A stretch of 64,000 nucleotides of DNA, from contig JAEUWP010000605.1 in NCBI GenBank assembly GCA_018524725.1, forward strand, positions 1 to 64,000, in the 5' to 3' direction. Positions 1 to 64,000 of this stretch are shown here, in pieces. This DNA comes from Podaxis mareebaensis (Eukaryota; Basidiomycota; Agaricomycetes; Agaricales; Agaricaceae). Made by a program: the position numbers and the translations under genes. Numbering within the stretch: the stretch's first letter is position 1; every line of letters starts with the position of its first letter. The notes beneath the pieces were generated by a model. That model made no database searches, was not told the origin of the DNA, and saw nothing but the letters and a program-made list of their open reading frames with translations.

Positions 1-903
1 TCTCCCAAATCTCCTCCTCCCCGCCCCTCTAATTCACCCAAGGCCACTCATGGCCCTTCCCACAAGAATGTCGTTGTTCCCTACAATGATATTTTTAAGC
101 CTATTCTCATCACTTCTCTCGACCTTGTGGTGAGAAACTGCAATAATGCCCTTTACCAAAAGGGATTCCTCCTCAAAGTCAAATCAGCCAAATCCAACGA
201 CAGAACTCTATGGCTGTTGACCAACCAAGTCACCACAGATGAGGAACTCCTCCTCATCAAAAAAGGCATCACTGATTCTAACTGGTCAGCATTTGCCACT
301 TCAGAGATAAGGGATGCTGTCATCCCCTCCCTCCCTATGTCTAAATCATTCATCAAACTGACAAACCTTCCCTACTTCCATTCCGACGGAACTCCCCACA
401 ACTCTGATGACTTCAAAGAAGTCATTGAATCTTCCCCTTACCACGAGATAATTCAACATCTTGTCAATAAACCTCACTTCCATCATGTCTCCCCCCACTC
501 TGATTCGGCCATCCTCTTTTTCAATCTCTGGGACTCTCAATCAGCCACCAGAGCCAAGGGTCTCATCAACCACACCCTCCTCTTTGAAAACCGCGTCTGC
601 ACCTTCCACAGTGCTTCCATGCAAACCGCCTCCCCTCTATGCAACTGTTGCTGGAGGTGGGGTCACCCCACTCATCTCTGCAGAGTGTGCAACCCCAGGT
701 GTGCCATCTGTGGAGACCCCCATCACACAGACAATCACTGCTGTGATGGCTTCTGCTGCCATGGCAAGACTGGCCCTAACCCTCGTCCTCCCACCCCTGC
801 CAACATCGCAGAGTGTCCACATGTGACCTCCTTCAACTGCCTATCATGTGATTCCAAGGAACATCATGTGAACTTGGACAAATGCCCTCTCTTCCAACAC
901 TGA
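1..903 (+). CDS. LINE ORF1, gag-like zinc-knuckle protein (5' partial)
   Basis: The frame is open from the first base of the window to TGA at 901-903, so the start codon lies upstream and at least 300 codons are present. The N-terminal visible part is Ser/Pro rich. The C-terminal third carries three cysteine/histidine knuckles: two of CX2CX4HX4C form (CNCCWRWGHPTHLC, about 640-690, then CAICGDPHHTDNHC just after it) and a looser CX2CX4HX6C motif near 850-890. In LINEs such ORF1 proteins bind the element RNA and form the ribonucleoprotein. ORF2 follows in another frame almost directly, so coupled translation is likely. No internal stop is seen, so this ORF looks intact while ORF2 is broken. 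Confidence 0.8.
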   Translation, partial: SPKSPPPRPSNSPKATHGPSHKNVVVPYNDIFKPILITSLDLVVRNCNNALYQKGFLLKVKSAKSNDRTLWLLTNQVTTDEELLLIKKGITDSNWSAFATSEIRDAVIPSLPMSKSFIKLTNLPYFHSDGTPHNSDDFKEVIESSPYHEIIQHLVNKPHFHHVSPHSDSAILFFNLWDSQSATRAKGLINHTLLFENRVCTFHSASMQTASPLCNCCWRWGHPTHLCRVCNPRCAICGDPHHTDNHCCDGFCCHGKTGPNPRPPTPANIAECPHVTSFNCLSCDSKEHHVNLDKCPLFQH

Positions 904-961
904 TTTGATTGGGAATGGATCACCAATAAGCTTTGGGAACTCAAAGCCGAAAAAAACTGTC

Positions 962-3900
962 ATGATTTCAACTCAGGCACTGTTAATGTCTAAAGGACCT
1001 CTTAACTGCCCTGCTCCTTCTTCCATCTCTTCGATCCCTATTCTATTTTTCAATATTCACCATTCTTCCTCTCTTGTCGAACTTCTTCTTAACAACCCTC
1101 TTTTCAAAGACATTTTAATCTTATGCCTTCAAGAACCTCCATTCAACATTATTCGTAACGTTCCCTCCACTAACGACTCTGAAGGAGTCCCCTATAAAGG
1201 CACGCCATACAATCCCAACTGGCATATCTTCCTGTCGAATGAAGACCGTCCAAGGACAGCCACCTTCATTCGACACTCATGCGACTCACTTTTACCTACT
1301 TCTCATCTGAACATCATTTCCTCTCCGGACTTCCAACTCATCTCACTTTCTTTTCCCCAAAAGGTTTACTTCTTGAATTGCTATTTCGACCCTTCAAACG
1401 ACTCTTCTATTTCCTTTCTTGAAGAGCACGTCCACCTCCTCCCCAAAGGCCTCATATGCACCGGAGGTGACTTCAATTCTCATTCTCCTGAATGGGACCC
1501 CCATATTACTCACTATACTGCATGGGGTGATCTACTAACTGACATTATGAACTCTCTAGGCCTTTCCCTCTCCACGCCATCACAAGATAAATACACCCAT
1601 ATCCCTTTTGATGGTAATAAACACCCGTCTGTCATTGACCTCATTTTTATGATAGACGAACCTTCTCAAAGCCCAGTCCATCAAATCCACGACGACTGGC
1701 AATTCACTTCTGACCACCATCCTCTCCTCACTTCCCTCCCCATCCCCTCTCCCTTCCAACCCTTCATTGAGAAACTCACCATACCAAGAGATTCGGAGGA
1801 AGAGGCCACCTTCCTCTACTCAATAGGCATTCGTCTTCAGAGTATCCCATCCACCTTCAACTCCACTGAAGACATACATTCATATGCCCAAGCAATGTCT
1901 CAAATCATCGACCAAGAATGGCAGCACAATGCCAAACTTATCAAAATCTGTGCACAGTCCAAACTGTGGTGGAACTCTCAATGTTCAACTGCCCTCAAGG
2001 CATTCCAAACCCACAAGTCCAAATCTAATTGGACCAAGTTCCATCGCACTACACACCAAGCCAAATGCACCTTCTTTGACAAGAAGATTAAAGACATTGC
2101 AGAGGAAGACCGCCGTCCCTGGGACCTTATGTCCTGGATTGGCAAACACAACCTCCCCCCCTCCCAATCCATCACTCATAACAGCAAAAGCTGTGATGAG
2201 TTAGACGACCTATGGAATGCTCTCGATTCCTCATACAACTCTGCATCTAACCGCCCCATCGATCCAAGTGCCATCGAATCATTTGACACCCATCCAGAAT
2301 GCCCTTGGCTCCCCTTTTCTAAGGCAGAGCTTTTTGATGCCCTCAACCTGTGTGCTAATGCCTCTGCCCCTGGCCCCGACCACCTGTCGTGGGCCCACGT
2401 CAAACATCTCATGTCCAACAACACCTTCCTCCACAACTTCCTCATCTTTGCGACCAAATGCATCGAGTTCTCTACATGGCTGGAACACTTCAAGAATTCC
2501 ACCTCCATCATTATCCCTAAACCCAACAAACCCCACTATTCCACCCCGAAGATGTTCCGACCCATTGTCCTCCTCAACACCCTCAGCAAACTCATCGAGA
2601 AGATGATTTCTGCTCAGATGCAATTTGAAGCATCCCTACATGACCTCATCCACCCCCTCCAATTTGGAGGTATCATTCAACACTCTACTGAAGATGCTGG
2701 TGTCTATGTCACCCATCTTGTACATTCAGGATGGAAACGCAAACTCAAAACCAGTGTCATCACCTTCGATGTGGCACAATTTTTCCCCTCCACCAACCAT
2801 ACCATCCTCACCTCCACTCTCTGCTGACAAGGTTTCAACTCCCATCTTGTTTCCTTTTTCTCAGACTACCTAAGTAATCGTTTTACCACTTACTCCTGGA
2901 ACAATCATTTGTCCCCAAAATTCTCCGCTTCTGTTGGCATTGGCCAAGGTTCTGCTCTCTCCCCCATTCTCACTGCTCTTTCCCTTTCCCCTTTTATGTA
3001 CCAATTTTCTAATGATCCTCATTGTAAAATAGTTTCCTTTGTTGACGATGGTCTTATTATTGTACAATTGGACTCATTTCCTACTAACTGTCACCTTCTC
3101 TCACAGGTCTACAAGAACTGCGAAGATTATCTTTGCTGCCTTGGCTTTGTTCTCGAAAGAGACAAAACTGAGGCCTTCCACTTCTCTAACCATCCCTCAC
3201 ATGAACCCAACCCCCCAGTCATCATCAATAATTCCCTCACCATTCGACCCAAACCCTACCTATGCTACCTCGGCTTCTGGTTCGACAGAAGTCTTTCCTT
3301 CAAGGAACATGTCCAGTTTTACTCCACAAAAGCCCTATCCACTGTCCGTTGCATGCGCATGCTCAGCAACTCTATCCACAGTCTCTCCCCCCTTCACAAG
3401 AGACTTCTTTACCATTCTTGTGTCATCCCCATCACAACCTATGGCTTCTGCCTATGGTTCAATCACAATGCACGCTACTGCAGCCTCATCGAATCCCTGC
3501 AACGTATGCAATGACAAGTGGCTCTCTGGATTACCAGCGCATTCCGCACCACCCCCACAGGTGGGGTTGAGGCCATTGCAGGTCTTATCCCCATCCAACT
3601 TCACCTCTTCAAGCTCGCCAAGTGCTGCTCCCTCCGATTCCATACCCTCCCTCCCTCCCACCCCCTTAAACTCCTCATGCGTGACATTGACCCCTTAGAC
3701 ATGTGTCAAACCAAACAGTGCTCAACAGTGCTTGACTTCATCTCAGACGCCCAACTGGTCACAGACTGGTTCCAGCGTCTCCATCCAAGCACCAAACCTG
3801 GCCAGCACCTGCTGGACTTGTTTAACGATCAAATAAAATTCATTGAGTGCCCTGACCCTTCGAAAGAAGGCGCCATGATGCTTCACATCACCAATGCTTC

Positions 3901-4906
3901 CCGCGCTCGCGACCTCTCCTTCTCTTCCCCTGTCTCCCTCTCTGTAGCTACAGACGGCTCCATTCCCTCTAATCCCTCCCTATCCACCACTTCTGCTTTC
4001 CTAGTCTTTAATTCTTCTGACTTGGATATTCTTTCTTCTTCCGTTCACCCTTGCAGTGAGGTAACTTCTTCTGACTCCGAATCCTATGCACTCTGCCTCA
4101 GACTTTTCTCTTCTATATCCCATGCTCAATCTCTCAATGTCTCATCTATTGTAGTTTTCATGGACTCAATTTCCTCAGCTAAATGTTTATTTTCTTACAG
4201 GCCCCATAGCGCACATTCGGACTCCATCGCAATCGCTCCTCTCCTTCATTCCTGGCTCTCTTCCTCCCCTCTCAATCACATCCATTTCTGGTCCATCCCT
4301 TCATCCGCCAACTGGTCTATACATCACAAGGTGCACACTCTCACCAAATCCCTCTGACTCCCCAACCTGCATAACCAGCCCTTCCACACATCACTCGGAT
4401 TCGTTCAAAATCACTACACCCAAAAGTGCCCCTCACTGTGGCATCAACTCATGAACGATCCCTCTCATCGCAGCCACTCATGGCTCTCCCTAGTCGATGG
4501 CATGGAAAACCCTCTTCGGCCCAAATACGCAAAAGGGGGCACCTGGCTCAACTCACCCCTTGGGAAGAACCCCAACTTATGTGCACGCTTCACGCGATGC
4601 ATCACCAATCACACACCCATTGGCACTTTCCGACAGTGCTTCTTCCCTGGGCGCCATATCACCTCTTGCCCCTGTGGCGAGCCGCTAGAAATGTGAGACC
4701 ACATACTCGACGCCTGCCCCCATTTCCAATATCCATATGGAGCCTGTGACAGCTTCCATTGGATCATCCAATTCCTAGACCAAAACCCTGTGGCATTTTC
4801 CTTTGCCAACCAGATTCAAGGACCTATCACTTGGGAAGAGTTCACCACCCACTGCCTCAACCACAGAGAGCGTATTGCAAGAAACGGAGTCCCAGATGTC
4901 CACTAA
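962..4906 (+). pseudogene. LINE ORF2: endonuclease, reverse transcriptase, RNase H (four in-frame stops)
   Basis: One frame runs from the stop-free start near 905 (first ATG at 962) to TAA at 4904-4906. It is cut by TGA at 2825, 3512, 4355 and 4694. The endonuclease domain comes first, with LCLQEPPF, TGGDFNSHSPEWDP and SDHHPLLTSL. The reverse transcriptase follows, with APGPDHLSW, FRPIVLLNTLSKLIEKM, motif A FDVAQFFPST and the catalytic FVDDGLII near 3038-3060. RNase H is seen in the ATDGS, ESYAL and FMDS acidic motifs around 3950-4170. A C-terminal knuckle CPCGEPLEM-stop-DHILDACP ends the protein. Every stop is TGA at a site where copy 2 or the family pattern suggests a CGN arginine codon. 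That fits C-to-T change at CpG. Copying chemistry residues are otherwise present. Confidence 0.88.
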
Positions 4907-5185
4907 AGGCCTTACCTATTTCTTTGTCTCGTAGCTAGCTCCCCACTTCTACCCCTCTTCTCATTCCTCCTATATTCTGCATTTTGTTTAAGTTAGCTCT
5001 TGCTTTCTTTTCATCTCATCTCTATGTACAGTAGTCTTTCCTACTCTCACTTCATCTTCTCTATCTTCCTTTTCCCTCTTTTCTTTTCTCTAGTTTCAGT
5101 ATTGGGACTGCTATCATGCACCCGTTTGTAGTAGCTAGTTCTATTGCAATAAACGTCGATTTAAAAAAAAAAAAAAAAAAAAAAA
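4907..5185 (+). other. LINE 3' UTR and poly(A) tail, copy 1
   Basis: This stretch after the ORF2 stop is pyrimidine rich and ends in a GCAATAAACGTCGATTT block and 23 A residues at 5163-5185. Copy 2 keeps a block running from TTTCAGTATTGGGACTGC through GTAGTAGCTAG to GCAATAAA, which makes it the likely 3' recognition region for the reverse transcriptase. The flank right after the tail is CCAAAGAGTATGG. Confidence 0.8.
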
Positions 5186-7299
5186 CCAAAGAGTATGGTC
5201 ATTTTGACTAACAATTTCCCTGAAGTCAGATTGGCAGTATGCCAAAGACAGATCCTTGGTGACTTGCCAGCAACTGCACATTGGTTGCTTGGGACTGATG
5301 AGTTTGGGTGATGTTCCATTACCTCATCTCATTGGGTGGTGCTGACAATGTTAATCTCTTGTAGGCTATCATGAGTGTATCAATTGTATGGGTTCTCTGG
5401 GAGATTGACCTCAGGCAAATGTCCTGTCTTCATACCTACCCTAGTCATGCAGGACAAATCAGTATATGAGTGGACCAGGGCAGGGTATACAGCTGGGTAA
5501 GTTGAATTGATATGGTTATAGTTATTAGACACATTTTTCCTATATCTAACTAATAAGCTGCTGAATTTAGTTCTTTGATGCAATTTCTCTCTACACAGAA
5601 TGTCAAATCTGATGATTTCATCCCATCCATCCTGCCTGCCATTAGACAGGTTTTTTTACCTTGATGTGGAATTCAGGTATTCTCTCCACTTGCTTTGTGA
5701 AGTTGTCTCAGTAAGTCAGCTCAGGAATATTTTGGTGTTTAGCTAACAACACTCTGGAAGTGGGATTGGCACTCAAGGTCAAAATCCTTGACATTGATGT
5801 GATGGCTAGCTTGTAACAGTTAATTAACCAGTTAAAAATGTAACACAATTTTCAGTAGCATGGCTGATTCCTGCCACAACAGGGACCAAATTTGAGACTC
5901 ACTTTGAATCCTTAGTGATGGTTGATGGCAGCACTGAACTCATTGTCAATGAAATGAGGAAAGTGGGGGATGAAAAGTAGGCAATCACCTTATCACCTGA
6001 ATAATGCATGCTTATGTTGAATCAGAGTTCCTTGAGCCTGGCATACCACTGAAAATCTGTAACATCTCAACACATGGGCTTATCCCCCTGTCCCTTTGGC
6101 CCCTTGATTAGTCATGTCACACTTTGATTACCTTGGAAATGAATGTTGGGTGTATTTAACAAGAAAACATTGAGTAATTCCCACAACCATGATTCATATC
6201 ATAATAATTTGGTAGTCTGAGCCTTGACATATAGAGATGAATCTCAATGAGCTGTTTACAAATGCTGAATGAACCTTGTGGACAGTGCATACTACATGGA
6301 TAGCCAGTATCAACCTGAGCAGGATGAAGGCCAAAGGCTCTTGAGTGTCAAGTGGTGCCATGCTATCATGGTTCAAAGTGTGCCAACATATTTTGCTGTC
6401 TCCATGGTTGAGCACTGAACTGGGACAATCATTTACAACATCCAACCTACACCTCTAGGTCTGTCAATCTTGTACAATGATCACCCTGGGTAATTACTCC
6501 ACTTCATCACCTTAGGTAAAACTGAATTAGTCTATTCCACTCCTAAGCTCATGTGTCATTTGCTAGGCCCAGCCTTGGAGAGCTTGTTGTCCCCTGCAAT
6601 AATTAGGGTATTACAGAAAGTTCCTAGCCTTTCTGGTGAGTACAGTTGCTTTCCTGTATGGTGAAACTCAGTCAGGGTTCATATCAGAGTACAGTAAAGT
6701 TCTACATGCCCTTGATGCACCACTCCATTATTTCTGTTAGCCCCAATACATCATGTGTCAGGACTGGAGTGTACACCCAAAGTGAAGGAAGGGGTAATTC
6801 ACTATAAGTGGGGTCACAAGTGACATCAGATGAGTTATTGAAAGATGGAATTCCCTCCCCCATATGTGTGTCCCCAACAGAAGACTTATAAAACACCCTG
6901 GCATACCATCCAGTCTTCAGTTCTTTGTCACTAGTTGTCATATGAGTCATTGATTGATAACTTTGTGCATAATTCATAGATATATTACTGGTTGGTTACT
7001 GATTACTGGTCAAACTCCACATTGGCAAGAGGTTTGGTACATATCAGGCTTAGTGTCAAGAGGTTGTTTCTACAGTTGCCAAGACTCTTCCAGGACAGCA
7101 CTACTTTGGAGTGGGATGTTGCAATTCATGTTACTTACAATTACCCTCTGCAAAATATAGCTGGCATTTCTATTATTCACCCATCCCTTCACATAGTAAC
7201 ACTTCAGATGCAGGATATAGCTCCTGCAATTATCTTTGGGGAAGATGGAGGAATGTGATCCAGTATATTTGTGTTCACTAATGACATGTAATCCATATA

Positions 7300-7930
7300 T
7301 TCAACTGCCCTACTTGTCCTATTCCATGTCACTAGACTTTATCATCAGCAACATAAGAACATGCACACAGACTAGACTCCCTTGTCAGCTAATGCTTGCT
7401 CACTACCAGATGTTCTCATTGACAGTTGTTTTCCCACAGAGAACACTGATCCATATTGTCAGCCACCTTGTTTCCCTATCCTGTCTCCTGCCATTAGACT
7501 TTATAGTCAGTGATGTCAGAATGTGCACACAGGCTAGACTCCCTTGTCAGCCAATGCTTGCTCACTGCCAGATGTTCTTGTTGATGGTTGTTTTCCCACA
7601 GAGAATGCTAATCTGTATTGTCAGCTGCCCTGCTTCCCTGTCCTGTCTCCTGCTGTTAGACTTTATCATCAGTAATGTCAGAGTATATATACAGACCAGA
7701 CTTCCCTGTTGGCAAGTGGTTTCTCATTGCTAGATGTTCTCATCAATAGTTGTTTTCCCACAGAGACACTAATTTATGTTGCCAGCCACCCTGCTTTCCT
7801 GTCCTGTCCCATATCACTAGACTTTATCATTGGTGACACCAGAGTGTATATACAGACCAGACTTCCCTGTTGGCCAGGCTTGTTCAGTGCCAGACATTCT
7901 CACTGGCAGTTTTTTTTCCATAGAGAATGC
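7300..7930. repeat. Tandem repeat, about 162 bp x 4
   Basis: Four diverged units share the landmark TAGACTTTAT at 7333, 7495, 7657 and 7818, giving spacings of 162, 162 and 161 bp. Each unit also holds CAGACTAGACTCCCT-like, GTTGTTTTCCCACAGAGA and CTGTCCTGTCTCC-like blocks. Since 162 is a multiple of three, the first three units read as an open frame, which ends when the 161-bp step changes phase. This looks like a minisatellite inside transposon debris and not a gene. Confidence 0.85.
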
Positions 7931-10900
7931 AGAATCCACTTGAGGTACTTCCCAATACTGAACTCCATATACAGGATGATTGGTGTATCCAGTTCTTGTT
8001 GTCCTTGACATTGCATTGAAGACTGGTTACAGTACCTTGTCACCCATATACTCATATCCTCAGGTAAATATAATTGAAATACCACCTGTTGACAGGGCAG
8101 CCACAAGTACATTGTCTCCAACAACAGGTACATAGAACCCTGCTGACTCAACCAGATTGTCTTGATCCAAGTGGTAACTCTACATATCAGTAATGTATGT
8201 GTCCATTCATCCTCAGAGAGTATGGATTTTAAATGAGGTGCTGGTGCAATGACTATATATTTTGCAACTTGCTTGATCTCCCCTTATGGAGGTATGTACC
8301 ACTGCCTTGGTGAAGACTCCATCATTTCCAGTGATCATGCTTCTATTTGAAAGGTGTGAGGAGCAGACACTTGCTGGCCATGCACAATAGTCTCATAGTA
8401 TTTCCTTTGTACCTCTCAGAGGCACAACCAGTTTATTCTTCAATCAATCATATATTCAGCCCATTTAACTATCCCCTTTGCAACCCTGACAACCATCCCC
8501 TTTGCAACTCCAACAACATAACCCTCATACTACCATCAACAATAGCCCCAGCCTCAACCACTGCATTCATGATCTTTTATTCTCTCATTATGCCCTCATC
8601 CCTTCATTGTCTCATTATATTTGCTTTACCAGGGATACTGTTATCTTTCTCCTTTCAACTGCAGACACAATTAAATACACACAGAATACAAAAACTGTAT
8701 TTGTACTTAGTGGCCTTTCAATGAATCAGTATAATCATCTGGCTAATATGACTGCTGCCTTCTCCTCTACTCACCAGATACATTGCAGCTCCACAATTTG
8801 ATGGTCAACAGGAAGAGAGCAGCCCAGCACTTCCTATACTCCCAGTCAGATCTTATGAAGATTTCATTGATTGTATAGCCATGAGTAGATGCACTGCCTT
8901 CTGCAAGTCAACTTAGAAGAGTATCACAGCATACATGCATGATTCTGTCTTCAGAGAATGCAAGCTGAAGTCAGATGAACCCCAGTGACCATATGGTACT
9001 GGCACCACCATTGCCTGACTACATGGCTACAGGAACATCTCTTGCTTGATTTCAAGACCTCCTTGAAGTGATTACAGCCTATAAACAGATCTTATTCAGT
9101 TATACTAGGTTTATCTATTGTGGAAGGACCTACTACAATGGAGGCTCTCCATCATTCAGTGTGTTGGTAATGGCTGATTTGGGTGGTCTGACTGCAGCAT
9201 GTAGGGCAAAGGTCAATGGGATAGTGCAGTAGAATAGAGAAAGATGAATTCAAATCTGAATGTGATTGGGGAAATCATTGCTATGGCTGCCTTCATTGTC
9301 AGAGAAGCAACCCTCACCATGGAACTGAACAGTAATCTTACAGGAGTGTCAATCAAAGATGATCTCTTGGAGATACCATCATCAAGGTTGAAGAAAAGTG
9401 CAGATGATGGAGGGCCTCAGGTATTAGGTAGGTATGTGAATTCCTTAGTCCACAGGGTGATCCCTACAACCAACATATTTACTCAGTGTCCCACCCTCAA
9501 CTGTAGCACTTAGAGCATCATCAATGAATGGTATCAATGTAGTGAACATGTCCCTATAGTAGTTTGTAGTAGTCCTTGTCCCTTGTTAGTATCAAGGTCT
9601 TCTAAGAAGTTGTTGAGCCACAGGCCAATGGTGAGGATGTGAGCAGGCTGGGAATCTTCAAGTAAATGCCTAATGCTTGTTTTATTTTATATACCTATTA
9701 TCAAGAACATACCACCCAGAGAAGATAACATAAAAAGAGGGAAGAATTCAAGGTGCTGTACAATCTAAGAGCTACCCAGCTGTGCAATTGAAGCACAACT
9801 TTACAGGCCATATATTTGCATAAGAGAGCTCAACATAGTGCCTTGTAGAATGGTGAATAGAGGGGGATCCACAGACTCAATGCAGGAGAATCTATGACTA
9901 CTATGAGTTTATCCATAACATGATCAAATCAACTGGACTCTGCAATGTCCTCACCAGACTTGACATCAGGGAGGTTGTCTGTTTCTCCTCAGACTTGCTG
10001 TCTGTGAGCTCTGCAGGTAGACAGAAAGTGGAGGTTCATTGTGCTGATGACTTGCATGGCCTTGATGACACTGTTTTCACATAGTACCTTCTGGTGCAAA
10101 ATATAATGACAAGAATAAGCTGGTTTCCCATGCATGAGTTGCCCAACATGTTCAAAGCCTCATTCTATGCTGACTGCAGTCTCACTGTCTTCCATGAGCA
10201 CTTTTTCCATGATCTGAGGTGCAAGTATATTACTGGGGTGCCTAACATTGAGCTTGGACATTTTACTCATACCTAGTGTTTGCTGTTGGACCTTCCCCAC
10301 CTGTAGTATCTCTTCCACCTTTGCTCCTGACACCTGTTGCTTTCAATGTCACTGAAACATTCAGCTTCCCTGGTGACATGAGATACATCAAGAAGCATTA
10401 TTGGGTTGGAGGAGAGTTGCCTCATCAGTGAGATCAGACTACCTTGATGAGGCTCTTGGGGCCATGGTGTCAGTGCTAATATGCATAAAGTGAGTGACCA
10501 GTGACTGTCAATTATCTTGTATTGGCAGATAGCAGGGGTCTCATGAAATGTCAAAAGGAGCATGGTGAAGATAAGTGGCTGGTTGTGTACATACACTGTG
10601 CCCATAGTTACAAATCACTGACACTTTCTGAATTTTGTTTGAGCATCCATTCAGCTAATACTCATGCATGTTGAACATTTGGATCAATATATCAGGGTGA
10701 GGCTCCCAAGCATAGAAGTTATTGAGCACAAAGTGAGTATTACATACTTGGTCATTGGCCCTGAGCTACTCAAACTGGTGAAAGGCATATTTGTGAATAT
10801 CTGCAATGAATGCAGTGGACCTACAGCATGATTCCCTGATCTTGAGCAAGGATCAAGTCAGCTCCAGTGTAGTGACACCAGATAGGCAGATTTATGACAG

Positions 10901-11554
10901 AGTGGAACTCTAGGAAGATGAGTGGCCCAAGTCCAAGGAGCAAGGAAAAGAGAATGAGAGCTGTTGAGATATCATCAGCCATTAGTGAATGCATCTAAGA
11001 ACACTTACCACAAAGATATATGTGCATGTATATGCCCTCACTGAACTCCTGACAACCCAATCTAAATAAAACATACTTTGCAGTCACTTCTTTGCAATTA
11101 TAACTCACAGGTAGTGGGAATGTGTTGTTGACAAAGTCAGGCAAGTATCATTGATCAGGCATATGGCTATCAAGCTAGGTGCTCAATATCAACTTGCAAT
11201 GGATGGAGATTTCATTGTCAACACTGATGCTAACTCACTCACAAAATGTAGCCACAGAGTTACCTATCTGTGCTTGTCAAGCAGATTTGTCAACCAGGCA
11301 GTGGTGTCTACAGCCATATAATCAGGTGTCACTGACAATTACTGAATGGTGCATCATTCTCATGAGGTGACTAGTCCATGCAACTGACAACCATCATCAA
11401 CAAGGGAGGAGTTACCACACTGAGGCATTCAAATGTACATAGTTTACTTTGAGCTATTCACATCTGAGTTGAGACAATGAAATCTAACAAAATCTATGTT
11501 TGATATTATTTGTCCCAGGACTCAAACATGCATGTTTACACCAACATAGACCTT

Positions 11555-11858
11555 GATCCTTTCCATATCACTAGATATTGTGTGCCAGTGAATACTCTGT
11601 GGACTGGCCAGAGTTTCTGCTTGGCCTCAGCTGGCATGGCACTTATCACCAGACTTCAACATCAGTGAGCATGCTTTCCTCCATCAATGAATAGATGGAA
11701 TGCTTTGATCCCTCCCATATCACTAGACATTGTGTATCAGTGAGTAAGACTGAAGTGGACTGGCTAGAGCTTCTGCTCAGCCTCAATGGGCTCAGCACTT
11801 ACAACCAGACTTCAACATCAGTGAGTGTGCTTTTCCACTATCAATGAACAGACAGAAT
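11555..11858. repeat. Tandem duplication, about 152 bp x 2
   Basis: Two units share CATATCACTAGA, GTGGACTGGC, the CCAGACTTCAACATCAGTGA block and ATCAATGAA in the same order. The landmark CATATCACTAG starts at 11564 and 11716, a spacing of 152 bp. Differences between the units are mostly transitions. Confidence 0.75.
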
Positions 11859-14472
11859 ATAGGTCTCTTATGTAACTGCAGGTATTGCAGGTATGTCAGA
11901 CTTCATTTCTGGCTCTTACACTGTCTGAGGGTATTTATAATCAGATTCTGCCCTCCCAAAGTTGCATTTGGAGAAGATATCCATCCAACAAAACCTCCAT
12001 ACCCATGTTCACCCAGAGAAAATGTGTACTCCACTCTCAATCAACTCATTCAATCATATCATCCAACTTTACCCACATAATATCCTGATGAATACAACAA
12101 ATGACCCCCACTAAAGGTCTGTAAACATGCATGGAACACCATTTCTGGTCTTGTAATGCCCTCATTCCTCATCTGATTAACATGGTGTCTGAACCACTTC
12201 TTTTGTAGAGCTGTGCAATGCAGAACACTCTCCTGGGTTCTAAAAACCACCACAGTGAGTGGTGTTACTCTAGGGGAAACAATTAATTAACTGTCCCAAA
12301 TGTCACAGCCATTCCCACCTTGAGGTCATATATCTTTGGAGAACTCCTACCCTCATGGACCCTGTAGTTGGTCTTTGAAGAACCCCTGCCATCATGGACC
12401 TTGTAGACCCTCTTCATGAGCAATCTTCTCTGCTCTGGAGGGATATATATGTGAACTACAAGTTAATTTTTTCTTATTCCTTTCACCGTGGAGAAGAATG
12501 CATTCACTGAAGTCACCTCATTCAAAAACAGCTGTCTGATGATTGATTTAGAGGGTGAGATTGTGTGTATCCTGTGCAAAATTTTGCATGTGAGATAATC
12601 CACTCATGGCTGTTGTTACCATTGTCACTAACAAATCCCACTTAGAGCAATGGCTTCACTGCAGAGGCCAAAACTACAGATAGCATGCCCTTCTACATCA
12701 TTCTCAAGTGGATTGATGGTTGGGAGCCATACTCAGAGGTATATCAACACCAATTCAGCATAGATTCTCCAATAATTGTGTAGTTATATGAATTGCCCAG
12801 TGAGTTCATGGTTATTACTGGTAAAGTTTTTGGGCTGGAAGTTGGACTCATGATGTATGATGTCAAGACACTTGGTGAGGATAATCTATGTGAGGGCTCT
12901 ATTCTCTGTAAAGGCTGAGTTACTTACATAATGATTAGCAATGTCTGCACTGAACAATGTTATTGAGTTCTTGAATGAGCATCAGCCTGAGACTCTGCAT
13001 TCACTGAGTCCAATGGAAAACTCAGAGGAGGGCCTGAGCTCCCCTGAACTCTGATGGTGGAACATGTATACTCTTCTTTCCTACCTTTTGTCCTGTACCA
13101 GCATGAGTTTGAATAATCAAACTTCTTGGCCTTTGTACTGGATAGTGTTGAGATCTGATGATTGTGGTTAATGAATATGCCATGCAAATCTCCTTGGAAA
13201 CCATGGTGTACAGGCATGCCATGTTCTGATATTGACTCTTCCACTGTCAAATGACCCTCAGACCATTCACCCACTTTGAGTGCACCAATCCAGTGTTTCC
13301 AGGTCTTGCAAGGCCTATTGTTCTCATACATTTGTCATAGGGGAGGTATATTCACTATGATCTTCTGTCCTGGAGACATGGAATTTCCATACCATGAGTG
13401 TAATTGACCTCTGCAAATGGGCACTGATGTTACAACATGTCTAGCCATTCAAACACCTTCCTCAAAGGTGATTCTAGAATATCATGTCCCACATGCCTTC
13501 TGTGCTGTTGTTGTCAATGATCTTCTATCATCTGGGAGGCTATATATACAACAATGCATGAGATGTGAGGCAACACATTTCTTGCTCCTCTTGCTATGAC
13601 TATCACTTCAATCACTGAGATGTTCAATATCTGCATTTTTGCCAACCACAAGATGATGACAGAATTGGAGAATCATATTGTGCATATGCCATGCACAGTT
13701 GTGAAGGTAAGATCTCAGCTATGTTTTCAAGAGTACTACTGATTCAGGTGCCTAGAGTGATGGCCACATTGCAACAGTCAAGACAATGGACAATATAACA
13801 GTGTACACATTTCTCAGCTGGAGAGACAAAGGAGTGGCACCTGGCACAGTATGTTCATCAACATTATTTTTAATATAAATAGCTGATGTGATTTTTGTAG
13901 CCATATAGTTTACCTAGTGACTGTGTTATCACCATGGGTAGTGTGTTGGGTGCAGGAAGGGAGATGCTGCTGTATGACATCACAGCATTGGAGGATAGAG
14001 ACCCATGTGAGTAGCATAAACATCCTTGATGACTAAAGGGATTGATAAGGAATGTAGCTATGGCACAACTGAATGAGATGGTGTGCTTTCTTAAGAGACA
14101 TTGTCAAGTGACAGACTGCAGCTTGCACTTTTGGAAAAGTCCACTAAGGGGAGCACTTGAGTGATATTGGGTTTACTGGCAGCTTTCAGTGATAGATATT
14201 TTGCTATGTACTATTTCATAACCAAGGAGTGAATGGCTTTGAGATAGACTCCATGAAAGAACTGGGCCATGGGAATACAATGGGATGCAATGGGCATTAT
14301 AAGTTGGTTATAGGGTGGCATTAGGAGTGCAGCTTAGATTGGAAGGCTCATGAGAAAAATATCTATGACTTAAAGTGACTTAGTTTGATTTTTAAGTGAT
14401 GTTAAGGTAAAACTGTGTAAGTTATCTTAAGTTGGAACAAAGTTTGAAAAAGTGTTAGAATTGTGTTAGATG

Positions 14473-15145
14473 GGTTAGGGGGCAGTGTGCAATAAAAGAC
14501 AACAATGAGTACAGTGACTACTGGCACAACAGTGTTGAGGAAAAAAACCTTGACAACTGCCTGTTTTGTCTTATATAGACTCATCAGGCACTCTACATAG
14601 CCTGTTATCTGCTTAGATGGCTACTGGGGTTAGGGGACAGTGCAATAAAAAGACAACAATGAGTACTGAGACTACTGGCACAACAGTATCAAGGGGAAAC
14701 CTTGATGACTGCCTGTTTCATCTTATATAGACTCATCAGGTGCTCTACATAGCTTGTTATCTGCTTAGATAGCCACTGATCACCACTGTCCAATTGGACA
14801 ATGTTCACAATATGAATTGTGCATGGCTAGTCTATCTGACTTTCACCATTGACTGGGATGAGTGATATATGCTATTGATCATAGAGGTTAGGGGGCAGTG
14901 CAATAAAAAGACAACAATGAGTACTGAGACTACTGGCACAATGATGTCAAGGAGAAAACCTTGACAACTGCCTGTTTCATTTTATATAGACTCATCAGGT
15001 GCTCTACATAGCTCATTATCCACTTAGATGGCCACTGATTGCATCCATGTTATTGGATGATGTACATGATATGAATCATGCATAGCTAGTCTATCTGACT
15101 TTTGCCACTGACCAGGATGAGTGTTATATGCTATCAATCATTCTG
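14473..15145. repeat. Three-copy dispersed/tandem repeat unit
   Basis: Three units start with GGTTAGGG at about 14473, 14638 and 14886. Each continues with CAATAAAA(A)GACAACAATGAGTAC, then CTACTGGCACAA, CCTTGA(C/T)(A/G)ACTGCCTGTTT and TATATAGACTCATCAGG. The first unit is shorter (about 165 bp); the other two are about 250 bp and end with GGATGAGTG(A/T)TATATGCTAT. A weaker relative with GGTTAGGGG and TATAGACTCATCAG lies at 15477-15600. Confidence 0.75.
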
Positions 15146-16800
15146 TGGAATGCATTACTTGATGTACATGAGGTTCTACAAAATGCTAAGTTATTCAAAT
15201 ATTTTAAGTGTACACTTACCACCAGTGCTCCACATTTTACAAAGTGCCTGCTGAGTGCCCATCCACAGGGTGCCTACTGACTGACACGTGGGTAGACACT
15301 ATCAGGAGGTGCTGGCATGGGAAAAAGATTCATTAGACTAAGATGAATATCTCTTGAGCAAATATAGGGATTGACTCACTTGGGATATGTGTGGTGGGCC
15401 ACCTATAACCAATTGAAACCTAGCTAATCCCATTGTGTAAGGAGTCACAATGTTTAATAGACTACTGGGGTTAGGAGGTTAGGGGTTTATTAGCAGTGAG
15501 AGTGCTCTCTGATGAACTGCAGGTATAATTCATTGGAATTTCTACCTGTGAATTTCATCTACTTTATAGACTCATCAGACACATTTGCAGTTGTTAACCT
15601 TGTTCTGCTGTGTTCCATCAATAGCAATGGAACATCTGATATTAATTTACCTATCATGTAGGTCTATACCTATGAGGCACAGCACAATACCTACTACCTT
15701 TCAAAACAGATAATGATTGCCTGATTTAGGTGATAGAATTGATCCAGGGTTGATTGATGACATTGTCAATTGGACTGGCTAAAAATAACTGACATAAGAA
15801 ATTCTTACTGGATAATTCATGCCATCATCTGGGCATGTGATGCTACCCATGTAATCAGGTCACATGACCTAGGTGACACTTAGAAAATGACTTACAATTT
15901 GGGATGTGGTCTAAAAATAACAGAGCTATTTCCAGACTCCATGACTCAAAAGCACCAGTTAGGTGCAGTCCCATTAGGGATTTGGGTTTAGAGGTCTGGA
16001 AAAACATATGTTACAAAGGTTAGTATGTCCATCCCTATCCAGGCTAGGAAATGTACTTACTGCTTCCAAAAGGAGTGGAACAATCTCCTACTACCAATTT
16101 GGCTGGCAGGGAGAGTCACAAGTAGATACTACTAGAGACCTATTGGAATACACAGTCAGACTTCAATTGAACTTCCATTGAGAAGGAAAAGCTCCCAAGC
16201 CAGCACCCCAATGCTGACAAGGAGGTTTGTATCCCTTACTAGCCAGTCCATTGTACTTGAATCCCAATTGCTGCATGGGCTCTCACCCAGGGGCCACAAG
16301 TACAGCCAAATATAGCAAGCCATTCCACTTGTACTTGCTCCCAGCTGGACAACTCAAATGCAGACCTGTACTAGAAGTTTTCTATGCTTCCCAACTGTGG
16401 ACTTATGGACATCTGTGAGACCTCAACCTATACCTGGTTCATGTATACTGATTCCTGCTTTGGTACTAGGGTATGCCAAGAGCCTGGCATATGATAAATC
16501 TGTTGGTCTACCTGCCTTCTGCTGGAGGTATTGGGATGCTTTCTGTCAGAAAGGTGTTAGGGGATCCACACCCCCAAGTCTGACTTGGATTCCTACCTGT
16601 CATTAGTGGAGACATGATCTGCCTCAGGTGACAGATCAGCCTGCCTCCCCCTGCAGGTTGATTGAAATGTCCTACTTGACCAGTGAGCTTAGGGGGCTCA
16701 GATCTGGTTGCTAGGCTATTACTTTTCCAACCAATTAAGGCCAAACCATCTAGGTTAGCCTATGATGTTCCAGTTTGGAGACTTCCATAGGCAGAGGCTC

Positions 16801-16814
16801 ATAGGTGTTAGTCC
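16801..16814. repeat. Target-site duplication, left copy, of LINE copy 2
   Basis: ATAGGTGTTAGTCC lies directly left of the first base that matches LINE copy 1. The same 14 bases recur after the A-rich tail at 20989-21002. Perfect direct repeats of this length are the mark of target-primed reverse transcription. Confidence 0.9.
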
Positions 16815-19800
16815 TTTTTCTTCTATTCCCATTCTTTTCTTTAACATCCATCAATCTTCTTCCCTTGTTGAACTTCTATTAAGCAAACCTTTATTTAAGG
16901 ATATCCTCATTCTCTGCATTCAGGAACCTCCTTTTGGCATCATCTGTAACATCCCTTCTACCAAGAACTCTAAAGGAGTTCCATATAAAGGAACACTATA
17001 CAATCCCAATTGGTGCATCTTTTTACCTGATGAAAACCACCCCCACATGGCAACCTTCATCCACCATTCCTGTGACTCTCTTATGCCCATTTCTCATCTG
17101 GACATCATCACTTCTCCTGACTTTCAACTCATCTCTCTCTCCTTTCTGAAGAAGATCTACTTCCTCAACTGCTACTTTGAACCATCTGACAACTCATCTC
17201 TGACTTACTTTGAATCTCATGTTCACCTCCTTCCAAAAAGCTTGGTATGCACTGGAGGTGACTTCAACTCCCACTTGCCTGAATGGGACCCTCTGTTGTC
17301 CATCACTCCACTAGAAGTGACCTTCTGACTGACATCATGAGCACCTTAGGTCTTACACTCTCAACCCCATCTGAGGCTAAGTACACTCATATCCCATATG
17401 ACACTAATAAACACCCATCTGTCATTGACCTTGTCTTCATGATAGATGAACCCTCTCAAAGCCCAGTCCATCAAATTCGTGATGACTGGCAATACACTTT
17501 AGACCATCACCCTCTCCTCACCTCTCTCCCCATCCCCTCTCCTTTCCAACCCTTTATCAAGAAACCCACCATCCTGCAGGATTCTGAAGAAGAAGCTGCA
17601 TTCCTATACTCCATCAGCATCTGACTCCAAGCCATCCCTACCCACTTTGACTCAAGTGACAACATCCATACCTATGCTGACACTATGCCCCACATCATTG
17701 AACAAGAATGGCAAAGAAATGCCAAACTTGTCAAGATCTGCACTAGGTCCAAACCATGGTGGAATCCCAGTTGTTCTATTGCTCTGAAAGCTTTCCAATC
17801 CCACAAATCCAAAGCCAATTGGACCAAATTCCAATGCACCACCTGTCAAGCTAAGCACACTTTCTTTGACAAGAAAATCAAGGACATAGCTGAAGAAGAT
17901 TGTTGTCCATGGGATCTCATGTCTTGGGTCAGCAAACATAACCTCCCCCCCTCCCAATCCATCACTTTCAACAGGAAGAGTTGCAATGAGCTAGATGACC
18001 TCTGGCATGCTCTCAACTCTTCTTACAATTCCACCTCTACCCAGCCTGTTGACTTAAGCACTATTGAGTCCTTTGACACCCACCCAGAACACCCATGGCT
18101 CCCTTTCTCTAATGCCAAACTCTTTGACACTCTCAACCCATGTGCTAATTCCTCTGCTCCTGGACCTGATCATCTCTCCTGGGCACATATCAAGCACCTA
18201 ATGTCTAACAACATCCTATGCAACAATTTCCTCACCTTTGCATCCAAGTGCATTGAGCTCTCTACATGACCACAACATTTCAAGAATTCCACCTCTATCA
18301 TCATCCCTAAACCCAATAAACCTCATTACTCCACACTAAAAATGTTCTGGCCAATAGTCCTGCTCAACACTTTGGGCAAACTCATTGAAAAGATGATCTC
18401 CACCAGGATGCAATTTGAGGCATCCCAGTACAATCTCATCCACCCCCTCCAATTCAGAGGCATTATCCAGTGCTCAACTGAAGATGCCAGTGTCTACATC
18501 ACCCACCTTGTCTGCTCCAGATGGAAATAAAAACTCAAGACCAGCATCATTGCCTTTGATGTCACTCAATTCTTCCCATCTACCAACCATTCCACCCTCA
18601 CCAACACCCTTCATTGTCAAGGTTTCAATTCTCACCTTGTCTCTTTTTTCTCCAGTTACCTTAAAGATTGCTTCACCACTTATTCCTGGAACAATAAACT
18701 TTCCCCCAAATTTCTGGCTTCTGTTGGCATTGGCCAAGGGTCTGCTTTATCACCCATTCTTACTGCCCTTTCTCTCTCCCCTTTTATGTATAAACTCTCC
18801 AATGATCCCTGTTGTAAGATAGTATCCTTTGTCAATGACAGACTTATTCTTGTACAGTCTGATTCCTTTGTAACTAACTGTTATCTTCTTTTGCAGGTTT
18901 ACAAGAACTGCAAAGACTACCTCTACCACCTTGGCTTTGTCCTCAAAAGAGACAAAACTGAGGCCTTCCACTTTTCCAACCAACCCTCTCATGATCCAAA
19001 CCCTCCTATCATCATTGACAACTCCCTCACTATCTGCCCAAAACCTTATCTATGATACCTCAGCTTCTGGTTTGACAGGAGCCTCACTTTCAAGGAACAT
19101 GTCTGGTTCTACTCTACCAAGGTGTTATCCATGGTCCGCTACATGTACATGTTAGGCAACTCCATCCGAGGCCTCTCTCCCTTCCATAAGAGACTGCTGT
19201 ACAGATCTTGCATCATCCCTATCACTATCTATGGCTTTCACTTGTGGTTCAACCAAAATGCCAAATATTGCAGTCTCATCAAGTCACTTCAACACATGCA
19301 GAGACAAGCTGCCCTCTGGATCACTGGTGTGTTCCACACCACTCCCTCAGGAGGAGTTGAGGCTATTGCTGGCCTTATCCCCATCCAACTACATCTATTC
19401 AAACTTGCAAAGCAGTGCTCCCTCTGCTTCCACACCCTCCCCCCCTCCCACCCTCTCAAACTTCTCATCTGTGACATTGACCCCTTAGACATGCACCAAA
19501 CCAAACTGTGCTCCACAGTGCTCAATTTTGTCTCAGATGCCCAACTGGTCACAGACTGGTTCCAGTGTCTCCACCCTAGCACCAAACCTGGCCAGCATCT
19601 TCTAGACTTGTTTAGTGACTGAATCAGATTCTTTGAGTGCCCTGATCCTTCAAAAGAAAGAGCTATGGCACTTCACATTGCCAATGCCTCCCATGCTCGA
19701 GATCTTTCATTCTCCTCCCCTATTTCTATTGTAGTTGCTACAGACAGCTCTGTTCCCACAGACCCCTCCATCTCTGCTACTTCTGCCTTTATTGTCTTTA

Positions 19801-20696
19801 ATTCTTCCAACTCAGACATTCTTTCTTCTTCTATTCACCCTTGCAGTGAGGTTACTTCTTCTGATTCTGAATCTTATGCTCTTCATCTCAGACTATTCTC
19901 TGCCATCTCTCATGCATCCTCTCTCAATAGCTCTTCAATTGTTATCTTTATGGATTCAATCTCTTTAGCTAAACTGCTATTTTCTTATAGGCCTCATAGC
20001 ACACACCCAGACTCCATAGCAGTCGCCCCTCTTCTACACTCCTGGCTCTCTTCCTCTCCTCTTAACCACATCCACTTCTGGTCAATACCTTTGTCTGCCA
20101 ACTGGTCTATCCACCACAAAGCACACACTCTCACCAAGTTGCTCCATCTCCCTAACCCATGTCATCAACCAATCCACACCTCCCTCAGATTTGTTTGCCA
20201 TTATTACACCAAAAAATGCCTTTTGCTTTGGCATCAACATATGAATGATCCTGAATACTGTGGCCACTCATGGCTCCATCTCTTAAACCCTGCTGAACAA
20301 CCCCTCTAACCCAAGTACACCAAGGGCAGCACTTGGCTCAACTCTCCCCTCAGGCATAATGCCCAATTATACACTCACTTCATGCATTGCATCACCAATC
20401 ATGCACCCATTGGCACCTTTCAACAGCACTTCTTCCCTGGGCACCACATCACCTCATGCCCCTGTGGAGAACCCTTAGAGATGTGAGACCATATCCTCAA
20501 TGAGTGCCCCTGCTTCCAATATCCAGTTGGAGCCTGTGACAGCTTTTATTGGATCATCCAATTCCTAGACTGGAACCCCTCAGCATTCTCCTTCACTGAC
20601 CAGATACAAGGACCCTTAACCCAAGAAGAGTTCACCACATGCTGCCTTAACTGCAGAGAGCAACTTATAAGAAATGGAGTCCCAGACATTCACTAA
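16815..20696 (+). pseudogene. Dead LINE ORF2 (copy 2)
   Basis: Read against copy 1, the endonuclease starts in frame, with TGGDFNSHLPEWDP near 17260-17290. A one-base deletion between about 17290 and 17315 then shifts the frame. After that the frame contains stops at 17622, 18267, 18528, 19053, 19620, 20307 and 20484 before the natural TAA at 20694-20696. The reverse transcriptase catalytic FVDDG of copy 1 reads FVNDR here (about 18828-18843), so the first catalytic aspartate is lost. RNase H motifs ATDSS, ESYAL and FMDS and the terminal CPCGEPLEM knuckle are still visible. The TGA at 20484 sits at exactly the same codon as the TGA at 4694 of copy 1. Confidence 0.9.
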
Positions 20697-20988
20697 AGGC
20701 CTCTCTCTTCCTTCCACTTGCCTTGTAGTTAGCTCCCCTGCTCCTACACCTCTTCATTTTCAGATTCCTTTTCTCCCTTTATTTGCATTTCAATAAGTTG
20801 TTCTCCACTCTCTTTTCATCTCACTTACCTCTAGTGTAGCACCATCACTTCTACCCTCTTCTGCTCTTCTCTCAAGTTTCTTCTTTTTTCTTTTCCTTTC
20901 TTGGTTTCAGTATTGGGACTGCTATTGTGCACCCTTTTGTAGTAGCTAGTCTATTGCAATAAATGTCAATTTAAAAATAAAAATAAAA
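16815..20988 (+). mobile_element. LINE copy 2, 5'-truncated and CpG-depleted
   Basis: Homology to copy 1 starts inside the N-terminal part of ORF2 (copy 1 about 1027) and runs to the 3' UTR and an A-rich tail of ATTTAAAAATAAAAATAAAA type. The element is flanked by a perfect 14-bp target-site duplication, so truncation came with insertion and not by later deletion. Only a handful of CG dinucleotides remain in 4.2 kb, while copy 1 has many at the same aligned sites, usually as TG or CA here. The copy is dead: one frameshift, seven in-frame stops and a changed reverse transcriptase active site. Confidence 0.93.
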
Positions 20989-21002
20989 ATAGGTGTTAGT
21001 CC
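20989..21002. repeat. Target-site duplication, right copy, of LINE copy 2
   Basis: ATAGGTGTTAGTCC directly follows the A-rich tail and is identical to 16801-16814. Confidence 0.9.
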
Positions 21003-21640
21003 ACTTACCTTCCATCCCTGGATCAAGAATTGTCTCATTGGTCAGCTCAAGAACATGCTTCTTCCAAGTAGAAGCTAAATCCAACAATTGTCTAGTTCAT
21101 TTTTTACTCACCAGGACTTGTCAGCTAAAGACATCTGACTTATCTAATCTGATGTACTGCCCCACCACACCCAATCTGAACTGGACATGTGGACACCTTT
21201 CAGCACACCACCCCCCAGAAGGAGCCAGGAACTTGGGAGAGGTGGCACTAGACTAGTTTCAGGCCATTGGAAGACCTTAGGGAATTCCATGTCCATTTGG
21301 CTGTAGGTGTGTAGTGCCTGCAACCACCCATGTCTGATATGTTCTCCTAGTAGTTGCACATTCATGTAATCCCATGCCAGATTAAATTCTGATTTTAAGA
21401 CTAAGACAGGGGGTTGTATGACCTTCTCCTCACAGATTCTGTCATCCCACTGCTTTTGGTAGTCTTCGGACTTGTTAGGGATTTAGTCAGCTTGCAGAAC
21501 AATTGGCAGGGCTGTATTTTGCTGCCAGTTATAGTGGTGGTGATACTGTGCATGTTGATAATATGACTGGTGATGTTGGTGAGGTGTTGGGAGGAACCTG
21601 CTCCCAGGCATACCAAGGCAAGACTGGCCTACTCATTTTT
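21003..21640. other. End of the CpG-depleted region, no gene seen
   Basis: This 640-bp stretch continues the CpG-poor composition (one CG near 21467) up to about 21640. Normal CpG density then resumes within a few bases. I see no coding signal in it. Confidence 0.6.
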
Positions 21641-21713
21641 CGATGTACTGTTCCTTTTGCACCCTGAGAAAACCTTCAGGATTCATTCGATGCTGCAAGT
21701 CCTCCTACTAGGT

Positions 21714-22056
21714 TTATAAGGGTTCCATATCGGCCCGTTCGATTTTGACTTCTGGTTCGATTTCGAGTGTTGGTAGCTCGAGGTGGAGTGGTGAAGCTAT
21801 AATCGCCGCTGGTGCTAGTGCTACCGTCAACGCCCAATACGATGCGAATCTTGATTCTGGCTCCTCTAGTCCCCGTATTACATACTCCAGTATCGATTCG
21901 AGCCCTAGTCGTGGTTCCAGCCCTGGAGCGACCATATACACCCCAACCGACTCTCCATCCTCATCACCGCTGGAATGAATAGCAAAACTCGGCAATGGGA
22001 GGAGGTTTACTTTGTATTCGGGTGTATCTGGGTCTGGTGTGAAGACAAGTGTGGAC
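21714..22056 (-). pseudogene. Possible coding remnant, unknown
   Basis: On the minus strand a frame is open from about 22092 (after a TGA) to TAA at 21714-21716. It starts near residues AVLAFNSPIRSTLVF and is acidic, with EDGESVGVYMV and LEIEPEVKIERA. There is no clear ATG or donor/acceptor pair, and an overlapping plus-strand frame (21745-21978, Ser rich) is equally open. It may be the 3' exon of a gene whose front was lost at the edge of the repeat region, or chance. The remaining stretch to 22279 shows nothing I can name. Confidence 0.2.
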
Positions 22057-22279
22057 CTGATAGGAGAGTTGAATGCGAGTACGGCTCAAGCCATCTCTGG
22101 TTGTCGTGCGCCCAGTGTCCCTGGCTTTGACACCCGGGGGTGTGTGGGGGTGCGTTGGGGAAGGGTGGGCGTAGGTAACGGGAGGTGGTGTCTAATTTCA
22201 GGCAGAGGCATATGCAAGACTCAGCGATTTTTACAGTACACTCTTATGTATCTATCACACTAGTTCAATCATGCAATTG

Positions 22280-24508
22280 TCAGAGACGGCCTGCCTCTCG
22301 TAAAGTTCTCCGCTCCTCGGTGAGATTCTTAATCTCTTTGAGATCGATGGCTTTGAACATCCAGTTGAACCACAAGCCACCACTACGTCCGCTTGCGAGG
22401 TGCATATCTTCGAGTAACTCGTCTATTGCCTGTGGCCATCTACACGGGGATCATCAGCTTGTCGAATGGGATTGTATTTAATGCAAAGAGAGTCACTGAC
22501 GACCATAGATGTAACGCAGCACAGAGACTCTCGTTTAGAAGTCCCAGCATCCCAGGGAACCGCTTTTGACACCATGCACTATGTCGCTCCGCTTCTTGGG
22601 ATGCAGCTTCTGGTGTAGGTGGCAGCTTGAGTTTGTCACCAAGGAAATAAGACGAGATCCAATGAGCGGCTACTTCAAACACATGCCCATTATTTCCTGC
22701 GACCTTTGCACTCCCACATGTCAGCCCAATGCATGGATGGATGAAAGTGATAAGATGGAACGTACAATTGCACCGTTGATGGCAAAGTCCTTCCGGTCGA
22801 TGTTTTTGGCTGGTACGATGCCGCGATAGATTGAAGATGCCATGATTGGCTTAGTGACCTGATCTTCGTGCTGGGTTGGTGGATTTTGGAGGGTATAATA
22901 TGACGCCCATTCGTCGTTGATGAGTGCTGCAGGTGGGAGGACATGTCTGCGGATTCCCAGTTCTTCAGCAGTTTGATCTGTTATTGTTTTTGTCAAGAGG
23001 TCCTCAGTAGAAGTGTGGAGGAGTTACCGTTGAAGAGGTTTTCCCAGGAGGATCGATAACCCATAGCCAGGATCACAACGTCTGCGGGGACCCTTTGTCC
23101 ATCGTTGAGGATAATGGAATGGCCGTCTCCGCCATAGCCTACCGCACGCGCAGGAGTGTAAAGGTTGATTTGGCCATTGGTCGCGAGAGCGTAGAATGAC
23201 GTAGGACGCGCGACGCCGTCGTCGTTTATCCGAGCATCCCAGAAGAGGGACCCGACGTTTCGTAGAGGAGAGTCTTTCGGCAGATTGTAGGCATGAAACT
23301 GAGAAGAACATTAATCAGATATTTTCTTTGAACGAGGTGAGGTTTACGCCGTCTTCGCTAATCTTTCTGAATATGTATTGGATGAGCTTTGATCCAAACC
23401 ACGTCGTGTGGAGAAACCGTCTATGACATCAATCGAGACCGGGACCTTTATGGAGTGGGTTGGATCTTACTCAAGGCGTGAACGGAGGGTGCTGTACGGA
23501 GAAAGCGTAGAAGCAACTCTGTTAGAATTCGGTCAGTATACAAGGCGCGTTCATTTTTCGTGGGGTCGTGTTTACCTGCTTTTACGCAGGGTTGCAGAAG
23601 GCGGGCGTCGCGTTGCGAAGTACGGTTCGAGGTGCTCAAACACGACAGCGACTTTCCTTCCCTGGTTAGTGAGGTATGCTGAAATACTGCAGAGCTATTA
23701 GGCACCTGCGAGGCGTGAGAAGATCATACGACGTACTCTTGAGCAGATTTGCCGCAGCCGATAATGACGATGTTTCCTGCCTCTACGCTTGATCCCTCCT
23801 GGATCGGCTTGACAGCTGCAAGGATGTTCGGCAGTTCCTGATTAAACCGACTCGAGTGGAGCACAAGACCCCGGAACATAGAAGCTTTAGCCGCGTGAGG
23901 AGAAAGGTACGAGGGGATGTTAGGGTTGCTGCAGCCCTGATTAGCATGCAAGGTCAATCAGTTACCCATGTGGAGAGAGAAATATGAATATTTGGGCACT
24001 GGACACTTACACCTGTACAGAGAACTACCTTGGTAAAGTGGAGGTCTGAAGTCACATTCGTGGTCAAGTCTTCAACCTTGACAACCCAGCCATTGTTGTT
24101 CTCCCCGCGTTTTATGTTGAGAACTTCTGCATTGTATAGAAATCGGCCTTGGAGAAACTTGGTAGCGAAGGACTCCATGTATTCGGACACCACGTCTCCT
24201 GTTAGGCGTCCACCGGTTTTTGCAGCATTGGGTGGGATATCCATCTCCATCGGCGAAAAATGTAGTTCCCCGTGTATACTAGAGTGTGCTCAGTTACCCG
24301 AAATCATTGAATAATAACATAGAGACGACGCGCACTTGTTGAGGGTTAGTCCAGGATACACCCGCTCCTTCGCCCAGACTCCGCCCGCACTATTGTCGCG
24401 GGTAATTAACCGCAAGTCGGTGAAGCCGTCTTTGATCAGAGTATAGGCAGTGATGAGGGCAGCAGGCCCTGAGCCGATGATTCCAATATTTTGCTGATTA
24501 AGGGCCAT
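22280..24508 (-). CDS. Flavin-containing monooxygenase-like protein A
   Basis: Ten exons on the minus strand join to 1719 nt (572 aa): 24508-24336, 24278-24011, 23936-23737, 23686-23576, 23518-23471, 23420-23348, 23298-23028, 22977-22766, 22703-22501 and 22439-22280. Introns are 49-74 nt with GT-AG ends and phases that close. The FAD site IIGSGPAALITA is at residues 10-21, the FMO fingerprint FRGLVLHSSRF at 168-178, the NADPH site IIGCGKSA at 205-212 and a late LAMGY motif follows. Such enzymes use NADPH, O2 and FAD to oxygenate nucleophilic or ketone substrates (FMO/Baeyer-Villiger group). The substrate cannot be read from the sequence. A near twin lies 3350 bp upstream. The start ATG at 24508 sits 83 bp after a TATATA box. 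Confidence 0.93.
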
Positions 24509-24590
24509 ATCTTCGTCGTACGCCTAGCGGAGGAGAGGAGTCACCAAGGTCAAGATAGCTACCAAATCGTGAACGCCCGGGCGGTGCCAA

Positions 24591-24596
24591 TATATA
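24591..24596 (-). promoter_or_regulatory. TATA box of monooxygenase gene A
   Basis: TATATA (both strands) lies 83 bp upstream of the ATG at 24508, within a TATATAGCTGTTAAATG block (plus strand) that the paralogue keeps with changes at the same distance. Conservation between the two promoters supports it. Confidence 0.55.
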
Positions 24597-25621
24597 GCTG
24601 TTAAATGGGGTGGAACGCTGGACGTACTTATGGGGTTGATGTCCATGCCATAGCGGCCCTTGATGTCGAAGAATCATCAATACCTCAAGACTGGTACAGC
24701 ACATAGATCTGGACACGTAAAGCGCAGTCCATCATACAGGCTCCTAACAAGCCCATTTGTCAATACGCAAAGAGACTAGCATCAACCACTGTTGAGCTTG
24801 AACCCCATACAAACTAGATAGATTCACGGGTCGTTGGTCCCCTGCCTGGAGTAGGAAGTTCAACGAGGGGCATTCAAACAAAGCCCGATGATCTTTATGT
24901 AAGGACTGAACGAACACAAGAGTTCGGGTGCGGCAGCGTGACGAGTCACAGGCATAACGGTGACGATGAAACCTACTGCTAAGACGCGGTGAGCGTATAC
25001 TAGAGCTACACCCTGCCACACCCCCTCAGCAGGATGATATCCATGTAAGTATGCTATTGCCCCGAAGTGATGTGTGGAGGATTCCGGTTGATGCTATGTT
25101 TATGCGATGTACACGAGTGTATATAGATGACGAAATATTACGGTAGTGTAACATATTCATGGGAGCACAGAATCATAAATAAATAAACAAGGGAAAAGAA
25201 GAACAGGAAATAGGATGTGGGAGATGAATGACTCTTTGGTCAATCCTCGTCCTCGTCTTCCTGAGGGTCCTCTTCTTGGGAGTTGTCGAGTCGGTGTGCC
25301 GTTGACGGCGGGGTGATTGTGTCCCTTTTCTAGACTTGTTGAAGGCACCTGACTTCTCCAGGAATTCGGCAAGCGCAATTATCAGGTTCTTCATTCAGGA
25401 AGTGACGCCGGTGGTTCTCCTTATGCACGTTGTGAGGGACTCGGGATAGTAGCCTATGTCAATCTCTCTGAGTGCGTTGGATGACGGGTAGTGGGAACAT
25501 ATTTCTGTGGAACGTATACGGTGTAAGCGGTTCCTGGTCTGAGGCCGACATTCGTGCATGCGGGAAACAATCTTAAAATACATTTTATCTACATACATAG
25601 CATACGGACTTGGTGTCATAG
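24597..25621. other. Intergenic: promoter A and 3' flank of gene B
   Basis: The part up to about 24950 aligns in patches with the promoter of gene B (28000-28260), so the duplicated unit includes about 450 bp of upstream DNA. From about 25020 to 25620 the sequence has no counterpart beside the other copy. Minus-strand frames at 25173-25619 are open in pieces (for example a Lys/Arg-rich stretch near 25250-25340), but no consistent gene model closes. Confidence 0.45.
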
Positions 25622-27858
25622 TTAGAGCTGACCTGCCTCTCGTAAAGCTCTACGCTCCTCGGAGAGATTCTTAATCTCTTTGAGATCAATGACTTTGAAC
25701 ATCCAGTTGAACCACCAGCCACCACTTCGTCCACTTGGGAGGTGCATATCTTCGAGCAGCTCATCTACTGCTTGTGGCCACCTATACGTGTATCGTTAGC
25801 TCACTAGATAAGGAGATTATATCCAATTTGAGACAAGTTACTGACGACCAAAGATGTAGGGCAGCGCTGATACTCTCGTTTAGAAGTCCTAACATACCAG
25901 GGAACCGTTTTTGACACCACGCACTGTGGCGTTCTGCTTCTTGGAGTGCAGCTTCTGGTGTAGGTGGCAGCTTGAGCTTGTCACCAAGGAAGTAAGACGA
26001 GATCCAATGTGCGACGACTTCGAAAACATAACCATTGTTGCCTGTGAGCTGTTTGTTCCAATATCAATCCGATGTACGGATGAACGAAGGGTGTGGGGTG
26101 AAACGTACGATTGCACCATTAATGGCGAAGTCTTTCCGATTGATGTTCTTTGCCGGTACGATACCACGATAGATTGAAGATGCCATAACTGGTTTTTCGG
26201 TTGGGCCTTCAGGGTATGTTGGGGAGTTTTGAAGGGAGTAATATGACGCCCATTCATTGTTGGCAAGTACTGTAGGTGGGAGGACATGTCTACGGATCCC
26301 TAGCTCTTCTGCAGTTTGATCTGTTATTACTTTCGTCAAACAACGTTCACAGTAGGAGTGTGAAGGAGTTACCGTCAAAGAGGTTTTCCCAGGAAGATCG
26401 GTATCCAGTAGCAAGAATTACAACGTCTGCAGGGACACTTCGTCCGTCATTGAGGATAACCGAACGGCCGTCTTCACCGTAGGCTACCGCACGCGCAGGA
26501 GTGTACAAGTTGATTTGGCCGTTACTTGCGAGAGCGTAGAACGAGGTGGGGCGCGCAACGCCTTCGTCGTTTACCTGGGTATCCCAGAAGAGGGACCCGA
26601 CCTTCCGTAGAGGAGAATCTTTCGGCAGATTGTAGGCGTGAAACTAGGAAGGAGTTAATCGAACATTCTTCATGAAAAAGGTGACGCTAACGCCGTCCTC
26701 GCCGATTGTTTTAAACATATAATGGACAAACTTCGACCCGAGCCATGTTGTGTGCAAAAGACGTCTGTGGCATCAGTTAAGAAAGATATCTTCAGGGAAC
26801 TAATTGGATCTTACTCGAGACGCGATCGAAGGGTGCTGCACGGAGAAAGTGCGGAAAATATCCTATATTTGAGTCTAATCAGCACATAAAATGAGCTTAT
26901 GATCACGAGGTCCATCGTACCTGCTTTTGCGCAAAATTGCAGGAAGTGGACGTGGCGTCGCGAGGTAGGGTTCGAGGTGCTCAAACACGACAGAAACTTT
27001 TCTTCCTTGATTAGCGAGGTACGCTGATATGCTACATACGTTATCAGACTCCTGAGAAGAGAAGCATTGAGAAGACTGTAGGACATACTCCTGAGCAGAT
27101 TTACCGCAACCTATGATGACAATATTTCCTGTTCCTATGTCCGATCCCTCTTGGGTCGACTTGACGGCTGCAAGTATGTTTGGAAGTTCTTGATTAAACC
27201 GACTCGAATGGAGTACTAAACCTCGGAATCCGGCAGTGTTAGCTGCGTGAGGAGAAAGACATGAAGGAATGCTAGGGTTGCTGCAGCCCTGATTAGCATA
27301 CAAAGTCAACTACTTGCTCCATGGAACTGATTCTTGTGGCAGTTGCTTACACCTGTGCAGAGAACCACCTTGCTAAAGTGGTAATCTGAAATCACATCCG
27401 TGGTTGAGTCTTTGACCTTAACCATCCAGCCGCTGTTGTTCTCCCCGCGTTTGATGCTGAGAACTTCGGTTTTATATATAAACCGGCCCTTGAGAAACTT
27501 TGTAGCGAAGGACTCCATGTAATTTGACATCACGTCTCCCGTTAGACGTCCACCAGTACTTGCAGCATTGGGCGGGATATCCATCTCCAATGGCGAGAAA
27601 CGCAGTTCTCCGTGAACGCTATTGAGTGATTGATCACGTCTTAGAGACGGAAGTTGTTGAATAATAGCATAGAGAAGACACGTACTTGTTGAGAGAAAGC
27701 CCAGGATACACACGCTCTTTTGCCCAGATTCCGCCTGCATTGCTGTCCCGGGTGATCAACCGCAGGTTGGTGAAACCGTCTTTTATCAGAGTATGAGCGG
27801 TGATAAGGGCAGCAGGCCCTGAGCCGATGATTCCAATACTTGGCTGATTAAGTGCCAT
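25622..27858 (-). CDS. Flavin-containing monooxygenase-like protein B
   Basis: This is a full paralogue of the gene at 22280-24508. Exons are 27858-27686, 27618-27351, 27288-27089, 27031-26921, 26862-26815, 26764-26692, 26643-26373, 26320-26109, 26048-25846 and 25781-25622. All ten exon lengths (173, 268, 200, 111, 48, 73, 271, 212, 203, 160) equal those of gene A, so both give 572 aa. FAD site IIGSGPAALITA, fingerprint FRGLVLHSSRF and NADPH site IIGCGKSA are intact. Introns have diverged more than exons (for example intron 1 is 67 nt against 57), as expected if both proteins are under selection. It is likely a tandem duplicate with the same or a related oxidation role. Confidence 0.93.
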
Positions 27859-27940
27859 GTCTTCGTCGTACACCTAGCGGAGGAGAGGAGTTATCAAGTT
27901 CGGGATAGTTATCAAACCGTAAATACTTGAGAAGCGGCAT

Positions 27941-27946
27941 TATATA
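27941..27946 (-). promoter_or_regulatory. TATA box of monooxygenase gene B
   Basis: TATATA lies 83 bp upstream of the ATG at 27858, the same distance as in gene A, inside a matching TATATAGCTGTT(A/G)AATG block. Confidence 0.55.
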
Positions 27947-30540
27947 GCTGTTGAATGAGGGAAAAGTTGGGTGTCTGAGCTGATGTCCAGGCCATAGCGG
28001 CCCTTGGTATCGAAGTATCATCGATAACTCCGGAATGGCGCAACGCATTGATATGGACACGTAAACCGCGGCCCATCACACAAGCATCCAACAGGTAGGT
28101 TCATTCGTCGAAGCACAGAGACTATTGATCGTCGGTCATCCTGGGCTTGAACCATGATAAAGTAGATGAGCCTTGTGTATGGTCCGTCCTTCACGATTAA
28201 GCTGCCTGGAGTTGTAGGTCTGACGAGCGGCACTCAGACGAAGCCCAACAACACTTGGATAGGGAGCGAGAGAGTTGTGAGTTTGCATGGACAAGGTGAT
28301 GGATCTGGTTGCATGGTCAACCCTGTGTTTTCCACCAAACTTGACCTGACTTCCAAGCTCCCAGGCGGCCATCATGTGCCTGAATATCGTATTCTGAGTC
28401 CCGACCGATGCACTCCAAAGTATTTCCTCTTATTTCGCTAGCGGCTACCCAGTCCTTGGGCAAGGTCAAACGTCGCCAACCCGCTCTGAGCCTCCTTTGA
28501 TATGTCCACATCCACCCTTTTTTGGGCTTAGCCTGTATAGCATTTATTTCTTCTTCTTTGCGGGTTAGAACGCACGAGTGACAAAAGAGAGTCTTGGCAC
28601 ATCAAAGCTGATTGTGGACACGGTTGTGTGCGTTTGTTTCGCTGACGTCGGATTTGGATATCTGATTGACAGTCAACCCTTCGCAAACGATATGAAGAAG
28701 CAGTCGTATCCGGAGCTTTTCATAGACTGAAGGAGCTTTACTGCTGTTTGCTGGGGGCTTCATGCGATTCTAGCTCGTCATCTAGCTTCATTTCCTTCTG
28801 GCTCGTTTCGTTATGCTGGACAACATCTCGATCTCAGCACACTTCTTAGCCCAATCTGATTGGCGATTTCTCTGGTGTGGGTGCTCTTCCGCTCATAATC
28901 ATCCATATTGCTCGACATGCTCAGTGTCCACTAGTAGACGCGGATGGGTGACCCAGTAAGTCGCTCCAGCAAATGAAGGATGAGCGTCCGTTGCAACATA
29001 TGAAAGCTATCGAGACACAGGAGATTATATCGCCCCCTAGTGCAGCGAACCAGATGACAGAGCCGATACAAACACCGGAAAGGCCATAAGGGATTGGAGC
29101 GATTCACAGTTTCCATCTCAACGATCCCCCTTCCTGATGGTACTCTTCAAGTTTGCCTAGTATCCTCGCTGCTACGAGAACAACTTACAGCGATGTGTGG
29201 CAAACTAAGATCCGAACTGGCAAGCATATATAAACAGTCGCAAGAAGACACGCTCGGACGAATCAGCTCAAGAAGTGATACATTGTTCTTCTTATCTATT
29301 TTTCCTCCAATATTCAAATGGTAGTCGTGTGCTCCAACACCGCCAAACCCAGCGTTCCGGGTGGCTCACCATAGACAAATGGGACTTGATAACTGGCTTG
29401 GACACTTAGCAGCCTTTCTGGTTGTCTTTAATGGCGATATTGATGAAGCTAATCAAAGCTAGTGTCAGCGGCTTGAGTTGGACAGGCCGTCTAATCCTTG
29501 ATTTGATTACCAAGCCGAGTTAGACACGATCACCGAACCCCTCTGATCAAGCTCCAGAGCCGGCGACTTCAAATTCCAAAGCACACGCAAATCTGCGGGA
29601 ATGATCCCTGAGAAAAACTAACAATTGTACTAGGCCCCGTTCTGGATCAAATTCACGAAAATTGCGGATTGGAAGTTTGGCAGTTACGTCTTCCCTTTCA
29701 TTTGGTTTGGTGTCTCCACAAGACAGATCTTCTACTTTCAGGACGGAGCTAAATGCTATCAAGAGAGTCTCACGCGTGATGTACTAACTATGTCCGAAAG
29801 ACATTATAAGACGCTTGATATCATGGGTGACTCTGAAGCCATCTTGGCGGAGTATCGCAAATTGCGTCCAAGCCTTCTCATCAAACAGAATCCTGATTGG
29901 GATATGTCATTCCGTCATGAATTACTTTCTTTCTCTCCTTAACTTCTATGAATTTTTTCCCTTCTCGTTCAGAAAAACCACATTCTAAAGATAGAGTTGC
30001 TAGTGGCCCGAATAGTCGGCAGCGTTTTTTTAGCCTTGGCTGATCGCCTATGATAAAGCTACCCCCGAGTCTTCCTACAGCTACCATGGCACGGAAGAGC
30101 TAACACTCAGCACGCGCTTTCTACTTAATTTCTGGCAGCAAGAATACATGTGGCGTGCCTGATCCTCAAACGCTTATCATTAATACTCCAGGCCTGCGCC
30201 CAGCCTTCGACATTCGCCAGACATTTGGCCCACTTTACGTCCACCGCAAACCGGACGCGAGGTACACCGCACCAGCTCTTAATACCCTCATCCGGCGCTG
30301 AGAATATAAAGCTTCTCAAACACCTGTGGAGACAGTCGCAGGAAGAAGGGAAGCACTACTGTCCGACGAAGAAGCTGATATTTTGCAACTTCTGCGAAGA
30401 GTCAATGGCGCAGCCCATGCCGTTTCTGGATAGGGTTCTTCCATCCCAATTAGACAAACTTCGATGGAGCCAGGAGTCGGGCGAACACTTTATAACTGCG
30501 GGTCGTTCTTCTGTTCTTAGGCTAGGTGAACGTAGCGACC
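27947..30540. other. Intergenic, 2.6 kb, no confident gene
   Basis: The first 300 bp match the upstream region of gene A. Beyond that, several short frames are open on both strands (for example minus 29547-29762 and 30125-30319, plus 30150-30554), but none shows a domain or an exon chain that closes. The plus frame 30150-30554 overlaps the start region of the next gene and is probably chance. A TTTATAAC block at 30489-30496, about 50 bp before the next ATG, may be its TATA element. Confidence 0.4.
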
Positions 30541-32645
30541 ATGCCCAACGTTGAACTCCTGTAAGCACAATATTTTGACCTCGTCCATGACCCTATCGTT
30601 GATGATCAACGCAGTCTCGGTCCTATGCTTATTGGCGTTTTCGCCAACACCATTCTTTACGGCGTAAGTGGTTATAAACGACTAGAGATGGAATGCTCTT
30701 AATCTTCAGCAATTAGATTTTGATTGTGCAGGTAAGTCACCCGGAGGAAAACTGGACCGCTATCGTTGGTGCTAAACCTTCACCCAGTCGTTCATTTATT
30801 ACCAGACCTATAAGAAGTATACTGCTTTCTTAATCTCATGATCCCCGTTTCCGTTACTCAAATCGGTCCTTAGGGATCCCACATGGATTCGCTATTTTGT
30901 AGGTTCCCATGATTTCCGAGGGTCTCGGTCACTCACGCAACATGTTTTTTAGGTACTCTATCTGTTCATCTTGGAAACAATGAATACGGGATTCAACATC
31001 GGAATGATGTACGAGCCTCTGATCATACGCTTTGGTATGTTGCACCAAACCTCCTCTCAGACCTCTCCTAATGCTCATCGGATGACAGGAACTGAGCGAG
31101 CTGTCACAATTGCTCCCATCAGTATGTCTTCTATTCCGAAGCCCCTTAAAGTCTCTTAATTTTGTGATATGTTCCCCTACTTCCATCAATTAGTGTTAGA
31201 TGCCGGTAAGCGAGCGACACTATTTCTCCGCTAATCACTCTAACAAGCCAAATTTCATCCGTTGGCGTTCTTCATAGACCCAATTGTCACTGTTAGTGTT
31301 GTTTTGTCCGACGTTCCGGTGTTTCCCTATCACCTTTAATTTTTATTCTGAGAATAGCAACGGCTGAATGTTTATTGATAGGTCATGATTTCGACGCCTG
31401 TCCAACTATTCATGGCGTGGAGAATTCAAGTGATCAACAAGTCGGTGCTGATCACCTCTTCCATCGTGTTCTTCGCTGTTTGTGCACTTGGTGAGTGAGC
31501 CGTCAAGTGAATTATGTCCGTAGTCGAGCTTATCCAACCAACTTTAGTCGGAGGAATCGCTACGACAATTTCAGTGACACTCATCCCTGAATTTGCAAGG
31601 CTTCAACAATTCCATGGCGCCGTTATCACTTGGTTGGCATCCTCGGCTGCTGGAGATGTCGTGATCACGGCTGCCTTGGTGTGGTCACTGGTAGGATACA
31701 TCTGTTAAATGACTGGCTAGTGGCGAGGCTAATGCCCTTAACTCAGTATAAACGCAAGACAGGATTCAAGAACACCGACGACCAAATCAGCAGGATCATG
31801 AGATGTGAGCGTCAGTCTCGACCTGCTGATAAGTGACTTATCCCATTTTCGTAGTGACAATTCAGACTGGTGCTATCACAGCCGTCTCAGCTGCAGCCGA
31901 TGTTCTCATCTTTATTCTTGTTCCTGTAAGTATATGCTGCGCAACGGACAGACAATTGTGCTGATATTTATCTCCGCAGAAAACTACGCTGTGAGTGCGG
32001 ATCAAGGGACTAAGAGCTCTTCTCATTCATATCCGCAGCAACTTTATCTGGGACTTCGCTCTCTCCAAACTATATACGAACTCTCTGTTGAGCACGTAAG
32101 TGAGATGTACGTCATGTACCATACATTCACTTAAGCCCACTCGGTATAGGTTAAATGCCCGGGCGGGATGGGGCAATCTCTCTGGCAATGCTAATGATAC
32201 CCACAATGTTCTATTCGGAGATCAGGAGAGGGCAACTGGCTCTCAGAGACAGGTCACTATCAATGGGAAGGTAGGATAAAACCATAATCCACCACAAAAT
32301 ACGATTCATATTGAAGCTATCTGCGTCTTTTGCAGCTCTCTCATCAGCTCCAACCTACTCGCCAAATCGTACGTTTCACATCTTCATTCATCTTCAAATG
32401 GCTCGCTCATGACAAGCCATATATATCTCATAAAGTCAAGCGGTGGAGTCTACGAACTGGACACCTACATTTCCTACAATTATGACTCGGAGGGGAAATC
32501 CACCTCCAATGTAGACCTCGAACGGGGAATATCTGTCACAAAAGTGGTTGAGACGATGGTCGAAGATCCTCTGCCTGAGGGTAAAGGGCAAAATCGCGAC
32601 CGAAAATCGTGCCCGGTGCCGATAGAAGCAAGCCAAACCGCATGA
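30541..32645 (+). CDS. DUF6534-type multipass membrane protein
   Basis: Eighteen exons join to 1092 nt (363 aa): 30541-30560, 30615-30663, 30717-30731, 30788-30816, 30874-30898, 30953-31034, 31089-31121, 31194-31205, 31278-31291, 31382-31490, 31548-31690, 31747-31804, 31855-31925, 31980-31990, 32039-32095, 32150-32270, 32336-32368 and 32436-32645. Phases close throughout. The N-terminus LLLGPMLIGVFANTILYG, then YYQTYKKDPTWIRYFVLYLF, NTGFNIGMMYEPLI and a late TLNARAGWGNLSG segment fit the agaricomycete DUF6534 family, which has about seven hydrophobic helices. A polar tail of about 100 residues follows. The molecular role of the family is unknown; a receptor- or sensor-like membrane protein is only inference. 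Four exons are just 11-15 nt long. Confidence 0.9.
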
Positions 32646-33818
32646 GGAATCTAGAGGAGTAGATGAAAGTTAGAAGTCCTCTGGAACCAACTGCTTGTCG
32701 TTCCTTCTCCTATGTATTTATGTACTAGTGCAACTTTATGTAGTTGATTATTCGGTGGAGCAGACCAGAAACTTATTTGCGATCAACGTCTTGGCACTGA
32801 GAACACGATGGTATATTTAGCTGCAAGAATTTATCCCTAGTCGTTACGAGTTATGTTTCCACGGTGATTGACGAAATGTAGAACCCCAACTGCGTATGGT
32901 GGACAGAACGAATAACATCAGATTAAATGATGGCTTTCCGCCACAAGGCACTCGTGATCCCACAGAGCAAGGCGGATGTTATGTGCGAGGTGAACAAAGA
33001 CCGGCTTAAGTGCTCATTTCGCTTCCCGGTCAATACGTTTGCGAACTGAAATGTAAGGGATGACATTTTCATGTAGGCACATACTTTCTAACGTCGGACG
33101 AAGCATAATGACCCGACCAAGCTAGATGTTCAATGACATTACATGACCATGGGAACGTGGTCGGATGAGGCTCTTAGTCTGTAAGGAGGCAATTAAACTG
33201 CTCTTCGCTTAACCCAGACGTCCGGCTACGAGTTGGGAATGAGGGAGCACAATTCAATATATAAGTACGTGTTCTGCCTGCCTACTTGCGTGTAATGCGT
33301 GTAGGCTCCGCCCGTTGACAGATAACACGCAACAGCATTCAGGTGATAGGTCACCTGCGGCGTTAGGAATTAATGCTGACAAGTAGATGAATCATAAGCC
33401 CGGTCCTTGGAAGATGCGGAGCAATGTCATTTCCATCGAGCTAAGCCCACAGAAGAGGGAATAAGCGGGGCGCCAGTGGCGTCTGAGGTCGAAGTGCTAA
33501 GCAGGTCGTTGCTTGCAACCAGTCCGCTCGTGATGGTACACTGTTGTGGCTGAGTGGGTGAGAAAGACGGGTGACAGCAAGCTGTCTGTGGACGATGTGC
33601 TCTTAGGCCAAAGTTCTGGTTCCAAGAAAGGATGTAGGCCACGAGGCTTGTGCGTTCTCATGCCTTCTTGTCCGACCAAGCGCCCCACGCCAGTCACAAG
33701 ATAGCAGATGCTCGTCGTCTATGTGTTGGGGCAAAAATTAAAATCCATTTTGCGTATAACTCTGTGCCATAAAAACCACCCCCAAACTGCCTCACATCCC
33801 TGGAGTTACAACCACGTT
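32646..33818. other. Intergenic between two convergent genes
   Basis: This holds the 3' flanks of the DUF6534 gene and of the ATP synthase subunit f gene, which converge. I see no further coding exon chain or RNA gene. A small frame at 33427-33697 (minus) has no recognisable content. Confidence 0.45.
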
Positions 33819-34276
33819 TCAATGGGCGTGGTTCTTGTGATGTTCTAGAAGAACAGTCAAAATAATGGTATGGCATGCGGATGGCGAGGTACGTACTCAA
33901 GTGCACTGGATAGAAGGTCATAGTGAATAAGGCAATCAAACCGGTAGCAGAAACGACTCACTGTTGTAGTCAAGGGTATAGCTGATACCGAAAATAGTGG
34001 CAATAAGAGCAACGAGAGGGGCGCCAGATGCGTTCTTGCCGTTGAAGTATCGGCCCTTAATGCCGCTCACGCGCGGTACAGCACGACCTTTTGGGAGCTT
34101 GGAGTAGAAATCGACGAGAGGGCCAAGGCCAGCGCCAGAACCTCCAGACTGTACAAGATGTCATTGGGTTATTTTTTCCTTGTTTCCTGCAAATAAAAAC
34201 GCACGACAAGTTTAGGTGTAGCAATCTTGGGGGGAACGAGACCTCCGAGCTGGCGGCGAACGAGAGAGGGGCGCAT
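33819..34276 (-). CDS. ATP17: Mitochondrial F1Fo ATP synthase subunit f
   Basis: Four exons, 34276-34205, 34148-33962, 33905-33897 and 33844-33819, give 294 nt (97 aa). The protein starts MRPSLVRRQLGGLVPPKIATP and continues with GGSGAGLGPLVDFYSKLPKG, the family landmark GRYFNGKNASGAPLVAL and a single hydrophobic helix ending GISYTLDYN. It finishes MHLKHHKNHAH, matching the fungal subunit f pattern. The subunit sits in the Fo membrane part of ATP synthase in the inner mitochondrial membrane and helps stator and dimer assembly. The arginine-rich N-terminus fits mitochondrial targeting. Exon 3 is only 9 nt (TGCACTTGA), yet both flanking introns have proper ends and the frame requires it. Length is near the roughly 100 aa usual for the family. 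Confidence 0.95.
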
Positions 34277-37200
34277 GGTGAATATTATGGATGACGGTCG
34301 GAGTGAGTCGGGGAGTAGGAATTTATGTTTGTCCTCCTTTGGCTCGCAGCGAACTCAGTTCTGTGATCCAAGTCAGGTGATCACCCAACAGATGTCTCAA
34401 AGTGTTTCCCGCTGAAGCGGGATCAAGAAAGGGTGGGCAACGAACGTTTTGGACCTTCATATACTAGGTGTTCGAATCGAATGCCTGCCACCTCAACGAT
34501 TACTGGGCGTTAGAGCAAGCGCATGGTAAGGCTCACCCGCGTTCACACATTCCGTGGGTGTTGTTAGACATTGATTAATGAACCATTGCATATTCATGGA
34601 GATACGGGGCAAGCTACTTACAAGGACGTCGATCAACGCGGACCATCGGCTTCCTAAGCACCTCTGTTCGAGTGTCCAAGGGCAATGATCGTCTCCTGGG
34701 GGTGTGGAGGTTCAGGCATACCCACACCTTCCATGGACATTGTCACCTGGGAATCCTTTCACATCCTCGTGCTCATTTCAATTGGCTTATCAGAACCGTT
34801 TCTCTATTTTTATCTGTACTGAGACGATGGCCAGACCGCTAAGGTTGTCATACAGTACCGCATCTCCCTTCTCCCCATTGAAGTAATCCTCGCTTGCATT
34901 AGTGAGACTTATCGGTGACCAAGCGGGCCCCCCTATTGGCTGGGCACTTTAAATCACGGCCACGTTTATCAGTGAAAAATAGGACGAATCGAATGTATAA
35001 CCCGGCAGGATAACACCGTTCGTGGGTGAACTCTGGGTTGGAATGATAACGCTTGTCAAAGCCTGCTAACCTATTGTTGACAGTTCCACCTCCTATTACA
35101 GGAGGCCAAATCGGAAGGCGAAGAGCAAAGCGCCTTCCGGATAAGTCACCGCACAACAGCTCGCTATGGTTGGTTGGATGTATACTTCCTAGATGTATTC
35201 CATCGGGGTCGAGGCCTTGATGTAATCATCTCCGGGTTTCATCGTCGACTTGTTGAATAACTCATACGTCATGGCAATGACCTGGTCAAGTGAGTGTATG
35301 CGTGACTGCCGGGTGTGGAAACGTATGTGAACATGAGGTCGCTTATGATTTGATCTCTTGCCAACGACAAGATCACCAGATCACTATTCCCCGGTTCTTA
35401 GCTTCCGGGAGAAGTAATTCACGCGTCATAGAGTGAAATAAGGTACGAGATTGACGATTTACAAAAAAAAGTATAATACATGTACTCATGGGTATCACTA
35501 TCTGATATTGCTATGGGAGGAGACTCGAGTGAAGCAAGGGTATTCATGGTCATGTCTTGTTTTGCTCCTGCGCCGCCTTCGTTTCCTGCCACTGACATTG
35601 CAGACACTTATCGTTCACCCTATCAATTATGTCTTGAACGTCAGGTCCATAGACCTACGATTTAAATTGAGTAAATACCATCCAGGTTGCACATCGTGCC
35701 GACACACCTTGATGCACGCTCGGCTTCGGCAGTCCTTAGGGTGAGCGTAACTATGTTCACAGTTAGTGGACATGCAATCATAGATTGCTGTGACCATATG
35801 TCGTTGGAAATGCTGGAGATGCACGTCTCAATGGCGAGCAAGATGAAAATTAGTGGCAGGTACCGACTCCGCACGTCAACCACAATGTCCCTGCGCTGTG
35901 AAGTACATTTCAGATAGGTCCGCACGACGAGAGGTGAGGGACTCTACGCACGCTTTACGTTGACACATGTTTCGTCGTGAGGGCGGTTGTAAGGGTATAG
36001 TCGAGAGGTATGATTGAAACAACGGGGAGGGTAAGAAGTAAAGAGCTAAGAGTACGAGACGCGGTTGTTGAAATACCACTGGCAGGGTGGCAATTTCCAC
36101 AGCTTTCAAAGTTGCTGTTTACTGCAGATTCAGAAGCAGTCAACCTGCAAGATGGGGCATGAAGCGATTTAGTAACGTGAAGAGTCAACCGGGCCATCAA
36201 TAACCACTTCCGTTCGAGTTAAAGAGTCGCCGCCTGGTGGCTGCTGGAGCCTAGCGTGAGATACCATATGCGTGAAAACGAGGGATAAGTGGTTACTGGC
36301 GGTGACATCGCCCCCCTCCGCTCCGATGTTTACGCTTATTGTCCACATGTGACCCCTAACATCCTATTTTTCGGCTATGCCGTAAATTCGTATTGTTTCC
36401 CGAACTTCTTTCATTCCCTGTTTCGCTTGATGATGTCTTTTTGCATCGCACTGCTGTTGTCTTACTGTGGGCGCTGCTGAAATATTGGATCCTACATTTC
36501 ACAGTTGACGCCGTTTAATACTTCTTTACAAACTCCGCATTAAGGGATGGTCAGGGCTGTGTAAACTAGGCTCCCGGGCATGACAGCGCGATGTGGTTGA
36601 TAAAGAACAACAACGAATACTCCCATCAGAATTCGCTATTCCTGTTTCTTTTCTCGTATCATTACCTCTTGGAGGCAATTCGTGACGCGACTCTTCCCCT
36701 CGATTGAATAGACACCCCCTAGACATCTCAGCACATCGTGCGAATGCTTCTCATGAAGAACTTCCACGAAACGGGATCTTGGAGAACCTTGGAAGTCCCT
36801 TCTGTCTCTTGTGGCGACTTGGAATCACCAAAGGGTCCCCGGAATCTCCGACTCCCGCGCAAGATACATTATCCTGGACCTGCGTCGGTCTACGCCTATT
36901 ATGTATTCTTTCACGAGGTAGTTTAGCAATCCCATCGATAACAGTGGAGTTTTGATGGGAGATAAATACCCTTACCCTTGGCGGAGTATCGGCCAAAGGA
37001 CACTCACTGTCTTTCGTATCTCTTGTCCGAGACTCTAAGTAGTGATAAGAGACAGACGATGGCTCTCCGCATGACTCCCGCCGGAAAGCAAAAACCGACG
37101 TTATCAAAGTTCCCTATCCTTGAGCGATAGGGAAGTGTCAGAGATAAAGAATCAATGAATCAACTTCTACTTCCCTTCGTCAAGTTCTGAGTGTCTAGGC

Positions 37201-37504
37201 GTTATCATCAGCAGACAAGGGGGCAAGGGTTGTGGCTTCCCAAAATCTTCTTTTGGAGAAATGGTACCCGGCTGTACCTTCACCTGAACACTTCTCCGGG
37301 TCGGAGTTCATGGCTGGAGGTCTTGGTTGGGTCTTGGTCCTTGGAGTCCTGGACCTTAGACGGATACGACCCGAGATCGAAGTCCCGTCGTCCCAGTTCG
37401 TCCCCTCTTACTCCGAATACGCGATTTCCGCCGTTTCAGCCGAAATAAACTCTAAATGACGTCGACGGAGGGGAATTTTTTGTATCTGAGAGCGAATAAA
37501 TTAT
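34277..37504. other. Intergenic, 3.2 kb, no recognisable gene
   Basis: The first few hundred bases are the promoter side of the subunit f gene; the last are the 3' flank of the Gpi16 gene. Between them, frames such as minus 34899-35156, plus 35451-35744 and minus 36751-37107 are open, but none has a domain, strong composition or an intron chain I can close. CpG content is normal, so this is not an extension of the transposon desert. A species-specific gene or a non-coding RNA could be hidden here. Confidence 0.4.
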
Positions 37505-39422
37505 TCATCTCTGTTGGTCCGGATCTAGGTGCAACACAACAAATTTTCTTGTCAACAAGTTGAAGATGCTACCAAAAATAAAGGCGACTAAGGAGCAAGT
37601 AAAAATGATGACGTTATAAGGCATGCTAAAATCGGGTGTCGCGACGTCGACGAGTAGGATAGAGGTGTAGATAGGTTCGCCCAATTGGTATCCATCAAAC
37701 GAGTGAGTGTCATCGGTTTCGGTGTTAAAGGTCAGAGGTGTCAAAACGGCTGGGGGTAGATCCCATCCACGCTGTGCATCGGGTGGATGCTCGGTGTAGC
37801 GCAGAAACGCTTTGTCAACGTCCATCGTCAGATGGGTTACACTCTTGGGCGGTAGACGAAGCACCGCTTGGAAAGTGGTGGGGCGTGAATGAGGGACGGC
37901 CGCAATGTAGGAGATATTGGATATGATGTCGTCTGGATTGAGGACCAATGAGCGACGTAAAACAGGTGGTGATATTTTTTGCTTACCACGAAGATGTCCC
38001 TCAACACGAGCCTGTAAAGTATGCAAGTAGAACTGGACGAGCCATGGCATAGTCTCAAGATAGATCAGCGACTGGGGTACCGGTTGATGATTCCTCAAAA
38101 CGAGGGAAAGCTTTCCATTCGCTTGACTAAAACCTCGCAAAGTCCGGACGACGGATATCGGAGCCACAGGTTGGATAGTAGCTGAAATATATGTCAATAA
38201 ACAGTAAACCACGAAAGACCCATACGTACGATACTGGAAGTCGCCTTGCCAATGCATAGCAACATTCAACGATTTCTGAGCTAGCGTCATACGTCAAGCG
38301 AAGTATCCCAGCCGAGCTTTCCGACAACGCTTACCGGTGAGCACGTCATAAAGGGCTAGCGAGTCGGACACAGCAGGAGGCTCAGGCGTGATACTATAGG
38401 GATCGGAGCTGGGTAAGGCCACCTGGACAACGCTCGAATCTGCAGCGGGACAGTTCCTCTCAATGGCGCGATCGAACAGAGATTGGAAGGACCAATCTTG
38501 AATGGGTCAGCCTCAGATCTAGAAGAAATTATTTTGACTTACTTCGGTTATTACTGGCAGAAGAGCGCAGTGGGTTCATTACGCTTTGGAATGTCAAACG
38601 TACTTTGACCCCAGCTGCACCGAGCCACAGAACGTGAACACCCATTCCATGCCAATCCGCATCAAATAGACGGTGAGGATTTAGAAGACCTGCAATGCCC
38701 GATAATGATTTGCATGGAAGCAGTTTGAGAAAAGGCGTCAGGTTCTCTGTGCAGACATGTTCAGACGGTAGTGATGCGTGCCGTAGCTCATGTGTAGTAT
38801 TCTCATTCCAGCTTGGGAGAACACCCTGGGGAAAGTATGAGCGCGTTGGCGATGTTGTACGTTGCTCGTCAAGAGAGCCGAGGGAAGCACAGAATAATCC
38901 TGCTAGAGCATTGCGCAGACCTTTCCATCGATCATCTATACTTTTGACGGGTTAGCAATTGTCTCAAGTGAGAGAATGTTACAGGTACCTGGTAGGTGCG
39001 CCAGTGCCCATCCACGCCCAGAGTTCTGCCCCGGTTCCTACACCTTTCTCCTCGGGATATCCCCAGTGTTCATAATTCCAACTCCCAGCATTAAGTGTGA
39101 GGTGTAGTTCTGTTACGGCGTATTCTCTAAGTATCTGGCCCAAAGCCAACGGGAACAGGGTGTAGTGTTGCGCTATTGATGCAGAATCAGCCTCGTCCGA
39201 TATCGGGCAATAGATACGCGTACAAACGTCCGGGGCATTCAACGTGCGAGGATCTCTTGGTGACACTCCTTTTAGCAGTGTTTCAAACGTAAATGTTGTG
39301 GAAACGCGACCATCCTGGAGAGGGATTATCTTCAATTTCTCATCAAATGTTTCTGCATTCAATCCATAGACGAGGTTGTAGACGGATGAGAAAGATAGAA
39401 GCCAGTATAGGCCCAGTTTCAT
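37505..39422 (-). CDS. GPI16: GPI transamidase component PIG-T / Gpi16
   Basis: Six exons, 39422-38989, 38940-38543, 38496-38335, 38280-38230, 38181-37987 and 37932-37505, give 1668 nt (555 aa). The protein starts with a signal peptide (MKLGLYWLLSFSSVYNLVYG). It carries FPLALGQILREYAVTELHL, WNYEHWG, TGAELWAWMG, SVVRTLRGFSQANG, ETMPWLVQFYLHTL, YTEHPPDAQRGWD and a single C-terminal membrane helix (VIIFTCSLVAFIFGSIFNLL), the layout of Gpi16/PIG-T. This ER-lumenal subunit belongs to the complex that swaps C-terminal peptides of secreted proteins for GPI anchors. The 54-nt intron at 37933-37986 is a multiple of three without stops, so a naive call would add 18 false residues. It is divergent from the AAA ATPase gene at 39849. 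Confidence 0.95.
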
Positions 39423-39848
39423 GAGGAAAAGCCTTTCAAGTTATGGTGAGCGACCTCACCAAGCGGTTGCGAACATCACTTTCGCGTGTGACTGTCACGA
39501 ACCTGAACCTGGGCGGAGTCTAAAATGATAAGAACAAACCACAACTCTCCTATCCCTTTCTCTCCACCCCAAATAATTACAAAATATTCTCAAGAAAACG
39601 AGGTGCATCACGGAACTTCGCTCGTGGGTGCTCAAAAAATTACAATGTTTAGAAGCTTGACTCAAATATGCTTTTGGTCGCATGTGCGGCCTTGTCAAAA
39701 TCGTGGCAATGGATCAGGTTCGTCTGATCTTTACTGCGGTGGCGTGGGTGCTGAAAATAAAGGAAAGGCATTGTATTGCCATCTGACTACAGGAAATTAC
39801 CAAACAATAGCCGTTTCACGGGACTCTTTAAGTCCCTAAACCTTACAG
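39423..39848. promoter_or_regulatory. Divergent intergenic promoter region GPI16 / AFG2
   Basis: Two start codons point away from each other (39422 minus and 39849 plus), leaving 426 bp that must serve both genes. I see no clear TATA box. Plus-strand frame 39525-39839 is open but has no plausible protein content. ACAG directly precedes the ATG at 39849, so an intron in the 5' UTR is possible. Confidence 0.5.
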
Positions 39849-42937
<3,089 letters not shown>

Positions 42938-43873
42938 TCATGCACGCGGATTATACCACAAAAGAAGCAGAGAAAATATAAGAGCAGCTCACGCATGTTT
43001 CAACGTGGTTAAAGTGAGGCAAAAAAAACTTATCATGCGTTTGTTCACATGAGTGGGTCAGCGGTGAGCTTACGTTCGTGCATTACGATTGCACGAATGG
43101 GACGTTGTGGGATGTTCCAAGTCTCCTTTCTTCTTCCCGCCAAGAGTGTTGTTTGTGCCGAGGGATGAAGTGATCTCGGTCCAACAGACTTGGCGTGATC
43201 CACTAGATTTGCCCGACTCGACCTCAATCAAGTCGCTGAGTTTTGGGGTTCTTTCTTTGCTGTTTCGGATTTTGGTAATCAAAACATGGTACGCGAATAT
43301 ATGGGTTGTGTCACGAGTGTGATTCAGGGCGTGAATATTTATAGAATACCATTCGAAATTTATTTTTGACTCGGTCAGGAAAACAATATTGACAGCCGGG
43401 CTTTCCTTTTGGTGTCTGATAAACTCAAGGTTTCTTCCTTCAGGCCTTCAGGTAGACGTGAACGTTCTAGCCTTCGCTCATGGGATCCAGGATCACCGAA
43501 GGAACTTGTTTGGAAAGGGGGTCTCAAGAATTCTAAGACGTTCCTCCACCGTCAGCTGATTCGCCAGTCCCGAACAAGTAAAGGGTAGATGTTGAGTACT
43601 TCGCTATTCTCCGGGGTCCTTGGACGATCCTTGACAGGAGCCTTCGCGGGAGAATTGGTAAATCTTTCTCAGCTTAGGACCTGGGAGGTCGAGCGGGTGT
43701 TCCACTGTCTTCGGACATTATCAATTCTTTATTCCCCCGAACATCACTCAGTTTGGGGTTGTTTATGGATCCGATAGCCAGACGCGAATTATCAATACGA
43801 CATATGAGTGGGGAGTATGTTCTAAGAAATCTTGTTCTATGGCAGTCTGAAGATATAAGCCACCGAGAGAGCG
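42938..43873. other. Intergenic between convergent genes
   Basis: This holds the 3' flanks of the AFG2 gene and of the F-box gene at 43874. No coding chain or structured RNA is recognisable. Confidence 0.4.
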
Positions 43874-45162
43874 TTACGCCAAAGCCCAAGATTCATCATG
43901 CAAAGCGTCTTCGCCCCTACATTCAACTACATCACCATACTTACGACCTCTCGCGTAACATATTACTTCCTGGCCACGCACACCAGAAGCGAACCCCTGC
44001 AAATAACATTTCCCAGAAGGGCAACCAAGCGAAATCCTCCTTAGCCTCTCACAAACGTCGAAGAACTTTCTGCTAAGTGCTCTGTTTGATTCTGGGGTGG
44101 AGAGACATGCGTATGCACCGTGTTGTCTGTGTGTTGGTTGGGAGATTACAAAGACGAGGGATTGTAAATTTGGAAGGGTGTGCAGTGGCGTCAGAAGGGA
44201 AGCCATGTTCGGTTCTGATTCCGAGTCTGGGTGCTGAGTGTCTGTGAATGAGTACCGAGGGATCGATCCAGAGCAATAGCATAACATACCTGTGTGACAT
44301 CCCCAAAGACGGAGAGGTGCACCAGATTCGGTAGGCAAATAACTAACTGCTCGGCAAAGCTCGTTATGCTGGATGGCTGATCATTCACTAAGATACCAGT
44401 GCTGTCATATAACCCAACACAAAACGAAGTGAGGGTCTCCCGGAATGGTTTTAGCGCCGCAATGGCCTCCTCGATACGCTTCTCTGTTAGGGTGACCCTT
44501 CCGATACGTAAACGCTGGATCGGCTTTGTTCGGAACGCCTGGAGAATGTCTACATTTTCGATGTGAAGCGTTTTGAGTCCGGGGAGTATATTGGAAGGCA
44601 TTTCTCCGTCATAGTATGATGGTAGTGTATTGTGCACTTTCGTGCTCGCGATATATATCCTGTCAATGCTTGGGTGGGCTTTAAAGAAACCAGAAGGCTC
44701 GAATAGGGCTTGATTGAGGTTTATATCCTCGAGCTCGTTTCGGAATGTCCGAAGGTTTTTGGAACACCCTTCTAACATTTTTGGAACAAGGTATGTTAGG
44801 CTTGAATCGGAGTAGACAGTCATACTATGACTGATACTCAACTCTACGAGGTGAGGTAGCGCTGCCAGACACCTTGCGAGTGCGTGCTCGTAATAGCCAG
44901 ACAGTCTTGCGCGTGACGGGAGTGCGAGGGTGAAAACAAGAGCAGTATGAATGTCGGATGAGAGGATGGTCTCTATCCAAAGCGAAATGCCCCTCGTGCC
45001 CTTCAACTGGATATTTCGATAGAGTAACCGTCGAGACTCGGGAAGGAATTTTTTGGACGTGAGACAGAGGTGTCGGAGGTCGTTTTTGCTGGCGACGAGT
45101 GAAAGGATGTACCGCCATAGCTCTGTGGGCAACCGAGTCAACTTGAAGACGCTCCTGCTCAT
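43874..45162 (-). CDS. F-box domain protein
   Basis: Two exons, 45162-44290 and 44233-43874, give 1233 nt (410 aa). I chose the ATG at 45162 because the frame upstream starts only with non-ATG codons. Residues about 5-50 form an F-box-like helix set (LTRLPTELWRYILSLVA, then DLRHLCLTSKKFLPESRRLL). The rest has leucine-spaced stretches such as LPHLVELSISHSM, LPGLKTLHIENVDIL and LPNLVHLSVFG, typical of the leucine-rich-like C-terminal half of agaricomycete F-box proteins. F-box proteins join SCF ubiquitin ligases through Skp1 and choose substrates; the target here is unknown. A different acceptor in the 56-nt intron would stop the protein early, so the second exon could be wrong. Confidence 0.8.
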
Positions 45163-45484
45163 GGTAGCTTTTGGCAAGGAAAATAGTACAGCCCTTTATG
45201 AACGTGGACGCTAGCATATTCAGCCGTCAGGGCGGTCATGATGGTGTACGGAATGGATGAAGGATTAAGGAAGATTAGGAGAGAACAGGAGCCCTGAATA
45301 GAAAGGAAGGTAAATGGCGATGACAGACATTAAGCGAGGTGCCCAAGGATATCCACGAGTATGGTCGCCGTACTCCGAAGCTAATGGACTCGGTTTGTGC
45401 AAATGTCAGACAAGAAACCAGGTTAATAAATTTATTCGACACCTATTAATATGCTAGTGCGACAGTCTGGCAATGAGTCCTCGA
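45163..45484. other. Short intergenic region
   Basis: These 322 bp lie between the ETF beta 3' end and the F-box gene start, all on the minus strand, and should hold the F-box promoter. No clear motif is seen. Confidence 0.4.
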
Positions 45485-46580
45485 TTAAACGGCGGCGATG
45501 CCTGCCTCTTTCAGTTTTGCCACGAGCTCGTCAACGGACTCGACTTTGCCACCGCCAACGCGCTGGGGAGGTTCTGTCACCTTGAGAGTCTCGAGCACAG
45601 GTGTCAAATCAACACCGAGGTCGGATGGTTTCAGTTTTTCTACAGGCTTCTTCTTGGCCTTCATGATGTTGGGCAGTGAAGCGTAGCGGGGTTCTGTGCA
45701 ATAGGTTAGCACCCAAGTATCCTCAGAAGGTAAGGGGAGGATTCACCGTTCAAACTACGAAGAGAACAGGAATGCGTTAGTTTTCGCGTTCCAGTCCAAG
45801 CAAGGTGTTGTGAAGCGCACCGAAGGTCGGTAGTCACAACCAAGGGCAACCGGCACCTAACTTCTTCACCACCACCATCGATTTCCCTAACCACGGTCGC
45901 TTCCTTCTTCGCAACATCCAGATCAACCTTGCTCGCAAACGTTGCTTGGCTCCATCCAAGCAACCCCGCAAGCATCTGCCCAGTCAACCCAAGATCGTCG
46001 TCGATCGCCTGCTTGCCCAGAATTACCAAGTCGACACCGCCGTTTTTTCCCTTCTCCTTCTCTATGACTGCTTTGAGCGTTTTCGCGACTGCGAGAGGTT
46101 CGGGTGTGGGTGCCGACTCGGGAATTTCGACATGGATGGCAGAGTCTGCGCCCATGGCGAGGGCGGTGCGGAGGGTATCTACGGATTTCGGGGGACCAAT
46201 AGTGATGGCTTTTATTGACTTGATTTCGTCTTTGAGGCGTTCACGAAGGCGGACGGCCTCCTCGACGGCTAGAGCAGCATTTCAATGTAGTGTGTGTATA
46301 CCCAACGGAGAGAACACACCAATCTCGTCAAACGGGTTCTATAATAGCATTTCGGAGGTATGAATGAGCTGGAGAAGAACAGAAAGATGGAGTTTGGGGA
46401 TGTACCATAGAATGCTTGACATTGGTGTCAATGCCGGTCTGCTGTGGATTAACCCGGATCTTGACCGCAAAGTCCACTGCGCTGCGCACGACTTTAACGA
46501 CACGTTCGGGACGACGAGGGGGTTACACACCGCTTGACAGGGACGAGGATGTTGAGCAGACGGGCGGGGGAGGGTCTCAT
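45485..46580 (-). CDS. ETFB: Electron transfer flavoprotein subunit beta
   Basis: Six exons, 46580-46531, 46481-46406, 46338-46320, 46268-45821, 45754-45747 and 45693-45485, give 810 nt (269 aa). The protein has [19 protein letters not shown] at the start, then [63 protein letters not shown] (family signature and the dehydrogenase recognition loop) and [23 protein letters not shown] sits in the mitochondrial matrix and passes electrons from acyl-CoA and amino-acid dehydrogenases to ETF-ubiquinone oxidoreductase. The beta subunit also binds AMP. Exon 5 is just 8 nt (TTTGAACG) and exon 3 is 19 nt, yet both are needed to rebuild the conserved LNEPRY and NPFDEIA stretches. The gene starts 139 bp after the stop of the RING gene. 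Confidence 0.95.
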
Positions 46581-46719
46581 GGTAGTAGTGGTCGGGAGAA
46601 AAGGACGGAAGAGGCCGACGACGGACATCAACAAATATTCACATTTTCACATGGCTCTAAAATACATTCCATTAGTCCTACAGAGAAAACAATCGTATGT
46701 ACAGTAACAAAATCGCATT

Positions 46720-49700
46720 TTAAGAGACAGTCTGAGGCGATGAAGGTCCCTCTGTCGATACTCCCCTCGACCGGCAAGCAGGACAGTTGTTTTTCCCCGT
46801 CTGCAGCCACTTGTCTACACATCCCCTGTGGAACGCATGTCGACACCCCATAACACGAATCTCATCTTGCTCCTCATAATCATCCAGACAAATTAAGCAC
46901 TGTGGTACCGTCAGTGACCATGCTTACGCCTTCCTGATGAGAACGTACCCTTTCTATGCAGTTCGACGCAACCTTGTTCTGCCGTTCGTACTCCTCCAAC
47001 TTCGTCTTTTTAATCACTTCCAATCCCGATTTTTCAATATCCTCCTTTGTTGCAGTGGCCGCCTTGGCGTTGCCCAGCAACTCAACAAGCTCCCTAAACG
47101 ACTACGTCAGATATATGTTCCCAAGCAGAGCAACGACAAGCGACTTACAACAATGCCTCAAAAGACTCCAGGTTATCTGGGCCTCCGGTGACAATGCTAT
47201 GATCCGGTGGGTAATATCCTACAAGAACAAGTCAGCATCTGCACGATCACACCAACGGACATATATTGAATACTTACCGCCGATAACATAGATCAAGAAC
47301 GTCCTCGATCCCGGGCCTCCCATCATAGCGGGTAGCTGTTGGTGTTGACGTCGCGCCTCCTGACTGCCTCCTTCCGCACCAAGGCTCTGGCTTCTTCTGT
47401 TTCCATCAGTGCCACCAGCGGATCGAAGATTCCTCAGCGCACTAGCAGCACGATTGGGCCATCCTCGCCTCCTCTCCTGTCTTGCCTGCATAGACGGACC
47501 GAAACCGCCAAAGAAGGCGTCATCATCTTCATCATCCTCATCCATTTCCATCATGGTCCTGTTCCTCATCGGGTGGTGATGATGGTGGTGGTGGTGATGG
47601 TGGGGGTGATGATGGTGGTGATGATGATGATCCTCTTCGAACAAGTCAGCGCCCTCCATCTCATCCATAGGCATCATAGGTCGCCAATTTGGCGCATTCA
47701 CAGATTGCAATCCAACAATAATAACAGGGATCACCGAGTTCCCATTACCGTTATTATTGCTGGCATTTGCAGATGCGTTTTGAGCGGGTTCGTGGGTAGC
47801 GGGTGATGAAGACGTGGGGTTTGACGGAGAAGTAGGGGCAAAGGAGTTGGGGGAATTGCTGGAAAGCGCAGGTGATGTTTCACTGAGGGTAGATGTGTTG
47901 GCTGGTACGGATGGTGTAAAGGGTGAAGCCGCCGTTGTGGTTGGTCTTGGTGCAGATGCCGTGATGCCCTCTGGTATAGGGGACCGAGCGGACGTGACAG
48001 GGGGGAAGCGATACAATCTCCACCAATTGATCCTCCCGGATGCGTCTAGACCCGTTGACGAGCTTCTATCATTAGCAGGTTGTGTATGAGATTCAGGGGT
48101 CGATTGCGTGCGAGGCGCTTCTTCCGAAGGTGCCGGCAAAGGGGATGTAGTTGCAGATGAAAAATCTTCACCCACAATGAGCACAGACATAAATAAGGCA
48201 AAGGAAGAAGTTACTCACCGTCTTCAACAGACTCATCCGATCCTTCGTCCTCCGTGTCTGAGTTGCTGGGATCTTGCAACGGGGGTATGTCCGAGTCTTC
48301 ATCACTGTCCGCAGGCTCAGTGGGCACCAGCGACCTAGGCGTAGATGCAGACTGCTGCCTGTCGACACTGGCACTTGGGGGGGCCTCCCGCTCTACATCA
48401 CGCCTTTCGTTCTCTTCATTCCTCTCAGTCGCATCCTCAGCATCATTACCTCGCTCTTCTCGTTCTTGCGTTAAAGCCACCCTCAAATCCGTCTGCAACT
48501 CCACCAAGAACCTCTCAAAACTGCCTTCAGGCGGCAAATCTCCTCCACTTGGTCTCTCACTCCCACCATCACCAGTACCTTCAGCCCGCCTCTCACCCTC
48601 ACCACTCCTCCTCTGCCCCTCCTCGCTCCGTTCCTCAGCACCCGTGCTCGCATTCGGACCTAACCCAAGGCCAATATTGAATGCCCGAGCCATCTCCGCC
48701 AACATCTGCTCTCTAGTATCTGTCAACATCGGGTTGCGTTCCCTATCTCTCTCCCTCCCACCAGTAGCACCCGTACCATTCGATGCTGGTGACGAAGACG
48801 AGGACGAGGACGAGGACGGGGCGGGGGAAGAAAAAGTTGACGAGGTCGAAGGCGGATTTGCACGCAGACCCAATCGTTCCCGAATCGTACCCCACGCCTG
48901 CCGCATACGTTCCGCGCGCCCGGCCGGTGACATATCACTGATGCCTGTTGGTCGTGGGGAAGGAGAAGAAGAAGAAACAAAAGGAGTGGGTAAAGTCGAG
49001 TTCGAAGTGGAAGAAGTAGAGGAAGTGGAAGAAGTAGAGGAAGTGGAAGAAGTGGAGGAAGTGGGGAGACCGGAAGAAGTAGAAGGAGCGGAAGAAGCGG
49101 AATGTGGCGGAGAAGCAAAAGGAGAGGAAGAGGGAGAAGGAGAAGAATTTGTTGAGTCCAATGTCGGAGGTGCGAGGCCGGAGGAGAGGATTGGCTCTGA
49201 CGAACCTGTGAGCAGAGAAGCCGCCGTGGCCGCAGCTGCAACACTACAACATACGTCAGTCCATCGTGAAATGATTAATAAAAGTGGAAAGGGTGGTACG
49301 AACCTAAGTAATGTCCCAAGAACGTCAATGCTACTGGACGATATTGTTGAAGTCGAACGTTCTGGCTGTTGTTGATCTCGCTGCTGACGTCGTTGCGATT
49401 GCTCTTGCGAAGCAGAAGTCGAGGTTTCCTCACCACGTCCTACCTCACCACCACCTGCCACACCCCTGTCCTGCTCCACAACACCCACGTCCTCTCCACT
49501 CCCCGCAGCTTGATCATCCATTCGACTGGCAGGCCTAGATCCACCCCCAGTCCGCCCCAGAAGGGTAGAGAGCCTGTTCCTCGAACCAGACGAGTCAGAC
49601 GACACAGTACGGCTTGGGTGTGACTGTGCACCTGCACGAGTTCCGTTCATAGTTGTACCGGTACTATTTTCGCTATGCTCCGATCCGGAATTACCATTAG

Positions 49701-50943
49701 AATTGGCATTAGTAGAGGTGTTTGACCGCGAGACATCCGTAGTATGTACGATACCCTGAACAACGACAAGGGTACCGGGAGGAGGGAACTGCCGAGTCGC
49801 AGGGTGTGTCGGCGTCTGTTGGGGTTGGGATGGAGGCGGCGGTGGTGGAGGCACAGTTGGCTGTGGGGGTCGTTGTGATCGGCGCTCATCTCTGTAAGCT
49901 TCGCCTTGCATCAATCCACCCAATCCAAGCGCCGGGCCTTGTTGATCGAGATGGAGACCTGATGTGCCTTGAGTGGCGGGGGTACGTGGATCCGTAGAAA
50001 CAGAACGAGGGCGTGTCGGCGTCGACCCAGAGTCCTCTGAACGGTTCATGGTCGTCGTAGTTGCAAAAGAGGGTTCGGGTTCAGGCGCGCATGTAGATTG
50101 ATGGATAACCGGGATGGGTATAGCCTGAGTCTGGGCGTGTGGTTGGGTTTGCATATGAGCAGGCGCTTGTGATGATGTTGTGACGGGATGTTCTACCCGC
50201 CTGGGGTCTAGATTGCTAGTATTGGGCACCGGTCCGGGAGACTGGGAGCCCAGCACCGATGCACGGCGTTGACTACGCTGGTTTCGTACGTCTGACTCTA
50301 ACCCGCCAATTGTGGCAGATTGTTCGGGTTCGCCTTCCCTTTCCTTGCCTTTCTCGGTCTCCTCTGGTATGGGTGTAGGCACAGACGTAGTCGCAGTCGC
50401 AGTCGCAGTCGCAGCAGCAGGTGCGACCCCAGTCACACCAACAGCTTCACCAGCAGAGGTAGAAGAACCAGCAACAGGCTGTTCAGCTTCATCCTCTGAC
50501 CGTGCCTTTGACCACCGTCTCGAATTCCTCCAAGACTTGAGTTTCTTTTCACCAGGAGCACCAGCACCACCATTCGCAGTGGCACTGACGCCACTCGCAG
50601 TGCTGTCCACCCGATTACGACTCTTCCGCATGGTCACAGCCGGCTTGACTAGGTTCATCAAACTCCTGCGGACAGACGACCGATTGAGCGTCCTCGGACT
50701 CGGTCGATCATTGCCCAAATTTGCCTCCGCATCCAACCCTAGCTCAACCGCAGGTGAAGGTGCAGACGTAGTTGGAGTAGTGGGCGCAGAGGGCTGTGGC
50801 TGTGGAACCTGCGCCCCGCTATGCGTATCGTGGGGTGCTGTGTTGAGAGATGCATCCTGAGGTTGTTGTAGGCCCTGTGAGTCTGGCTGTTGAGGTTGGG
50901 ATGGCTGTTGTGGATCTCGGTTGCGAGAGTAGCTTTGACCCAT
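46720..50943 (-). CDS. RING-H2 finger protein, low-complexity N-terminus
   Basis: Six exons, 50943-49304, 49243-48219, 48165-47278, 47218-47149, 47093-46949 and 46899-46720, give 3948 nt (1315 aa). About 1150 residues are disordered, rich in Ser, Pro, Gln and Glu, with an acidic stretch near the middle (SDEDSDIPPLQDPSNSDTED). Then come WWRLYRFPPV, a His tract and MPMDEMEG. The last 60 residues form a RING-H2: CLIC, then GCRHAFHRGC, then CPAC, with spacing CX2CX14CXHX2HX2CX11CX2C. RING-H2 domains recruit E2 enzymes, so this is likely an E3 ubiquitin ligase; substrate unknown. The starting MGQSYSRN carries a Gly at position 2 that could be myristoylated, which is only a guess. The 60-nt intron at 49244-49303 is in frame and stop-free, so it is easily missed. 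Confidence 0.9.
47571..47631 (-). repeat. GTG/GAT microsatellite coding a histidine tract
   Basis: Imperfect triplets of GTG and GAT on the plus strand read as CAC and CAT on the coding strand and give a run of about 18 His broken by one Pro in the RING protein. Confidence 0.85.
49003..49064 (-). repeat. GAAGTGGAA/GAAGTAGAG minisatellite coding Ser-Thr repeats
   Basis: A 9-bp unit repeats about seven times and is read as Ser-Ser-Thr triplets on the coding strand of the RING gene. It is a likely site of length variation between strains. Confidence 0.8.
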
Positions 50944-51316
50944 TGAGGGGTAAGCGGCTTGACGGGAATATGGGAGAGATTGGTCGGATGTTGGGCAAGG
51001 ATCGTACCGGGGTCGATTAGTATGAAATTAGGTATAGGGAGTGCCTGGTTATAGCCTGTTGTAGTGTGTTCCTTTCAGTGGGTGTCGTCGTGGACGGTGA
51101 GTAAGTGTACGTCGAGAACGCCAGGGATGACGAGCAGGACGTGGGCGACGATGAGTAACGATAGGTGTGACGACAGTCACGTAATTTGTCACGCTTATGA
51201 GGAGCCCAGGAGTCAGATTGGACATCATTTATCCGGATTATTTCAAAGTTCTCCAAAATTCTATCTACCTAGAATACAAGCAGGTTAAAAGTACAACAAA
51301 TAACAAGATAGCAATG
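50944..51316. other. Intergenic, promoter side of the RING gene
   Basis: These 373 bp lie between the RING gene start and the stop of the F-box gene at 51317, both on the minus strand. I see no clear TATA box or other gene. Confidence 0.4.
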
Positions 51317-53014
51317 TCATAGCCAGGTCTTTCCGTCGAATCCATTCACAATCCTCACCTTCATCCCAAACTTGAGCAGTTCTTTGAGTCCATCTTTCAC
51401 CACCCCTCCTTGGGCCGCAAGCCCATCAACATACACCTCTGAAGTCAGCTCCAGATTCACGTTTTCCAGCCTCGCGCGCTTGCGCTTACCCCCGCCTCGA
51501 TCAGTCGAGTTTTTATCGCTCCCGTTATTCGACGCAGACTGGGAAACCTCGATTGCATACAACTCGAATGTATCCAGGTCCCATCGCCTCTTGAGCTGTT
51601 CAACGACGAGCTTCGGAAAACTAAAGTCGGTCGGATTATTCCCCTGGAATTCCAGCGACCTGAGTTCGGGCAAAAACACGCCATCCTTGTCCTTTTCTCC
51701 ACCAGTCCCACCCAGATTATTCTCCATCGCCGAAGAAGGGCTTGGTGGGACGAGAGCACCCATCAACCCCCTCACAAACTCGGGGTCATGCTCATCCACG
51801 AGCCTCACCTCCTTCACCCTCGGCACCCCCCTCAGAATCTCATACACATTCGTCCACGGACACCCCAAATCGAAATCAATCCTCTCCACCCCCGGCGACG
51901 TCTCCCCGAGGACCTTTGCCAATATCCCCTGAATCGTCTGAAAATGCGTAAGATCATACCGCAGCTTCATCTTCAAATACTTGAGTGCAGGGAAGTGAAT
52001 CCTCTCAAACAGCTGAAACTCCCACGCATCGCCTGCATACGACCACTTGAGCGTGTGTAAATCCTTCAACACGATCGGTGGGTGTTCGCCTGGCTGTGGG
52101 AGGGTGTGGAATTCGGCGTTGGAGAGGATGCGTTGGAAATCGCATTCGAGGAGACTCGGGCAGCGTCGCAACATCTCCGCACATTCGTCAATGGACACCC
52201 ATGACACCTTGAGATGCGTAAGGCCGGTCCAAGGAAGCGTGATTGCCGACAAGAAAGTATTATCCAGCGTCACCCTCCTCAATTCCGGGGCGTCCGCAAA
52301 GATATCCACCATCTGTTGCTCTCGGCTGTTGTCATACGGACACAACCACAACTGCCGGATTTCTGGGGTACAGTGTCTGGCTGCGCGGAGTGCAGGTATC
52401 CATTCGGGTGGGAGTCCATCGATCTTGAGTGTCCCCCATCGCTTTGAATTCGCCACGAACACTTTGAGAACCTCCTGCGAAGGTGGGGTATCGTTCTCGA
52501 GTCTGTCCCTTCCCTCGTCCCCACTCGCAAAGATCAGAGAGACAGTCACTTCACAGGAGCCTGATCTCTGGAAGAACGTCTCGAGTGCAGCTGCATTCGA
52601 CGCCGCTCTGCTCTGATATAGCGTAAAGGCGACAGAAGTCCAGAGTTGTGGGGTAGACAACGCGATATCGCGCCACTGGGAACACACGGCAGCGAGTTTG
52701 AAAGGGAGTGTGGGGTAAGTGATGCCACCGTCTTTGGATGGGGTGTCGGTTGTTTCCTGGGTGCTGCCGACATCGAGGGAAGGACAAGCATGCTGGAATA
52801 TGGTGGATATGATTTCGTATGGGAGAGAGACAGTAGATGCAGCGATAGTGTTGAGTTTACGTTGCAAGTGCACCCTCTGTGCGGTCAGGCGTTCGATTTC
52901 CTGCTCGACACGGCGGACCTGGCTCTGGATATAGACAATCTCATCTGTGGGAGACTTGAACGGTATTTCCTTTTGCTTGTCGAGGGTACCCCTGCAACGG
53001 TCGCAGAGACTCAT
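51317..53014 (-). CDS. Coiled-coil and F-box protein
   Basis: This is a single exon of 1698 nt (565 aa) from ATG at 53014; the frame is open further upstream but without ATG. The start MSLCDRCRGTLDKQ has a CX2C pair. It is followed by a coiled coil (IQSQVRRVEQEIERLTAQRV, residues about 30-55). Then comes the F-box-like core (VSLPYEIISTIFQHA, and FKLAAVCSQWRDIALSTPQLWTSV). This order of coiled coil, SLPYEI-type F-box and WRDIAL...PQLW is the common layout of large F-box families in mushroom-forming fungi. The C-terminal 400 residues carry leucine-spaced stretches but no other domain. It should act as an SCF adaptor with unknown target. Both ends of the gene are clear of neighbours by about 100-370 bp. 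Confidence 0.88.
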   Translation of the reverse strand: MSLCDRCRGTLDKQKEIPFKSPTDEIVYIQSQVRRVEQEIERLTAQRVHLQRKLNTIAASTVSLPYEIISTIFQHACPSLDVGSTQETTDTPSKDGGITYPTLPFKLAAVCSQWRDIALSTPQLWTSVAFTLYQSRAASNAAALETFFQRSGSCEVTVSLIFASGDEGRDRLENDTPPSQEVLKVFVANSKRWGTLKIDGLPPEWIPALRAARHCTPEIRQLWLCPYDNSREQQMVDIFADAPELRRVTLDNTFLSAITLPWTGLTHLKVSWVSIDECAEMLRRCPSLLECDFQRILSNAEFHTLPQPGEHPPIVLKDLHTLKWSYAGDAWEFQLFERIHFPALKYLKMKLRYDLTHFQTIQGILAKVLGETSPGVERIDFDLGCPWTNVYEILRGVPRVKEVRLVDEHDPEFVRGLMGALVPPSPSSAMENNLGGTGGEKDKDGVFLPELRSLEFQGNNPTDFSFPKLVVEQLKRRWDLDTFELYAIEVSQSASNNGSDKNSTDRGGGKRKRARLENVNLELTSEVYVDGLAAQGGVVKDGLKELLKFGMKVRIVNGFDGKTWL

Positions 53015-53112
53015 GAGGTGGGGCGGTGGTGGTAGTGGGGGTGGTGGTGGCAATAGTAGTGGGGTGGGTATAGGAGAGGACAAGAATAATCACACGTGTA
53101 TATTGCTGCTAT

Positions 53113-53901
53113 TTAACTGTGTATATGACCATTATCGGTGCTCGTAAACGGGAATGGCTCTATTATTCCGGCTTCTGAATCCGGGCTCATCGTCGTACCG
53201 CCGAGGCTATTGTATGGTGAAGACGCTCCCACAGATGCTGACCCACTAGACCCTGCGAGATGTCCATAATGTGACTGACGCCAGGCGATATATTCCTTGC
53301 TTTTCCACGACACAGCCGTAACATGCATGTTCCGTCGGTCGTAGAGATCATCTGGATCCTTTCCACGTCCCTTCTTTCCGCTTCGCTTGCCATTGTCCGG
53401 GTAATAGTCGACCGTCGCACGGTCCTTGGCTACCCACGGCAGCTCATGTATCTTCTTGACAAGTTTTACAAAACGGCTCATATATGTTGTTACAGAGGCG
53501 TTGGAAGGCGGTGGGGTCGCAGATGACATGGACATTTTGGCATAGTCGGACGCTCGCTCGGGTGAGACGAGGACGGGGGAGTCGAATGAGTGCGGGCCAT
53601 TGCCTCGCGAGGTCGAGGGGGTGAGAGTAGGATCGTCCTCATAAGACGAATACTCTCCCCAATAATTCGCATCTCCGTTCTCGTCCTGATTCAGTTCATG
53701 GTCATAGACGTAATCTGGCGTGTCTGGTGGGATGAATGGGGGGTAGTGGTCAGGGCCAGACGGCATAGACGTATCGGCCCAACCAGGTGTTGCATTCAAG
53801 TTAGGGTCGACGCCAACATCGGCGGGTTGGTATGGCCATGGTGTCGAGGGGCCGTAGGGATGTGGATAAGAATCTATAGGAGAAGTGGTATCTGGCGACA
53901 T
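53113..53901 (-). CDS. Unknown 262-aa protein
   Basis: A single frame of 789 nt runs from ATG at 53901 to TAA at 53113-53115. The N-terminal half is Pro, Ser, Tyr and Asp rich (SYPHPYGPSTPWPYQPADVG). The central part holds a more ordered segment, TYMSRFVKLVKKIHELPWV, then a basic patch GKRSGKKGRGK followed by DPDDLYDRRN and a Trp/Tyr-containing SWKSKEYIAWRQSHYGH. The tail is Ser/Gly rich. I do not recognise the family; similar disordered proteins with a short ELPWV block occur in agaricomycetes, but that is memory-level inference. No introns are needed. Its start lies 56 bp from an inverted copy of the end of the next gene. Confidence 0.7.
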   Translation of the reverse strand: MSPDTTSPIDSYPHPYGPSTPWPYQPADVGVDPNLNATPGWADTSMPSGPDHYPPFIPPDTPDYVYDHELNQDENGDANYWGEYSSYEDDPTLTPSTSRGNGPHSFDSPVLVSPERASDYAKMSMSSATPPPSNASVTTYMSRFVKLVKKIHELPWVAKDRATVDYYPDNGKRSGKKGRGKDPDDLYDRRNMHVTAVSWKSKEYIAWRQSHYGHLAGSSGSASVGASSPYNSLGGTTMSPDSEAGIIEPFPFTSTDNGHIHS

Positions 53902-53956
53902 AAAGTATGGGGATAATCTATGAAAAACACGTGATCTATGTTCTTCGTCGCCCTCT

Positions 53957-54739
53957 TAAGGTAGCATTCATGCGCACACGATGTGATCACGTGGTACAAG
54001 CGTGACAAAATCAGGTTGTACGAAAAAACGGAATCTACACTTTTTTGAGAGCATCTGGCGCAAAAAGCTGCCCGAGGGTTAATAGATACATCCAAAATGA
54101 GAAATCCCTCGGAGCTGTTTTTGCAAAAACTGCCCGCGTTATGGCAGAGATTGCAATTTAGTCATATTTTAGGCATCAAAACGCGTCGACGCGCTCATTA
54201 AGCATTCGACACAACCCCTTCAAGATGCCACAAAAGCCTCTTAGGCTTAGAAATCTCAAACGATTCAAAGATAATTCATTCAAGGCCTCGAACAAACGAG
54301 AAAAACGGAAACTCATGAATTGAGAGAAATGTCATCAGTGTCTTAGGTAATATCCCCCTCGAGTCAATGAGAAGGTAAGTCTACGAAATCTAGCTGTGCA
54401 CAGTTTCTGAGTCAAATTTACTCTAGGTTTGCAATCCGTGCCTTGCGATTTACAGATGCCTATTCAAAATAACTGAATGCTCACCAGGCAGCCTGGGCAG
54501 CACGAAAATATAGGGGTCATCGGACTATTCCTGACTCTATCCTTCATGAAATGTCACCAGATTTGTTACTGAAGTGATTCTATATAGTATTGTACTTATT
54601 TGTAGTCTCTCGCATGCTTTATTCTCTCGCATGACACGTCGATTCGCCGATGTGAGATTACCAATTAGTGGTGTGCGCGTAAGGTCACACTGGGTCACAG
54701 GTCAGGTGATAACCTGGTTTGCGCATGAATGCTACCTTA
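53957..54739. repeat. 20-bp inverted repeat pair, right arm overlaps a gene end
   Basis: TAAGGTAGCATTCATGCGCA occurs at 53957-53976 on the plus strand and as its exact reverse complement at 54720-54739. Weaker similarity continues for some tens of bases on both sides (for example ATCAC and TGTGAC blocks). The right arm contains the TAG stop of the DUF202 gene. On the left arm the preceding bases can read FFVALLR-stop, close to VFGVLIR-stop of that gene. It therefore looks like an inverted duplicate of the gene end; a transposon with terminal repeats is the alternative. The 700 bp between the arms holds no gene I can see. Confidence 0.6.
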
Positions 54740-55530
54740 TAAGGACGCCAAAGACTATTCCTGTTAACACCGAAAGCGCCACTACCACAAATATTACCGT
54801 CATCCGTGCCGCCGGGAAGACGCCTCGTGTGAGGGCAGTCTGTATTGCAAAATAGCGCAAACAGCCTGTGTAATATCAGCCAAAGCACCTCTGGAAATAA
54901 CACATAAATAATGCCCACCAAGGCAGAGGACGACAAGCGCAAGCATGATCAAAGCCGAGCCTAGGGGCGTTGCAAAATGGCGCATGATGGTTTGTTCAGA
55001 AGATCCGGGAGGCCATGTGCCAGTGACATCCGCTATAGTGAACAACTGGACCAATGCTTCGCGCAACAAGTGTCAAAAACGCAGAAAACCTCCAAGTGGT
55101 CAGGCGGATGCTCACCCACACCCGTGGACGCCAGCGCAAGACTGGTGCGAACATAGGCGAGAAAAGTCCGTTCGGAAGCTAGGTGGTCACGAGCGACACT
55201 TCCAGAGTTGGTGAGTATGAGCGAAACATGATACCCCTCACGAGATTTGCGCTTGGACCGAGTGTCTCTGACTGTTGATTTGCACTCTTCGTCCTTGGGC
55301 TGGTCCGAGACGGGGTCATGGATGGATGCGGTGGCTGTACCCGGCTCCTCCTCATCCCCACTCGTCCGTTCGCGAGATCCATGCCGCTCTGGTGTAGGCG
55401 GTGGAGTACATGGGTCTTCGACCGGCGGCGGAGGCGGCCTGAGGTCTCTAGGTAGTGCAGGACGCAGGGAATGAGGAAGGTAGAGGGCAAGGTGGTCTGT
55501 GAAGGAGAGGTGATGTTTGTGGGAGGCCAT
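54732..55530 (-). CDS. DUF202 (YidH-like) membrane protein
   Basis: Three exons, 55530-55116, 55056-54919 and 54865-54732, give 687 nt (228 aa). The first 110 residues are Pro rich and polar (PRDLRPPPPPVEDP) and should face the cytoplasm. The DUF202 core follows: RDHLASERTFLAYVRTSLAL, then STGVALVQLF, a second helix SALIMLALVVLCLG, then LRYFAIQTALTRGVFPAAR and a last helix VIFVVVALSVLTGIVFGVLI before the stop. DUF202 domains are three-helix membrane units also found at the C-terminus of VTC polyphosphate polymerases; the role of stand-alone forms is not known. The stop is 82 bp from neither gene on its right: the next gene ends at 55614, only 83 bp from this start. Confidence 0.9.
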
Positions 55531-55613
55531 AGGATGTAGCAGAGCGCCTAGCCGTTTTTCAATTAAGCGTTTGTGACGTCACGTGGATATCTAATTATAG
55601 TACACTAAATGAA

Positions 55614-57055
55614 TTACATGTACGAAAGCGCGTGCATAACATCCTATGTAGACAAGTTACCATCCCTTCAGTCCCGACTTGTTACGTAGAGAAGCGGACA
55701 CTTACCCATGCATCATCGTCCCACGGCTTAACTCCCTGACAAAGCAGCTCTTCCACTTCCCCTTCGCTAAACCCGAACTGCATCTCCGAAGGCCGGGTTC
55801 TGCCCCGCGCCTTTCTGGTAAATCGGTGAGGCCTTTTTCCGGTTTCGCTATTCGTCGTCGGTCTCTTAACTACCGACCTCTTCCCCCTATCGTACATGGA
55901 ACCTTGAGTTTGAGTTTGCTGTAGGTGTCGTTCAAGCTCTCGCTGTTCCTTGGCATTCTTCTCCGCCAGGGCTACCAGTTTCCTCATTCGCTCCGTCTGC
56001 CTTCCCTCGTTCCACCAGCCCTTCGTAGCCAACCACTCCTTGTCGTGCGAGTATACGCACTTGTCGCCAAACCTACAGGATCCAAGCAGCAGATATACAC
56101 AGACATTCCGCCCTCTAATCTACCCATCAGCACCTCCCACTCCTATCACAATACAAACCACTCACAGGTTATCTCGTACACTCCTTTCATCGGGTGCATG
56201 CATAAAGCCGCACTCAAGCCCCCTTTGACATCCACCTTCCTTCCGATTATAATACCTACAAGGCACCCGATTCCCAACATGCGCACACTCCTCCGACTCG
56301 GACAATTCTGCAAGATCCACCTCTACCTCTTCATACCTCGGAAACGAAAAATCAAGATCCAATGTTGTATCCTCCACCGGATCCTTTCCAAGACTGTGTG
56401 TTCCCAGCTTCTTGCTAGACGAGAGGTACTCGTCGACTTTTTCAAGTGCGGCGGAAGCAAGGGTGTGAGAAGGACAATGTTCAAGGATGGTACTAAAATC
56501 AATTTGTGCGGCTTTGAGGAGTCGTTGCTCCAGTCGTGCGAGTCCACGTTGATACCGTGCTTCGATGAGTTTGGGATTCATCGTTAGAGCCCGCGTGGCA
56601 ATGAACGCTGCTTGCTCATACCTATGCCAACGCAGATGGTGAGATCAACGCAAGGTGATGTGAAAAGAACTCACTGCTGGGCTTTGACATACGCCTCCGC
56701 GAGTTTGACGTAGAGATCGACATTCGTGTTCCATAGTCTGACAGCGTCCGAATAGAAATATGATGCTTGGAGGTAGTTTTCTTTTTCGAACAACTCGTTT
56801 CCCTGGAGGAACCCTGTCATTTGGTGTCTTTTTCTGAGAAATATGAATAAAACATACCGACTGCGCGTATTCCTCCGCCTTGATATGATTCTGCCTGATC
56901 CTCTCTCCTCTCTCCCTCGCCTTCAGAACCAACCCCTCACGTCGTTCATCAACAACACTGGTACTTGCCATATCTTGAATCGCAGTGGCAGCCACAACCG
57001 AAGATGGGGACGTGGATGTAGTGGACGGGGTCTCCATCACCTGTGGCAAAGACAT
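55614..57055 (-). CDS. TPR and double CCCH zinc-finger protein
   Basis: Five exons, 57055-56858, 56802-56675, 56621-56166, 56114-55706 and 55643-55614, give 1221 nt (406 aa). Residues about 55-165 form TPR-like helices (EEYAQSGNELFEKENYLQAS, then YVKLAEAYVKAQQYEQAAF and YQRGLARLEQRLLKAA). Two CCCH fingers follow: CRYYNRKEGGCQRGLECGFMH near 230-250 (CX9CX5CX3H) and CVYLLLGSCRFGDKCVYSH near 265-283 (CX7CX5CX3H). A basic helix and KPWDDDAWDVMHAL end the protein. CCCH pairs generally bind RNA and TPRs bind proteins, so a role in mRNA handling is likely but inferred. The last 30-nt exon depends on a 62-nt intron; without splicing the protein ends a few residues after DDDAW. Confidence 0.87.
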
Positions 57056-57595
57056 GGTTGGCACCCTATAAGTGTAAGTAAAGTTGATGCGTCGTGTACA
57101 GGGTCAACGGAAGAATAATCTGAAGTAGTAATGTCGTGTGCAGGCAGCACTACAAAAATTATTGCGTTTCAAATTGACACTAATCAAATTAGACCGCGTT
57201 TGGACACGTGAGCGGGTAAGGACCATAGCCGTGTGTACGTTTTGTTCTTTTGCGTCGTTCCAGGTCGTTCCTGGTGCGCGTACTTACATAGCTCCAGGAG
57301 CAGATCCCCATAATGGTGTAGTAATACTTCATCGTTCGGAAATCGACTCTGTCATAACCCATAGCAATTCTGTCTCGTGTTCGGGCTATGAGGTATGACA
57401 TGGTATGGGTAATAAGAGAGGATAAGCACGAAAAGGCTGACTATGTACTGGGAGTATTATGGCAGGCTTGACCGTATGCGCGAGCTAAAGTTTACGATCA
57501 CGTCCTTGTACCTGTAAAATCGCACGTAAGCATTGTGTTGCGGAAAGTGAGGCATGTCGTATGCCGTCACCTCAGGATTTTCCTCTCTCATCATT
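57056..57595. other. Intergenic, upstream of the TPR-CCCH gene
   Basis: Promoter side of the gene ending at 55614. A minus-strand frame at 57189-57401 is open but without recognisable content. Confidence 0.4.
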
Positions 57596-58190
57596 CTAAA
57601 TGACAAAATCCACCAAATAGTCGCTTCGTAGAACAAGAGCCCAAGGCCTCTCAGGTTGGAATGGGCGGGGAAAAAGTCCTGAGGAAAGCTTTGTATATTT
57701 ATTTGATGGCAAATCCTGCCTAGCAGGACCAGGGTTGCGTGTAGAGCAAGGATTTAGCTTTGCGGTCCAAATAGCACCAGGACCCGTCAGGCCAAGCTGA
57801 CAGATACATAGACGAATCAAGTCTACAGCGGTATCAGGAGTTCAATGAGGACAAGACAACATCAAAAGCTTACCAAGCTTATGCGTTGCTTCAATATTGT
57901 GAACAGTGCCCGGAAGGACCCATAGCCGTGGTTTGGAAGAATCTATCCGTACTCTAGGAGGGTCTGCACTCTCCCCATACTCGTCGCATTGCCTTGCGTC
58001 AAGGAGCACCCAGATCGATGACGTAAATGTGAGCATCGATCTCCCCCGCCCTGAGCATACTAGGGCCAAGGTTGAGCGCTTGAGTGTTCGCGAGCGGAAT
58101 GTTTAATGCGGTACTGTTATAGGTCAAGTGTTTGGAACCCGACTTGGTGTTTGAAGATAGGTTTTCTACGAGACATGCTCGCCTGTACAC
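57596..58190 (-). pseudogene. F-box family fragment 1
   Basis: Minus-strand pieces match the C-terminal half of the neighbouring F-box copy. IYVIDLGAP parallels VYILDLDAP, LLDARQCDEYGESADPP parallels LFDVRQYDRYGKQVDP, and VRIDSSKPRLWVL plus VHNIEATHKLG parallel IWVDSSKSWLSVQ and LHNTKTSHRLG. A GTAAGC intron follows HKLG and the next exon starts DLIRLCICQLGL, as in the other copy (TRICIYQLEL). No F-box start is present and the reading frame is broken, so this is a remnant. Confidence 0.6.
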
Positions 58191-59916
58191 TACCTGTCTC
58201 TAAAAGGGTGACCCGTTTGCTACTCTGTGGCGGCTCTCAAAGTGTGACCAAGTGCCTATCCAAAACCCCCATCAAACTTAGATCCCGCCCGGTCCCTCCA
58301 CTGTCTCAGCAGGAAGACGGACTCATCAACTGGAGAAGGAGAGAGGACAGCACCGCTACTGTCGCGTCATGTATATGACAGCTTTCATTCCTGAACGGCC
58401 TGAACGGCCTAGGGCATGTGGCGCAACGTCAGATCTTCAGACTAGGACCGACCTCGGGTATGATCAATTTTCGGGACAATGGCTTCGGAAGCGAATAAGA
58501 AAGGGGGGTTAACGTTACTGATAACACGGTCCAAGGCCGAGAGTCCCTGGGTCAGGCGACTGAACTAAGGATATCGTAGTAAAGCAATTGGTTTCTAGTG
58601 TAGTCAGTAATAAAATTGTTCAATTCCAGGCAAGTACGAATACGCCGTGCAGTCCTCGTTAGTGTAAGACATGTCTGTGTCACTGAGAGGGACATTCGCA
58701 CTCGCAGAAACGCCATCCATCACAGTCAATTGCGACCGTGGGATTTCTTCTGGAGCTGACGTCTCGTCCACTGGATAGCCAGTATATATTGGGATGGACG
58801 GAGTGGGAGCGCGGTTGGCTTTTCCCAGGCAATGAGACAATTGGTATACTAGTTGCATACTCACTGCGGGTTGGGCTCAATGTGCAGTATTCACTCCGGT
58901 GTGTTTGTAATGATCCAATCGAGGGCGTGGTTGGGCTTGCTGGCATGATCAAATGTAATTCCACTCTGTATCATTTACTTATGAACATTCTGGCAGCGAG
59001 CATATCAAATACTACTGATATCGGAACGCATTACAGGCAGGCCTGGTGTCTCAGATATGACGCGGCATCACATATCGCATCGCGCTTAGCCATTTCTACT
59101 TTAGATTATTAGATTATTATGTCTGTGTCTTATACTTATAACACACCCAATACATCAGGATGGCCGCAGCTAACGGCGACTGACGGTCCAGCGCTCGGGG
59201 TGAAGTAACTGATAACGGTTGAACACGCCGTTATCTGGTCGGTTCCGATGCCATTGTCTCGAAAATTGTCACTACCGGACCGACCTCGTCCCCAAGTATC
59301 CCATTTCATACTCCCGCTCTAGTTATGTCGGGTAAAACGGCAGCAAACCTATGGCCATTTAAAAGATACACTCATGAGAGCCCGGGAAGGTAAACTGATG
59401 TGCAGAGGAGGCGGCGACCAGGTTTATGAGGTCAAAAGCAAATGACCACGTCCTTACAGCCGTGGACTGGGAGGCGGAGCCTTTTTTTAAGCCAGTAATG
59501 TGGATCAAGAGGTCTGCGGCTTGTTAGCAAGAGAAACAAAAGCGCCGTGAGAAAAGCTCTCTACAATGCATTTGTTATACAGTAGGTATACAGAGCGTAA
59601 AGTGAAGCAGGTGTGGAGATCTCGGGTACTGTAGTCTGGGAGCCGGACAACGGGGCCTATCAATGGTTAGTGTGCGGTAGTAAAGTTATCGATCAGAAAT
59701 TTGAGAACAAAGTGACTGCTCAAACTGGGACCAAGGCAGGATTGCGAGTGTCATGTCCTCCGCAATGACTCAAGTCAGGATATTGGCAGCACTTATGTCT
59801 TCGTCGCATCCAGGTTCCCGTACTCCGCATTTTGACTAGGTATTTGGGTAAGATAAACCCCATGCACCGTCCCGAAGCCATGTCCATGCCCGTTCCATTT
59901 ACCAATTGCCATGCTC
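58191..59916. other. Remnant-bearing region, no intact gene
   Basis: The minus-strand frame 58604-58864 is open (ends GIEQFYY) and may be the last exon of a lost gene. The minus frames at 59720-59978 may be the decayed tail of F-box copy 2. A short perfect hairpin GATAACGG/CCGTTATC lies at 59211-59235. Nothing else is supported. Confidence 0.4.
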
Positions 59917-61400
59917 CTACACCTGTAAGACAGAGTATGACATACTATCGCGGAAGATAATGCGCCCAGATGCTTCATTACACTGTACCACGATACGTAG
60001 GTACCCGTCGCTCTCGAAAAATCGAACTTGTGTTCTAGATTCTACCTGAAGCTCCTTCTCCCACCAGTTAAACGTCACGAAATTCATCGAATTGTCGCTT
60101 CGCAGAAGAACCGCAAGTGAGAGCCCCAAGCTCCCGGAGTAAACGGGAAGAACGTCATGAGAAAGATTCTTGATCCTTGGCGGGATTCCAGGTTCATGGA
60201 GTATTTGGATGACGTTGATATCACCCTGGTGTGCCGTGACGATAGAGGAGAAACGATCATTAATAAAGACACGAGATATCCTTAGAGGCGGTTCGGGGTG
60301 CAACGCAAGGCGGAAGAGCGGTTCAGGGGTCGACTGCAACTCATGCGTTTCGAACTGTGCCACGTTGAAAATCTCAACGTGAGTCTCGGTGATAGCAGCC
60401 AGTTGATTGCCTGGCAGGGGAAAACCCAAAAGAAATGTTATTGTGAATCACGCAACGACTTATTTTGAACATGCTTACCGCCGCCGCTATGGGGTAATTC
60501 CATACAAATAGTCGGGGACAAGCATCCGAATAGCGGAAAATGTGGGCTTTGAAAGTCGCATCTCGGTCATCCATACATCGTTCGACGACACATTCTTTTG
60601 AGAGCTTTAGTCGATTAAGTTGTCTCCAAGCATGGCCTGGGCTTTGTAGAGTAGCAATTGGGCTTGCTGTCCATGTAGCACCGGCGCCCCGACCTGCTAA
60701 CTCGAGCTGATAGATACATATACGAGTCTATAGCTTTATGAGTTCAGAAGGAGGCAAAAAAGCAAAGTTGAAACTCACCAAGTCTGTGGGATGTTTTAGT
60801 GTTATGAAGAGCAACCTGGACGGATAGCCACGATTTCGAAGAATCCACCCAAATTGCAGAACCCCCAAGGGGGTCCACCTGTTTACCATACCTGTCATAT
60901 TGCCGCACATCAAAGAGAGTACGCCGCGTTGATTCAGGCGCATCCAGGTCTAGAATGTAGACATAGCCCTCGACATTATCAAGTTACCATCTCCCACCCG
61001 GAAGAAGATGAAAATCTCCGCGTGTGTTAGGATCAAGGTCGAGCGCCCGCGAGCGGAATGCAGATGTGTTTGGTCGGCGCCATCTTTCCCGGACTCGGGA
61101 TCGTTTAATCACAATTTGTTCTAGCTCTTCAGCGGTGTACGCCTCCACAGGACCTTCGAGTAAGGGTACCCCCAACGTATACGAGAGGTCCGAAACTCTC
61201 GAGCGCCACAGCGAGTGCGTTTTTGCAGCCGGATGCATGTGCCCGCAGGTCTAGCCACGTAAGAAGGATGTCCTAGGGGAAAGGCCACTATATACTGATT
61301 TCACTGCCAACACACCTCTTCAATCCAAGTATTGCAGGATTTCGCATAAGATCTCCTCTGGGATAGACAGCAGGGTCTTCCCTGAGGTCAGATACCTTGG
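59917..61400 (-). pseudogene. F-box family gene copy 2, disrupted
   Basis: The order of parts is that of a large agaricomycete F-box family. A core LLSIPEEILCEILQYLD lies near 61325-61375, then THSLWRSRVSDLSYTLGVP, LEGPVEAYTAEELEQIVIKR, RALDLDP and FHLLPGGRW, then GYVYILDLDAP, and a long propeller-like second half from 60830 to 59917 (RLFVWNYPIAAA, ETHVEIFNVAQF, LRIVVQCNEASG). Lesions: TGA directly after the F-box core (about 61321-61323), a frame change before the THSLW part, and TAA directly after LLPGGRW (about 60980-60984). The intron near 60480 also does not keep phase. Long clean stretches remain, so inactivation looks recent. A better intron model could rescue part of it. Confidence 0.55.
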
Positions 61401-61760
61401 CCATGGGAATAACCTTAGCAATGGGGTAAGGAAGTGAAGAATTAGCTGGAGGAGAGAAAAGGTCGACGTCACTACTGTCGCGACACATCGCAGCGTCACA
61501 TTCAAGTTTCTGAGCCACCTAAGTCACGAGACGCGACCCGGCTTCCTGCACTTTGGGAACCTGATTCTCGACTAAGGTACAGCCTCAGCTTACATTCCTA
61601 TTTTTCTTCAGAGAATGCTTATGAAAACTAGACGTTGCACTTTTTAAGACAAGACGTATACAGGCCGTAAAGGAAGTAGGTGCGGAGATCTGGGTACTGT
61701 GTTCCGGGAGCCGATGGAGTCTATCCGGATGTTTAGTGAGACGCAGGACCTCCATCGCCA

Positions 61761-63890
61761 TCATTCGGCTGGAAAAATTCGAGGAGAACATTCCCTGGAA
61801 CCACCATCTGGAGGTATCATATTAAGCATGAACACGGTAAGAGTATCAATTCATTACCCACCCACGCTGCGAGGAGCCTTAATACCATGCTGATCCGTTC
61901 AAGGTTCCCGTTATCAAGGGTAATATAGAAAGTTTCACGTAGAGTGCCTCGTTCAACCATGTCCATGTGGGGGTTCTTAAGTATTCCATAAAGCCAGTGA
62001 TCGCCGTCAGTTAAGATAAATTTCAGGATGCGGCATTTGTCGGGACCATATTCTTTGCTATTCTAGCCATCAGTCATCTAAGCTTTTCGGGCATTTAAAG
62101 AGATTTTGGCTGACACTGCCGCGCATTCGCTGATAATCTGTTTAAGATGTCGCGTGAGTCGTGTAGGGGAGCCCGGATCAGCGTTAAAGTTCTGTGCGCC
62201 TTCATTGCCGGCCGTTTGACCGTTGGTCCTTGAGGCAGAATTTTTTGCCGATTGGTCTAGACGATGTGAGATACGGGTAGGCTAGGTCATGAAATTGTAA
62301 TTCATGGTTACTAACCGTTCAGCTCAAGTCTCTTCACCTCGAGTAAAACTACTTCATATGACAGTCTCTCCTCCGAGTCACTTTCCACAGAATCCAACGT
62401 ATTGACCATATCGTTCAGTTCTTCTATCAAACCTTGGAATTTTGGTGTTGTGCGGGTACCTGGAACACCAGTCCTTTGCTGTCCAGGCGCAAGCTGGTTA
62501 TTGTGAAGGAAACACTTACATATTTTCGACAACATCCCCTGGGCTTGTGCATCTACCAGTGCCTCCCTCTTATTTGGATCGCCCGGTACCGTGACTGTCA
62601 GTGTCACAATAAACCCATCCGCCCGGCCAGTCAGAAAGTAGCGATACTTCTGCTCTGCCACCCTCGCCACCACTTCAGCTGGTGATTCTTCCGAAGAGAG
62701 GTTAAACAGACTGAGCTCTGGGTAGAACCTGGAACATAAGTCTCGGTTTACATATTGGAGTAACAAGTTGTAGCCGGCGACTTTTAAGACCGCAACCTGT
62801 TCCGACTGTACTGCTATGAGATCAACGATGAAGCTCACGAAGAGGCACATACCGATTGATGGAAAAACACGAGAAAGCGTTCTACTAGCCCCTTGAACAC
62901 GTCGTATTGGGCAGATGTCGGAAATTGGAGTGACCGAGGGCGAAATATGGGGGGGTCCGAATCTAGCCAGGCAAGCAGGGCTTCCGCGTCACCAGACTCG
63001 TGAATGACCAGGGCCGCTGGGCTCATTATTTTGTCCTTGGTCGTGACATTGGAAAAGCTGAGTATCTATGTAGGAAAGGGGGAGAATGAGGTTTTGGATG
63101 GAAAATAGGGTGCTTCTCACTCGAATATGGAGTTCTTCAAAAGCTGCTGTTTGGACGAGCTCGACAAACTCCAGGGCGCCAGTATTTCGTCGATCTATAT
63201 AGGTCTTGATGGCCTCCAAGCAATAGTCGAGATCATCCTTTGTTTTGAATCTTGCTACAGGCATGCAAGCGGAAATGCTGGCCATAAGTTTCTCGAAGGC
63301 GTCACCTCTGAGCTTCTTGATCGACTTGGACTTGTTCTCATCTCGACGTTTGGTTTCACCTGGGAGTGTGCTTATTGGCTTGGACGATAGCGACTCCCAG
63401 TCCGTGCTCCAAAATTGCGTAACTTGTTCAGTGAGACTGAGCTTGCCTTGTAATTGATAATGAGCGACAACCGCGCTTGGTGAAGCATGAGCCTGAGGAC
63501 TGATGTTAATGATACCTGGGCTGATGTCGCTACGGCTGGGAAAGTCCCGTCGGAGCTCTTCCTTCGATTTGACGTCGCATTCATCTAGAAGGACTGGATC
63601 AGCCGGTTTGGTTTGGTGGAAGGACAATAGACCCAACATGGATTGTCGAAATTACCGGAAGACTGGAACTCGGACATTGTAGAGTGGATGGGGAGTACTG
63701 ACTTGGCATCCATAACTCCGCTTATGTTCACGGGAACAAGAAGGTCAGTACCCGAAATGCATGGTAGAGGAACATGGTCTGTTATCGGATGGCGCGTGTT
63801 GGGCGTGTTGTGGGACGAGGTATATGGGTTGTTTTCATGGACCCTTCCTATCGATTGTAAACGTGTGAGGCATGAGGGCCGATGTCCCAT
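61761..63890 (-). CDS. Unknown 580-aa protein, eight exons
   Basis: Exons 63890-63656, 63593-63121, 63065-62853, 62805-62520, 62459-62316, 62256-62117, 62062-61858 and 61807-61761 join in phase to 1743 nt (580 aa). All introns are 46-62 nt with GT-AG ends. Visible segments are KLRGDAFEKLMASISACMPV, YCLEAIKTYIDRRNTGALEF, FVELVQTAAFEELHIR, FKGLVERFLVFFHQSSEQV, KYRYFLTGRADGFIVTLTV and FILTDGDHWLYGILKNP. The start at 63890 is the first ATG of the open frame, with others at 63713 and 63677; exons further upstream are possible. The first 170 residues are polar. I do not recognise any domain, no signal or membrane helix is clear, and the function is unknown. Exact phase closure over eight exons argues for a real gene. 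Confidence 0.72.
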
Positions 63891-64000
63891 TTGTCTAGTC
63901 GCAGAAAAAGCAAATACCGTAAGTTCAACTCCGAAGCTCAGCGTGCAAGTGCCAGTGTGATTAACCCGAAGTTTGGGAACGAAGTAACTGCTGGTATCGG

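What the first reader, a model, noticed from the sequence alone, without database searches (positions are those of the whole stretch)
5186..21640. A 16-kb CpG desert with sharp edges
The sequence shows almost no CG dinucleotides from the end of LINE copy 1 to about 21640, and many TG and CA. Density is normal on both sides. The right edge is abrupt, about 640 bp before the first monooxygenase gene. Cytosine methylation followed by deamination at CpG is known to age transposons in basidiomycetes; a RIP-like process acting on CpG is an alternative. The inference is that this block has been kept methylated for a long time and that silencing stops sharply near 21640.
Basis: partly seen in the sequence, partly recalled or inferred. 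Interest (0 to 1): 0.75.

Follow-up and report, generated by a model that had tools for sequence, protein, structure and literature searches.

The report
CpG-erased silent block in mushroom
A 16-kb stretch of a mushroom chromosome has lost almost every CG pair because its cytosines were turned into thymines far faster than other bases changed, probably while the stretch was chemically silenced; this looks like an extreme example of a known fungal process.

Summary
The desert is real. Window 5186-21640 holds 8 CpGs where 739 are expected; 5186-11344 holds none. The CpGs were converted in place. A CpG-rich relative of part of the block has 165 CpGs there; the block keeps 0, and 151 read TG or CA. 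On the block's own branch 51 of 51 CpGs shared by two relatives were lost while 33 of 1429 other sites changed, so CpG decayed at least about 120 times faster. Thirty LINE copies give a median near 98. Mammalian methylated CpG is about 10-15 (recalled).

The right edge is sharp: support interval 21605-21641. The left side is not normal: LINE copy 1 has CpG o/e 0.46; that edge is the end of a younger insertion into an older desert.

The block includes 6.2 kb with no other copy found in the assembly, so repeat-triggered RIP alone explains it poorly. Best reading: steady, methylation-coupled CpG decay of a silent domain in an Agaricaceae mushroom. CpG decay of basidiomycete repeats is known; completeness, rate and copy-number independence are the notable parts. 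Methylation was not measured.

The parts
1..5179 (+). LINE copy 1, begins at the contig start, poly-A tail at its 3' end; CpG o/e 0.46; younger insertion that forms the left edge of the desert
   Evidence: Pfam endonuclease and reverse transcriptase; CpG profile; 3 in-frame stops in the aligned ORF2 frame
5180..11344 (.). Desert part with no other copy found in the assembly: 0 CpG, 1145 TpG+CpA
   Evidence: (only the self-match; the search skips very common words)
11345..14261 (.). Desert part with two CpG-richer relatives: C417:4569-7448 (83%) and pieces in C241:33994-36540 (88-91%)
   Evidence: 0 of 165 CpGs of the C417 relative kept; 0 of 51 CpGs shared by both relatives kept
14462..15925 (.). 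Desert part related to a dispersed repeat family often found at contig ends; tandem units 14545-15141
16802..16814 (+). Target-site duplication of LINE copy 2, 5' side (13 of 13 bases identical to 20990-21002)
16819..20989 (+). LINE copy 2, 5'-truncated, 75.6% identical to copy 1; 5 CpG left, each at a site where 11-17 of 29 other copies have CpG
20990..21640 (.). Rightmost desert part, no other copy found in the assembly, begins with the 3' target-site duplication; 1 CpG
21605..21641 (.). Right edge of the desert (2-logL support interval of the change point)
21641..64000 (.). Gene-bearing DNA with normal CpG (o/e 0.91): flavoprotein-like exons (weak), AAA ATPase, ETF domain, F-box protein

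Best explanation
The block is an old, heterochromatic, TE-bearing domain whose CpGs were kept methylated by the genome's DNMT1/DNMT5-type enzymes and turned into TpG/CpA by a steady process running roughly 100 times faster than other substitution. It acted on the whole domain, repeats and single-copy DNA alike, and not on genes to the right of about 21640. LINEs keep landing in such domains: copy 2 came first and is nearly erased, copy 1 came later and is half erased, so CpG content works as a clock of insertion order. Shown: in-place CpG to TpG/CpA conversion where relatives exist, its relative rate, equal erasure of the part without other copies, LINEs more CpG-rich than the DNA they entered, presence of methyltransferase genes. 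Inferred: that the CpGs were methylated, that the domain is heterochromatin, and that the decay is steady 5mC deamination (perhaps poorly repaired, or fast only relative to a low background mutation rate) rather than bursts.
For: CpG counts and Poisson test. Comparison with relatives: 0 of 165 and 0 of 114 CpGs kept (overlapping sets). Three-way branch test: 51 of 51 shared CpGs lost against 33 of 1429 non-CpG changes; 2.5% lower bound on the relative rate 120. LINE copies: median relative rate 98, IQR 63-127, n=30; log CpG loss rises with 2nd-codon-position change, slope 83 +- 16, intercept 0.13 +- 0.22. TG/CA doublets between the 259-bp tandem units, 12 against 1 for the pooled control doublets. 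LINE bodies are CpG-richer than their 3' flanks in 25 of 28. One DNMT5-like, two DNMT1-like and one DNMT2-like gene. TET/JBP matches. In the family relative Agaricus bisporus CpG methylation nearly matches the annotated repeats and has a clear border at large repeat clusters (PMC7473861, passages).
Against: No methylation data. The relative rate is about ten times the mammalian value (recalled), which plain passive deamination does not obviously give. C>T in CpA context is raised on the desert branch (15 of 211 against 6 of 370), which a purely CpG process does not predict; LINE copies do not show it. Without the LINE copy 2 point the regression weakens (slope 61 +- 21, intercept 0.37 +- 0.26), leaving room for an early burst. 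LINE 2nd-position rates rest on few changes per copy, and some LINE CpG loss may predate insertion. L013 and L017, the closest pair, keep 0.65 and 0.58 of CpGs, a slower rate (61 and 56) than the block's bound. In the single-copy part the tandem-unit test is weak: over six overlapping pairs of 162-bp units, 33 TG/CA doublets against 22 for the pooled control doublets. Several relatives of the 14462-15925 repeat are partly depleted themselves (o/e 0.44-0.61 in L050, L052, L053).
Confidence: 0.65

Rival explanations
1. A RIP-like hypermutation triggered by repeated DNA in the sexual cycle, acting on CpG, wiped the block in a few bursts and leaked into neighbouring single-copy DNA.
For: A relative CpG rate of about 100 or more exceeds ordinary deamination. 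CpG-biased hypermutation is reported for Rhizoctonia solani AG8 (PMC4014442, passages), Tricholoma matsutake (PMC6980582, passages) and repeats of three other basidiomycetes, very weakly in two of them (PMC4352252, passages). The raised CpA to TpA on the desert branch is RIP-like. Leakage of RIP into single-copy DNA next to repeats is known (stated in PMC4014442).
Against: The 6.2 kb without other copies is the most completely erased part, CpG at 0 of 1145 CpG/TpG/CpA sites. No strand runs in 49 converted sites, 27 runs against 25.5 expected. TCG is lost less, not more (208 of 489 against 362 of 704). LINE CpG content is spread over o/e 0.03-0.84. No RID-type enzyme was recognised, but enzyme classes were judged only by nearest solved structure.
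Confidence: 0.2
2. The right edge is a rearrangement junction: an old desert was joined to gene-rich DNA at about 21640, so the sharp step says nothing about where silencing stops. (About the edge only; compatible with the best explanation for the block.)
For: The step is resolved to about 36 bp, sharper than a chromatin boundary need be. The sequence across the edge has no other copy in the assembly, so the join could not be checked against a relative.
Against: The window has no N and no inverted repeat of 40 or more bases in 1-22500. CpG is slightly low for 1.36 kb outside the edge, 65 of 271 against 2305 of 7870 (p=0.066), a weak hint of occasional spread. A clear methylation border at repeat clusters is reported for A. 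bisporus.
Confidence: 0.3
3. The block never had CpGs: it is foreign, organellar or contaminant DNA, or an assembly chimera.
For: Over 5186-11344 no relative was found in the assembly. No reads were available to test continuity.
Against: Aligned relatives in the same genome show CpG at sites that read TG/CA here. LINE copy 2 lies between matching 13-bp target-site duplications. Other LINE insertion sites have equally low CpG (16 of 28 flanks at o/e 0.10 or less).
Confidence: 0.02

Closest known systems
CpG-biased C-to-T decay of repeats in basidiomycetes with Masc2/DNMT1-type enzymes (PMC4352252; T. matsutake PMC6980582; R. solani AG8 PMC4014442)
   Same: C to T at CpG, DNMT1-type enzymes present, repeats affected
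   Different: Here loss is nearly total (o/e about 0.01), covers DNA without other copies in the same block, and the relative rate was measured on a branch
CpG-methylated large repeat clusters (putative centromeres) of Agaricus bisporus (PMC7473861)
   Same: Same family of fungi, repeat-bearing block, clear border to flanks
   Different: Methylation not measured here; extent of the block to the left unknown because the contig begins in LINE copy 1; that paper argued from AT content against RIP, and the passages seen give no CpG counts
Repeat-induced point mutation (RIP) of Ascomycota
   Same: C to T transitions in repeated DNA
   Different: CpG, not CpA, in the LINEs; DNA without other copies fully affected
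Dim2-dependent mitotic mutator of Zymoseptoria tritici (PMC8016269)
   Same: C to T mutation tied to a DNA methyltransferase and confined largely to methylated repeats
   Different: CpA there, CpG here; here the link to a methyltransferase is inferred

Membership tests
Methylation-coupled CpG decay of basidiomycete repeats | CpG to TpG/CpA conversion relative to less affected copies | tested here: met
   0 of 165 and 0 of 51 kept
Methylation-coupled CpG decay of basidiomycete repeats | DNMT1 (Masc2-like) and/or DNMT5 gene in the genome | tested here: met
   C147 matches chain 7r76_A at 4.7e-124 (that this chain is the Cryptococcus DNMT5 is recalled); C109 and C384 match DNMT1 chains
Methylation-coupled CpG decay of basidiomycete repeats | Dense CpG methylation of the block or its young relatives | not testable with these tools
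   no methylation data
RIP | Restricted to repeated DNA (apart from leakage) | tested here: not met
   5186-11344 and 20990-21640 have no other copy in the assembly yet hold 0 and 1 CpG; draft assembly, and leakage or vanished repeats cannot be excluded
RIP | CpA preference | tested here: inconclusive
   LINEs, codon positions 1-2: CA 45/3684, CC 59/5622, CT 159/5289 (CT probably inflated by leucine codons); desert branch: CA 15/211, CC 3/179, CT 3/191
RIP | RID/Masc1-type enzyme | tested here: inconclusive
   Five PF00145 matches at four places, none assigned to RID, but judged only by nearest solved structure, piece by piece
Microbotryum-type TpCpG hypermutation | Preferential loss of TCG | tested here: not met
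   TCG lost 208/489 against 362/704 for other 5' bases, p=0.003 in the opposite direction
Agaricaceae centromeric repeat cluster | One large (110-280 kb) methylated repeat cluster per chromosome | not testable with these tools
   contig begins inside LINE copy 1; no methylation or chromosome map

The most novel reading that the evidence does not exclude
Mushrooms of this group have an active, methyltransferase-coupled CpG mutator that erases whole heterochromatin domains at about 100 times the background rate regardless of copy number: neither RIP (homology-triggered, mostly CpA) nor ordinary 5mC deamination, with CpG content recording the order of insertions in silent DNA.
Probability: 0.2. 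Interest if true: 0.8.

Novelty: new member of a known kind. Interest (0 to 1): 0.5.

Why it matters
It gives a relative decay rate for CpG in apparently silenced mushroom DNA, shows that DNA without other copies in such a block is erased like the repeats, and suggests CpG content as a dating tool for nested insertions. It makes the disputed question of RIP in mushroom-forming fungi testable: a rate near 100 without dependence on copy number would point to the silenced state, not repetition, as the trigger.

Tried and rejected
Search for a mutagenic deaminase family (PF14441; the idea is recalled): no match, but nothing rang in the controls either, so it says nothing. Search for uracil/thymine-DNA glycosylase (PF03167): no match although 13 of 14 prokaryote controls rang; introns may hide the gene, so no conclusion on repair. 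Rfam and tRNA scans of the window: nothing. Pfam on 10 ORFs of the desert: no family at its cut-off, two weak sub-threshold matches. Telomeric idea for the repeat at 14462-15925: the 15 fetched stretches hold at most three exact TTAGGG or CCCTAA each on a strand, and the assembly has no exact fourfold TTAGGG, so left unproven. Strand-coordinated deamination: no sign, runs z = 0.44. TpCpG signature: not met. For the methyltransferase loci L034 and L036 I first used the wrong strand and got nothing, then the right one.

Random sampling of the genome for a CpG baseline could not be done. The baseline rests on the window's right part and on fetched loci.

Rows dropped or limited: of 30 LINE copies, L027 and L030 were left out of the flank count because their match does not reach the 3' end, and the L031 flank was cut at 650 bp. 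The 30 copies were the scored ones of 413 first-look candidates, so biased to likeness with copy 1. Flanks of L009, L011 and L023 contain other LINE sequence; those of L013 and L015 match each other at 77% and resemble LINEs weakly; L006/L024, L010/L020, L012/L025/L028/L029 and L018/L032 flanks share repeats. The pairwise LINE alignment takes in about 200 columns upstream of the true match, so I rest instead (columns with CpG in at least half of the other copies: copy 2 keeps 3 of 33, copy 1 keeps 13 of 32). The three-way test had 1826 aligned columns; sites where the two reference copies differ were not scored. The LINE rates use values rounded by hand, so its range (29-237) differs slightly from that printed (28-224).

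Full report
What is there. The window is the first 64 kb of a 98-kb contig in a 36.95-Mb, 429-contig genome. An F-box protein predicted from 51317-53089 is 81% identical to a Macrolepiota fuliginosa protein, 74% to one of Leucoagaricus sp. and 61% to one of Agaricus bisporus, so the organism is most likely an Agaricaceae mushroom. CpG o/e is 0.46 in 1-5185, 0.00 in 5186-12000, 0.01 in 12001-17000, 0.03 in 17001-21560 and 0.91 in 21561-64000. The block 5186-21640 holds 8 CpGs against 739 expected.

Edges. A change-point fit on CpG among CpG+TpG+CpA sites places the right edge between 21634 and 21641, support 21605-21641, log-likelihood gain 469. The left edge is the poly-A end of LINE copy 1. 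Copy 1 is itself depleted and is a later insertion, so the older desert probably continued beyond its insertion point; the contig starts inside copy 1, so the true left end is unknown.

The CpGs were converted in place. Relatives of 11345-14261 lie in contigs C417 and C241 with o/e 0.98 and 0.79 over the three-way columns, against 0.013 in the block. Of 165 CpGs in the C417 copy the block keeps none: 79 TG, 72 CA, 6 TA, 8 other. Of 114 in the C241 copy it keeps none (the two sets overlap). The one CpG the block has there faces CA in both relatives, so it looks new. In the three-way comparison 51 CpGs are shared by both relatives; the block has 24 TG, 25 CA, 1 TA, 1 AG. On the block's own branch 33 of 1429 non-CpG sites changed. 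The part without other copies cannot be compared in this way. Its TpG+CpA excess (396) exceeds its missing CpGs (271); its 162-bp tandem units give only a weak sign, 33 TG/CA doublets against 22 pooled control doublets over six overlapping pairs, whereas the 259-bp pair in the repeat part gives 12 against 1.

Rate. Zero of 51 kept at 2.3% other change implies a relative CpG rate above 120 (2.5% bound; median of the estimate 235). With a mammal-like relative rate of 12 (recalled) one expects 76% kept; the chance of 0 of 51 is about 4e-32. A second design used 30 LINE copies. Their differences sit mostly at third codon positions, as under past selection, so second-position change roughly bounds time since insertion. 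Second-position change is 0.5-3.3% while 3-67% of CpGs are kept; the relative rate has median 98, IQR 63-127, range 29-237. Caveats: few changes per copy, some CpG loss may predate insertion, and the 30 are those scored out of 413 candidates.

Order of events. LINE copy 2 (16819-20989) is flanked by identical 13-bp target-site duplications. It has 5 CpGs, each at a site where 11-17 of 29 other copies have CpG, so they look like survivors. CpG makes up 3 of 2257 CpG/TpG/CpA sites in the rest of the block, 5 of 702 in LINE copy 2 (p=0.02) and 112 of 914 in LINE copy 1. In the sample of LINE loci, bodies are CpG-richer than their 3' flanks in 25 of 28, 16 of 28 flanks have o/e 0.10 or less, and none of the 28 reaches 0.70; some of these flanks are themselves repeats. 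LINEs of this sample therefore entered DNA that was already depleted, or survive only there.

Mechanism. Methyltransferase genes are present: one DNMT5-like (C147), two DNMT1-like (C109, C384), one DNMT2-like (C150), plus 7 TET/JBP matches, four with stops inside. Against repeat-triggered RIP: 5186-11344 and 20990-21700 match only themselves in the assembly (the search skips very common words, but it did find relatives at 83% for the neighbouring part), yet the former is the most completely erased part. Conversions are not strand-clustered (27 runs, 25.5 expected), TCG is not favoured, and LINE CpG loss rises with age from an intercept not different from zero, as a clock would, though this weakens without LINE copy 2. 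Against a purely CpG process: C>T in CpA is raised on the desert branch (15 of 211 against 6 of 370, p=0.001), with 17 G>A against 4 C>T among all its non-CpG changes; LINEs do not repeat the CpA effect. I settle on steady, methylation-coupled decay of a silent domain at about 65% and leave a RIP-like burst at 20%.

Comparison with print. Passages of PMC4352252 link CpG signatures in repeats of three basidiomycetes (strong in one) to Masc2-like enzymes. Passages of PMC6980582 report CpG hypermutation and two masc2 copies in T. matsutake and cite Horns 2012 for absence of RIP in Agaricomycotina (Horns not read). Passages of PMC4014442 report CpG hypermutation in R. solani AG8, in genes and repeats alike. 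Passages of PMC7473861 report CpG methylation almost confined to repeats, with a clear border, in A. bisporus. Passages of PMC8016269 show a methyltransferase-dependent mitotic mutator at CpA. In the listings I saw no title or abstract start announcing a relative CpG rate or erased single-copy DNA in a mushroom, but those searches are narrow and only open-licence papers are held.

Verdict. It is a strong example of a known kind.

Noticed in passing
window 14462-15925; starts of C300, C228, C199, C128, C183, C295, C376, C417: A dispersed repeat with short TTAGGG/CCCTAA-like junctions matches at or near the ends of many contigs; may be subtelomeric or simply a repeat that breaks the assembly.
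   Followed up: partly
window 12253-14099: On the desert branch C>T in CpA context is about four times that in CpC/CpT, and non-CpG changes show 17 G>A against 4 C>T; the CpA effect is not seen in the LINE copies. Unexplained.
   Followed up: partly
LINE loci L004-L033: None of 28 LINE 3' flanks reaches CpG o/e 0.70; the sampled LINEs seem to insert into, or persist only in, depleted DNA.
   Followed up: yes
L026 and L033: LINE copies with o/e 0.74 and 0.52 sit in flanks with o/e 0.00-0.03 on both sides, with what look like matching target-site duplications.
   Followed up: no
window 7317-7927: 162-bp tandem repeat (a multiple of three) in the desert part without other copies, open in one frame over several units; origin unknown.
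   Followed up: no
window 22276-22400 and 25618-25742: Sequence just right of the edge recurs 3.3 kb further on (89% over 125 bp) and on C9 (82%); flavoprotein-like exons are duplicated there.
   Followed up: no
genome G000 (C93, C346, C162, C356, C100, C286, C90): Seven TET/JBP matches, four of them with stop codons inside the matched stretch (introns or decay).
   Followed up: no
window 21641-23000: CpG share slightly low just outside the right edge (65 of 271 against 2305 of 7870, p=0.066; 7 of 198 overlapping windows further right are as low).
   Followed up: partly
C241:33994-36434 (L040): The relative of the desert repeat is arranged as two pieces in opposite orientation.
   Followed up: no
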